A DNA stretch of 64,000 nt from Neelides folsomi (Eukaryota > Arthropoda > Collembola > Neelipleona > Neelidae), in NCBI GenBank assembly GCA_034687125.1, contig JAQGBZ010000103.1, positions 124,001-188,000 on the forward strand. Reading direction: 5' to 3'. Position 1 is the first letter of the stretch, and every line of letters starts with the position of its first letter. Made by a program: the position numbers and the translations under genes. The notes beneath the pieces were generated by a model, which made no database searches, had not been told where the DNA came from, and worked only from the letters and a program-made list of their open reading frames with translations. This document shows positions 1 through 64,000 of this stretch, one piece after another.

Positions 1-3000
1 TTGATGAAATTGAGGAATTGAATAAAACCATGGTCGTGGCTTTGAATAATATTCATAAAAATATGGACAAACTTTCTGGACCAAGAGACCTTTCAGATAT
101 TCACGATGCAATAGTTATTTCAACAAATGGGGATTTAAAAGCAGATGAAGCGTTGACAAGCGTTGAGGAAATTTTAGAAAAATTGCCTAAGAGCCACGAA
201 GATGCGCGCAAATTGCCAGTTACAATTAAAGACCTCAATAAAGGCTTGGCAATTTCTGAGACACAACTAAAACAAGCGAAGGAAGCTGTGCCATTCTCAG
301 CAGCCATTACTGGGAATCTCGAATCGAAAAAACCAAAATATGACAATTTGAAATCACAAATCTCGGATAAGATGTCAGACCTTAAAGCTAAAATTGCATC
401 TGCGAGAGAACAAGCAAATCGAATTCCTGTTGGAATGAACTTGCAAGAATCTTCATCGCTTCTTATGGCAAATCCTACGAGCCTGGAATCCCAACAGGCA
501 CAAACTAAAGTGGCACTCCATTTCAAAACACAGGAACCTTCTGGGCTTTTACTCTTTTTGGGAAATGAGCCTGGACGAAAGAGTGAAGATGATTTTATGG
601 CTCTTGAAATAGACGGTGGTTATCCGGTCCTTACGATTGATTTGGGCTCAGGGCCACAGAAAGTTTACAGTGACCAATTTGTTGCGGATGATAAATGGTA
701 CAAAGCGACGATCGACAGATCGGGGAAAATGGTCCGATTGACTGTTGCACAAGATTTCCAGAATGGGTCCATTGTTGAAAGCACCAAAGAGGAATATTTA
801 TCTGGACCTAAATCATTATTGAATGTGAATCAAAACGCGTCTAAAATTTATGTCGGCGGATATCCTGAAGAAGAAACGCGCCCCAATTTAGTGAGATCTA
901 CAACTTACCGTGGGGCCATTGAAGGACTGGAAATTGGAGATGAAAAAGTTGGACTGTGGAATTTCAAACAAGGAGAAAATCTGGCTCCTGCAATGGAAAA
1001 GTAATTTATTATAATTCTACTTTAATTTTAATGCAGACAGCTTTAACCTCTCTCTTTTATTATCCTTGGCTTTAACGAAACATGTTGCAACTGTAACTTA
1101 CTAATATATTATTAATTTAATTTTTATTATTTTAATTTATATTTTTTTCATGGTCGATGTATTAAAAATTATTATTAAAAAATATATTTTCTGTCTGTAT
1201 CAGTCTGTATTCATTTTAATTTAACAATGAATTTATTTATTGTTTTACAGGGATATTTTCTTGGATTCAAAGACAGAGTCAGGATTGAGATTCCAAGGGA
1301 GTGGTTATGCCGTAATGGACAGAAATAACATCCCATTCAAAACTCGTTCCAACGTCCGGTTGAAATTCCTCACAAGAGCCAAAAACGGTCTCATCTTCTT
1401 AGTGGGAATGGGACGGAAATTCATGTCGCTTGAAATCATAAATGGAATGGTCATTTATCAATATAATCTCGGCGGTGGTCCTGTAAGGGAATCTTCTCGA
1501 AGGGCCTTCAATGATGGCAAATGGCATCAAGTAGAAGCTGTAAGAGAAAAGAGATACGGAGTTTTGAGGATTGACGGAGAAGAAGTTGCTCGAATGGAAA
1601 GTCCCGAACCGCATTCGTTATTAGCAGTTTCCAATTACATGTATTTCGGAGGATATCCCGGAAATCATGATTATCAAACTGTGACCAATAAGGGATTCGA
1701 GGGATGTATTGACAAAGTGTTGGTTGACAATGTTCCAATTGAGTTGACTCAAGCTGCAGAAGCTCGTTATACCGTTCTTGGATGTCCGGCTTCTTTTGGC
1801 CCAACTGTGGCAACTTTCACTGGGAGTGGTTTTATTAAAGTGAAATCGGAAGATTCTCCAACAAGTGGTAATTTGACAAAAAATTTGATGCAAAAAAATA
1901 ATAATACACAATATTGCAAATCTAAAATTTCCAATCATTTAATTTAAATAATATTAAAATAATGAATATTGTCTTGAAATTGATAGTTTTTATATTTGCT
2001 GCTTTGGATATTATTGAATATTGCATTGTGATAAAAGGTCAAATTTTTATAAATTTTATTTATTTAAAGGTCCGGTCATCTCATATAAAGAAGATTCTTT
2101 CGAACTTGGTTTCCGGTTCAAACGGAATGGAACTCACGGTCTTCTATTTTACGGAGCAAATAAGGATCAATCTAATTTCCTCTCTGTGTCTTTGGCTGAA
2201 GGCTCTCTTTACATTAAAACTGAACCAGGAAGCGCTCAAATAAAAACGGATTCGTTTAGCGATAGTGAATGGCATGTTGTGACAGTTTCGCGTGACAGGA
2301 CAAAACTCTCTGTGAACATTGACGATATGAATGAATACTCGTAAGTCTCTATTAAACATTTATTATTATTATTTTGGATAAATGAAGAAAGCTGTTGATT
2401 TAATATCAGCATAATTATTTTATTTAAACAATTTAATAAAAATTTGATTGATTTCTTATTAAATTTTGATTTTTTAACTTTTTACAGAGAACATGCAACA
2501 GGTGGAATATTAACATTGACATCTCCAGGCTCAATGATTTTCTTCGGAGGGCGACCAGACGATTATGAAATGCGTGAAGGAGCAACAATTGCAGATTCGG
2601 CTTTTACTGGCTGTATGGGTGACATTACAATCAATGGGAAACGGGTCGACTTTGAAGAAGCCGAAATCCGGGGGTCAACTTTGGCCCAAAGTTGTTCAAC
2701 TTCACAGGAAGTTCTCGAAAGTGAAAGTCCCAAGCATCGGAACGGATTTGCAATTCCCCAGAAAGAAGGAGACGATGAAGATGAAATAAGTAGGTTGATT
2801 ACAACAACAACGAAAAGACCAACCACTACTGAATCTGATTTAATTCCAATGCCGGATGTAGACGAAGATGAAGACAATGAATTTGACAGTGAAGAAGATA
2901 AAAAGTTAACTCCACCTGAGCCAACTCCAACGCCATTCATGGGCTGTAAACTTCCGTTCCGAGATCCTCCAGCAGAAAATCAAATTGTGAACCTCGAAGA

Positions 3001-4368
3001 TGGAATTCGGTTTGGTAATTATGAGAAAACATCTCGGATGGAATTCAAACAACCGCAAGCTGACGAAGACATGAAGCGAACCGAATATTCAATTGAATTC
3101 AAAACCAACGAACCTGATGGAATTATTTTCATGTGGACTCATTTCGATAAAATCGACTTTGTTGGACTTTTCATGAAGAAAGGACGCGTTCATTTTGCAT
3201 ATGATTCTGGTTCTGGTCCAACTGTATTGAATTCAACGACTTTGCTCAATGACTCCATTTGGCACACTGCAAGTTTCTCCAGGTTTTTGAAACAAGGTGA
3301 ATTGAGCATTGATGGAGTTGTCGTTGCGACTGGAACTTCCCCTGGTAGTACGAATAGCATCAATGCCGGAAATACAATTTATGTCGGCGGACTTCCGAGA
3401 GACGTTTGGGTGAAGAAAACAACTTTGAGGAAAATCCAAAATGTTGATTCGCCATTCAGGGGATGTTTGAGGAATTTTATGATGAAGAAACAAATTCAAA
3501 TGCCGAGTTTTATATCACCTTCGTTGGAACCTTGCACTGATGATGTTGAACCTGGTTATTCATTTTACCCAAATTCTGGATTCCTCAAATTGAGTAAGTA
3601 TCAATTTAATAAATATAAATTAGGTATATTTAATTATTTAACTGTAATTATTAATTTTCTGAAATTATCTTTTAAGATGGGTTAACTATAATATTTTAAA
3701 TGATAAATGAGATTTAAAGAATAATTTTCACAATAAAGAATTAATTCATAATCAATTTAATTTTGTTTTTAAGCTGACAAATTCAAAGTTGGGCGAAAGA
3801 TCAAATTATCTCTCTCCATTAAACCTCGACATCCCTCCGGCATCATTTTGTCCGTTCATGGAGAAAAAGACTTTATGATTCTTCAACTTGTGAATGGAAC
3901 ATTGAAATTCACTGTTGACAATGGGAAAGGACCTTTGTCGAGCAGCTTCACCAAAGATATTTACGACCTATGCGACGGGAACTGGCACACTATTCAAGGT
4001 GCACATTATCTTAATTAATTAATAATTAGCAATTAAAAATATTTTGCAAATTGTCTAATTTGAAATTGGATTTTCTATTTCCTGGTTTGGTCCAAGTGTC
4101 CAAGTCGAAGAACGTCGTGACCCTCGCTTTGGACAACACGTTTTCATCTCCCGGGATCGGAGTTGCCGGACCTGATCAGACCAACACGAACCACCCGCTT
4201 TACCTTGGGGGGCATCCGAAGCCAAGGGAAGTCCGAGGGTTTGAGACCTATGACCAATTTGTGGGCTGCATGAAGGACTTGCAATTTGAAAACCTCAAAG
4301 TTCCGCTCAAGTTTACTCATGAAGGGATCCAAGGGAAAGTTGGACTCCACTCCTGTCCAATCAATTAA
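1..4368 (+). CDS. Laminin subunit alpha, C-terminal part (five LamG domains), 5' end outside window
   Basis: The basement-membrane laminin alpha chain ends in five LamG domains that bind cell-surface receptors. Exons read as <3-1000, 1251-1867, 2070-2340, 2488-3593, 3774-3998 and 4097-4368, all with GT-AG ends and matching phases. The first exon opens with the end of the coiled-coil region (heptad-like, Lys/Glu rich) and then LG1; LG2 starts at 1251; LG3 spans exons 2-4; a Thr/Asp/Glu-rich linker (about 2790-2930, TTTTKRPTTTE) separates LG3 from LG4, as in laminin alpha chains; LG5 ends in the last exon. Typical LamG pieces such as WH(Q/T/V), (F/Y)xGG(Y/R/L/H)P and GC(M/I/L) recur in each domain. 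The stop is at 4366-4368. I cannot tell whether it belongs to the alpha1/2 or alpha3/5 class from this part. Laminin family is near certain. Confidence 0.93.
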
Positions 4369-5313
4369 GACAGTCAGAGAACATTTTTAAACCTGCCAAA
4401 ATATTTTAACTGCCGAACTTAAAAGTAATTTTTATATTAATTAAAAACAATTTGTCAAAATATTTGTAGATTATTCTTTATCCTCTCTTTTCTTTTAAGT
4501 TCCATTAATATTTTATCATTTGTATAATTGTTTAATCTTGGAGGTTCTTTTTCAAACTTTACCGGTAATGAATCCAAAACCTATAACTTTTCATTTGTTT
4601 TAATATTGCTATTAATTTATGAGGAATATTTCAGGTGAATTATAAGGAAGGTTCCAGCATTAAGAAACTTTAAACTGCCATTTAACTTATTGAATAAACA
4701 CTTTTTAGGCTAATAAACTTACTGTGTAACTATAATTAATATTTTATGTTGTATGATAAATAAACTGTTCATATTATTCAATCAAAACGTTACTTGTTAA
4801 AAAATCATTGTTTTATTTATTAACACATGTGTTCTTTGACACCTTACAACATTTACCAATATGAAGTTTATTATAACACACAATTTGGCCAGTTTATAAT
4901 TAAAATTTTTAATATTGATCCAGCCCATAGCACGCCCCTACTTTCTAAAAATATATAAATCTACATCTAGAAAGTTTATTCAAAGTTTGGAAATAATTTA
5001 GAAAGATTTTTCTCCTTATTGAACATTACATTTACTTAACAAACTTTGAAGATATTTTCAATAAAACTAGAAATTTAAAAGCGATAAAATATAATTTGTA
5101 CGCTATGATCATACAAAATATGGAGATTTTTAATGGTTTTATACATAACTAAAATTATTAGATTTAATTTGATTTTATGAAGAATTGATTTATTTCAATC
5201 TGGTTTGTAAAATATTAAATTAATTTTTAATTAATTATTATATTTTTAATTTAAATGGAATTATCTAAGAGGTGTGTGAAGTTTCATTGAAAGAATAAAA
5301 GTGAGTGTGAAGG
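4369..5313 (+). other. Laminin 3' UTR and intergenic DNA
   Basis: No coding signal. It holds the laminin 3' UTR, with AATAAA poly(A) signals at 4693-4698 and 4759-4764, followed by AT-rich spacer up to the converging minus-strand gene. Confidence 0.6.
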
Positions 5314-7881
5314 TCAGGGTGAATAGGAAGCCATTGGATCTTTGTCAAACTCTTCCAAAGGGCTCGTCGGAGCGGAGGGAACGAAGCAGGCCGTCAGAAG
5401 CCCTCGGACAAACAAATGGACCACGACGAGGGCAACGATCTTAAAAACCATTTCTAACACTGCCAGGGTAAGTCGAACGTAATAAACTCCACCTTGGCTC
5501 CCAAAGATGATAATTTTAATTCCGAGAAGAAGGACGATAAATAACGAGAATCGGCTCCACATTTTAGACACGCTGATAAAAACCAAAGGTTCCGGAACAT
5601 CCTAATTAAAAAATAGTAAAACATTAAAAAACATTATAAATAAACATTTACCAAATGTAGCTTGTACTATTAAAATTAGCATAATAATAATAATAATGGT
5701 TCATTTATTCAGTTAGTATAGTACATTGATATATTGAGATAGGATAAAGTAGGCACTAAATAAACATCATCAGTTAAACCCGAAACAAGACGGGATGTTA
5801 TACACGAGATAAAGGGTATTAGATATGTAAAATTAGGATGTAATTTATATTATATTATATAATTATTAAATATTGTATTAAGCATTGTTAAATAGATAGT
5901 AGACCACCTGAACCACGAAATTTTAAATTTTAGTTAAAAATCCAATTATTGTTTTAAAAAATTTCAGGCGACTTAAAATCTGATTTTTTGAAATTACAGT
6001 TGAAATTATTCAAAATGTAACATTATGCATTTATGATTAAATGGGAGAATTTGGTTGAATTTTGATTAATTGGTATTTATTGTAATATTTGTGTATTTTT
6101 ATCGATTTTTTCATTGAAATATGAATGATTTGAATCATAAAACTGTGGGATTAAACGGCCCATTTGAATTTCCAACTTGTTTACATTTCATCATCGACCT
6201 GAGTTATGACTTGCAACATCGTCTACATTTAATATTACATTTATTACACTTATTAGATAAGGGCGTTGAAAAAAAAGTTTTTTTTTATAGGAGCAGAGGC
6301 GTTATCTAAAAGTAACTTTATAATGTCCATGTAATGGTTTATCAACTGGGAGATTCGAGCTCTTGGCCGAGACCCAGAAACCCCGAGCTGATCACACCAT
6401 TCTTCCTACCAACACTCAAGACATACAAATCTACTAGACCCGAAACGTCGGTGGGAGACGTTGAAGAAGAAATTGGAAAGACTTGGGATCTCCGCCCATT
6501 ACATAAAGACATTAAATAGGAAGGGAGTAATTACGCTCATTTGACTTTAATACGACCATGATGTTCATCTACACAAATTCTCTCCAATATCCACAATGAC
6601 TAATATATCAACAATATGCATTTCTGTAGTTATATCAGGTAGTTATAAAATTATAGCAGTATATCCCCCGTTTTATTGCTGAATTTCTCCCGTTATATCC
6701 CGCTTTACTCTCCGCCTCAAATTAAACTCCCGAATTTTTAGAATTCTATCTTCATACCAAATGTATCTAAATATCTATTTTACTAATGTGAGTTGTGTGT
6801 GTTTCCATTTGCAAGTTTTAATGTAAGACAACGTGTGAACGTGTGGGGTCGGGGTTTTAATTTGAGTTGGATTGATTGCTCTATTAATTAAAAACTCTAA
6901 TGCTTGAATCCATTCATCAGCTAAATAATGTGTAATATTAGAAATCTTTTCATGTTTAGCACTGCATGCAACTTAGCATGCATATTTACATTTCGGAATT
7001 TGCTCGAATGCAAATATTTAAAATTTAAATTCAATACAGTCGCATAACATATAATAATTATTTGATAAAATTAATTAAAAGTACAGATTATACCAACTTC
7101 TCTTAAATATAGGAGTAATGAAAATGAGTTAGTAACTTTGGAAATTTCTCAAATAAACAAAAACTTTTAATTCTTTAAATAAAAAACCCAATTCTCGGTA
7201 TTCCTGCAATGTTCTCTGTTTTGTTTATTTGAGAAATTTCCTATGCTAACTCATTTTCATTACTCCTATATTTAAGAGAAGTTGGTATAATCTGTAAAAA
7301 TAAAAGTATAGTTTAATTTTTGACGCCTTCCATATTATTTTATTTCGTAAAGTCTTACTTCTTTTAATGCGGAAAAAAGGTTGAATGAAACGATGAGCTG
7401 AAGAATGTTGACAGCAAAGATTGAAATCCAAATGAGGATCGACACAGCCCAAAGTTGATCCGGTGCAAGGAGACTTGCGGGGAATTCGTCTTCCCGCCCA
7501 TCACGAACAACTAAACGAACGGCATGAACGCAGAGGAGAACCCCAGCGAAAATCTCAAATTTAAACACACCAATAATTAAAAAACCTCAATTACTTCTAC
7601 AATAATCTCTTACTTAAATAATCTCTTTCTTGTATAAATAATATTGTATTTGTACATACATTATTGTATATTACTTTATGTCTTTAGTACGTGTGATTAT
7701 AAATTTAATTTTAAAGTTTTAAAGATTGTTTCTTGAGATAATTTAGGTTAAGTTAATTGTTTAATTATCCTTAATTATCTTCTTGGTGTAAGAAGTAAAA
7801 GTAATTGTAAGGTGATTTTTTTACCATGTCGATGACGGCGACGCGGATGATTTTCGCCTTCCCCCATGAGTCTCCCTGCAT
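5314..7881 (-). CDS. Four-transmembrane protein of unknown function
   Basis: Three exons on the minus strand: 7881-7825, 7553-7359 and 5601-5314, all joined in phase 0, giving 179 residues. The start ATG at 7881 opens a short cytoplasmic segment (MQGDSWGKAK). Four hydrophobic stretches follow at about residues 12-34, 54-78, 100-116 and 119-145, and the tail is short and polar (APTSPLEEFDKDP). The helix layout resembles small four-helix membrane families of arthropods (MARVEL-like or DUF4728-like), but I see no diagnostic motif and do not assign a family. Intron 2 is 1.76 kb and contains a foldback MITE. The reading frame, phases and hydrophobicity make the gene convincing; its function is unknown. 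Confidence 0.72.
7084..7294. repeat. Foldback MITE with TA target duplication
   Basis: Two arms of about 75-80 bp (7084-7163 and 7217-7294) are near-perfect inverted repeats that begin CAGATTATACCAACTTCTC and face each other around a roughly 50-bp centre. The element is flanked by TA at 7082-7083 and 7295-7296, the target site of Tc1/mariner elements. There is no coding capacity. It lies in intron 2 of the four-transmembrane gene. Confidence 0.8.
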
Positions 7882-8424
7882 TCTTCGGACTGAACGTCCG
7901 GGTAAGAAAAACCAACGCGGGCTAGAGGCGGAGAAGGGCACTTATTTTTAAACGAGGAAATTTATAGCCCACCAATTCAGCCAACTCACCTGCCACCGTC
8001 ACATCTTAAGTAACCTCTTACAATGATGATGCACATGAAGAAATGAAGATGCACTGGGCGATGGCCAAAAAAATCGTCCCCAACTTCTCACCTAACGACC
8101 CATTGACTCCAAACAGTCAAATGGTTTATGATCCACGTCGAGAGGCACGACAATTGAATTCAATTAAATGATTAACATCTCTTTTATTTTCATTATATTA
8201 ACAACGGAATAAAGTGGAATTTGTCAGCCGAATACTCCGCGAATCCCATTCCGATTTATCTTGGACGAGTTGATCCAAAATTGATAAACGCCCTTTGCTT
8301 TCCTGCACACATCATTAAATTAACATTCCAACAAGTGGCAAAACAATTGAGAGCAATTAGGAAATATTTAAGCTATTTAAATTTGAGTTATTTGACTCTG
8401 TTATTTAACTAATTGTTAATTAAA
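7882..8424. other. Intergenic DNA between two minus-strand genes
   Basis: It should hold the promoter and 5' UTR of the four-transmembrane gene and the 3' UTR of the lipase gene. I see no coding exon or clear core promoter motif. Confidence 0.4.
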
Positions 8425-10005
8425 TCAGTACGTTTTGTCAATGTGTTCTCCAATGTACTGGCGATCTTCTGAACCGCAATCGCAGTTCTTTCCAACATAA
8501 GCCTCAAAAGTCTCGCAAGGGCAGCCAGAAAATGCTTTTGGATCTTTGATAGATTTTATGAAATATTTCATTGCTCGATCACTTCCGCAGTTAAATCCTA
8601 AATTAAGCAAGTGTTAAATTTTACCTTTTATTTAAACTTAACTCTTTAACTATTTGAAATTACTTTTTTAAACTCTATAAATTATATGTAAATAAAATGT
8701 AATTTATTGTTCAATTTACTTGAGAAATATCTTTCATTTTCATCAGGACATCCGACTTCATTTTCCTCTGAGCTTCTGTAAATATCGACATGACCTTTCG
8801 GCTGGGAATTCATTGCGGTTGGGTTGAAATGGAAAATGTCTACAAATTGTGCGTCGGATTTATCAAGACGATGTTCATCTCGGAGGAATTGGAGCAAAAA
8901 TGGATTTGTTGGGAGATCCAATCCAGTAATTCTGCCAATACGACCGTTCAACGCCTTGCCTGTGTAAATAGTAAATGTCATTTGTTTAAAAAGTGTCATG
9001 TGTTAAGATTCTTCCTACTTCTATGAGGTGTATACGAATTCTAAATTCGTATACACCTAATTGAATTCGGAATTCAACATTATGAGTGTATTTAAAAATT
9101 AAAAAACTCCTTTAATAAAGTACATGTAAAAGTACGGCAGACCAAAAATTCTGTTTTCATTATTATAAATATAATGAATATAATTAAAATTAATAAATAA
9201 TTTAATTAGATTTTTACCTGCCATTCCAGCTACATGAGATCCCCATGATTTGCCTACAATATGGAAAGAGTCGAGATTTGCTCCTGAGTCAGATAGGGAG
9301 TGAAGCATTGACGCGACTCTTTTAGCCGTCACTTGGGGGAAATTGGTCCAAGCGTAAAGGAGAATTGCCAAAAAGGAATAATCCACAACAAGCACGTTGA
9401 CCTTCAATATATTAAATTTTGATTAAAATATAATAAATACTAAAACTAAAATTAAATAGTTACATATCAATTCTTTTGTTTAATTCAATTTAAAAGTATG
9501 GGCGTTATATTTATTTAATTGTAATTTAATCAAACTTACATCTTCTTTTTCCAAATATGCTCTTCTCATATCCGCCATCCAAATTCCATAATCAGAGCTA
9601 TCCGCAAACCCGTGAATGATAACTTTAGTTGGTCGGGAAATGTTAAAATTCTGAAGAGCATAAGATTTCTGATTCATTTTAAGTTCTTTCCCATTATTTG
9701 GATTATTCCTTGTCCAAAGTTTGAACTGAATGAGTCTGTCAAGATTAAAAACACCGAATCGATTTTCTTGGAATTGCCTCAATCCACCCATGCCAAAACG
9801 ATCAGTTCTCAATTTCCAATCCCGAATTCCTCTCATAAGAAATCCATCTAAATAATTAAAAGAATTTAAATTGACAATTTTCCTACACTATTAAATATTA
9901 GTATATTAGTAATTAAATATTATAGTTATTGTTTAACTTACCTTGAACTTGAACTTGAGCCAGAAGCGCAAGTAAAACAAGTTGAATAATCACAAGAGAA
10001 CTCAT
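8425..10005 (-). CDS. Secreted pancreatic-lipase-family protein, catalytic His apparently lost
   Basis: Five exons (10005-9942, 9847-9540, 9401-9218, 8959-8720, 8597-8425) join in phase to 322 residues. A signal peptide (MSSLVIIQLVLLALLAQ) is followed by the lipase core: KVIIHGFADSS near residue 100, VVDY at about 130, the nucleophile elbow GKSWG with Ser near 176, and the Asp motif GLDLPTN near 200. GHVDIY and a Cys-rich end (GCPCETF, NCDCGS) also match the family. The expected C-x-H-x-R-A segment that carries the triad His reads CGSDRA at about residues 269-274, so Ser stands where His should be. Family members hydrolyse triacylglycerols or phospholipids; this one may be a non-catalytic lipid binder, as fly yolk proteins are. 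Family sure; activity doubtful. Confidence 0.88.
9026..9058. repeat. Perfect 15-bp hairpin in a lipase intron
   Basis: Arms AGGTGTATACGAATT and its exact complement are separated by three bases, within intron 3 of the lipase gene. It may be a transposon-end remnant. Confidence 0.6.
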
Positions 10006-11403
10006 TGTTCACTCAGGTCGTGGTGAGTCGGAGAGAAGCGGAGTGTCAATGAGGGAACTCTAAGCCGTGTCATGTGTGTAAATAACCAAAAAGTCCATTA
10101 AAGTAAAAACCTGTTCCGCTTCATTGTCTTAATCCCTAATTGTCGTCCATCCTCTCCCACGGTAAGTTCTCTCGGAAGATTGAGGTATTAAAACCGTTCA
10201 ATTCCTTCAGTCCCTTAATAAAACTCCAACTTTAAAATGTTTGAGGTACTTTTGTGAATTATACCTTACATTATTAATATCTGTAGTTAATGTACAGATA
10301 CAGATACATATTTCATCCATCTAAATAAATTAAACTTTGCATAAAAAATATAAAAATACTTACTGTATACAACCAAGTATAACAAATATACCAACAGATA
10401 CATATTACTTGTATTTTACTTTGTAAGTTCTTATATTAATATGTAAATTCAGCACAATAAGTAATTTTTATTCATATTAACTTTAACTAATCTTTAATTT
10501 TACTATAACAAATGGGAATATTTTTTATATTAACCTTGTATAATTTCATGATTTGTATACATTTTCCTTGTATGTTAATTCCATGATATATTTGCAATTT
10601 ATTTATGATGTATTTGCTAAAAAAATATTATAATTCCACTGAATCGTGTTTTGATTAAACAATGCATTTTTAGACCTTTTAATTGAAGTTCAATGTCTAG
10701 TAACCTCCGATAATTTTCAATTTACTTGTAAAAATTAAAGTTAAGTAAGTGCTCCTAATGAATCCATCATGAATTCTTAGAGTAAAAAAGGAGTTTGGTA
10801 AGGAACGAGTATTGAGCTTTTGCAGAAGTATTTATGATATCTTGTATTGCTATTTGACTATTTGTAATTGTAGTGAACTCTCCATTACACTGTGCGTCTT
10901 GTTTATTATGTAATCATTACATTGTAATGAGTCTGAGGTTTAAGGCTTCAACAAATGGCCATTGAGTCATAAATTGATGACAGGAAGAGATTGGTGATGG
11001 CAATGGGAAACATGTACCGGCGTTAAATGGTTCAACTTGAGGCGGGTCGTTGACTTTCATCTTTAATCATTTCCTTTCTTTCTCACATTTATTAAGACGA
11101 AATGATAAATATGAACATTTCTTACGTGAGTCATCCTTTAATTGAGATAATGACATGTATTGAATTCACAATGCCAATTTTTTGCAAACTTATTTCCATA
11201 AGGTCATAGTGGTTTTGGCTTTTTTTACTTCTTCGTTATTAATCAGTTAATCAAGAATATTTTTGTTAATAAAGTTCAACCCAAGTGAAGAATTTTATAT
11301 CATAAAGGCAAAGGCTTAATAATTTAGCAACTAAATTTTTCATTAGTTTAAATTTGGAAAACACAACAATCAAGCTAAATGTGCAAAACCTTACAGGGGA
11401 CTA
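10006..11403. other. Gene-free stretch
   Basis: About 1.4 kb of AT-rich DNA upstream of the lipase start and up to the mariner copy. I see no exon with coding character and no structured repeat. Confidence 0.4.
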
Positions 11404-12703
11404 TGCTCTGGATTTGGACATGGCGCTTATTTAATTTTTCTCTTATGAATATCTCTTGTGTTTTCGATGTGCCGGCCCTTGTGTTTGTGGATGAGTCTTC
11501 TTCTCCAAGCATCATAGACTCGATTGATCCTTTCCCTGTCAATAGATGCCCAAATCTTTTTTAATTTTGAAAAGATTCCATCCAAACTCGCACGAGTTAC
11601 CCACAACTTTTGTTTGAGGAAACCTAAGCCAAAGAAGTCCATTGGAGACGCATCTGGAGACTTTTTTGGAACTTCTTCCATAGGAATTATTGTAATTCCT
11701 AATCTTCTCTTGAGGTCTTGGGCGTAGGCGATGGCCGTTTTCTTCGAAGTGTGGGCGGGAGCGTGGTCGTGGTGAACCACGACCTTCTTGATGTCTTTCC
11801 CATACAATTTCACAATTGCTTTTCCAAGAGGCCGCAATACATTTTGTACGTAAAATTCAGAATTGACCTTCGTTTTGGGGGGTACCCTTAAAAGAGGAAG
11901 AACTCCTCGGCCAGAAATTGCTCCCACCACCATGAACTCCTTTTTAAAGTTCTCCTTGCTGACGGTCTATGTGTCGGAGATTCGGACACCAATTGGGCAA
12001 TAGCAGATCTTCTTTTTTCCATTCCCGCAATCTTCCACACTCACCATAGCCTCATCAAGGGTCACGACAAACTATTCTTTTTTCCCAATGAGATATTTGA
12101 CGTTGAATTTCTTGCATGTCTCCTTCCTGAAAAATAAAACTTCATTTTTCTTGCTTTCTCTTATTTCTCAAAAATGTTACCTGTTTTTAATATGCGCATC
12201 TTTCAATTCATGAGTCTTCTGTTTTCTTCTAATAATCTTGTTTATTTCCTTTTAATCAACCGACTGACCCAAGATTGGTAGTTTCTTTGCCATTTCATTA
12301 TTCATTGGGGATTCTCCATTGAGGTGAAAAGCCTCAACTTCCTGATTGTTTTCTGGTCAACTTTTCTTGGAGTTTGAACAATTGGTGGAGTAGGCAAGTC
12401 TTGATTTTTTGCCCTTCTTCTAATTCCAACTTGATCTCTTATTCTGACAATTGTGGATCGTGAAATATTATGACCTAACTCTTTGAATTTACTTTAAATT
12501 TTACTTTGAGAAACTTAGATATGCTTTTACCATTCCTTCTAACTCTGGGTTAAGTTTTTTACCCATTTTATTTTAAACTTATCAAAACTTTGGTTCTATT
12601 AATTAAAGGGTATTAAATAAACAAAAGGTCATTTGGCGGTAAAAATTAGCATATTTATGAATATTTATTATTAAGATGTCAGTATGTGTCCAAATCCAGA
12701 GCA
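11404..12703 (-). mobile_element. mariner-type transposon, full length but decayed
   Basis: A 1300-bp element with matching terminal inverted repeats (TGCTCTGGATTTGGACA, 17 identical bases) and flanking TA at 11402-11403 and 12704-12705, as expected for IS630/Tc1/mariner insertion. The length is that of autonomous mariners. It carries one transposase gene on the minus strand, broken in its 5' half, so this copy is probably not self-mobile. Confidence 0.88.
11427..12566 (-). pseudogene. mariner transposase pseudogene
   Basis: The likely start, reading MGKKLNPELEG, lies at 12566. The N-terminal helix-turn-helix region (RSTIVRIRDQVGIRRRAK) is recognisable but crossed by several stops and frame changes between 12540 and 11940. 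From 11933 to 11427 an intact 168-residue frame holds the C-terminal catalytic part: HHDHAPAHTS with the second catalytic Asp, then SPDASPMDFFG with the third. I count 42 residues between these two Asp residues, more than the 34 of classical mariners and close to the DD41D (rosa-like) group. Such enzymes cut and paste DNA between their terminal repeats. This one is inactive by its stops. Confidence 0.85.
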
Positions 12704-12833
12704 TATATCATCAGATTTTTTTATTTCGAAACCCCGACCTTGTCGCAAGTTTCCCATATAATAAGTAACATGTAATTTTGGGGAACTTGCGACAACGTCG
12801 GGGTTTTGAAATAAAAAAATCTCATGATATATG
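12702..12833. repeat. Foldback (MITE-like) inverted repeat abutting the mariner copy
   Basis: Arms of about 54 bp (12702-12755 and 12780-12833) are inverted copies differing at only a few bases; each holds ATTTTTTTATTTC followed by an AACCCCGAC block and TTGTCGCAAG. The left end overlaps the TA at the mariner border, so the mariner probably inserted at the edge of this element. Confidence 0.75.
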
Positions 12834-13259
12834 TATATATGAATCTTCTTAAAATAAGTTAATAGGCCTTAACAATTTACAAATAAAAGCTTAAACTTTA
12901 AATATCTGCTACAAGTAAATGAAAATAACGAAGATTCTAATAATTGCAAAATATCTGTACAAATTCAAAATTGTGGAAATATTGCATTTTTATTGCTTTA
13001 AATGATTAATTCTTATATCAGTAGTTCAACATTGATTCTAAACGATATAATTTTCAAAAAAGATAAGATAATTCAAAGCAATTGGAATAGTAAAGCACGA
13101 TTGCATTTTAAATACAACTTTTCCATTGAGTTAATACATTTGATAACAGAATACTTTTACGAGATAGAACAATGAAGGAATGTAACGATGATTAACTACA
13201 GTAATTAATGATTAATTCTAGAACTTTAGAATTTGAACAAATAATCTAACAATAACAAA
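12834..13259. other. Gene-free spacer, 3' UTR of GCAT
   Basis: AT-rich, with no coding signal. It should include the 3' UTR of the minus-strand GCAT gene. Confidence 0.4.
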
Positions 13260-15300
13260 TCAAATCACACCGAGTTGTTTTCCAACTTTCCCAAATGCAT
13301 CAATTGTCCTTTTGATCTCCTCTGGCTCATGGGCAGCGGAGATTTGAACACGAATTCTCGCCCGTCCTTTGGGAACTACTGGGAAACTGAATCCAATAAC
13401 GTAGATTCCTTCTTCTGTTAACAAAGAATTATCCCGGATATAGTTTTAATGGTTATAAATTTAAATGAAATGTTGATTTATTAATAATCATCGACTAGTG
13501 AACTCACCAAGCATTTTATCAGCAAAGTCAGATGCTAATTTTGCATCTCCGAGCAAAACAGGGCAAATTGGATGTTGATCTCCGAGAATGGTAAATCCCA
13601 ATTTCTTCATCCCACTTCGAAACATTTCCGTGTTTTTCTCAACTTTCTCTGTCAGAGTTGATGATTGAAAAAGAAGATCAAAGACCTAAAAAGAAAAAAG
13701 TTCAAGATCATAAAAAAGACTTTTTGTGTAATTTTAGCTTATTTAATTAACATAATGTTTTAGATTATTAATTTATTTTAATAAAATTGTAATTTATCGC
13801 CAATAAAAATGAAATAAAATCAAACTTTTCCAGCTGATGCAACGACGGGTGGAGGAAGTGAATTTGAGAACAAATAAGGTCGAGCTCTTTGTCTTAAAAG
13901 ATCAACGAGTTCTTTGGGCCCGGTTGTGTATCCTCCTGAAGCTCCACCAAGAGCTTTCCCCAAAGTCGAATTGATAATGTCAACTTTGCCCGAGCCGAAA
14001 AATTCTTCAGTTCCACGGCCAGTTTTCCCAAAGAATCTTTAATAAAATTATTTATTGAATAATTATTTAATTAACTTGAGGTAGTACGAGATTGGCTTGG
14101 GGTAAAAACGAAAATTCCTATTAATTAAAATTCGTTTATTTTTAATTTTTGACTCTAAATTGTTAAATACCCAGTGGCGTGACATTCGTCTAAGAAAACC
14201 ATTGCAGAATATTTTTGAGCCAATTTCATAATTTGAGGGAGCGGCGTGACATTTCCGTCCATGCTGAAAACTCCATCTGTGACGATAAGTTTCCTCCGAA
14301 GAGAAGACGCGTCTTTGAGGAGATTTTCCAAATCGTTCATGTCCCTATGTTTGTAACGAAACTTCTTGGCTTTGCATAGACGAATCCCATCAATGATTGA
14401 GGCATGGTTGAGCTCGTCGGAGAGAACGGCGTCATCAGGTCCAACGATTTGTTCAAAAAGCCCGGCATTCGCGTCGAAACAGCTTGGATACAAAATGGCA
14501 TCTTCACGTCCATGAAATTTTGCAATTTTATTCTCCAATTCCTACATTGAAAATAATCAAAGTATTTTCTTAAAATTGTGAATAAATAATCCTATCAGTA
14601 ATTTTAATTAATATCAAAATATTTAATATAAATACAACTTACAATATAGTTGTTTAGTGGTAAGAATTTTTCTATATACAATAATACATTGCTCTTACTT
14701 TATGAATATCTTGAGTCCCACAGATGAATCTCACAGAACTCAATCCAGCACCATATTTGTCTAAAGCTTCTTTCCCAGCAACAATCACTTCAGGATGACT
14801 CTAAAATCATGATTATTTCAAAGTTATATTTTACATTTAATTATGTAATAAAAATTCTAAATAGATAGATTCAATTTTATTATAAAAATATTACTGAAAG
14901 GCCCAAATAATTATTAGCACAAAAGTTTAGAAAATGTCCTTTTCTTCCTTCAATTCCAACACTGGTCGATTGCTTCGTTGTAATAATTCGTTCCTTCTTC
15001 CATGTCCCAGCTTCTCTGATCCCCTATTGGATACAAGTTTGATCAATTTAGCAAAATGTCATTAATATACAATATTACTTCTAAATTAATCAATGACTTA
15101 AGCAAATTGAATTTTGATTCTAAAAAATTAAATATTATAAAATATCTATAATATTTAAATTAATTAAGATCAGGAATTTTTACTTCAAGTTCAGAAGTGA
15201 GTTGTTGACGAAAAGCTGCGATAGCAGAAGTGAATCTCACAGGAATAACGTTGATTTCTTTTAGTGCATACCGAGCACTTTCACAGGGGATTCGAAGCAT
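13260..15300 (-). CDS. GCAT: Glycine C-acetyltransferase (2-amino-3-ketobutyrate CoA ligase), mitochondrial
   Basis: This PLP enzyme cleaves 2-amino-3-ketobutyrate with CoA to glycine and acetyl-CoA, the second step of threonine breakdown, in the mitochondrial matrix. Seven exons (15300-15184, 15023-14895, 14800-14699, 14541-14171, 14036-13826, 13685-13508, 13414-13260) join in phase to 420 residues, the family's usual length. An Arg-rich, Asp-free N-terminus ([15 protein letters not shown]) fits a mitochondrial targeting peptide. Family landmarks are [11 protein letters not shown], the [14 protein letters not shown] block, [23 protein letters not shown] (PLP-binding Asp) and [14 protein letters not shown], with the Schiff-base Lys near residue 267. 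The C-terminal domain ends with [15 protein letters not shown]. No break is seen. Confidence 0.96.
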
Positions 15301-16449
15301 CTTGATTGCTAATTATAATAATTTAAGAAATCTTTATTATCTTCTACCAAATTATGCAATTTAACTGCAATACATTTACATTTCCTCCTAATCTGACTAA
15401 TCTCCTCTAAAACAATTCAGATAATTCAGAATGAGTATAATTGGAACATTAAAGGAAATACAAATGAGACTAACGTAAGAAATTAACAAAGACGATATTA
15501 TATAGTTAAAGTTGCTCTAGTTTGTTTTAATTGACATTCAATAATGTTCTAACAAGGAATAGATGAAAGGGATAAGTTATCAAATTGTCATTAAACAATG
15601 TTGAATTGAATGGATCCTCTCTTGAGTTTAAACCACACATTGAACAAATGAATCTAAAATTATTCAATGTTGAGTATTATTATTTTTAAAATAATATTTA
15701 ATTTACCTTATGGAGTTAAAAACTCGAGAGGAATTGAAATTTTGGACCAAACAGCTGTACCAACTTTGGAAATGAAAAGCTGAGTGGTTTTGTGGAGTGT
15801 CTGGAGCTGGATCTCCAGGAAAAAATCGATCCAATGCCAAGCATCGCCTCGAGTCACAAAAGCCTCGCTTTTACATTGTCCTTATATACGAATTCTGTCT
15901 CAACGGTTATCAGCATTAAGAACCAAGCAAATTATTTACAAGATGCTTAATAAGAAGAAATATGAGCTTGTCTAAACGTATCTAGTATTGTAATATATGT
16001 ATATAAAGTAATACTCTAATGTAATGAGTATTTGAGATAATAACTTCTTCGAGTAAAACTCCTATGCTCACTTTACCATTATGATAATTACTGTTATTGT
16101 ATATCTACTTACCTATGTATCAATACCAAAACAATTCCTTCATTCTATCATAAATTAATGCCAAATTACATGTTAATTAATCATTAATTCTTATTAACTA
16201 AAAATTGAAACATTAAAAAGAGACAATTATAGGTACTTATCTCTATATCTTGAACTTGTGAATATTCAAATCAATGGAAACACTTGTTTTTTCAAAAAAT
16301 TTCATAGAAAATATTCGCAAAAACGCGAAAGGAAAACGATCATACATGCGGAGTATTGTTGGGGAAATTCATTCTAATTAAAGTCGCGTTCATTAAATGA
16401 AAAAGTTAGTTAAGAGGATTAACAGAGTCAGAGATCAGCGAATGTGACA
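15301..16449. other. Divergent intergenic region between GCAT and the CNGK channel gene
   Basis: It must contain both promoters and 5' UTRs, because the genes point away from each other. I see no coding exon. A minimal upstream start-stop (ATGTGA, 16442-16447) sits just before the channel ATG. Confidence 0.45.
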
Positions 16450-19400
16450 ATGCCCGATGAAGACATTTTTCTGTTCAATGAGGATCAACGTCAACGTCCT
16501 TACGAAGGGGAGCAAATCGTCTATGACAAAATCGAGAAACGGAGAATTAAAATCCCCCTGTTGATTCGCATCATTTATTGGATTTCCATCCCATGGCAGA
16601 TCATCACCATCATTGCTTCTTTTGCTTCAATTCTCGTCGCCAGTTACATCTTGTTCTTCTCCTACTATGACCGTGTCCTGTGGAAGGTCATACGAATATC
16701 AGATCACCTTTACGCCGTCGACGTCGTTCTAAGACTGTCTGTCGAAATATGGAGACGCGAATCTGGAACTCATTGCAAGATTTTTAAAGTTCAATATACT
16801 TTGGGAGTTTTCCTCATTGACCTCTTCGTCCTGTTTTCTTTCGAGTTCATTGCGGAATTCATTGTTGACATCGAGTCGATCCAATCACTCTCGTTGGTCT
16901 TGTGGTTTCGGATAAACAAAGTTGGGATGTTGTATCGAGCAAAGAAGTTTTTTGGTAAGTTAATTTCAAAATTGCTAAATTCCGAATTAATTATTTTAAC
17001 ATTCTTTTATTTAAACAAAAATACGATTAAAGTAAATAGTAATTGAATCTGTAGTTAGTCCATGAGTACAATGAGTAAAGTTTTTATCAAAAGTTTTATT
17101 TTTTAAAGACGAATTATCTGAGGAATCAGAAAACAAAACAATTTTCGCTATTCGTTACATTGTCTTCTACGTTGTTGTTTTGCATTTCTTTACATGTTGG
17201 ATTTGGACTCTTTGTGGCAACGTAAATTATTAAAATTCATTAGCGCTAATGGCGAGTTTAAAAATAATATATATAATGTCTATAAATATTAAATAATTAA
17301 AATACAGGACTATTTGGATTGGCTTTTATATCGCTCGGCCGCTACAACTGATGAGATGACCTCTAAAGGATGTTGGATGTACGGAAGGGACAAGAAGGTC
17401 ATGTTTTACGAATTGGTCGATAGAATTCCAACTCCTTTTGAGCTTTATGTTTTTACTTTGGAGTTTATCCTGGCAATATTGACTACTGTGGGGTAAATGT
17501 CTAACTATGATATTTAATTTCCCCTTAATTTAAATTTTAAATTTAAAAAACCAATTCTGATCTATTAAGCTTTATCGTGTTTTTCTAATTAGTGACTTAA
17601 ATAAATTTCAGATATGGCGACATTTATCCTATAAATCCAATCGAAATGATTGTAGTTATTTTGATCATGTTGATCGGATCTTTGTGGATTAGCTCTGAGC
17701 TTACAAGCAGTTTGACCAATTTCATTCTTGATTTGGATGTTGCAAGATTCGATCATTTTTTCCGAATGAAAGGAATTTTGAACCATTTGGTATAACGTTG
17801 TTTTATAAATAAATTAAAAACCAAAATATTATCAATTAATAATGATTTTATAACAGTTTTTCTCTTCATTTTTTTATTTAATTTAGAAATCTGTCAAAAG
17901 CCCACCATTTTTCATTAAAAAAGTTGAACAATATTACGTTGCCCTTTGGAATTACCGCGAAGGAGTTTTTGACATGCAATTTAGGAATTTTCCACTTTCC
18001 ATGCAAGAAGAGCTGATGTTCGACATTTGTGAAGAATTTTTATTTAAATCTCCTTTGTTTCGAGGTTTGGATCAATTCTTTTTGCATGCTCTTTCAAGAA
18101 TCGTCCGAGTTGATTTGGTCAATTCCGATATGATCATTTATAAACCTGGAGCTTTCAATCTTCAATTTCGTTATTTGATTCAAGGAGAACTTCATGTTAA
18201 ATCAAAGTTATTCTTAACTTTATTTACTATGCTTTTTTATAATTTTTGTATAATTTTTTTTAGTTTTTACAAATACTTCAATTATTTATATTTACTTTGA
18301 ATATTAATTTAAGGAATTTTTAAAAGGAATAATCCAGATCAGACCGCTTGCATTATGAGAGCAGGATCTTTGATTGGAGAACTCAACTTGCTCTTTTCTA
18401 TCCCTGTGTCAATGCAAGTGGAGACTCACGGGATTTGCCAATTCCTGACAATTCATAAATTCGACTTTATGCAAATTCTCAAACATTTTCCTTTTGTAGC
18501 GGCAACAATTCGATCAAGAATTTTGGTACTATGTATTATCATTTAAAATTAAATTAAATCCTATTGAATTTAGAAATATTATTAATTATTAATTTAATGT
18601 TTATTGGAATAAAGGATCGACGAAATAATTTGCTTCAGAATTATCATTTAGTTGGAAAATCCCCAATTAATTGGATAGAAAAGAATGATCCGAAATTGAA
18701 TAAAATGGACATTGCATTATTTGATTTTCCAACAGTACTTCGAAAGTATATTTTAAAATATTGTGGTTTTTATATCAAAATGGTTTTTGAAAAATAGTAA
18801 GTCATATTTAAATAATTTAACAAAATTTTTCTTAATTGCTTTTTTGTTTGAAGAGGTTCTTATTTAAATCGAACCCATTTAAAAGATGTCATTGATGATT
18901 CTGGAAACTCTTACATAATTGAAATGCCTTGTTTAAACAAGAAATTGAGAAAGGTGTTTAAAATCATTCAATAATAAATAAAAGATAAATCTTTAAAACA
19001 TTATAACAAATTAATATAATAAGTATCCAAATGACATTTTTTATTATACATAGGAATTAAATTCAGCTTATGGATCTGCGGCTATTATGCCAATTTATGG
19101 AAAGGGAAGAACTTGGGTCGGCGCTTGGAATATTTTCATGCTCATTTATTGCCTCGTGATTTCTCTAGCTTTTCCTTATTGTTTTGCCTTTGATGATACG
19201 AAAATTCCCAATCTCGTATGCACAATCATTGAGGACATTGAAATTCTCATAATAATTATCAACATTGTCGATGTTTTCTTGGAAGTTTATCTCGCTACAC
19301 CTGTTTCTGGTATTTGAGCTGAAATAACTAAAAATTGTATTATTATTAAATAAAATATTTTTCCAGGTTTCTACTTCAAAATTAAAGATGGATTTTTGAT

Positions 19401-22400
19401 TAAAGCGAAAGAAAAGATTTTTTGGTTAGATGTTCTTGCTGCGATTCCCTTCGAATTCCTTTCTTGTAAATTTATTTTAAATTCTAATTTAATGTGCTTT
19501 TGATACGTTAAATTTAACGTTAATCTATATTTTTGTCTTGTGCAGTTGTTAAAATTTTGCAAATAACTATTTGGCACACTAATTTGTTCAGAAGTTATGT
19601 AAAGTTTTGGAAGGTTTGTAGATTCAAAATTATTTTAATGCTGATTATTTTTATATGTAATTCCTAAATACAGAATGACTATTGGCTTTATTGGTAGTCA
19701 ATTTAAATTAAATTCTCAACTTTTATTAGGTGAACCGTTATATGAATTATCTTGATACAATTTACCCGCTGAATCTATTTTTCACACGGCTTGTTCGAGC
19801 ATGTCTCTATCTCATCTACAGCATCAATCTTGTAGCAGCCATTTTGTTCTGGATTGTTTGTCCATATGGGTAAAACAACAAATCAAACAAACATTAGAAT
19901 TATGGGAATTTTGGAAATTTCACCGATGTGCTTTTAATTGTCTTTTTCTTTAAGATATTCATTACCATGTTTCAACATGAGTTGGTTTGATTCTCTTTGG
20001 ATCCTCGAATTGCTCAATGCTGATTCTGATTCCCAATATGTGATGCAAACTGCATTGAAAGGGAAAACCCTCATAGAAAATGAACATTTGCAATTGTCCA
20101 TTTGGTTCTCAATGGCCACTTTGTTGTCGGCCGGGTATGGAGATTTTACTCCGCAGCGACTTGAAGAGTTCATTGTTATAATTATGATTATGGGATATGG
20201 ATTTTTCCTCATTGGGACAATTACTTCCGGTTTAACTTCTGCCCTTGCTTGTGATGCAAGGCCAAAGTAAGAATTTTCAATTATAATTTATTTAAAAGTT
20301 TTAAACTTTTTTCAGTGTTAAAATTCAATTAATCGGACTTTTTTAATATTGATGATTTTGGATTTAATAAAATAGATTGATTTTCCAACAAAAACTCTCT
20401 TCAATTATTAAATTCATGGAATATCACGGACTTAGCGAAAATCTCCAAGAACGAATTGTTGAACATTACAAATTGCAACATCAATTAAGAGATCAAGTAA
20501 CGCTTCCAGTGCATCAATTCAATATGATGTATGATGCTCCAAGCTATTTGACTGAGGATTTTCTCTTTATGCTCGTTGAAACACATTTGGAAGGAATTCC
20601 ATTTTTCACAGTTGAGACACGAAACCGTTATCGTTCTATAATGTATTCAGTTATTTAATTCTTAATTTATTTATTTTAAATTTTAGAAAGCGGATCCAAG
20701 ACTTTTGATTAAAATGGCCAAATTGATGCGTCAATTTGCATTGCCGCCGAATATGACGTTTATTAAGTTTGGAGAAGTTCGAAGAAATCTTTATATCATT
20801 ATAAAGGGATCTGTGGCTGTGAGAGTTTAACTTGTTATTTAAATTATACGAGGGCTTATTAAAAGGTTATGGATACATATATTTATTTTCTTTCCTGCTT
20901 GCATTAAAAATCTAGCTACATAATATTTCGATAATAGGTCCTCTAGTCCTCCAAGGAACCAAAAAGACAGAAGATTTTCGTCAATATCTTTAGAACCCTT
21001 TATGATAATCTTATGAAATTTTAACACAAAATCATTTTTGTAGTTATACATTTAATAGATCTTCAATAATTCACAATGATTAACAAAAACACATTTAAAA
21101 AATTCATAATCTAAAAGTACACAATTTAAAATTGCAATTAACCATAAAGACACCACATTATACTTCTATTTTAAATGAACTTAATGCTTAAAATAAACAA
21201 CTAATTATTAGTTGGTCCTCTACCATCGATGAGAACTTCACCAACCATTTGAACAAGAAGACCCCATACATTTTCCATCTGGTTCAAGTCAGGTGAACCA
21301 AGGAAGTAAGTTGATGTTTTGATCTGCTAACCAATTTCTTGTAGCTGCTGAGACATGTGGATGAGCATTATTCTGTTGGTAAATGAGGTCCACACCGTCC
21401 ATAACTTCACGAAATTGTAAGAAATTTGTCTCCAAGATGTTTGTGTATTCGGTAGAGTCAATTTTGGTTGTTGCAATGCCGAGGGAAGCTGTACCATTGA
21501 ATGAAATTCAACCCATACTTTAATCCCGCCACCACCTGAGTGTCGTTTTAAGAAGACTTTCTCAACTTTCCTCAAATCGTGAAAATTCGCGCGGTTTATC
21601 GAAAAAGGTATTACCCGAACTGATCTTTTCGGACAAATTTATCTGCCATTTCGGCTCGGTGATACTTAGGATCACCAAACTTTTTGTGAATTTTCTATAG
21701 CGGACCTATTATCAAAATATTGTGTAGTTAGATTTTTAATGCAAGCAGGAAAGAAAATAAAAACATGTATCCATAACCTTTTAATACGCCCTCGTACGTT
21801 CATCCCATTATCTTTTAAAAGTTTTTATAACGTTTGAATTGTGCAGCTTTACGGGAAAGATGGGGGTCTTGAATCTCTTCTGGAAACAACTGGATTTTTT
21901 GGCATCCGAGATTTGCTTTTCGGAGAACCGAGCAAACATACTGTGAAAACATTGAGCTACTGTCTTTTTTATTCTATTGATTATCCCACCTTTATTAAAG
22001 TTTTTGGGTATGATGATGACATGATGGCTCTTTTACACAATGAGAAGGTTCCTATATTTTTAATTAAGATTTCAAAACTAACAACCATTTAATTGATCAA
22101 CTTAATATGCATTTGTAAATTAGTAATATTTTTAAATTTTTAATATGAATATTAACAGAGGAAAGTTCAAAAATTAGAAGCATCCAAAATCCTTCACGAA
22201 ATGACTCCACTCAAAGAAACAACCAAAGAACACGCAATCGTTCACAATTCTTGGCTTCATTTCCCTCAAGAGGACGACGCTATGATGAACAACTGCACAT
22301 ATGAAGAATTTGAAGATATTCACAGATCAACCAAGTTTTCGAGATTTTTCAAGTAATTACAGTTAAGTTTTTTAAAGTTTATACCAATTATACTAACAAC

Positions 22401-25400
22401 AAGTTTTCAAAATTGTTTGGTTTTTGTTAAACGTTTTTATTATAAATAATCAGATTTTTCCTCATGAGGAAAACAATCCACCCGGCTGGGAAATTCTCTA
22501 AATTCTGGGTTTGTATGATGAACATTATCAGTTTGATGATGCTTGTGACAGTTGCAGTGGAAAATTATTTGATGTGCAATGCCTTCATATTTCGATTCTT
22601 TCAATTTTGCTTTGACTTGCTGCTCTGGATGGACATGTACTTTTTATAATTTTAATTAATTTATTCAGGGATAAAAAATTAAATAACAGTATCATTGTCT
22701 CCCCTTATTATCATTAGTAATCCTTTTAATTTTGCCTGATTTTATGATTAACTAATTTTCAGTTATGTGAAAATGCACTGGTCTTATTTTGGCCCAAATA
22801 ACAACTTGATCTCACATCCTATCAAAACAGCCCGAATGTATATTTTCAACGGGTCGTTTATTTACGACGTCGCTTTCACAACTCCCTTTGAACTCGTTTT
22901 TGTCTTTTTGGGCTATACGAATATTCTCGGCCATGGCAAAGGGGCCATTTGGTTCCAAAAGTTCAGAATCAACCGAATGTTGCATGTTTACAAAATTCCT
23001 GGGATCTTCAATGTGATCAGAAACGTTTATAAAAATCGAATTTATTTACTGTGAGATTAAATATTTTTAATTGTCTATTCGGTTTATGAGCCATTAGCTT
23101 ATTCCCATTAGCCATGTATGACGAATTTTTAAAAAATTTCAGATGTGCAATTTACTTTTTGATGGCAGTTTGCTTTATAACTGTTCTTGGTTCAGTTGCC
23201 ATTCACGTAGCTTGTCCAATGTTTCCTAAAGTTTGGGAGGACGGGGACGAAAATCGTTTACCGGCTTGTCCACTTGAGTCTTGGGCTCTCAAAGAAGCGG
23301 AATATTGTATGATTTAGCAATCTTCAAAATTAATTGGATAAATTGTAAAAAAATATTAATCATATTATTGTGATCTTTGCAGCTTACAGCCCTGAAACAA
23401 TATTTGAGCGTTGGATTGCTGGTTGTTATTACGTCACTCAGGCCATTCTTGTTATTGGATATGGCGATCTGGTCAATATTGAGGACATTGGTTTTCTCAC
23501 TTGTGTCACCTCCCTTGGTAAAATTAACTTAAACCTTAATTTAAATTTAAATTTTCTGCAAAATCTTCAGATTTGAAGCGAAAATTGTATCTATTGCAAT
23601 TTTAAGCTAACATTTTCTATTTACTACTTTATTATATTTAATTTCAAAGGATTTTTGGCTATAATGAGTTTCATTGCTGACATGACGGCGGCCCAAGTGG
23701 ACAATGATGAAATTCGAGCGGTTTTCATTGAAAGAAGGAGATGTTTACTTGATGTTATGAAAAAATCAAAATTTCATTCCAAAATGACCTAGTAAAATTA
23801 AAAAATTAAATTCCCATTTTCAAAAGTATAAATATTTATCTTACTTATATATATTTCATTTTAAAATTTAACGTCAAATTAAATAAAATGAACTTCATTT
23901 CAATGTGTTTATTTAATAGTGCTGTGTTAGAACAATTGGACTCAACTTGGCATTTGACTCGAGGTCTTCAACCAAAACAACTTTTTGAAGAACTTCACGC
24001 TGCGCTTGAATCAGACTTATTTCAAGAACTTGTTGGGAATGGATTAAAAAACGTAAACTTATGATTTTCCTATTACTTTTATATTTATTTAATTAACAAT
24101 TTTAATTAATCATTTAAACAAAATCAATACATTTAATTAGAATATTTTGTAATTTGTTTTTTGTTATATCCAGATTCCATTATTTGAAGATTTCAGTGAT
24201 ACTGTGATGCGAACGCTCTGCTGCGTTCTACGAAAGGAATTTTTCCAACAAGGACGTCGTTTAAGCCGATTCAGAAACATGGAAGATGAAATGTTCATTA
24301 TTGCTCAAGGAATTGTTTACATTTGTGATGAAGATGATAAATGGCGTTGGACGCTTGGAGAGGGAGAGTAAGAGAAAGCAGAAATGAACTAAATAAATGT
24401 AGTTGAATTTAGTTTAATATATATTTATTTTATTATTAATAATTATAATTTTTGGCCAGTTATTTTGGAGAGGTTTCAATGCTTTACGGAATTCCTCGGA
24501 GACATTCAGCCATTGCGGGTTCATATTGTGAAGTTTATGTGTTAAACTCTGAACATTTCTCTTACTTGCTCGAGTTGTATCCGAAAGTCCGAAACGAAAT
24601 CATTGCTTTTCTCCAAGGTCCTCGAACTGAGAATTTTGAAGGGGACATTTTGGCTGCCGTAATGGAAAATGTAATTGAATATAACAAGAAAAAAGCAGAG
24701 TTGACGATCGAAATCTCTCAAATGATTTCAGTAAGAGAAATTAAAATTTACAAATCTCCTCACACTTTTGGAATAATTGAACATGTTGAGAAATCGTATT
24801 GGAAATCTCGAATCATGGATTCTGGAGTTAACGACATTAATCTTCCATTCATTTACTTTGCAACGGAGTAATAAACACAATTATTTTATAAAATAAAGAT
24901 CCGTTCAAAACTAATTACTAACTGAGAGTTTTACAATTAATTAATAATTAAATTATTTTTTGTGTTTTAGTAAAGAATCGTATTTCAAATTCCTTCTTCA
25001 TCCGAATTGTGCCGGAATGAATTTGCTCATGAACATCATTTTAGTGTCGCGATTTTTGTATCCGATCATTGCACTCTACGAATTCTTCTTTATCGGTGTA
25101 ACTGCTTTGTCTAATTTGCAAGTTGAAATGAAAGTGACGAGCACTGTGAGGGAACTGTCGGTTTACCTCCATTATGTTTTGTATTTCAACATTTTCCTAA
25201 ATCTCATCACACCGAATGAAATTCATGGAGGAGCTTATTGCAAAGTGTTTTTCAAAATTTGTCTCAAGTATTCAAAATTCATCCATTTTGAGAAAATTCA
25301 ACAAATTCAACTTTCTTGGATTTCCAATTAATTTTACTTGATAATTTTTTAATTGAATTAATCCATTGTTTGATATTTAAAAGCTACTTGACGGATCCGA

Positions 25401-27346
25401 AGAAATTTTTATTGGATTTGATTGTAACATTTCCCTTTGAGCAATTTTTTGATTACCACCGATGGTTTTTACTTCGACGGCTTCTTACTCTTGTAAAATT
25501 AATTTTTCCTTTAAATTATGAAATTAAATTAACATCAATTACAATTGCAAGAACTGTTAGAAAAAAACTTAACTGATTATTAAATTTACTTATTTGATTA
25601 ATTAATTAATTATTAAATAATTAATTTGGATTTAAAATCACTAGCCGTACTTCTATGCAACTTTAATATCGAGGAAGGACGATTTGGAAGTGAGCACTTT
25701 TCGATACAAAGTTCAAATCTCTGGGACAATTTTCTTTCTATTTGGACATCTCTTCGCTTGTCTCTTTTACTACATTCCTTGTCATGATCCTTGGCAATGT
25801 GACATAACAAATGAGGATCGTCGAAATGATTCTTGGGTTTATTATGGTAAAGTTTAAAACATAACAGTGGCATTATGACACTTTAGTTTTTATCATCCAA
25901 CTAATGAATGTTCCATTAGCGCCATGTGTTTGAAAGTAGCATTAACTGTGTTTTTACTATTTTTCTCTTTTTAGTGTCTTCTGGGATGGAAAATGATCCA
26001 GAGAGTTTACTTCCTGGTGTTTGGTATCTTCGTTCTCTCTATTGGGTTGTCACCTGTCTCACTACGACTGGATTTGGAGATATTATTCCACTTTCAACGT
26101 CTGAGAAACTCTTGGCTATTTTGTGTATGCTATTTGGCGGTTTTGGACTTTCCATCATTTTGGGCAACATCCTCTCTGGGCTCGCGTCTTTCTCAAAATC
26201 TCATCGAGAATTTTTCTATGAAGTCAAAATCCAACTGGTATGATCCAAACTTAAAAATTCATAAACATACGCAATTTGTTAATTACGTCGAATAGAATAG
26301 CAATAATGTAAATATTGGAATCTTCAATAAGTCATAATCAATGCCGATTACAATTTTTATTTTTTCGAATTTGTAATATTCTATTTACATGTAAATGTAT
26401 ATATCCTGGTTGATTTGCTTATGGTTTGAAGTAAATCATAAATCTTTTATTTCCTTATATTACCAAGGATTAATGTATTTTTATATACTCGAAAAAAATA
26501 AAAATTGTAATCGGAATTGATCATGACTTATTGAAGATTTCATTATTTGTATAAATACAAATTAATTTTTATTTCTTATTTTTATTTTAAATCCATGTAG
26601 AGGCATTTGACTGGAATTGGCTTATCAAAAGATCGTCAAGATCTGATGTTATCTCATTACATCAACTTGTGGAAACGTGTTAGAGGAATTCCATATCACG
26701 AAGCCACTTCTCTTTTACCATTATCATTGCGATTTGACGTCAATCTTGTGATTTTCGGATTTACTATCAAAAGAGTAAGTTTCATTCAAAACTAAATAAT
26801 TAGTGATTTAAATTCTTAATTGTTATATTATTAAATAGAAAAGTGATCGACAATATCGAATTTAATATTTTTATTGGTATGCTGATTTGATAGTGCAAGT
26901 TCTTTTCTCCTGCACATCACGATACATTTATGAGGAATATTTGTGCACATCTCAAACATGCTCTTTACGTTCCTGGAGTGAACATCGTGAGCCATTCAGA
27001 ACAAGGCGGAAATTTATTCATTGTGTTCAAAGGCGAAGTCATCGCGTATGGTTTCAATTCCGAAGGGAAAGAAGTTTACAAGAGGAAATACAAAGAAGGA
27101 CAGGCGTTTGGAAAAGTGCCGGCTCTTTTTCCAGACATTGGATATACGAAAACATACAGGGCGGAAAACAACGTGGAGGTTTTGTACATTGGACATGATG
27201 CCATTAAAAAGGTTTGTAGGCATTTCCCGGCATGGCGACATCATCTCAAGAAATACATTTACATTAAATATGCTCATTTGGCAAAACTCCATGCAAATAT
27301 CTTCAACGAGGAAATTAAAAAGAAGAAAGTGAGGAAAAGCATTTAA
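16450..27346 (+). CDS. CNGK: CNGK-type channel: four tandem K+-channel/cNBD repeats in one polypeptide
   Basis: About 31 exons give close to 2190 residues. Four repeats each have S1-S6, a pore loop, a C-linker and a cyclic-nucleotide-binding domain (cNBD). Pore filters are TVGYGD (split by an intron at 17492/17612, near residue 268), SAGYGD (about 20137, residue ~836), VIGYGD (about 23457, ~1380) and TTGFGD (about 26077, ~1926), so K+ selectivity is expected. cNBDs lie at roughly 18020-18525, 20687-22047, 24174-24650 and 26894-27270. In repeat 3 the phosphate-binding cassette reads YFGEVSMLYGIPRR, keeping Glu and Arg; repeats 1, 2 and 4 lack the Arg, and 2 and 4 also lack the Glu. This single-chain pseudo-tetramer matches the CNGK (tetraKCNG) family known from sea-urchin and fish sperm, where cGMP opens it. 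I chose ATG 16450 because 16442 meets a stop at once. One junction (exon 7/8, near 18765-18856) is unclear. Two transposon-derived elements sit in introns. Confidence 0.9.
20849..21796 (-). mobile_element. Deleted Tc1-like transposon in a CNGK intron
   Basis: A 948-bp insertion within the intron 20819-21846. Long terminal inverted repeats (about 90 bp or more, starting CGAGGGC and containing AAAAGGTTATGGATACAT) are flanked by TA at 20847-20848 and 21797-21798. On the minus strand the centre holds a broken transposase remnant: a SGGGGIKVWVEFHS segment, then QQNNAHPHVSAATRNW, then DLNQMENVWG, which resembles the DD34E catalytic part of Tc1 enzymes. The first catalytic region and N-terminus are missing, and frames shift. 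It is non-autonomous. Confidence 0.85.
26319..26539. repeat. Foldback MITE in the penultimate-but-one CNGK intron
   Basis: About 50-bp arms (26320-26368 and 26489-26538) are inverted copies with few differences, beginning ATCTTCAATAAGTCAT and including CCGATTACAATTTTTATTTT. They surround about 120 bp of AT-rich DNA with no coding capacity, in the intron 26238-26600. Confidence 0.72.
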
Positions 27347-27756
27347 CTGCAAACTTTAAATTGTTATTTAAATTATTTATGTAATTTCTTACAATTTAAT
27401 CTTCAATTTGATAATGTAACATTTATATTTTTTATATCAACAATATATTTAAAACCTTTTTGATTGAAGTGTGTGAATGTACCAATTTAAAATAAAATAG
27501 CGTTTTTTACTTTTTCAAAATTATGAATTTTTATTTAAAAGACATTTGCCTTCTTTTGATTCATGTGGCAATTTACATTAAAAGATTTTTTCAGTCGAAT
27601 AAGATTTGATGAGATTTAAAATATTTTACTATATAAGACTATAATTTTAAGATTTTGGAATAATTAACAATATATTAATTATAATTACAGTTGTCAGTTA
27701 CTGTAATTAACCGGCTAAGACACAACAAAGGTTTTGAGGCTTTTTGAACTCCCGTT
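27347..27756. other. Convergent 3' UTR region
   Basis: Two genes end toward each other here. An AATAAA at 27491-27496 could serve the channel transcript. No coding signal was seen. Confidence 0.5.
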
Positions 27757-30233
27757 TTAAGTCGACCTTTTGGCTCGTTCTCGCTCGGTGAAACATTCGC
27801 AGTCGAGTTCGCAAACAGGGCAACCTTGACATCTCGGAGCGTCGCACAAATCGCTGCTTTCATTGTCAGAATTCCCACATTTGTTGTCTTTCTTGCACAC
27901 GTCGTCCAAAACAGAGCTGCAATCTCTCTGAGTTTCATTTGCATTGCAATCATTAAATGTAAAAGCAGGACAGCCGAAATCAATCTTTTGTTCAACGTAA
28001 TTGTTGCATTCTTCAACGGTGATTGGAATCAATGGTGGTTGATAGCATTCTTGAACTGCGGGTTGTTGGGTTTGTGAACAATCGCCAACTTTGACCGGAG
28101 CTGATGGTTCGGATAAGAAAACGCTTGAAAACCAACTTTTGCAAGATTCTTCTGGTGGCGGAGCACATTTGGGTTCTTCTGCACATTGTTGTGCTTGTTG
28201 CGGTTTGTTGCATTCATTCTGGTTGGAACAATCTGATTGATGAGAGAAATCATAATCGTCTTGACATCCAGTCCGTGTGTTACAATTGTCATTTTCTTCT
28301 CTGTATCCTTCACATGTGCATTTAGAATCTTCTGCATCAATTGCACTTTGACTTGTTGAAGGTCTCACTCGGAGACCTTCAATGCCGCAGACACCGCTTA
28401 AGGAATTGTCACATTGATTTCCAGCTAAGTTGAGCTCAGCTTGGATCCGGGCAAGCTTTTTGAAAGCGTGTGTGAGAACCATCATGAGCTCATTTTCTGA
28501 AAGAGTTCTGGGACAATCGCAAATTCCAATCAAAGCTTCCTTTTCGGCCTTTTCAAATTAATTAAATCAATTAATTAAATCAATTAAAAATTCAACTTAT
28601 AATAATAATACGGGTTTTATTCATCAAAATATATTAGCATTAAAATAATTTGAGATTTGATGAACAAAGGTAACAAAGAGATCATGTCCTTTCTGATTTA
28701 AAGGTAATTAATATGACTCCAAGATTTAAGACATTATATTTAAGAAACTTAAGGTACATAAATATAAAGGAAAAGTAACTAAAATATTAATTAAAGTAAT
28801 TGGTATTAATGTATTAAAGTATTAAAGTAATTATTAAAGTATTAATTAATGTATCTTTTCAATAATATGTCAAACTAAACTAGTAATTTTGAATTAATAC
28901 AATTTTAAACAAAAAATATGAAAAAAACATTAATGAATTTAATTAATAATCACCTTTAAATCCCTTCTGAATCCTTCCAAAAGATTCCTATATTGCTCCA
29001 CAAGTCTTGACTCTTGCATGACACATTCAAGATGAGCTTTACCAGAAGTGAGTTCGTATTCGGCACAGCAAAGCGTTTCTTCGGCGATTTTGAGCAACGG
29101 GTTACTGCAGGTGTATTTGCATCGCTTCCCCCGCTCAATCACTTCCCTCAATTGGCACAAATGTTCCCAAGCTTCTTGAACTTTCGGAGCCGCTTTTTGA
29201 TACTACAAAATTCAATAAATTTATTATGCCTTATGCCTTTTATGTACTATCTAATCTAATTTATCTAATATATTTAATAAATTGGATTTATAATATTTAT
29301 TAATTCAACTTATTGAAAGATTTAATAGATTTTGTGTTTTATACCAAAATACATCGTTTTCCACAATATTCTTGCACTGTACACCAAGAAGCTTCAAATT
29401 CCGGCGACTTTGTTTCAAAATCCTCAGCTGCACAATTGACAGCCTCCATGAAGATCTTCGTAATGTCCACGACGTCACAAACTGTGGTAAGGGCCAATTG
29501 GCTGCTGCACATTGCCTTTTTCTTAATGTCCATGAGAGCTTTTTCCAATTCCGCGTTGGCTTTTCTGATCGTTTCGTCCTCCTTGTCCATTGACATCATA
29601 CACAAGCTTTCCATCGTCCCCAAATTGGATTCTTCACACGTGGCGAAGAAATTGGTAAAAGCGGAAAGTTCCTTCCGCATCTTGGAAAATTTTTCAGAAG
29701 ACAGAGCTTTGATCTCTTTGAAATTGAATCCGATCGCCCCACTTTCATTCAAAGCGTATAAAGCTAGCGACTAAAAAATCATCAATTTAAATAAATTGTA
29801 ATGATTTATTGGAAGTAGTTAAAAACAATAAGTTTATCAAATAATACAAAACAGTGTGTTTATAATGTTTTTAATTAATTAATTTAATTGGAGTAATTTG
29901 ATTAATTAAGTAATTAAAAATTAATTGTAATTACGCCAATTGCTGTATAACCGATCCAAGGAAGCGTCTGTTTTGGAGTAAACCCAAGGAACGTTTTCTT
30001 TGATGACCAATTGCTCATTCCTTTTGTACATTGTGGCTGAAAAAGACAATTTTAATTACGCTTAATGTATAATCATTGCGTGTATTTAATAATGTGGATT
30101 TGAATTGGATCATCATTTGTACGATTGTTGAATTTTATGATTATTTTTTATTTACATTTCTTTCCAAATTCCGGAGCAAAGATGTGGTTTGTCCAATTGA
30201 GTTTCTTGTGATCTTTGACAACAGCCCGGACAT
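27757..30233 (-). CDS. Unrecognised 548-residue protein with Cys-rich C-terminal half
   Basis: Five exons (30233-30156, 30036-29935, 29770-29345, 29202-28954, 28548-27757) are all joined in phase 0. The protein begins MSGLLSKITRNSIGQ with no signal peptide. The middle (about residues 61-285) is helical and charged, with paired Cys (MCSSQ, TVCDVV, VNCAAE, EYCGKRC, TLCCAEYE) spread through helices. The last 264 residues turn acidic and Cys/Asn/Gln-rich, with many short spacings (CDCPR, CTCEGY, CQGCPVCELDCECF), and end ERERAKRST. I know no family with this plan. The Cys clusters could bind metal or form disulfides; the lack of a signal peptide argues for the former or for a structural, sperm-type role, which is speculation. 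Its head faces the 65-residue gene. Confidence 0.72.
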
Positions 30234-30532
30234 GATGATTTTTTCAATAAAGCCGACAAAGAATTTCCAAAAGATTCAAACCCTGTTTAATTTTTAAAAA
30301 CAGGAAATCTTCTGAGTTCTTGTAATAAATAAATGCTTGAGAATAATTTGGATTTTCTATAACGATAAAATCGAATATGTTTGACAAGTTGGCATAGGAT
30401 TCCTCAATGGAGAACTTTGTGGAATTGCAAAATAAAATGTAAACCGAACGACTTATTAGGAAAACTCTAAAAAAAATCTCAAAACGAAGACCAAAATTCC
30501 AAGTTACGGTTGAAGTCTTAAAGTGGTAGGAA

Positions 30533-30873
30533 ATGTATTACCCGTCAGATCATTGTGTTGGGCGTTGGGCAAAACCGAAAAGGAAGCCACAAAGTGAATA
30601 AATATAAATAAATTCATTATGGATGGATAACATAATGTCCATAATATAAATACACAAATAATTGAATACTAGTGTTAGTAGTGTTGTGAAATGAAGGATG
30701 AATAATATCAAATTGTCATTTATTGTATTAATTTAGAACGAAAAGCCAAGAAGCCGGCTGAAGACGATCAAGGCCCAAGCACATCAGGAAATCAATCCAA
30801 CAAAGAGGAAATCAACGCTCAGGTTGAAACCAAAACAGAATCCCAGACGAAGACTTCAACAACTAAAAAATAA
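30533..30873 (+). CDS. Small basic protein, 65 residues (hypothetical)
   Basis: Two exons, 30533-30593 and 30737-30873, joined across a GTGAAT/AG intron in phase. The predicted protein opens MYYPSDHCVGRWAKPKRKPQ, continues with a Lys-rich stretch (KRKAKKPAEDD) and ends in a polar Ser/Thr/Lys tail. An in-frame stop precedes the ATG, so the start is fixed. AATAAA follows at 30916-30921. It is head-to-head with the Cys-rich gene, 300 bp away. I do not recognise it; coding status rests on phase and composition only. Confidence 0.42.
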
Positions 30874-32950
30874 ATTAATTTAAATGGAAAATTTATTACT
30901 TTGTATAATCGGGGCTTGAATAAATTTTAATTAATTGAACAAAATTAAAAAAAAAAATTTCAAGTGAACTCTCATTATCATTATCATTACAGATTACCTT
31001 TATTGAATTATAATTGATTATTCGTTTAACATTAACCAAATATAGTAATGTTGAGTTTTATAAAATATGTAGAATCAGTGAGATAATATTTAACAGTATT
31101 TCATCGTCAATTCCCTATAAAGTTAAAATATTTAAATCACGTCCACTTTGTTTGTTCTTATTTTTCATTCTCACACCAAAGATAAAAAGAAATGGAAATC
31201 AACATGAACCTCATTTACCCCATTAGTTAAACACTCCAGTAATCTGTTATTAAAAAATATTTTAAACTATTTATTATTCAAACTTCATCCCATTTATAGA
31301 CAAAAATAACATATTTGGAATAAACCAACTCAAATTGGTTTTTTCTCAATCATCTCCAATCACTCGAATCACAACGTGACATGCATCATCCAAGCACACT
31401 AAGTCACTCAATGCAAAATCTTGGTTTAAGCATGGAGATAAAGTCTTGATGGATCTGATTTATAATTTTAGAAAATTTTTACTTTAAATGTTTTTTTTAA
31501 ATATTCATCAGGTTAATAAAACATTTAATAAGTCATAATTATCAACCATTAATTAATAAAATTATAATGATAAATAAAATGAAAGAAAATTATTATAATC
31601 CCTAATTTATGGTTAAGTTATTTATTGATTAATAATCTAATCATCTTCAATTCATGCTGAAGGTGTTAAATATGTTGAAAATGTAAAATGAATTAAAGGA
31701 TTGAATGAGAGAAACACCATTGAAGAAGTGCAACAACCATTTGAGTCAATTGAGTCTTAATGACACCCTCAAAAGGAACAAATTGTAATTAAAGAGCCCA
31801 ATACTGAGATTGAGAAATTGTTGTTGTTTGGTCTTATCAGAGAAAGAGCGAAAAGCTTGGCATTGCGTCTCCAATTTCTTCTTATCAGTTTAGGAAACGG
31901 AGGCAGACGACGTTTTTAATTGTCTTTTGCCGTGTCAACCTCCACATTTATTGTCACGCGGAAAGACACAGGCGATAAAAAACTTCCTTACTCATTTCTT
32001 CCGTTAAACACAAATTGAGTTCGAATGAATGTTTAAAGTTAAATAACCAAAGATTTCAATTTCATAAAACATTTACCAGATTACTTGACAATCCAACCAG
32101 CAATAATGTATATCTAATCTATAAACATTAATATGAAACTGCTTTTAATGAAACATTAACAAATAAATATTAACAACTTTAAACATTGAATAAACATTAA
32201 ATGGTTCATTAAATGGTAAAATATGCTTAAATTGTAATAATTCACTAAAAGTCTTTTGATAATTAGACTTTTTGAATTAAGCAGCTGTTTCAGTTATTGA
32301 ACAGAATAATTAATTCGAATATCAAGAATTTGGATTTTAAATTATGCCAAATATTCCCAATGGATCTAATCTTAATGAATAAAAAACCCAGAAACATACA
32401 ATTTGATACGTAGAAGAAATGAACAAAAGCCGAACCACGTTTTTCTTCCCAAACTCATCTGAATGTCAATGAGTCAATGAGAAATTCCTCTGTTGGTTGA
32501 AACCATTTGAAGTCATTTGATATTCAGGGCAAATCTTCAATCTCCCATATTCTGTATTTCCCAAATATCTAAACTGAATTCCTAATTTGTTTACACACTT
32601 TTTCAAACTCATTCAAATTACAAATGTAGAAAAATTAAAACCCTCGATCCAAATCATATGATGTGAATGATGTCAATAAATTGTCTATTTACATTTGACA
32701 CGAATATTTTAATGAAAAAGTTACATAAAGTTTACATAAGCACTTGTATCAATTTTTATATGATATAATTTGATGTAAATACTAAAGAAATTTTGGAATG
32801 GATTTTCCCTAAATGAGTAATATTGGAATGTTTACTGCTTTGTTTGTCAAGTAGGTTTGAATTTTAGGGGATTTTTTTGCTAATGAGTTTCAACTTAACC
32901 TTCATAGTTCTTTGCCCCATGCTTCAAATTTTGAGATTCTCGTTTCCCAA
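30874..32950. other. Gene-free stretch
   Basis: About 2.1 kb of AT-rich DNA with no exon I can support. It includes 3' UTRs of the converging 65-residue gene (+) and SUN gene (-). Confidence 0.4.
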
Positions 32951-34259
32951 CTACCATGGTTGGATAAAACCTCCAGGATTAAATTCCTCACAGTCACACC
33001 TGACTTCAGGGATATTCAATAAAATTGGTTTTTTCACAATTACATACTAATGAAATAAATTTGGAAACGTTTATTTTTATGAAATTACTTACGATTTTAT
33101 ACGGCATGAGAGCATTATGTTTAAATTCAAACTCATTGATAAGTTTTCGTTCTCCGTCGTTGATCTAAAATATTCAATATTCAATTATTATTGGAATTAC
33201 AATTAAGCTTAGTTAGATCGCTTATGCTCATAGGCTGTAATAGCAGTATATAATAATATGATATTGTTCATTTTCTAACCCATAATCTAAAACTACTTGG
33301 AGCGGATCTTAATTTGAGATCATCCCGCACTCCGCATTGAGAAACGTCCGTGCATTTGTGATAAAGTGTGAAATATTTCAATTCAATTTGTCGTCCAAAT
33401 CGAATATGAAAAATGGCTGAGCTTCCTTTAAAGCAAAATTCGAGCGGATCTTTCTTAATAACAAAATGAATAAATTAATTAGATTTCTACAAATTAGTCC
33501 CTGTTGAGCTTTTTCATGCTTATAATGGGTAGAACAAGTGAGCTATGGACAAATTCTAATTATATAATAATTAAAAAATTATAAATTAAAATCAAGGGAG
33601 ACATACTTGAGAGAGGATTGACGAAGGTTCATATTTGTTACATCCCAGCGGGACAATTCCGAAAGCGTGCCGACAATAAGGTTCGCAAATATTTCCATCA
33701 AAACTTGTGATTTCCCCGCCATTCCCCTCACACGCCCAATTGATCATTGGATCTTTTAATTATAAGCAAATTAGAATTGTTTCGGATATAAAATATTTAT
33801 CAATTTGAAAGTTTTGGTAGTTTTTGCCTTATTGAGCATTTGGGCCATTTGAATTCATTTTTTGGTTATTTTATAATTTTTATTAAATTACTTTTATTTC
33901 TGTTTAAAGCGGAGTAAATTCCAAAGCACATCACACCAATAGCAATGACAATAAAGGCAATTGAAAACAAGCTCCATTCATTTCTATCTCTTTTTCCACT
34001 ATAAAGGAAAATGCATTATAATCCTTCAAGGTTAATTAGTCATTTACTTATTAACAGGGTTGTTTATCGGAGGATGCTGTTGAGGTTCTGAAACGGGTGG
34101 CGGAACAAAAGAAATGATGGATGGATGACTGGATGAACTTGAAGGAGATGTTGACTGCGGTTTGGAACTCGAAGTGCCTGAAATTTTGCCAATTTTTTCG
34201 CCTGGACATCCATCCCGATTTCCAATCCGATAATAAGGAATGTCTCCATAATTGGACAT
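32951..34259 (-). CDS. Short SUN-domain membrane protein
   Basis: Six exons (34259-34048, 33998-33892, 33752-33607, 33453-33280, 33164-33093, 33046-32951) join in phase to 268 residues. The N-terminal 70 residues are Ser/Pro-rich; one transmembrane helix follows at about 79-101 (WSLFSIAFIVIAIGVMC). The rest is a divergent SUN domain: NWACEGNGGEI, a long FCFKGSSAIFHIRF strand with RQIELKYFTLYHK, LRSAPSSFRLW, then NEFEFKHNALMPYKIYVIV and PEVRCDCEEF where the family has a PE-T-C-Y-RF end. SUN proteins span the inner nuclear membrane and bind KASH partners to couple nucleus and cytoskeleton. The small size and lack of a long coiled coil resemble the SPAG4/SUN5 sperm type. An upstream noncoding or coding exon before 34259 is possible, since AG precedes it. 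Confidence 0.8.
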
Positions 34260-35842
34260 GTTTGACAAAACTAAAGTTTGAATTTGGATTTAAAAAATTC
34301 CATCAAAATTTAATATAATGGGAAATCCTTATAGGATTTATCTCATAATTCAAAATCTCACCTTCAGACTTTATATAATAAACAGTAAATCAATTTTAGG
34401 GAGCTAAAACTAGAAAGAACTAGAAAAACCAATACACTAATTTTGCATATATTTTTTAATCCACATAATAAATGAATAAATAATCAAATTCAATAACCAT
34501 GATAGAATTGATACAAGTTGAAAGAATAGAAAATAAACTACGTAATGACAGATTCAACCACAATGTCTCAATCAAGATCGTTATCAATTATCATTGTTGT
34601 TTATTTAATGGAAATTATTTTGCATAATGCATAGCAAAATTCCTCGTGGGCAATAAATTATATAACCACATTTAATTAAAATTCATTAAAGTTAATAAAT
34701 AGTTGTAATTTATTCTGGAGCAAATTCACATGATATAGCGTAAAGCTCAATACAATGTGAATTTTATTTGTCGTTAGTAATAATTTAACAAATATGCATA
34801 AAATTATGTTATGTCAATGGCAGCTCATGGCCAATTTTAAATAACAAGAAGCTTATTGAAAATCTAAATTGTAGCAAATTAAATGAAAAAGGTGAAAAAT
34901 GAATTATTCATTGAAACTCAATTTTGAATGGAAAATTTCCTCGACGTTTCCTCTCCAGACTCTGAGTCCATAAAGGAATTTAACCAAATTACAGAAAAAC
35001 AAATTCCACTAACTTTAATTCCATTACAATATGAATTGAATAAAATTATGATCTCAATTGAATAATTGAAAGTTTGAAAGCAATATAAAAACTAATTCAT
35101 TAATAAATGATTTTTGTTAATAATGGATTCATTGAGGAAGATTTTGATTATACAATTGTACATATTATTCCTCTTTTTCTCCCACCACCTGTTGAACCTC
35201 GTGGTGATAAAAGACACATAAAGGAAACTTTCTCAAAAAAATAAATATGAGAAAATTCCAGTTGACAACTTGCGTCTACTTGTAAGGGGGAGGAGGAGAT
35301 GAGAAAAAACAACGCACTGTTAATATCAATATTCGGATGTTCCCCAACACCCGAACGTCTGGAGCTTCTACAATTTCCTAAAAGACCAAATCCCCCTAAT
35401 GTTATCAAGATGAAAAAGAGACTTAACTATAAAAAGGAACCTCCGACTGGCGAAGTCAACGCTCACAATTCACATGTTCAGCCAATCTGACCTCCAACGC
35501 TCTTCCCATTTCAAAACCATTGAGCAAAAGAAGTAGTCAAATAATGCCTATTTCAACAACTCCTTGAATTTTATTTTTTTCAACACACAAAACACTTAAT
35601 TAACTTTAACTTTGAGTAAACCACTTTATATTTTCACTTTAATAACTTGACTTTCTTGCATAGAATTTTCACAAATATACTCCCAACTACTTCAGTAAAC
35701 TTATCCAACGAATCTCAGTGATTTATTCACTTTTGTAAATTACCTAATTGTATTATTTAAGTTAGATATTTTAAATTTAACTATATTGAGTAGAATTATT
35801 TAAATATACTGAGAAGTGACAAGTGGAAGAAATAAATTGAAA
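34260..35842. other. Divergent intergenic region, SUN gene to sugar transporter
   Basis: No supported coding exon. It should contain both promoters; a TATA-like motif lies at 35428. Confidence 0.4.
35428..35435 (+). promoter_or_regulatory. Putative TATA box, transporter gene
   Basis: TATAAAAA about 385 bp before the transporter ATG, followed at +30 by a TCAACGCTCAC start-like sequence. The long leader would be 5' UTR. Weak evidence. Confidence 0.35.
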
Positions 35843-38180
35843 ATGCCAGGGCTGATGAGACAAATTTATGCCAGCGCTGTTGGTAATTAACAAACATTCA
35901 AACTCCCCATTATTCAATCTTTCATTGATTGATTGTTCCAAGTTGGCAATAATGGAACATTAAGGAAAATCTTGAATTTTTCAATCTTTATTTTCTTAAT
36001 GATCCTTCTTTGCTAATGGTCGATAAATGGCCAATAAGATAATGGAACAATTTTACTATATGTAACATAAACTTTTTGACTTTCCTTGAACTTTTAATAT
36101 TTCAGCATTTGAACAATTTAAATATTGTACAGTAAAAATTAAATCCTTCAATTGTTTATTCTGCTGTTTTAAACTGATATTTTTCTTCCATAATTTTTAT
36201 TATTATATAATTAATTAAAAATTTATTAATTGAGTTTAAAATTTTAAAATATTTTGTTTGCAGCGTCGCTGGGGATTTTCGGTCTTGGGTTGACTTTGGG
36301 TTGGACGGCAGAAACTTTGGAAGTCATTAAGAAAGATTTTGAACTTGACCAAAATGAGAAGTCCTGGGTGGCTTCAATTGCAATGGTAAACAATACATAA
36401 TTTCGTCGTCTGGATGGTTTCTATTTAAAAAATTATCGTATTAATTATAAATGGTTAATAATTATTTAGCTTGGCGCACTGGTGGCTTCTCCAATTTCTG
36501 GTTGGAGCGTTGATCGGTTTGGTCGAAAATTTACTCTCATGTTCTTTGCTCTTCCCAATATACTCGGATGGGTCATTTTACATTCGGCCACCTCCGTTTT
36601 CATGCTTTATGCTGGAAGATTCATTACAGGTAAAGTGTCAGTTTAATTCAATATCCCAATTTCTACAATTCCTCTTCGCCATTAAAAATTAATAAATGAA
36701 GAATTGCCAAGCTTGAATTATGACTTTTTGAAATGTGACCAGTGACCATTAATCACGGGTTCATTAAGCTATTGACAATAATGAGTCAAAGAGATATGTG
36801 AGTTTTAAGATAAATGCGTTTAACATTTAATGAGTTATGGTCAAGTAATTAACAATTTTACACTCATTTTAGGATTTTGCGGAGGAGTTTATTCACTAGT
36901 GACGCCCATTTACATTTGCGAAACGACTGAGGATCACATCAGAGGAATTTTAAATTCAGGCTACCAAATCATGCTCAATTTTGGTCTTTTATTTGTGTAA
37001 GTTTCAATATTTTAATTTCAAATAATTTTAAATTCAAATTCAACAAAAACAATATTTGCAACATTTCTTGCAAGGACCAACACAGCAAGAAGAGAGCAAA
37101 CTAAAATAATTAAAGATTAAATCAAATATGTAATTATATTTTATTTATTTCAGCTACGTATTGGGAGCATATCTCGATTGGAAACTTCTCTCCCTCATCT
37201 GCACATTCTGCCCAACTGCCATTTTCATCTTGACCATTTCCCTCCCCGATTCACCTCGCTATCTTCTCAACAAAGGAAAAGAGGAAAAAGCCCTCAATGC
37301 TCTCATTTGGCTCCGTGGCGGAACTTCCAATCCAGCAATTGAATTGGAAATGTCCGAGATCCGAACTTCTCTTCAAGAAAATATCAAAAGGGCCCAGAAT
37401 AAGGAATCTCTCAAACTCAAAGATTTCACTTCCATCATCATCCTCAAACCCGTGGCCATTTCCGTTGGTCTCATGATCTTCGAAGCCTTTTCCGGCTTCA
37501 CCGCCGTTACCTTCTTCACAGTCCAAATCTTCAATGCTGCAGGGCAAACTAAGGACTCCGATCTTTACACAATAATCGTAGGCGTGGTCGGACTCGCTTC
37601 AGCTTTCGCTTCAGCCATTTTAGTTGACAAAATCGGACGAAGGGTTTTGCTATTAACGAATCAATTCCTCATGGCCGTTTCGCTCCTCGGTCTTGGGACT
37701 TTTTTCTATTTACTTGAACTAAAAATGACCAAAGGATTGGGATTAATTCCTTTGATATCTCTTGGGTTGTTTATCATTGCCTTTAATGTGGGAGTAGGCC
37801 CGTTGTCTACGACCATGATGGGAGAAATTATCCCGCAGAAGGTCAAGGGATTCATGACGGCTGTGTCAACGGCCAACTTATGGTTTTTGTCCTTCGTTGT
37901 TACGAATGTATTCGAACGATGGGAACATTTAATTGGGAATGATATTTGTTTCTGGTTCTTTTCTGGAACTTGCATGGTTGGATTTGTTGTCATTTACCTT
38001 TGGGTTCCGGAGACGAAGGGAAAGAGCTTGGAGGAAATCCAATTGTATTTTGCAAAGAAACCCAAGATAGGAACGGAAGTTGTGGCGGAGAAGGGCGAAG
38101 GGACTTATACCCCAACAGAGGAACCAAGTGTGATAATTCAGAAAAGCCCTCCTTCATATGCTGAAGTCAATGAAGCTTAA
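35843..38180 (+). CDS. MFS sugar transporter (facilitated trehalose transporter Tret1-like, SLC2 family)
   Basis: Twelve-helix plasma-membrane carrier for sugars, most like arthropod Tret1. Exons 35843-35882, 36264-36385, 36470-36629, 36873-36996 and 37154-38180 join in phase to 490 residues, a normal length. Sugar-porter landmarks are WSVDRFGRKFT after helix 2, the GRFITG and ICETTED region, SPRYLLNKGKEEKA after helix 6, VDKIGRRVLL after helix 8, GEIIPQKVKG after helix 10 and WVPETKGKSLEEI at the end of helix 12. The C-terminal tail (about 40 residues) is polar with Pro/Glu. Substrate is inferred from family similarity; trehalose is the likely but not proven cargo. Confidence 0.93.
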
Positions 38181-39829
38181 TTTACTTCCATAATTTAATC
38201 GTATTTTTTTACCTTGAAATGCACCAAATTGCATTAAAATAATAATGTTCAGTTATACATTCTAATCATGTATAGTTAAATATGCACGTGCGATCGTACA
38301 TTACATACTTAGTATCTGTATGTTATCTTGTTGGTTAAGTAAAACTATGTAATGTAAGATACTTGCATAGGTATACATATTATGTATATGGTATATTGCT
38401 ATTAAGTATACCTAGATATTTATATTATTTGTAATATTGTACATAATAAATCATGATTGTTTTCTTTTAGGTTGCCATAATGTACCTTTTGTTTTTAAAG
38501 TATTGTAAATATTTTTAAGGTACTAAAAAAGAGTATTAAATATTATTAAGAGTACATGCTTTAATTTTCCAAATAAGCAATCGTCCTTTGTTCTAATCAA
38601 ATCTAATCATTATGTATAAATATAAATGCCATTTAATTAAATTATAAATTTAAAAAATATTGATGAGTGTAAAATGTCATGAATAGTTATTTTTAATGCA
38701 CGCTGGGTTTATCGAAATAATATAAATGTGCGAGATTAATAGTTATTTTACAATTAATGGAAATATTTTAATAATAAATTGAAATGATGGATCATATAAA
38801 TTCATTTGATCATTTGGAATTTTTGTGCTTCCCATAGGAAAATTTTTATTTCATTTTAGGGAAAATGAATTTTGTGCATTTTTAGCTCTTTATGTTTAAA
38901 AGCTACATGAAAATAAGTTGAGAGTGGAATGGTGTGAAAATGGGTATTTGGGTCCAAACTCCTCAATCCCTATTCATGAGAAGTAAAAAGAAAAGGGAAT
39001 TTTTTAAAGGGCTCATTTAAAACCGAGTTTAATTATTCAATTTTCCTTCTTCCATTGGAGTTTATGGCGGAGTAAAAGTGAGGATGATGAATCAACTTAC
39101 AAGCGTTAAAGTATAAATGGCTAATTAAATAAATGGGAATGGGTCATTGGATTTCGGACACATTTCCGAGTGATCCACTATTTAAATCCTCCGATTCCTC
39201 ATTTTCTCTCTCTTTGGCCGCCACGCCCGTGAACAAAAAATTTGGGAGTTGATGAAGCTTATTCAAATAAGCGCCTACATCAAAAATGTCCAATAATCCC
39301 ACACGCATACCTTTGCATCTGTTTAAATACAATCAATAACATATATAAAAATATATAAGTACTTACCATTACCTTTTAAATACAATACCTCTATGTTCTT
39401 CACTGTACTTATAAAGATGCATTTACAAAAAAGGCTGATGATGAAGTTATGAAAAATGTACAGTTTATACCAAATGCATAAGTTATATTTCCAAAGGTGT
39501 TAAAGCGGGGTTTAAATGCTAAAGGAATTCCTTCACTATAATTATAAACAATTGAATGAATGAATATTCAATGTGAATTCCCAATTTTTCCCCAAAGTCA
39601 TAAATCGTCACCAATTGAGCCTTTTGGCTTTGGAGGTCTCGGAAAGAGATAGAAACTACAAGTGTTTGTCTTTGCCCTCCGGCCCATCCCAAACGGTTTT
39701 TGGTACAGACGCCGAGCATTGCATGATCTTTTATGAGCCTTTTGATTCTCTCAATTATTCAGTTTTATTCATAAGATGAGGAGGATTTCCTCAAAACACA
39801 TCAATTTGTTCCACCTTCTTGTTCAAGTC
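38181..39829. other. Gene-free stretch
   Basis: Transporter 3' UTR followed by AT-rich spacer. One short open stretch near 39147-39324 on the minus strand has an AG at its edge but no partner exon that I could join. Confidence 0.35.
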
Positions 39830-39836
39830 TATAAAA
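39830..39836 (+). promoter_or_regulatory. TATA box of the 177-residue secreted protein gene
   Basis: TATAAAA, 63 bp before the chosen ATG at 39893. Transcription starting about 30 bp downstream would skip the in-frame ATG at 39857, which supports the later start. Confidence 0.55.
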
Positions 39837-39892
39837 CGGAGAGGTTGGATGGGAAAATGCCTCAATCTTCTCCTTCGGCTCTTTCGTTCACA

Positions 39893-40613
39893 ATGAAGGA
39901 ACTTTTCATCTTCCTTTCCCTTTCCCTCCTTCTTTCGCTCATCTTACCCGAAGTGTCACCGTACGTTGTCAATAAGAATTCACTCAACTCCACCAAAGGT
40001 TAACATTTTATTTTAATAAAGCTTTAATTATTAAAGATAATTTAACAATTTTAATTTAACATTTATAAAACCACATACAACTGGATTCTAAAATTATAGT
40101 TTGATAAATGTTTATAATAAAATCTTTTATTATAAACATTTAATTCGGCGATTAAAATTAAAAAAGATGTCTAAATTCTCTACAGAAGCGAAAGGGAAAG
40201 AAGTGAAAGATGCAAGAGGGAAATCCATGAAATACAAAATGGACAAAGACACTTCAGATGACAAAAAGAAGAAGGGAAGAATTCTGGAAATCGGTGGAAG
40301 GCCAATGGTCGGATTTCCATACAAAATCCCTGATAAATACATTCCTGGTTATCAAAAGCCTCCAATTGAATTTCCCTTTCATTTCCCAATGAAAATGAGA
40401 GATTCGGAGGAAGATGATCGGAAGAAACCTTACGTGCCCAAATACCAAGACATGGCCGATCTCCTTCCGGTCAAAACCCCGCCGACTTATACAAAAACCC
40501 GGATTGGAATTGGATTCCCTCATTTAATCCCAACCGGGTTGTTACCAGCTATCAAGCAGTTTTTGGTCCCATTTAAGATGAGATTTCCTTCGTTCATTTG
40601 GATCCACGGGTGA
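39893..40613 (+). CDS. Secreted Lys/Pro-rich protein, 177 residues (unknown)
   Basis: Two exons, 39893-39998 and 40186-40613, with matching phase. The N-terminus is a clear signal peptide (MKELFIFLSLSLLLSLILP). The mature part starts polar and very basic (KGKEVKDARGKSMKYK, DKKKKGR), then alternates Pro/Phe/Tyr-rich pieces (MVGFPYKIPDKYIPGY, PPIEFPFHFPMKM, GIGFPHLIPTGLLP). It has no Cys. Two short blocks with the pattern G-F-P-(Y/H)-(K/L)-I-P look like an internal repeat. No family recognised; composition suggests an extracellular, possibly cuticle-associated or precursor protein. Confidence 0.65.
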
Positions 40614-41014
40614 AATTATTTCATGTTTCTAAAAATGATTCCAATTGCTTTTAATTTATTTTCAATATTTTTTATATGAAAAGTTAAATGTTTGATTGTT
40701 TTAATTTATTGAAAATTCCTCAATGATGTCAAGTTGAGTGTAATTTATTTCCTCTTTTGTAATTTATATTTTTCCGGTGTCAATGCTTATAATACGACAT
40801 GTATGTCATGATATAATATAAAATACATATTGCCAATTGTGGCTCATATAAATGTGATATAAAATGGAATAAAAAAATGAAATATTCATAACAGCTCAAC
40901 GGTTCAAAAAACTCGCTTATTAAAATTTTTTTATTAAGGTTAAGATTTTATTTTAAACAATTTTCTTCGTAGTGAATTTAACTTTTGTGATTTTGATGTG
41001 AGAATTTATATCCA
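40614..41014. other. Convergent 3' UTR region
   Basis: No coding signal. An AATAAA near 40869 is placed to end the secreted-protein transcript. Confidence 0.45.
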
Positions 41015-43198
41015 TTAAGAGATTGCATTCATTATTTCAATATCTGTTTCATTATTGAGGGCAATCTCAGCTCGTTCCTTTTGGTCGTCAATTCGACGCT
41101 GCTTGAAGAATTTTTCAAGGAAGTTGATGGGCCATTGTTCTTTCTGGACTGTTCCCTTGCTAGGGTCAATTTTCCATCGATAGCCGCTGATATATGGCAG
41201 ATTCTCATCAGATTGGAAAAATTCAGTTCCTTTCACCAATTTATGACTAAATAAATTAAATAGTTTAAATAAGAAATATTTAATTCCTTCATTGTAAATA
41301 CAAAATACTGTATGTATTTATTATCTAACAATAAGTAAGAGAAACTTACTTTACAATTCTTCTCGTGATGTTTGGCATGGAGCAGAAGGAACCTGTCATA
41401 AGGGGCATTGGAGTCTTCCAGAACACAAACTCCCTTAACTGCTCATATTCCTCTTTGTTTTTCTTCACCTTCATTTTGCTGACCGGTGGTTTCTTCTTCT
41501 TCGGCTTCTCTTCGTCATCTGGGTAAAATGTCTCGACCAAGAGCGGCGGGAAATCGTAGTCGAAAGCCTCTTCCATTTTCCCTTCCCAAAACTCATGAGT
41601 GAGCTTGGGCCTAATAAATGAGAAAAAATTTTTAATTAAAGGAAAATTAGTGATAATTAAATATTTACAGATGTATATTATTTAAAGATTTTTGTTCATG
41701 ATATTTTTAAGTTGACTTACATATCTTTTTCTTTCATATATTCACTTAGCATTTCGTAAGCTGGAACGATCCCTTTTTTCCTAACTGGGTTATTAATGCT
41801 ACAATTGTCGGAAAAGTTGAGTCTCAACGATGGGGGAAAGTTCAAGATGGAGGGAAGTTGATGGAGCTTGGCGTTTCTTGAATTTTCAATTAAAGAAGCA
41901 ACCGTTCCGTTTTCCTCAACGAAATGCTTCAGAATCTTGGCATTGATGTCCGTGGCACTCCATTTCCCATTCAATGCAAAATTCTTCTTTTCTCTCCGGT
42001 TCCGACGTCTGAAGGCTATTTCCCTCGCTTTATGGATCTTCAAAGAGAAATTAAAAAATTGTAAAATAATTTTTCAAATTTTGATTTTTTCAAAAACTGA
42101 ATTTAATAACGATGTTTTTAACACCTTTTGGTTCTCTTTGATTATGGGGTTGACGAGGAGAGTGGACGGATATTCAATTCTGGTAATCATTCCCCGATCA
42201 TCTTTCCAATTCTTCAATATCTCGTGATCCTTTTCAATATCTGACGTTTTCCTGAACATTTTCCCAGCACGCGAAGCTCGGATTTGGCGACGCCACTCGG
42301 CCTCAGCTTTGTCCTCCAACTCTTCCAATTTCTCCTTCCATTCAATGTGCCGAAGGAGACCGATTTTGCTCCGGTAAGGGAACCGAACCCTGAGACGAGC
42401 GAGGAGGGTGGGCGGGTAGCTTTTCCATCGGGTGTAGATCTTGAGGAAATCTTTGTGTTCGTCGGATTCCCATCCTCCACTCCGACCACCAAATGTCTTT
42501 TCAAACTCATTCAAAACTTGAATACATTTCTGACAACCGCGTTAAATTATTATACGGATTCGTTAATTGAACCACGTCTAAGTTTTAAATTAAATGTGAA
42601 TTTCATGATTTATATAAACATGAGAGTATTTTTCAAATTTTAGATTAAATTTTAATTTGAGTTACAGAATTAATCGGCGCTTTGCTTGGGACAGCAATAG
42701 CCTTCAACATTTCCTTCAATACTTCTTCTGTCTGGTCTATAATATATTTATTAATTAGCCATTTGATTTTAAATTAAAATCGTAACTAAAATTTAAATAA
42801 ACATTAAAAATTTAGTTATTTATTTATTAAAAAATTAAAGTATGCATTAAAAATTAATAAAAAATAAATTTAAAGTTTAAATTACTCTCGATTTCATCAA
42901 CGTCGAAAAATTCATTTGATTGGAGGTTTTGCCTCAAAGCGACGCTGAATATTTCTTTTGCTACATCTTTTGGGTACTCCAGCACTGGAGTGATCTTGGC
43001 CACGAAACTTTCTCGGGCTTCTTCAATCCGTTCCAACTCAGCCCGCTGTCGTTGAGCCTTGAAGAGGAAATGCTTATGGCCTTCGCTAACAATTAGCGCT
43101 TCCTCCTGACGTCTGTATCGGGACTCGTTGAGGTTCTTTTCTAATGTCGACCCTGTTAGGTCAACCCCATCAGGCACTTTCCAACCCCTCGTTGACAT
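41015..43198 (-). CDS. Coiled-coil protein, CCDC112-like
   Basis: Six exons (43198-42886, 42736-42666, 42529-42125, 42037-41721, 41610-41350, 41246-41015) join in phase to 532 residues. The N-terminal part is charged and helical (RQRAELERIEEARES). At about residues 139-160 it has FEKTFGGRSGGWESDEHKDF, close to the GG-R-T-GGW-DH-FL motif I associate with CCDC112, and then a basic helical region (WRRQIRASRAGKMF, FRRRNRREKKNF). The C-terminal third holds an acidic, Pro-rich segment (DDEEKPKKKKPP) and ends NNETDIEIMNAIS. CCDC112 is linked to centrosomal/ciliary satellites in vertebrates. The order of domains differs somewhat from what I recall, so the family call is tentative though the gene is sound. 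Confidence 0.68.
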
Positions 43199-43838
43199 TC
43201 TCACTTGTGAATTATTGGGTCAAAATCTATCACTTGTTGCTTGTTGCTTCCATATATCAGTTATTTAAATTTCCCACTTGGAAATGTTCAAATTTTTTAC
43301 AAAATGGTCATCTTTATTCTGCATTCTGTAACCAATGATTGCAAATAAATGAGATGGGCACTTTATTACTGTAAGAGAAACCAAATTATTGTCTTTATTG
43401 AGATCATATCGGAAATGATATTGCAAATAAATTAACAATAAAAAATATTTTGTTATAAATTATTATTCATTTTGGTATACCGCCTTATTACATACATTTT
43501 TATAGTCTTTTGACATCAAAGGTCACCAATGAGGATTCAAATAAAATCAAGAATCCTATCCGATTTTTTTTATAAATTTCAAAGAGAAAATGATGAATTT
43601 TTCATAAAGACAAAAAATGTCATTCTCAAAGTTCATCTGTCATTGTTTCATTGAGAAATTGAGCTTTGCTTTGTCAATTGTTCTTCATTAGAGCTATATG
43701 GGAAATGAATTGGCTTTGGGTTGACTCCATTGACTCGCAGTTTCGTCCTTCAATTATCACACCGTTTCCTTCCATACACCACTTAAACTGTGAAAACATG
43801 TGAAAAGATGAAAATGAGGATAATGGCAACTCTTGGGG
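43199..43838. other. Divergent intergenic region
   Basis: Promoter space between the CCDC112-like gene (-) and the 79-residue secreted peptide gene (+). No coding exon seen. Confidence 0.4.
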
Positions 43839-43845
43839 TATAAAA
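43839..43845 (+). promoter_or_regulatory. TATA box of the 79-residue secreted peptide gene
   Basis: TATAAAA in a GGGGTATAAAAGCG context. A start about 30 bp downstream falls after the ATG at 43855, which supports translation from 43948. Confidence 0.55.
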
Positions 43846-43947
43846 GCGTGAAAAATGAACTTGACTTATTCACTAATTAATATTTCCATATTGAGGACCG
43901 TTGCAGCTCTGCAAGACTTTAACCATTGGAGTGTAATAAAAGTGAAA

Positions 43948-44315
43948 ATGAGGTTATTATTTGCAATTTTGACCCTTATTTGCCTACTTGGGCCGGATGG
44001 ACGTTCGTTTGGGGTCGAAGGTTCCATTGGAGCCGCGTTGAGTAAAACTATTATTACTTATTTATGATAATATATAATTTAAGTTTGAAGATAATAATTA
44101 AAGTTATTTTAATTTTCTGTTAACAATTAACAATTAGCAAAGTCATAATGGAATTGAATGGTGTGATAGATGGGACGAGTTATTTCTACCCAAGGAAATC
44201 AATCTTCTTTACCAATCTCCCTCGGCCCTATATCGTTCCTGGGAAAATTGGATTTGCTCGGCCCAATGCAAGTTATTCCTATTCAATATTCGGCTATGCG
44301 TCTCCATTCGGATAA
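43948..44315 (+). CDS. Secreted peptide or precursor, 79 residues (unknown)
   Basis: Two exons, 43948-44041 and 44170-44315, join in phase. The start gives a typical signal peptide (MRLLFAILTLICLLGPDG). The mature part of about 58 residues is Cys-free and rich in Tyr, Phe, Ser and Pro (TSYFYPRKSIFFTN, PRPYIVPGKIGFARP, SYSYSIFGYASPFG). It ends in Gly directly before the stop, so C-terminal amidation is possible, but no dibasic site brackets a peptide. It could be a neuropeptide-like or structural secreted peptide; no family recognised. Confidence 0.6.
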
Positions 44316-44776
44316 ATTCACTTCCTTGTTAAACACAATTATGCACATTAATATTAATAGTTACTTATAATTAATTTTTATTAATTAATCATATTACTAA
44401 ATACACAATAAATAAAAATGCCGTGTAACATGGATAGAAAACTTTATTCGTTTTAAACACTTTAACCTTTAATTCATTGCGTATAATTAATGGTTATAAT
44501 TATTATATTATAATATCTTTAACGTATAGGTTAAATCATTAATCAATAATATCATTTTATTAATCTTACTTTAACAATTGAATTATAATTCTAATTACGC
44601 CTACATCTTGTCTATATGTACACAATGTATTTATAAATATTTAAATTGAACTTCATTTGATATTTCATTTGTAATAATTGTATTAATAAATGTATTGTTT
44701 TTAATCTAATCTTGGTAAATATTTATTTAGTAAACTAATAATTAAAATAAACCACTTTATTGAGCTTTTTGAGAAT
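44316..44776. other. Convergent 3' UTR region
   Basis: AT-rich; no coding signal. AATAAA near 44408 could end the secreted-peptide transcript. Confidence 0.4.
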
Positions 44777-45822
44777 TTACGAAGGAACGTCGCGTTTCTT
44801 CACAAGAGCGAACATCCAAACGGGGTAAAGGTCCTTTGGGAAATTCTTCTGCTTCAAGGACTTTTGAACCTTCATACAACTCGCTTTGAAAACGTCCATG
44901 AAATGTTCATACGGCCTTGTGATTGACGAGTCAATGTCATCATTTTCCATTTTGGTTCCATTTGTACAGTTTTCCTTTATCACCAAAACCCCGTTTTCTT
45001 TCAGTCCATCACTGAAATTAAAAGTTTCATTTTCAATCCAAGCATTATTTTTAAGTTTTATAATTATTATAAATATTGTTCAAAGAATTTAATTATTAGA
45101 TCATTTTGATCAATATGCAGTTTTTAAAGTTTGGATTATTTCATTAAATTGTGTTATTACCAACATCGTTGAATAAAAGCAATCAGATCGTCGTCTGTCA
45201 TATGAGACAAAACCCATTGAACCCAAATGACGTCATAAGAGGACTTCTCAGGTATAAATTTTTGAAGGCCACAACAAGTGATTTGACCAATTTTTTCATT
45301 CCCTTCAAAATTCTTTATTGCCGTCTCAATGAATTTCTCATCTTGGTCAACGAGGTCAACCTTGTCAAAGTGTCTTTGAAGGAGTTTGTCGCTGATTCTC
45401 CCTATTCCCGATCCGCAGTCCAAAACGCGACTTTTACCAGGTGGATCGGGTAACTTTATTTTTAATAAATTTTACTATATTAGAATTTTATTATGGAATA
45501 ACGATAATTGATGCTGATAGACATATTTGTAAATCTCTAGATAACTTTGAATGGAAGTTAAACAAACTATGCATCTATCTGTACATGTATTGTAACATAA
45601 TTACATAAATATGTATTTATTGTCCTATAAATTGAAATGCACCTTGTAAAGAGTTTTGAGGAATCTCTCCGAAGCTTGTATATCAGAAGATGAGAGAAAA
45701 GAAAGACCGCCGAGCATCCCATCGATATTTGGTTCGATGTTTGACCAATATTCTGCCCCGTCAATGTAAAAGGTCGATTCCGGTTTTTCGGCCGTCTTCA
45801 TTGGATTCTCCGATGGTTCCAT
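44777..45822 (-). CDS. NTMT1: Alpha-N-terminal protein methyltransferase 1
   Basis: SAM-dependent enzyme that methylates the alpha-amino group of proteins beginning (Met)-X-Pro-Lys, such as RCC1 and histone variants, in the nucleus. Three exons (45822-45643, 45453-45161, 45011-44777) give 235 residues, near the usual 223. The N-terminal FYIDGAEYWSNIEPNIDGMLGG block is diagnostic for the family. SAM-binding motif I is LDCGSGIGRIS, followed by VDLVDQDEKFI with the acidic ribose-binding residue, DVIWVQWVLSHM around the active site and ENGVLVIKEN. The C-terminal YPVWMFALVKK strand is also typical. No defect seen. Confidence 0.94.
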
Positions 45823-46704
45823 CGTTGGTCGACCTTGAATAATTTATTTCCCGTTATTAAAAAAATCGCATACAAGATCGACTAATCTATCAGTTTTATA
45901 AGTTAATTATTTAATATATTATGAAAATAATGAATATTCGTTTGACTCTTTAGTAACTTTGAAATGGCCTAATGACCCTAGAAAGTTAAACTTCAATACA
46001 TAAAGTATAATAAATGAACTTAATTCTCTTAATACTTAATGTAAATACGCTGATGAGAATGCTTAAATGTAAAATTAAAATTGTAGTAATATTTAAAATG
46101 AAATTAAGAAAAACATTGTATTTTCGTCAGATTATTAAATATTTTATTGAACAAAAATTACCATTTCAATCAAGATTACATTTAGGTTCAATTAAAATCA
46201 AGAAAATAAGACATTTAATATTAAATGCCCTTTTTAAATAATTAATCTTACAATCCATTTTTCCTTTTAAAGGGCAATTATTTGTAAACTTAAAGAAGGA
46301 TGAGAAATGTTGAACTTAAACTAACAATAAGGGGGATTAGAGTAAACCAGGTTGATTTTTTAAAACTATCAAGAGTGTAAAATTGGTAAAAATAAAAATT
46401 TTATCTTTACTTCTATACAATTAGATTCATTTCACTTCTTAAATTAATAAATCTAAAATCTTAGAAATCTTACAATTATATTAAATGTATTGTAATTAAA
46501 TTACGACATTGAAATTATTAAAAATACGAATGAAAACCTAATTAAGCTAAAAATTAGCTTACAATCAAATCACATTTAATCAAAAACATTATTTTTGTAT
46601 TATTTTATAAAACTGGAAGATTATTTGGAAGATTCTTCTGTATTCTTCAGCCGTCCATTGCTCAAAATTTTATTTTGCCGAGATATCAAATCACTTCTCA
46701 ATAA
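45823..46704. other. Intergenic DNA between NTMT1 and NASP
   Basis: Should hold the NTMT1 promoter and NASP 3' UTR. Very AT-rich; no exon or repeat identified. Confidence 0.4.
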
Positions 46705-47985
46705 TTATTTTTCAGTTGAGGAAACTCCATTTCCATTTTCCGAATGCCCATTTTCCACATCAGGGCATTGTTTCTTCATCGGGGGTTGTTCAGTTGTTGG
46801 AGCGGGCATTTCCTCCTTCTTCCTCTTCTTCACCAGGTGAGAAATGTCATTGGCCGGTGGGAGCGGAGCTTTAATTGGGCTTTTCAATTTTTCTTCCTCC
46901 TTCGCTTCCTCCACAGCATTCCGATTAAACTCAGCCTTCGCCTCTTTCGTCTCCATGACCTTTTCCTCCAGTTCAGGAATGAGGGTCCTGAGTTCCTCGC
47001 TCTCTTCGCTTCCAGCCTTTTCAAGTCGCTTCGTGATGATGTCCATGCTTTTTTCAAAAGCCCCAATCGCCGCATCGAATTTCTTCGCACTGGCCAAAGT
47101 CAGCCCAAGATGGAAATGAATTTGGGCCACTTCCCTGCTCTCCTCCTCACTTCCCAATTCGGCCAAGGTTCCTAAAGCAATTTCATATTCTTCGACCGCC
47201 GTAGAGTAATTCTCAGACTCCGTAGCAATTTCTCCTAAGACCAAATGAGTATCGGCGAGTTTTCGAAGGATCGTGTCTTTTTCTCCTTTATCAGTCGTGT
47301 CTTCCAATTGGCGCATGTAGGACACTTTTGCTACTTCAAGAGCTTCCCATGCGAGTTCCAAATCACTGAGTTCTTCCTCGACTTCTGCCTTTACGCCGGT
47401 GCTTGTTGAAGGCACTTCGTCATCAACTGTAATACGAGACGGCCCTGGTTGTTCGTCCGCAACTGTGGAAGCAATTTCTGCTTCAGAGGACGAAGGTTGT
47501 TCTGCAGGACTTGCTTCGTTTAAATCTGCTTCAGGATCCTCTTCGGGATCTTCTTCAGTCTCGGGGTCCTCTCCTTCTTCGCTGCTTTTATTCTCCTTGT
47601 CCTCGTCTTTCTGATCGGATCCTTCCGGTTCCGGCTCTTCCTCTTCCGACTCTTCGGCTACGTCTTGGGCCGCTGGAGTTTCGAACATGTTGAGGTCGAG
47701 ACGAGATTGCTCGAGCAAGGCTTTCCCGTAGTAATAATGAGACTCGGCGGAATCCATGCAAAAGGTTCCCTTTGACTCGGTGAAGAGTTTGCAAGCTTCG
47801 CCGAGGGCAGCCGCCGCGAGGGCGATTTCCTTCAAGAGGAGATTCCGCTTCCCTTGTTTTAAACAGTTGGCTGCTGTCTTTTCCATTTCCTCCATCGAGT
47901 CGGCGGGCAAATCCGTAGTGGTTGGTTCGGCCATTTTTCCTTCCTGCCCATAACATAGAGCATTTCGAGCCTCTCTCAATGACAT
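46705..47985 (-). CDS. NASP: NASP-family histone chaperone
   Basis: Nuclear chaperone for free H3/H4 or H1. A single open frame of 426 codons from ATG 47985; a second ATG at 47934 (MAEPTTT) has a better context and follows an AG (TATGGGCAG), so the first 17 residues may be leader or intron. TPR1 lies near residues 33-95 (NCLKQGKRNLLLKEIALA, HYYYGKALLEQ). A very acidic insert of about 90 residues interrupts TPR2, the hallmark of NASP. Then come DLELAWEALEVAKV, LADTHLVLGEIATESENY and IHFHLGLTLASAKKFDAA repeats, a charged coiled coil, and basic nuclear signals (VKKRKKEEM, MKKQCPD). It has no coding introns, unlike its neighbours. Confidence 0.93.
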   Translation of the reverse strand: MSLREARNALCYGQEGKMAEPTTTDLPADSMEEMEKTAANCLKQGKRNLLLKEIALAAAALGEACKLFTESKGTFCMDSAESHYYYGKALLEQSRLDLNMFETPAAQDVAEESEEEEPEPEGSDQKDEDKENKSSEEGEDPETEEDPEEDPEADLNEASPAEQPSSSEAEIASTVADEQPGPSRITVDDEVPSTSTGVKAEVEEELSDLELAWEALEVAKVSYMRQLEDTTDKGEKDTILRKLADTHLVLGEIATESENYSTAVEEYEIALGTLAELGSEEESREVAQIHFHLGLTLASAKKFDAAIGAFEKSMDIITKRLEKAGSEESEELRTLIPELEEKVMETKEAKAEFNRNAVEEAKEEEKLKSPIKAPLPPANDISHLVKKRKKEEMPAPTTEQPPMKKQCPDVENGHSENGNGVSSTEK

Positions 47986-49270
47986 TTACAATTTAACCTC
48001 TAATTCCTCTTATTTATATTGGCTATTACGAATATGTAAATTAAATATTAAATTATCAATATCAAGTGAAGTAAGTTAAGAAGAAGAAGATCAGGATTTT
48101 ATAAAATTCAAAATTCTAATGAGCTGAGTAAGCCGAGTTCTCACAGAATATTTAAATTTTATTGAGTCGACAGAATATGAGTTTTAATAAGCATTTAACT
48201 CAAGACAATCATCAACAACTCTACAATTATATGAAATAAGATTGATAAATTAAGAGTTATTAAAAATTAACTCACCGGCTAATCGAGGGTCGAAATGACA
48301 ATGAGAGAGACGGCGTGACACGAAATATCCAGACGAGTCTAATGTGCAGAATCAGAATTAATTTACAAAGAAATGACAAGGAAGTTGTTAATGGAGGTCA
48401 AATAGACCTTTGCCTTACCTTTTCAAGTGTCCTTTGACCTTTGGTATGGGTCAGAGAAGGGAAGCGGGTGAAGTCGGCGAAGCGATCGGGAGGAGTGATC
48501 GAACAATGGACAACAAGGCGGGATGGAGCTCACGTCCTTACTTCCTTTTCCTCTTTCTATACATTTATCTCTTTTCATTGTCTCATTTAGTACTAAAAGA
48601 TCATTGGTTCTTTCTTTTGATTTTCTTGGTTTATTTTCTTCTGATTCTTCCATGCATGAGAATAAGAACATGAACAATTTTCGCATAATTTTAATTAATC
48701 ATTTGTATATTTGCGTGTTAATTAATCGAGATATGTAATTATAAAAGTATCAATAATATATCATTGAAATAACTTACCAATATTATAGAAAATAAATGTA
48801 TTTATATTTTGTAATGAATTGAATACTCAATATACAGATATTTATTATAGAGAATTTAATCAAAATTCAACAAAATAATGTGGAAATGCATTAGAGTGAA
48901 AGGGTATACTACATTCCAACCTTTTTGCTCTTACTTTTAGGATACTTTTACATTATATTTCATATGGTATGTAAAAATGCAACGGAACGGCACCTTCATA
49001 TTTACCGTTTTGACCCTTAAAATACCTAGAGGCCCTTAACCTTATCCGAATTCCTTCCTATAACTGCCATTCATTTCCAGCCATTTAAAAACAATAATAA
49101 TAATTATAATAATAATTTATTAAGATGTTTAAAATGTAGTTTTTAAGTTGTATTTTTAGGAATTTTAAAACCATGCTGGAAATTTATGAAAAGAGTAAAA
49201 TATTAATTTTAGAATAGGAAACAATATTTGAACCGTTAGCTTTAAAAATGACATTGAAAGGGGAAATTCC
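47986..49270. other. Divergent intergenic region
   Basis: Promoter space for NASP (-) and the Cys-rich secreted gene (+). Short open stretches at 48410-48738 show no splice partner or coding composition. Confidence 0.4.
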
Positions 49271-49277
49271 TATAAAG
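49271..49277 (+). promoter_or_regulatory. TATA box of the CS-alpha-beta-like gene
   Basis: TATAAAG, about 107 bp before the ATG at 49378. The earlier ATG at 49247 lies upstream of it and is therefore not the start. Confidence 0.45.
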
Positions 49278-49377
49278 GTAAAATTTGTGACGCCTTTGAT
49301 CCTTAAATATCCAAAGTCCCTTCACCTTTCCGACCTCCCTTTGCTCACCTTCATTCCTTGCTTGGAACGGGAGAACG

Positions 49378-50137
49378 ATGGATCTTATTTACAAATTCCT
49401 TCTTATTTTCACTGTAAGGGTCCATTCATTTCTCAATTACTTACTAAATATTAATTTTAATTTAATTTAATTCAATAAAAAATTCTTATTGAGATAACTT
49501 ATTCTGAACAGATCATTGGAAGCACAGTGAATGGAAATCCTCTCGACGCTCGAAATCTTCAGACTCACTCAGTTCCTATCAAAAATCCAGTAAAAGTAAA
49601 AGCAATTGATGGGAAGGAAGTTGAAATGAACATCAATCCAGATTTAAAATTCTTCTTCTTGGACATCTTCAATAATCCTTTTTGCAGCGACGCGTGTAAG
49701 TACAGATCTCCCGGCGGGGCTCGATTGGAATGGAACAACAAATCTCCCGTAGATGCAATAGACGACATGGACTGCTGGTGCAGAAACTTAGTCCCAGTAT
49801 GAGTTTTAATTTTTTAGATTAGAGTTTACTATTTAAGTTTAACTAAATGTAAGTTTAATTATTTGATAAAATTTTGATAAAATAAAATTGTAATTAGGTT
49901 TTACAAGATCCTGGAAAAAAATTTTGTGGCACAACGATGAAGAATGGATGGCATCATAAAGGCGACACAATGTGTTCTGCATTTTGCAGAGGAAAACTTC
50001 AAGATTTTCCATATGATAAATTAGGGTATTATGAGGCGTACTATACGGGAGATTGTATTGGCGGCTCGTGCTACTGCATTGGCAAACCATGGGATTATCC
50101 TTTCGGATACACTGCTGCTGATGGAAATCATTTGTAA
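49378..50137 (+). CDS. Secreted Cys-rich protein with defensin-like (CS-alpha-beta) spacing, 186 residues
   Basis: Exons 49378-49413, 49512-49796 and 49898-50137, all phase 0. The short first exon plus the next codons form a signal peptide (MDLIYKFLLIFTIIGSTVNG). The C-terminal half has six Cys in the order C...CxxxC...C...CxC: FCGTT, MCSAFC, then GDCIGGSCYC, the pattern of the CS-alpha-beta fold of insect and scorpion defensin-like peptides. The first half repeats part of it, FCSDAC and then DCWC, but lacks the first and fourth Cys, as if a second degenerate copy. The mature chain ends IGKPWDYPFGYTAADGNHL. Role unknown; antimicrobial or other secreted peptides use this fold. The fold assignment rests on spacing alone. 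Confidence 0.7.
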
Positions 50138-50303
50138 TTTCATTCAATTCATCATTGAAATCTTTTTTTAATTTATTGTTACATTTTTTAATAAACCAAA
50201 ACAGTTTTCTAATTTTGTGTTTTATGATGCATGGAATTACATATAATAGTTAATTTAGGTAATCATATTTAATTAATTTTATCTTTACATTAATCGATGA
50301 TAT

Positions 50304-50885
50304 TCATAAATCTGTACTAAAAGAAGGAACACGTTTGAGTCCACCGTTTAATTGGAAAATTGCATTGAAAATTTCAACAGTTTTCAATAAAAGATGGTTA
50401 ACCCGCCCAGGGTTCACATGACCTCTGAACAATCCAACAGTTCTCAATTGCTCTTCAGTTTCTTCTGAAAGTATTTGATTCCCGTTTGCTAATTGATTCG
50501 CCCCTATCAAAAATTCGCTTGTTTTCTTTTCTCCCTCGGGTGGCTCTTGTTGTTCTTTGTCTTGCAGACGTAAATGAATTTTGCATTCCAAATTCTCCTC
50601 AAGTTCTCGCATAAATTTCCTCAGTTTGTGAACTTTCTTTGAGAAGACCACGTGGTAGTCGATGAACAGAATGATCTCTGACCCGCTCAACCTTGGTGTG
50701 AATTGTTTTAAAACGCAGATTCCCGCCAAGACGTCCATTTCTGCACCGTTCCCACTGTGAGAAGAGCGGGAGGAAGTGAAAGTGTTATAAGAGCCAAATG
50801 AAGAGTTTGCTTCTTTTGTAAAGAAAATTCCTCCAAAGGTGCCATTGGGACTTCCAGCCGCTGCGATGATAATTTCTTTCTTCAT
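50304..50885 (-). CDS. Single-exon protein with degenerate RNase-H-like fold (tentative)
   Basis: One uninterrupted frame of 193 codons. MKKEIIIAAAGSPNGTFGGI matches the first strand-turn of RNase H but the first catalytic Asp is Ala. GAEMDVLAGICVLKQF fits the helix bearing the catalytic Glu, IILFIDYHVVFS fits the strand with the second Asp, and LIGANQLANGNQ fits the last helix, where Asp is replaced by Asn. The middle is a charged insert (QDKEQQEPPEGEKK). If correct, this is an inactive RNase-H-fold protein, perhaps taken from a retroelement or from RNase H1. It lacks introns. The gene is likely real by length; the fold call is an inference. Confidence 0.55.
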   Translation of the reverse strand: MKKEIIIAAAGSPNGTFGGIFFTKEANSSFGSYNTFTSSRSSHSGNGAEMDVLAGICVLKQFTPRLSGSEIILFIDYHVVFSKKVHKLRKFMRELEENLECKIHLRLQDKEQQEPPEGEKKTSEFLIGANQLANGNQILSEETEEQLRTVGLFRGHVNPGRVNHLLLKTVEIFNAIFQLNGGLKRVPSFSTDL

Positions 50886-53546
50886 TATTTAAACTTTTTA
50901 TTGTTTTTATTAATTTATAAAATCTTGCTTGATTGAGCTTATGGGACCACTAGGAGTCGATAACGAAATTAAAACTCCAAATGTTTTACTGAACCATTGG
51001 CTCAGTCAGCGAATCATTTTATAGAACCTTTTTATCACTCTCCCACTGGACTAATGTTTTCTTAATGATTAGGGATGAAACATGAATCAAATCATAGTGC
51101 GTAATAGTAGAACGAAAAATAGAGTAAATATAGGAAATGGATCCTTATCTATTCTAAATACTAAATATTTTTATCCATTTCCGCAGTTTATTTTTAAGCT
51201 TACAATCAATCCAGCTGTTTATGTACTTAATATCTGTTATAATAAAAATAGAATTTAAATATTACCATATGTATTCAAAAATCTTAATATACTGATATAG
51301 GATTATCCGGAAAATGAATTAATCTTGTTTCACTGTAAATTGTACGCAAAAGTAACTATTAATACTCTGATCTTTATATTCTTATGTGTATGTAGAGTAA
51401 TATATTAAATACACGTATGGTAGTACTAATTACATTATTTTAGTAAATTATACTATTTTATGTTAATTTATTTTATAGTTAAGCATACTATAATAGGAGA
51501 TATCGATTAAAATTGATAATTTTATTTTTACCATATTAATAATCTCACTAACCCACAATTCCCACCTGTTTCGTTTTCCAATTTGTAAATGTAAGAGTGT
51601 TGATAATTATTGACTAAACTCCTACATACAACTTACTTCCAATGAATGGGGCCAATGACCAATCATATATTGATACTGACCTCTGATTTCCCACTAATTG
51701 CAAACCATATTTTATAGGGATCAATAAAATATCGTATCATGAAAATGATCTCGTTATTATCCATTTTATTCAACACCTCAACCTGAATAAAGAATTTATG
51801 ATCAAGATTTACCAGAATGAATAAAGTTGTCTACATGTTAATTAAAAAAATGTTTAATTTATGCTAATTAAAACCCTGTGTTAGGAAAATGAAATGCATG
51901 TTAAAATGTTTAAAACTTCATTTACTAATCTACATGTAGGTAATGCTAATGATTCCTCAAGTTATTCGTCTAATTCTTCATATTTTATTTTTTTCATAAA
52001 TATATCAATAAATACATAATTTTATTAAAATTCATTTTCGGAATTTTAAGGAACAATAAAAACACTCTAAAACAAAATAACAAGGAATTACAATGGAAAT
52101 GATTTCGGAATTACAAGGTTTCAAATGAACAAAATAATTTGAGTAAAGCCATCTCCATTTCTCCGCACTTTAAATACATATTACAAATACATGATTTCCA
52201 CTCACGTACATATTGTATATAAAGTACATAAATATGTAAATTTATAAATATTTGTTTAATATTCTAACCATATAAAATGAATATAAAAAATAAACTTTTT
52301 TTATTTATAAAAAATAACATATTCATTATAAATAATTATTGACTCGTTCTTTTCAGATTGCATTGTTTAAAGAGGCGTGTCGAGTAGAACATATTGTTAA
52401 CAGTAAAATAAAATGCCCATCTGATCTGAAGAGAAATCTATCAAATGTTTATTGGAATCCTCATCTTCTCATCGGAATCTTTGAACGGATCAAATAATGA
52501 GCAAATGTAAATATGTTAAATGAACTAATATTATAACAAAGATGTTTGTAGGTTGCATTGGGTTGGACAAAGCCGATGGAACCAGAACGGGAAATGTTGA
52601 TGAAGTGGAGTGCTCATCATCACGTCCACCTTTGATTCAACATGATTGAATTGAAACCGTATAAACTCCTTTTTCTTGTTTTCTCCTCCTCGAGGTCTCA
52701 GCGGCTCCACGTACTCGCTTTTACATTCTCTCCATCGGAAATTCAATATTGAGTTGTCGGCATCAGTTGACCGATTTTGACGTTCCTCACTCAATAAACC
52801 TCATCTCATCTCAACTGGGAGGAAAATGAGAGAAAATCAAACAGTGGGATTGAAGTCATTTAACTATTTACATTGACATTATATGAAGTCTAAACTCTGT
52901 AAGTACTCCTTGTTGTAACATACCGATAATCCCACATGATTTGTTTCACAAATTACCATACGAAATTACAAATGGGCTTTCAAATAAATCCCCAGAACTT
53001 CAATCAAGTTTTTCCGTTTTCTCAACTTCTTTTCTTCAGCGTGTGGTGTGAGGAAGATCCATTAAAGAGTTTTTTGAGCAAAATCTCCGTTGCATTATAG
53101 TTTATAGTTAATTAATACAGTGGCATACACGATGTTTTTTTGGATCTACTAACCGTGTATTGTAAATTGTAATTACATACATTTTTGTATGGCTTTCAGA
53201 CATTCTGAATTTCATTAAATAAGCCAATTTAATTTTTTTCCATTTTTTCATCTTCTTAATGTTCTACAAGTATTTCAGATACGATGTGTAACATGTAATT
53301 ATTAAGTAATGTTCCTTTTTGACTTCCACTCTGCATCTTTAACACAGACTAATGATCTTTAACACTTAACCATAACTTCAAGGAATATTTACACTTTTGG
53401 ATAAAACTTACATTTAAATAAATTAATTAATGCTTACAATAAGAGACAATAATGGAAGCACAAACAAATAATTTAACTAAAGTTTAAAGTTTTCGTATTA
53501 AAAAAACGTTGTGTATGTGGCTCTTTATCTTTAAAATTAAATTTTC
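50886..53546. other. Gene-free stretch
   Basis: About 2.7 kb, AT-rich. An 87-codon open stretch at 52531-52794 (-) has no splice context or recognisable composition. No repeats with clear ends seen. Confidence 0.4.
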
Positions 53547-56136
53547 TTATAGGATCCATTCAAGAGCTTTGATCTTATTTTGCAACAAAATAGACAAAAT
53601 CTTTTTTAACTCAATCTTATTCTGCAAATATGCCAATTTCTTTCGTGCCTTCAATTTAAAAATTTCATACTGCAACTTGTCTTTTTCATACTGGAAGAAT
53701 CCCGGCGTTCCTCTTGCTGGCACTCCATGTGCTCCGTGACCTCCATGCCCTCCGTGACCTCCATAATGCCCGGATGTAGGGATGTGTGCATGAGTGTGTG
53801 GGGGATGCGGCGGTGGATGGGGAATTCTCCCATGCGGTGGTCCGGGCGGTCCATGATGGTGTGGAGGCCCTTTATGACGATATTTGTCAACATATTGCTG
53901 ATGGTGGATGTTTAAGGAATAGCCGCCCGGGCCGACGCCCGGCGGAAGGCCGAAATTATTCAATGAGGGCACATAGGGAACTTTACCTTGATTGTTATAG
54001 GAGTTGAGGTTGTGGGTGAGGGCGTTATGGGCTTCGTAGTTGTAATAAGGGAGCTTGGGTGCGGGGCCCGGGCCCCAACCACCTGAATACTTGTGGTACG
54101 TTGGACGCTTGTGGTGTTTCTTCCACGCTTTTTTCGCCTTTTTGTTCTTCTTCTTCTCGCTCTTTTTGAACCAGTGGGAATGTTTGAATGATGGGTCGTC
54201 GGCCACGCCCCCAACTTCGCCTTTCGTCTCTGACCCCAGGGAGGTCTTCGAGGGGGAACTTCCTGTTGGGGTCAAGGCGGCCGAGACGGCGGAGACGGCT
54301 GACCCGGCTTTGGCTTTAGCACCTGGACCTTTAGCACCCGGTTGGGACTTTGATTGAAGAAGCTCCGCATAGGCCTTCATCAATTCATCATACTGGTGGC
54401 TGTGGAATCAAAGGAGGTTTTAGTTTATGGAATAACTGTACTAAATTATGCCCAAATCCCGAGAAAATTTAAATTTCGTTATAACGGCTTCATAATGGAG
54501 TGTGTAATTTTTTGAATGTTGGAATTTGGTGGATTTTTTTAATTGTAAAAGCATTTTTTATATGGATGTTTTTTAATATTTGGATTTGACGATTGTAAAT
54601 TCCGTTCAATAAAAATTGATAAATCAATTATAACGAAATTGCAAAGATAAATGAATCATAGTTATCTGACAATTTTGTGCGCATCTTATCAACGTTAGTG
54701 ATGTGATGATTAACTTAAATGTATTAAGTATTATAGATAATTAAGATTGTAATAAAGTAATATAATAACTTTTGTTGTTGGGCTGCTGCATCTTGCTGTG
54801 CCTGTTGCTCTTCTTGTTTGATCTTGGCTCCAAGTTCCAAAGAGATTTTTGGAATTGACCTGAATGGATAAGAAGCCCAACTCATGAGCCCTTGACCTGC
54901 AGACGCCACAGAATGCAAAATCCCCGATTGTGGTTTTTCTGTTGGAGTTGGTCCATAATAATTTTGTTGATAGTCTGAGAAATATATGGGCTGATTGGGA
55001 TGCTGCGGCTGATTAGCAGAATGTTGGGATGGTGGCGGACCATCATGCGGCGGTCGCTGCGGTGGTGGTGGACGTCTTTCAGGTCCATCGTGATTTTCAT
55101 TTGAATCTTGTCCCGAATGACCTGGTGGTGGTCCTTCATTTGGCCCATCACCATAACCCATAGATTCCGCTATACCTTCATATTGAATGAATCTTTCCCG
55201 GGATTCGGATTCCCCATCAGCAGGTCCGGACTCCTCATCGTCTTCTTCACCCGACTCGTTGGAATCGTCATCATCGTCGTCTTTGGACGGCCTTTTCTTG
55301 ATTTTGTAACCACCGGTTTTTTTCTTCTTCTTTATTGGCTGATGATTCAGAGGGCCGGTTGGATTTGGCAATCCTACTGGCTTCCCATCTTCCATTGAAA
55401 TGTCAAAAACCGGATAATCGTCAATCTCTGACGGCCTTTTCTTTACGGGTTTTTTCGCCACTGGCTTCGGGGTTTTGGTCGAAGGAGATGGAGAAAGGGA
55501 GATTAGGTCCAATGTGTGGACATTGACTGTTGGTTCAATTGGGAGAGATTCATTTGGGAGGGTGTTGAATTGGGCCAAAATCGGCTCTTTTTCTGCTGTA
55601 ACATTTGTGGGTTGTTCTTCTTTTTTAACAATTTCAATGGGGACACTGACCGGGCGATCGTCTTCTTGTGTATCATTAGGAAAATTGACCAATTCCTCAT
55701 CAGAAGCATTGTCCGGCTCACTAATTGACACCGAATCAGGTTTTATTGAAAGGGTAAATCTCTTTTCCACCGATTCGTCTGAATGAACACGGTCGACGTC
55801 AATTTCTAAAGATTCGGCCGACCTGGCTTCAGCCTATGAAAATTAACGTTTTAATAATAAAAATAGTAAAATTATCTTAATTTTAAAACTGGTCGAAGAT
55901 ACAAAATTGCTACTAACTATTACTACTAATTATTTTTAATTAAATAAATAAATAATAATTACGTGTGGCGATCCCATCCTTCTAATTTGATTTAGCGGTG
56001 GCGGTGGAAGGAACGGCGGACGCATAAAAGTGAAAAGTGGCCCGAACCCTTTGAGCATTTGTGTTTGGGAAACGGCGAGTCCAACAAAAGACAACACCAA
56101 AAAGGGGCTCAGAACAAGGAGGAAAAACCTGGCCAT
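53547..56136 (-). CDS. Large disordered secreted protein, acidic then His/Gly/Pro-rich, 696 residues
   Basis: Three exons (56136-55963, 55833-54770, 54399-53547) join in phase. Signal peptide MARFFLLVLSPFLVLSFVGL. The middle exon is acidic and Ser/Pro-rich with KKRPSEIDD and KKRPSKDDDDDDSNE blocks that look like a repeated unit, then a Gly/Pro/His region (GPPPGHSGQD, RRPPPPQRPPHDGPP, QHPNQP). The last exon has a basic KKNKKAKKAWKKHHKRP stretch, a HHHGPPGPPHG and PHPPPHPPHTHAH region, a GGHGGHGGHGAHG run and finally a helical Lys/Leu tail (KARKKLAYLQNKIELKK). It has almost no Cys. This composition is seen in extracellular matrix, cuticle, adhesive or metal-binding proteins; no domain is recognised. 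Confidence 0.75.
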
Positions 56137-58282
56137 GATTTTAGTTTAAAAAATCAAGACTTTTCCACTAAAATAATTATAGCGGATGTTGGGAGAGATC
56201 AGACGAGGTCCTCCATCGAAGACGTTCAGGAGGGTTGTGAGAAACGAGTTTGAGGTCTGGTTTTCTCTCCTCGTTTCCTACCTGGGTGGAATCCGCTTGT
56301 GGCCTTTAGCCATCGTCTACAAACTTGGGGTGACCCATTGACTTAGTTAATCCAACACAACCACAACGCATACATTTGAACTGTCTTTGCCTCGTCAGTT
56401 CAACCCTCAGTCAGGAACTTCCTCAATTCGCCTCTCCCCAACCCAACACGTTCACTTTTGACTTTTATTTTTTATCCTACTTTGGCCGAACCTTCTTCCG
56501 GAGATAAATCACCGTTTTTCTCAGATTCCATTGTTAATTCTTTAATGCTGAAATATTTAACTTTGCTTTCACGTTAAGTAGCTGGGAATCACAATGGATT
56601 GCCTTAATACATAAAATGCTACTTTAAAGCATTATTTACCATTTTTTATTTTTTAATATTAGGAATATACAGGGGCACATTATAATAATAACAATGGGCT
56701 AATTATTGAATTAAAACCCACTTTACAAAAATACGTAATTTATAGTTTTAGTTCAAGAAGTTTATAGTTACATCAGTATTCAGTATACATAAATAATACA
56801 TGATAAATATGGGTGTTTTATATGTATTAGATGCACATATTTGTATTCAATTTCTTTGTAAAAATGTTAAACTTGAACTTAAGTGCAATTTATAATTCAA
56901 AGTTATTCATAAGCTGTACATGAACTTAATAAAAATAAAAAATTTGCAAGGAAAGCTGCAAACAAATTATTTGTATCATTTAGTGTATGCACATATTATT
57001 TTCCATAATAATTAATAATTATTTTTAAATCAAAATACTTGTTTAAAGTTGTTTGACATGCACTTTAGCTTTGATTGATGGGCTGGGCAAATTTGCATTC
57101 TTAAACATTGCTTCAGACTCGAGACAATTGAACCTGTATTTATTCAAATTCCTTCTTTGGCATGTTCAATAGTTATTAATGAACCTTATAAAAAATCATT
57201 TGTAAGGAAAAGGACGAAAAAGGAAGGGAAATGGGATATGAGAATTAAATGAGAATTACATTTTTAAGGAATGTGTTCCACTGGGAGGAAAAGTAGGTTG
57301 GCAAAAATTCGGTATTAATTTAATAGATATAAGGGTTGGGAGATCCAAGGTTAAAGCATTTGGTAAAGAATTGGCCAAAAGCATTAACCCATTAGGAATA
57401 ACATTCGTTAAAGAAATTGGATACATAGAGCTAGTTCGTTAGGCATATCTTACCTGTGTATATTAAATAGAGGTAAAAGTCAAGGGACGTGATTCATAAA
57501 TTCATGTTTTTCACTTTCCTTCTTTCCTTTACTTTGTTTAATAACTGGCACGTTCGCCCACTGTAAGAGATGTTGGGAATGCATGGCGCGATCTTAAGTT
57601 GTCTTCTCCCTTTGGCATTAACTGCCTTCATTGACTAGATGGATGAAACTTCTTCAACAACACGGGGAGCACACCTGACTCATTACCTGTATAAAACATT
57701 ACCTATATTTCCTTCACCACATTACCTTTATTTATTAAAATTTTTAAAATTGGGTTTAGGGTTCCTGTTTAGCCAAGATTTTAATCTTTAAGAGCTTCAC
57801 GATTATTTGGAAAAAAATATAAAGTGCATTCTTGCAGTAATAAATAATAGATTTTTATAGATTATAAATGCAGATCATGATTTGTATTTATTTTTGCTAA
57901 TAAGTAATGTAATGAGTTTAAGTATTAACTTGTTTGAGTACTTGTAATAAGTATAGTAATGATAATGAGTATGATAATGAATATAATTTTAAAGAGGAAC
58001 TAACATTAAAACCTGTAATATATTTATAAAAATTATAATTTATAACTCCTTTAAATAATATTTATGTTCTTTATAATTATAATTAAAATAAAAATTATAA
58101 CGAAGCGCAATAAAGTATACAAATGCAATTTTACATTTTTTTAATTCCGAGCCATCGTTACAAATTGAGAGAATTTGGGTTTAAGTTGAAACTTTTTCCA
58201 TTTTGGAAATGGAAATAAATCTTTTTAATTGTTTACGTTTAACATTTGTATTATAGTTTGAAATTTATCAACCGGAGGCATC
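56137..58282. other. Divergent intergenic region
   Basis: About 2.1 kb with no coding exon. Holds promoters for the disordered secreted protein (-) and the Cys-cluster protein (+). AT-rich. Confidence 0.4.
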
Positions 58283-59406
58283 ATGAGCAAAAGCAATACA
58301 GATAATAGAGGTTACTAAACTCAAAAGATTTAATTTTCAAACATTTTTAATGAATTTTAATTATAAGCTTTCATATTTAACGTTAATTGGCATTTGGAGA
58401 CTGATGATTAGAAATTTTGAAAGATTTGGTGTATTTAGTCGAACCACGGAGGAAGTCGACCGGGAATCCAACGCCAATTCAGAATATGAATCAGAATAAT
58501 GTGGCTATGCGGAATTTGAATTCACTTCCTTCGGGCGGAGATTCACAACGGCAATCAAACCAACTCCAACATGATTTTCATGATGTGGAATATTCTTGCG
58601 ATAAGTGCAATTGTGGAAGGCTCATTTGCCCAACGTGCAAAGAACCTCTATGTGAGGTAAATCGTAATATTGTTTTAATACTCAAACAAATCAACTGTAA
58701 TTGAGCTTTTATTAAAATATTTTATTTTATTAAATTTATTAATTAATAAAATTAACAAGTGGATTTTTTAATTAGGCCACAATTGTCGCATGCGGTTGCA
58801 CACCTTGCCTCGGTTGCTATCATGAAATCCTGGAAAAGAAAGTCATTTTGAACAATGTGAAGAAAACAGATTCAAAGATTCTTGAGCGAGTTCAGGATTT
58901 GTCCGATGGAGCTTTGGAGCAAATGGCCAAATTCATTCATTTCTTTCTCTCCATTTTGGCCACAATTAAAATGTTGTATTTCAAAGGGCGATTCGTCATT
59001 TTCTTCGCTCTCGTCTCTTTTGCATTGGGAGTTGCCCTCTCCTACAAACACATCATTGATCACTTCTTTCTCTACATGGCACATGTAAGTTACAATATTT
59101 AAGGAAGTGAGTCAGTGAGTCAATATTGGTCAAAATAAGGAAAATGTTACAATTGTTGTAAAGTTTGTAAAGGTTCAATGTTAAAATATTGTATGATAAA
59201 TATTGTAAAATATTTAAATATTTTCTGAACCATTTTCAGTTATAACCTTCATTTAATCAGTTGGTTTTGTTTGCTTGGGGTTTTAGGCATTCCGTGAGTA
59301 CAAATACAATCCGGGCCAGACGAAAGAATCTGGGGGAAATAATGAAGATCTCGTTGCTTCTTTTTTCTCCTACTTTCTCAGTGACGCATCTCCAAATTGC
59401 TCATAA
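58283..59406 (+). CDS. Cys-cluster membrane-associated protein, 229 residues (unknown)
   Basis: Exons 58283-58310, 58424-58656, 58776-59084 and 59287-59406 join in phase. After a polar, Asn/Gln-rich N-terminus there is a compact Cys/His cluster split by an intron: CDKCNCGRLICPTCKEPLCE and then ACGCTPCLGCYHEIL. The paired CxxC and CxC spacing suggests two zinc sites. A helical segment follows, with hydrophobic stretches at about residues 130-145 (FIHFFLSILATIKM) and 150-172 (FVIFFALVSFALGVALSY), probably a hairpin or one or two membrane helices. The tail is polar (NPGQTKESGGNNE). Zinc finger plus membrane helices recalls lunapark- or RING-type ER proteins, but the spacing is not theirs. I do not assign a family. 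Confidence 0.68.
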
Positions 59407-59822
59407 AGATTGATAATGAAAACCGCAGCTCAGAGAATCAAATTTAATAAAGCATGACTATCTAAATATAAAAATTGTAATCTTTTGATTCGCCTACTTT
59501 TGGTTATTTACTTATTAAGGTTAGGTTCATTACAATTAATTTTTTTTTCATTTTAACATATTAAGCATTTAACACCAAATCATCTAATATTTGAATTTCA
59601 ACAATGACAATTAATTAAAAAAATTTTTTTGTGAGACTTTAACAAATATTACATAAATAGAATGATTACATTATATTTAACAAAAGTTTGAGATCTATTT
59701 CTCGATATTTATTTGTAAAGCATTAAAATGAAACGGGACTGAATGAATGATTTCTTTTGTACAAAAGTTCTTTCCAGGTGAGTCAATAAGATGTAGAATC
59801 GAACATCGGAATAGGAATTCTT
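59407..59822. other. Spacer before the Cys-rich peptide array
   Basis: 3' UTR of the preceding gene, then AT-rich DNA without coding signal. Confidence 0.4.
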
Positions 59823-59828
59823 TATAAA
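59823..59828 (+). promoter_or_regulatory. TATA box, Cys-rich peptide gene 1
   Basis: TATAAATG starting 78 bp before the ATG. The same motif at almost the same distance precedes genes 2 and 3 of the array. Confidence 0.6.
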
Positions 59829-59900
59829 TGTAAGGGAGTCTTAATTGATGGTTAATCTCACAATAAAATAAGTTTAATCTAACTATATTTAAAATTAAAA

Positions 59901-60490
59901 ATGAAGGTTGCAACTCTCATTGCTATCACCTTGTGCTTGTTCATTAATCAATCAAGCTCTCAAGTAATTATCGATTATTATATTGGTTATACATATTTAT
60001 GTATAATTAGCTAATATTATAAATGGTATAAAATCTAATTTATTGAAATTGTTTTGTTTTAATTAGTGCCTTATCACGTCAATATCATTAGGATGTAAAT
60101 TTGGAATCACCACGACTAATTGCCCAATAAGATGCAACTTCGCTACTGGAGGAAATTGCATAACTCCAAGTGCGGCCCCATGTCCAGCTTACTGCTTGAA
60201 TTGCCCAGTAATGAAAAATAAAAAGACTATAAAATATTAATTTATGTTCAAACACATTTTTAAATTATTATCTTACATTGTTTATAAATACTAATTAACG
60301 TTTTCTTATAAATAGGTACGATGTTATGATAGACAACAAAGTAAGAATATGATATTCTTTTAAGTTTTCATAAATAAACTAACAATGTAAATGGTACATG
60401 ATATTAAATTAATATATTGTATAATAATTTATTTTATAATTAGGCGGAACTTGCAGTGTCGACAAATTATGCCCAAAACCTTGCTGTTAA
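59901..60490 (+). CDS. Secreted 13-Cys peptide, array member 1 (91 residues)
   Basis: Exons 59901-59963, 60067-60207, 60316-60340 and 60444-60490. Exon 1 encodes the signal peptide (MKVATLIAITLCLFINQSSS) and the first Gln; exon 2 eight Cys; exon 3 is a 25-nt micro-exon (VRCYDRQQ); exon 4 ends KPCC. Mature Cys order is C-x8-C-x8-C-x3-C-x6-C-x7-C-x3-C-x2-C-x3-C-x8-C-x5-C-x3-CC, 13 Cys, so at least one is unpaired or bridges between chains. Small, secreted and tandemly duplicated: probably a defence or epithelial peptide, but the family is not one I know. The same exon plan recurs in the next two genes. Confidence 0.82.
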
Positions 60491-60912
60491 ATATTATAAA
60501 TAAATATGTTGTATATGTATAGGTACTATATTTATATTTTTATATTATTGAATACCTACTTGTACAATTAAAAATGCAATTTTCGTTAAATTGTTATTAA
60601 AATAAATTCTAGTTTATTTCCTTTTTGGTATCATATTAATGGATCACAACATATCATTCGGAAATGGGATTGGTGAGCATGAATTTGATAAGATATATGA
60701 TAGATCACAGCAAAAAATAAATCCGACCTTCATTTCGATTGACAGTATTAAACTTGACAAACAATATTTAATTTTTTATTGAATATACACAGACCTCATT
60801 GTATTTGGGCTTGATCATATTTTTAAATTCATTTAATTGTTTTAACTTGAATGTTCATTAACCACTTGTTTGAATCGCCATTTGAACAAACACGGCACAG
60901 TTTCAATTTCAC
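60491..60912. other. Spacer with promoter block shared with gene 3
   Basis: From about 60770 the sequence is similar to the stretch before gene 3 (from about 63120), including ATTGTTTTAACT, TTCATTAACCA and a CATTTGAACAAA(C/T)ACG(G/A)CAC block. Confidence 0.6.
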
Positions 60913-60918
60913 TATAAA
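60913..60918 (+). promoter_or_regulatory. TATA box, Cys-rich peptide gene 2
   Basis: TATAAATGGAATTTGG, 84 bp before the ATG; nearly identical to the gene 3 box at 63244. Confidence 0.65.
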
Positions 60919-60996
60919 TGGAATTTGGAACTCGAGAACTAAAATTTACCTTGATATTTTAAATAATTATCAAGAAATCAATATAGGTTTATTATA

Positions 60997-61682
60997 ATGA
61001 AGTCATTTAAATTTGTTTTATTAATTTGTTTTGTCTTTCTTGTTAGAAAATCAACTTCACAAGTAGGTCAAATCTTTTGATTCTAAATCATAAACAATAA
61101 ATTGAAAGATAAGATTTGCGTCAGATGTAATTTGTTGCAAATGTGGACTTAATTATAAAAAGCTTGTAATATTATATAACATTAACATATAACAATATGT
61201 TATAGCATAATCACATAATAATGAATAAATGTAAGTTTAACAATTTGATTTCAGTGTACAGTAGCAAAACTTTCTTTGGGATGTAAATTGGGAGTCGCTG
61301 CTTGTCCAACAAGATGCGATTTTACAGGACCATGTCTTGATCCAACACAACCGACATGTCCTGGATATTGTCAAAATTGTTCTGTTAGTTTTATCATTTT
61401 ATTAATTCATATCTTATATTTATGTTATCATTTATTATATAATTTATTTTTCCTGCAATTATTATTTATTGTAATATCATTTAATTCTTATTACAGATAA
61501 TATGCGTTTTCCTGCAACAAAGTAAATTTAAATAAAATAATTATATAATAATTTAACTATTAATTAATCTCAATTAGGAAGTCCATTATATATGCGGAAC
61601 ATGGTTTAATAATGTAATTTTTTATTTATTATTAGTGGGAACTTGCACTCCAAGCACGACATGCCCAAATCCATGTTGCTAA
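60997..61682 (+). CDS. Secreted 13-Cys peptide, array member 2 (88 residues)
   Basis: Exons 60997-61062, 61255-61383, 61497-61521 and 61636-61682, same phases and same 25-nt third exon as gene 1. Signal peptide MKSFKFVLLICFVFLVRKSTS. The mature part keeps all 13 Cys with slightly shorter loops: LSLGCKLGVAACPTRCDF, GPCLDPTQPTCPGYCQNC, then the micro-exon (IICVFLQQ) and GTCTPSTTCPNPCC. The middle is nearly identical to gene 3 (FTGPC-DPTQPTCP) and more distant from gene 1, so 2 and 3 split most recently. Role as for gene 1. Confidence 0.82.
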
Positions 61683-63243
61683 TAAAGAAGTCTTAAATCC
61701 TATCAAAAATTATCTATTCTAAAGTTTAAGCAAAATTTAACTACGAGTGTGTATTTCAAATTCTCTTGTATTTTTCTACTGTTTTAATTATATTGTAAAT
61801 ATAAATAGTTAAAACAAAATAATTGTGAAATAAAAATATTACAAATAAAAATTACTCATAATTTATTGACCATTTCTCACTGTATTATGTACAATACAAC
61901 CTCATTTTATGATTCAATGAATAAAAAAATCGTTTTAAAAACTACAGCCTATATTATTTAAAAAAATATTTCAATGAATGCATTACATTTTTATCGTTAA
62001 ATAAAATTTTTATATAATTCGTTTAAATATCAAACTTAATGTTAGACTTGAAATACCGTATATAAAATATGTGAAAATTAAGATTCTAATTTTTTAATGA
62101 AAATCAAAATCCATCCTTGGCATATCCATCACTTTAAAAACTTGTCAATGATATTTATATACCGTAAAAGTTCGAATAGACGCCTTGTTCGAATCTGTTC
62201 GAATAAACGCCTCCCCCAAAAAGGGCCTAAGTTTAAATAGACGCCTTGTTCGAATATACGCCCCTATTACTTAACATAGGTAGGTATGCTCGTTGTTATA
62301 TGTTAAACTTAACAGCTATTGAAACATTCAAAAATATGACAGTAATTGCAGTAAAGTGGCGATGGGGCCAAAATGATCTTTCAATTTAAAAGTTAAATTA
62401 GCAGCAATTAAGTTTGTTCGATATTACGATTGAGTTTTTCTAAAATTTACTGGACAGTGTATTCAAAATCTACACGAATGGATTTGCTTTAAATTTTCAG
62501 TGTTTTCCCTTATTTTGAAATTTCTCTACTCCTTTCTAAAAATTTAGAAACCCTTTTCAATGTTTTAATTTACTGCAAATTAAGTTTAAATATTCTCATG
62601 ATAATTTTTCATCGAGGAATAAATGTAAGTGAGCTTCATAGTATTAATATAATACGAGAACAATCCCACAGAACAATATCTCCTGATAGACGTTATAATT
62701 TAAAATTTAACCTAAGATCTTGATTAGGAAGATTTAGATTAAAATTTACATTTGCTGCAACAATTTAATTGTTAATAAAAATACATTTCTATTCCAAATA
62801 TTTATTTTTACTCTTCGACTTTTAAATAAACGCCTACTAATGAATAAGTTATATTTATATGCCTACCTATATTACAATTTCAATAAAGGACTATTGGACA
62901 TAAATCAATGTCCTATGTTAGAAAAATACTTTATGATTGTATAAAATACTTTTAATGCTTTTGGTACATCAATTCTATTTTTTGGAAAAGTTTGTGTTTT
63001 ACATTGACTTACATAATTGTTATTATGTAAATAAAATTTATTACCAATATGAAAATATAACAATTCGACCTTCACAAGGATTGACAGAAAATAACATTTT
63101 TATATTTGTATAGAATAAACAAAGACATGAATTTCTTATTTGGATTTTATATTTTTTAATATTTTTTGATTGTTTTAACTCGAATATTCATTAACCAGTT
63201 GTTTTAATAGCATTTGAACAAATACGACACACTTTCAATTTCA
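61683..63243. other. Spacer between array members 2 and 3
   Basis: AT-rich, non-coding. It contains a cluster of short direct repeats at 62170-62265 and, from about 63120, the promoter block shared with gene 2. Confidence 0.5.
62170..62265. repeat. Short direct-repeat cluster TTCGAATA(A/G/T)ACGCC
   Basis: Four related copies (about 62171, 62204, 62229 and 62250) within 100 bp; two carry the longer AGACGCCTTGTTCGAAT unit. A fifth, TTTAAATAAACGCC, lies near 62821. Probably a transposon end or decayed satellite. Confidence 0.55.
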
Positions 63244-63249
63244 TTATAA
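63244..63249 (+). promoter_or_regulatory. TATA box, Cys-rich peptide gene 3
   Basis: TATAAATGGACTTTGG, 78 bp before the ATG. Confidence 0.65.
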
Positions 63250-63321
63250 ATGGACTTTGGATCTCAAGAACTAAAAATTAGATTAATAATAATCTTTCAT
63301 ATTTATTCGTTGTTTATTATA

Positions 63322-64000
63322 ATGAAGTCGTTACATTTCTTAATTTTCTTAATTTGCTTTATACTTTTTGTTACAAAATCTATTTCAGAAAAAGGAAATT
63401 TTCAAATTTTCAAATATAATAGATCAAGTAAAAGTTTGCAAACAAGACAAATTACGACAGATAATAATTTTGTGGTAATTGCTCACTCAATTATCCAATA
63501 CTTTTTAAATAAAACATTGCACTACGACCGTATACTAATGAATAAATTATAAACTTCATCAAATAATGTTCAATATTATAATTACAGTGTACAATAACGA
63601 CAATTTCAATTGGATGTAGATTTGGATTCGCTTCTTGTCCAACAAAATGCGATTTTACAGGACCATGTGTTGATCCAACACAACCGACATGCCCTACATA
63701 TTGTCAATATTGTCCTGTTAGTTATATTAATAATATTTATTTAAATAATTTATATCTACCTATTAATTATATATATACTGAAATTTTATTTTACGATTAA
63801 TATCAAACTATGTATTATGCAAACTAAATTTTAAAATATCTGAATTATATTACAGTCCAGATGCGTTATTATACAGCAATGTAATTTTTTTAACTGATTT
63901 ACTTATCTATCATTATTATCAATTAAATTCTGCTTAATTAATTATAGTATTAATATTAAAAATTATTTGTATAAGTTAATTATTAGGGAATTTAAACATT
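63322..64000 (+). CDS. Secreted Cys-rich peptide, array member 3, 3' end outside window
   Basis: Exons 63322-63474, 63588-63716 and 63856-63880 are visible; the last coding exon should lie at or beyond the edge (an AG at 63986-63987 is near, but the following bases do not clearly match exon 4 of genes 1 and 2). Signal peptide MKSLHFLIFLICFILFVTKS. Exon 1 is 87-90 nt longer than in genes 1 and 2: because the equivalent donor site is absent, it reads through about 30 polar residues (FQIFKYNRSSKSLQTRQ) before the Cys domain, an apparent pro-segment. Exon 2 (IGCRFGFASCPTKCDF, PTQPTCPTYCQYC) and the 25-nt exon 3 (SRCVIIQQ) match the family. Confidence 0.75.

Follow-up and report, generated by a model that had tools for sequence, protein, structure and literature searches.

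Channels of the four-repeat kind have been found in sperm of three animal groups, namely sea urchins, sea squirts and fish. The sea-urchin sperm channels ApCNGK and SpCNGK (CNGK/tetraKCNG) are described as four 6TM-CNBD repeats in one chain with GYG/GFG filters, in which one cGMP acts at repeat 3, the functional ligand site being located there (PMC4749565, PMC3481119). Zebrafish DrCNGK is not nucleotide-gated; it is gated by intracellular pH and opens at alkaline pH, and it carries a 42-residue insert in the C-linker of repeat 3, while Ala replaces Arg in repeat 2 (PMC4749565). Ciona tetraKCNG has four KCNG domains in one chain of ~271 kDa and is testis-specific among the Ciona tissues examined (PMC8835908). 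Descriptions of CNGK cover marine invertebrates, certain fishes and a choanoflagellate, and a figure legend in the same paper shows it for a sponge and an anemone as well as for the choanoflagellate (PMC4749565). Among the repeats, 1 is reported to pair most closely with 3, and 2 with 4 (PMC7576140). In our search of open-licence papers we met no arthropod CNGK.

Here we analysed a window of 64,000 nucleotides from the genome of the collembolan Neelides folsomi, and we are fairly confident that it holds one gene, hereafter gene A, that would encode a CNGK-type K+-selective channel gated through repeat 3. Gene A occupies positions 16450-27346 of the plus strand and was modelled, from sequence alone, as 31 exons with GT-AG introns (Table 1). 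Three of the 30 junctions (5, 14 and 16) were picked by hand over the first choice of the script. For exon 20, comparison with a second gene of this genome (gene B, see below) led us to prefer the acceptor at 23143 over that at 23098, which would leave an intron 19 of 47 nt, and the predicted open frame comprises 2170 residues with the former and 2185 with the latter; the same comparison also offered a change at 23471/23607, where the original junction was kept. A transposase-like fragment could be read by eye on the minus strand at 21289-21638, inside the element that lies in intron 15.

Table 1. Features of gene A in the window (coordinates in nucleotides)
Feature	Position	Strand	Basis and remarks
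Repeat 1 (S1-S6, C-linker, CNBD, linker to repeat 2)	16450..18953	+	exons 1-8: 16450-16954, 17109-17221, 17308-17492, 17612-17789, 17887-18206, 18327-18525, 18615-18745, 18854-18953; junction 18206/18327 hand-picked
Selectivity filter R1, TTVGYGD	17482..17621 (17482-17492 + 17612-17621)	+	spliced model; split by intron 3 (17493-17611)
Phosphate-binding cassette R1, IGELNLLFSIPVSMQV	18373..18420	+	spliced model; Glu kept, Val at Arg position
Repeat 2	19054..22352	+	exons 9-17: 19054-19309, 19367-19465, 19546-19613, 19730-19869, 19955-20266, 20376-20610, 20687-20818, 21847-22047, 22159-22352; donors 20610 and 22047 hand-picked
Selectivity filter R2, LSAGYGD	20124..20144	+	spliced model
Tc1/mariner-like element in intron 15, not part of the channel	20847..21796	.	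repeat search; 99-nt terminal inverted repeats
Phosphate-binding cassette R2, FGIRDLLFGEPSKHTV	21898..21945	+	spliced model; both Glu and Arg lost
Repeat 3	22454..24867	+	exons 18-25: 22454-22636, 22763-23050, 23143-23306, 23383-23517, 23650-23791, 23920-24052, 24174-24367, 24460-24867; 23098 is an alternative start of exon 20
Selectivity filter R3, LVIGYGD	23448..23468	+	spliced model
Phosphate-binding cassette R3, FGEVSMLYGIPRRHSA	24464..24511	+	spliced model; both Glu and Arg kept, sole such repeat in gene A
Linker and repeat 4	24971..27346	+	exons 26-31: 24971-25267, 25384-25492, 25645-25846, 25975-26237, 26601-26774, 26894-27346; stop codon included
Selectivity filter R4, TTTGFGD	26061..26081	+	spliced model
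Phosphate-binding cassette R4, FGKVPALFPDIGYTKT	27107..27154	+	spliced model; both Glu and Arg lost

The frame of gene A contains four channel repeats (R1-R4), each with a CNBD and a filter, and the filters read GYGD, GYGD, GYGD and GFGD in order; in R3, Val stands in the place that Thr holds in most K+ channels. The Pfam cNMP_binding family (cut-off 27.5 bits) matched all four repeats, above the cut-off in R2 (35.7 bits), R3 (45.5) and R4 (33.3) and under it in R1 (22.3 bits). Ion_trans_2 (cut-off 22.5 bits) was likewise found in every repeat, with 28.6 bits in R1, 26.2 in R2 and 40.2 in R4, and with a score under the cut-off, 18.3 bits, in R3, while Ion_trans was matched in R4 only (37 bits) and an NCBIfam scan of R2 returned nothing useful. 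In a crude hydropathy scan we counted 25 peaks, distributed 8/5/7/5 among the repeats and not as a clean six in each. Because the best pairwise BLAST E-values among the four units range from 1e-7 to 1e-13, at ~20% identity, we take them to be true repeats and not a product of chance. The sequence-only reading of this locus, which had proposed a single-chain, four-repeat CNGK with a K+-type filter and a cNBD in each repeat, is thus borne out in its predicted architecture, in its filters and, with R1 below threshold, in its nucleotide-binding domains. The single spliced frame also holds through all 31 exons, with a length of 2170 (or 2185) residues against the ~2190 that this reading gave.

Two more four-repeat genes, which the sequence-only reading had not noticed, were found in the genome, gene B on the minus strand of contig C268 and gene C on C300 plus C815. 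Spliced alignment scored 2871 for gene B, against a baseline of 52-98 on other strands or unrelated DNA and of 128-150 in six shuffles, and 437 (C300) and 551 (C815) for gene C. The four repeats of gene B are colinear with those of gene A. The first two and last two mini-exons of the gene B model look spurious and were cut from the pieces used for alignment. Such findings bear on the possibility, in our view a very improbable one, that what looks like one chain is a decayed copy or comprises at least two separate genes. The single transcript is predicted from a splice model, the donors of the hand-picked junctions (18206, 20610 and 22047) are weak, and a transposon sits in intron 15, all of which would suit such an explanation. 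However, the 2170 codons of the spliced model run without an in-frame stop, and the same chain recurs in gene B, with eight exon sizes in common (178, 235, 132, 183, 288, 133, 194 and 174 nt) and with conserved linkers between the repeats (IIEMPC; NLPFIYFA...LLHPNC). Furthermore, the gene B protein, when spliced onto the window, recovers 29 of the 30 donors and 28 of the 30 acceptors of gene A, a recovery that is only partly independent since gene B was modelled on the gene A template.

All four filters of gene B are of the K+ type, with GFGE in R4, as are three of the four in gene C, where R4 reads GNST. Three of the eight repeats in these two genes were scanned, namely R1, R3 and R4 of gene B, and all three pass the cNMP_binding cut-off at 55.8, 51.4 and 48.3 bits. 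The same-numbered repeat was the first match in 23/24 directed comparisons among the three genes, including 8/8 between A and B (263-304 bits); for R1 of gene C, R3 of gene A (84.7 bits) ranks ahead of R1 (82.0 bits). Gene C is very diverged, some of its same-number matches win by small margins, and SthK scores above the same-numbered repeat of gene C for four of the eight repeats of A and B. The position-by-position match with gene A is clear for gene B and weaker for gene C.

Trees were built from the repeats of the three genes and the genome's own HCN and CNG, a set without EAG/KCNH and known CNGK sequences. Repeats 2, 3 and 4 each fell on one branch (91/92, 95/94 and 93/96, respectively), and R1 of gene A joined R1 of gene B (100/100), with R1 of gene C unplaced in both trees. 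The HCN and CNG paired with each other (84/78; 67% in the second tree) and with no repeat, and their pairing persisted when SthK was added (71/82). Deep branches were weak (31-47%), and the published pairing of repeat 1 with 3 and 2 with 4 was not recovered. When R3 and R4, the two repeats searched, were compared to solved families, neither exceeded ~90 bits with any, the best being bacterial SthK, and against HCN structures R3 reached at most ~52 bits and R4 ~26 bits. That gene A might instead be a tandem of HCN, CNG or EAG-type channels is hardly credible to us, even though R3 and R4 show weak similarity to solved channels of each of these types, as the scores are flat across families whereas the genome's own HCN matches solved HCN4 with 472 bits. 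In addition, the CIGYG filter of HCN is absent, the filters of gene A differing from it in all four repeats. Grouping of the repeats with ordinary HCN or EAG channels, which the earlier reading had named as counting against it, was not seen for the genome's own HCN and CNG, which lie outside the repeat groups with moderate support in a tree that holds no KCNH channel.

An independent tandem fusion in arthropods, making the architecture convergent with, and not orthologous to, that of sea-urchin, fish and choanoflagellate CNGK, would be compatible with the ~20% identity among repeats, the unsupported deep branches and the scores of SthK over gene C for several repeats. Membership of gene A in the CNGK family, moreover, is proposed on architecture, because known CNGK channels entered our comparison by description and not by sequence. 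We nevertheless consider such a fusion improbable. Number and order of the repeats and their K+ filters are the same as in CNGK, and the intact site is in repeat 3, as is reported for the sea urchin (PMC4749565). The four-repeat chain also appears to predate the split of A and B and probably that from C, so that it probably preceded the duplications that gave all three genes and would therefore be old in the lineage. Finally, since the same paper documents CNGK for a choanoflagellate as well as for a sponge and an anemone (PMC4749565), inheritance would be simpler than convergence.

With regard to ligand binding, both residues that anchor the phosphate (Glu and Arg) are kept in three of the 12 CNBDs, namely R3 of genes A, B and C, a pattern that the sequence-only reading had not noticed, and the other three CNBDs of each gene have lost Glu, Arg or both. 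In R4 of gene C, Glu is kept and an Arg is found two residues past the expected place, which may represent a displaced anchoring site. A genome-wide cNMP_binding search returned 21 matches on 14 contigs, and as a motif control from the same genome, with site types named by reading of the sequence, both residues were kept in 9/9 PKA, PKG, HCN and CNG-type sites examined and in 0/3 RapGEF-type sites; the C275 matches (read as neuropathy target esterase), the second C362 site and the C15 match did not enter this control. The residue after the conserved Arg of R3 is Arg in gene A, Gly in B and Ile in C; these differ from what we take to be the usual cAMP or cGMP signatures, and they cannot tell cGMP from cAMP.

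It could be argued, then, that these are CNGK channels that no longer answer to cyclic nucleotides, with the alkaline-pH-opened zebrafish CNGK as a precedent for such drift (PMC4749565). The loss of anchoring residues in three of four CNBDs per gene and the departure of R3 from the usual residues would agree with this explanation, which we nonetheless hold to be unlikely, given that R3 alone retains Glu and Arg and does so in three paralogs that have diverged greatly elsewhere, a pattern that suggests selection on binding at R3. Our preferred reading remains that of a channel gated through repeat 3. The four 6TM-CNBD units of one chain would fold together as a pseudotetramer, with a single K+-selective pore lined by GYG, GYG, GYG and GFG; a cyclic nucleotide would bind to repeat 3, whose C-linker would open the shared gate, and K+ would leave the cell and hyperpolarise the membrane. 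The CNBDs of R1, R2 and R4, with binding lost, might serve as structural or coupling parts. More tentatively, and with somewhat less than even confidence, we propose that this arthropod lineage retained CNGK, that its multiplication gave three pseudotetramers of ancient divergence, each controlled by one ligand site in repeat 3, and that gene C, having lost its fourth K+ filter (GNST for GYG), would form a three-plus-one pore with changed selectivity.

The arthropod host that had been recognised in the window is corroborated by 39 cuticle-protein matches in the genome and by the location of mitochondrial trnL(taa) between cox1 and cox2, which we take to be the pancrustacean gene order; the mitochondrial reading frames other than COX1 were named by reading of the sequence. 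On the basis of this order a mite host was rejected. The COX1 protein looks collembolan-like, which we treat as a lead only. Three marginal 7tm_6 matches were also seen, as would be expected if the host lacks the large odorant-receptor set of insects. Motile axonemes are likely in this species because the Radial_spoke_3 family is matched on C25 (105 and 82 bits), with weaker matches on C2 (31 and 27 bits). The profile of the CatSper beta-subunit family (CATSPERB_C) had no match in the genome, in a search run without a positive control. Na/H exchangers gave 11 matches, on C242, C267, C22 and C95, and no sNHE was seen, as none of these contigs is among the 14 with cNMP_binding matches, a weak negative. 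It is conceivable that gene A acts in sperm or in another cell type with a flagellum or cilia, a proposal to which we give less weight; the cGMP-driven signalling in sperm or sensory cells that the sequence-only reading had suggested would likewise be conjectural.

With a complete arthropod CNGK copy and two paralogs, the family would reach into the largest animal phylum, and these copies suggest that the four-repeat chain is old in arthropods. Three paralogs with the binding motif in repeat 3 only would provide a set of natural mutants for examining whether a single ligand site governs the entire pore, and tractable sperm and sensory systems in arthropods could help test the role of the channel. 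Compared to known systems, gene A shares pore, C-linker and CNBD with the HCN and CNG of its own genome (C152 and C215), which however are single-repeat as far as read, the CNG having a pore (SIGKNPKPE) without GYG. SthK and related bacterial K+-selective CNG channels likewise combine a GYGD filter with a CNBD, but SthK is a single-repeat, true homotetramer. With Ciona tetraKCNG, gene A shares four channel domains in one chain, and with DrCNGK the same architecture and filter types, although no insert of the 42-residue type was seen in repeat 3 of our alignment. The sea-urchin CNGK has in common with gene A the four-repeat chain, the GYG/GFG filters and repeat 3 as the ligand site or the seat of the intact motif; gene A differs in its arthropod host, in being one of three paralogous genes in its genome, and in the residues beside the Arg of R3, which depart from what are presumably the usual cGMP signatures.

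The channel gene of the window (gene A) is predicted to consist of 31 exons joined by 30 GT-AG introns, with a frame that runs unbroken from its ATG at 16450 to the stop codon at 27344–27346. Reading frame and a generic splice score guided the choice of splice sites, except at junctions 5, 14 and 16, where a site picked by hand replaced the script's first choice. When gene B, a second four-repeat gene of this genome, was compared, a strong acceptor at 23143 was preferred to 23098 as the beginning of exon 20, so that the predicted protein has 2170 residues instead of the 2185 of the version used as input for the domain scans, BLAST searches and trees. Introns are short, as 27 of 30 measured 57–154 nt in the model preceding this revision, the outlying ones being 47 nt (92 nt once exon 20 was revised), 363 nt and 1028 nt. 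The coordinates of these and neighboring features are collected in the table.

Four-repeat channel genes and other features of the window
Feature	Location	Strand	Remarks
Laminin G domain-like frames	window 1–3685	+	similar to laminin-chain domains; read by eye
Mariner transposase-like fragment	window 11427–11966	-	179-aa frame; read by eye
Gene A	window 16450–27346	+	spliced model
Tc1/mariner-like element	window 20847–21796		in intron 15 of gene A; 99-nt inverted ends, 93% complementary
Cys-rich frame	window 27757–28557	-	266 aa; directly downstream of gene A, opposite strand
Sugar transporter-like frame	window 37134–38180	+	read by eye
NASP-like histone chaperone-like frame	window 46705–47985	-	read by eye
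Gene B, second four-repeat CNGK gene	C268:48485–62500 (L005, L049, L004, L050)	-	repeat-3 cassette intact
Gene C, third four-repeat gene	C300 (L066, L064, L048, L065) + C815 (L068, L067)		spliced alignment

The sequence-only reading had placed four repeats with GYG/GFG filters in one reading frame, and the predicted single frame bears this out, with GYGD in R1, R2 and R3 and GFGD in R4. It had also given each repeat its own cyclic-nucleotide-binding domain (CNBD); Pfam cNMP_binding was indeed matched in all four, as was the pore domain Ion_trans_2, but the CNBD of R1 reached 22.3 bits, under the curated cut-off of 27.5. The R3 pore likewise scored 18.3 bits (cut-off 22.5), and the six-transmembrane model Ion_trans matched R4 alone. 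The repeats share about 20% identity, with best BLAST E-values of 1e-7 to 1e-13, and the 25 peaks of a crude hydropathy scan (8, 5, 7 and 5 in R1–R4) agree with roughly 24 transmembrane segments.

On the evidence of its gene content the host is an arthropod, in line with the arthropod-like genome of the sequence-only reading, because Chitin_bind_4 gave 39 matches in this genome and none in 14 control genomes. The mitochondrial contig (C742; L010, L011; 15,157 bases) holds the sole Pfam COX1 match of the genome and 22 ARAGORN calls, one of them without a name and none of them trnN. Its gene order is cox1–trnL(taa)–cox2, where COX1 was named by Pfam and the other mitochondrial genes from reading them; trnL(taa) between cox1 and cox2 is a pancrustacean mark.

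In the whole assembly (75.1 Mb, 840 contigs, window included), cNMP_binding gave 21 matches on 14 contigs, and inspection of these loci led to gene B. Unspliced tblastn, which is independent of modelling guided by gene A, already matched R1, R2, R3 and R4 in order on C268, and the gene A protein could be spliced onto this contig as a full chain with a score of 2871, against 52–98 on unrelated or reversed DNA and 128–150 for six shuffles. Eight internal exon sizes are identical between the two genes. Gene B filters read GYGD, GFGD, GFGD and GFGE; among the repeats scanned with Pfam (R1, R3 and R4), cNMP_binding exceeded its cut-off in all three and the pore model in R1 and R4, with no pore model reported in R3. 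For gene C, C300 ends within repeat 3 (score 437) and the chain would continue on C815 (score 551). Since their facing ends both lie within the same short tandem repeat, the two probably represent one gene broken by assembly. Its filters are GYGD, GFGD, GYGD and GNST, the fourth being without GYG. The whole gene A protein found C103 (the contig of the window), C268 and C815 only (46 matches, E up to 1), C300 being missed because it is too diverged.

Among these genes, the same-numbered repeat gave the highest BLAST bits in 23 of 24 directed comparisons; as B and C were modelled with the gene A protein as a guide, number matching may be slightly favored. Between A and B the correspondence is clear (295, 278, 304 and 263 bits for R1–R4, other pairs at most 71). 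That of gene C is weaker, with 82, 90, 117 and 131 bits against A and 96, 77, 99 and 94 against B, and the same-numbered repeat leads only narrowly when B R2 is run against C (77 vs 75) and C R4 against B (92 vs 90). The single miss was C R1, which found A R3 (84.7 bits) ahead of A R1 (82.0). SthK, a single-repeat bacterial K+ channel, outscored the same-numbered C repeat for four of the eight repeats of A and B, and for C R1 it gave a higher score (118 bits) than any other repeat did. When R3 and R4 of gene A were searched, solved SthK gave about 82 and 90 bits, respectively, and eukaryotic families lower values; the HCN of this genome matched solved HCN4 at 472 bits. In a tree of the 12 repeats with own-genome HCN and CNG and SthK, there was one branch each for R2 (91/92), R3 (95/94) and R4 (93/96), while R1 of A and B were joined (100/100), R1 of C had no placement, and HCN paired with CNG (84/78). 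An LG+G4 rerun agreed (R2 85, R3 95, R4 92, HCN with CNG 67); its deep branches received 31–44%. The published R1/R3 and R2/R4 pairing was neither borne out nor contradicted.

A nucleotide-binding CNBD cassette carries a Glu after an FG or similar pair and an Arg nine residues after that Glu. Both were kept in all nine PKA, PKG, HCN and CNG sites examined in this genome and in none of three RapGEF-type sites, site types being assigned from reading the sequences, with C275, C15 and the second C362 site left out, the HCN string joined across an intron and the CNG string hand-aligned with a two-residue insert. Across the 12 CNBDs of genes A, B and C, both residues were kept in three, namely the third repeats. 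R1 of all three genes and R4 of C have the Glu without the Arg at its expected place, the Arg in R4 of C lying two residues past it. Were three intact sites scattered randomly over the 12 positions, they would share one column in 4 of 220 draws, a yardstick only, as the paralogs are related. Immediately after the R3 Arg stands Arg in A, Gly in B and Ile in C, and cGMP and cAMP cannot be distinguished from this residue.

From the architecture, filters and motif pattern, all of them read from sequence, we infer how the channel might bind, couple and select, and in which cells it might act. Ligand bound at repeat 3 would move the C-linker of that repeat, this movement would open the single shared pore, and the resulting K+ efflux would hyperpolarise the cell; the remaining CNBDs (R1, R2 and R4) may have a coupling or scaffold role. 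Radial spoke protein 3 is matched on C25 and more weakly on C2, which suggests that the animal has motile axonemes, and a sperm role is therefore possible.

PMC4749565 gives the range of CNGK as primarily marine invertebrates, plus freshwater fish, coelacanths and a choanoflagellate, its Figure 1 legend listing 11 sequences, none from an arthropod; PMC6259924 and PMC7576140 outline the same range. No arthropod CNGK was named in the parts seen of the open-licence literature searched, and unnamed arthropod entries may well exist in sequence databases. The four-repeat kind is itself known; new here are the presence of three such genes in one genome and the motif pattern at repeat 3. Zebrafish CNGK, described in PMC4749565 as having lost nucleotide control, is a warning for the mechanism proposed. 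In the sea-urchin channel, according to PMC4749565 and PMC3481119, one cGMP at the third repeat opens the channel, and it is the third repeat, too, that carries the intact motif here at the sequence level.
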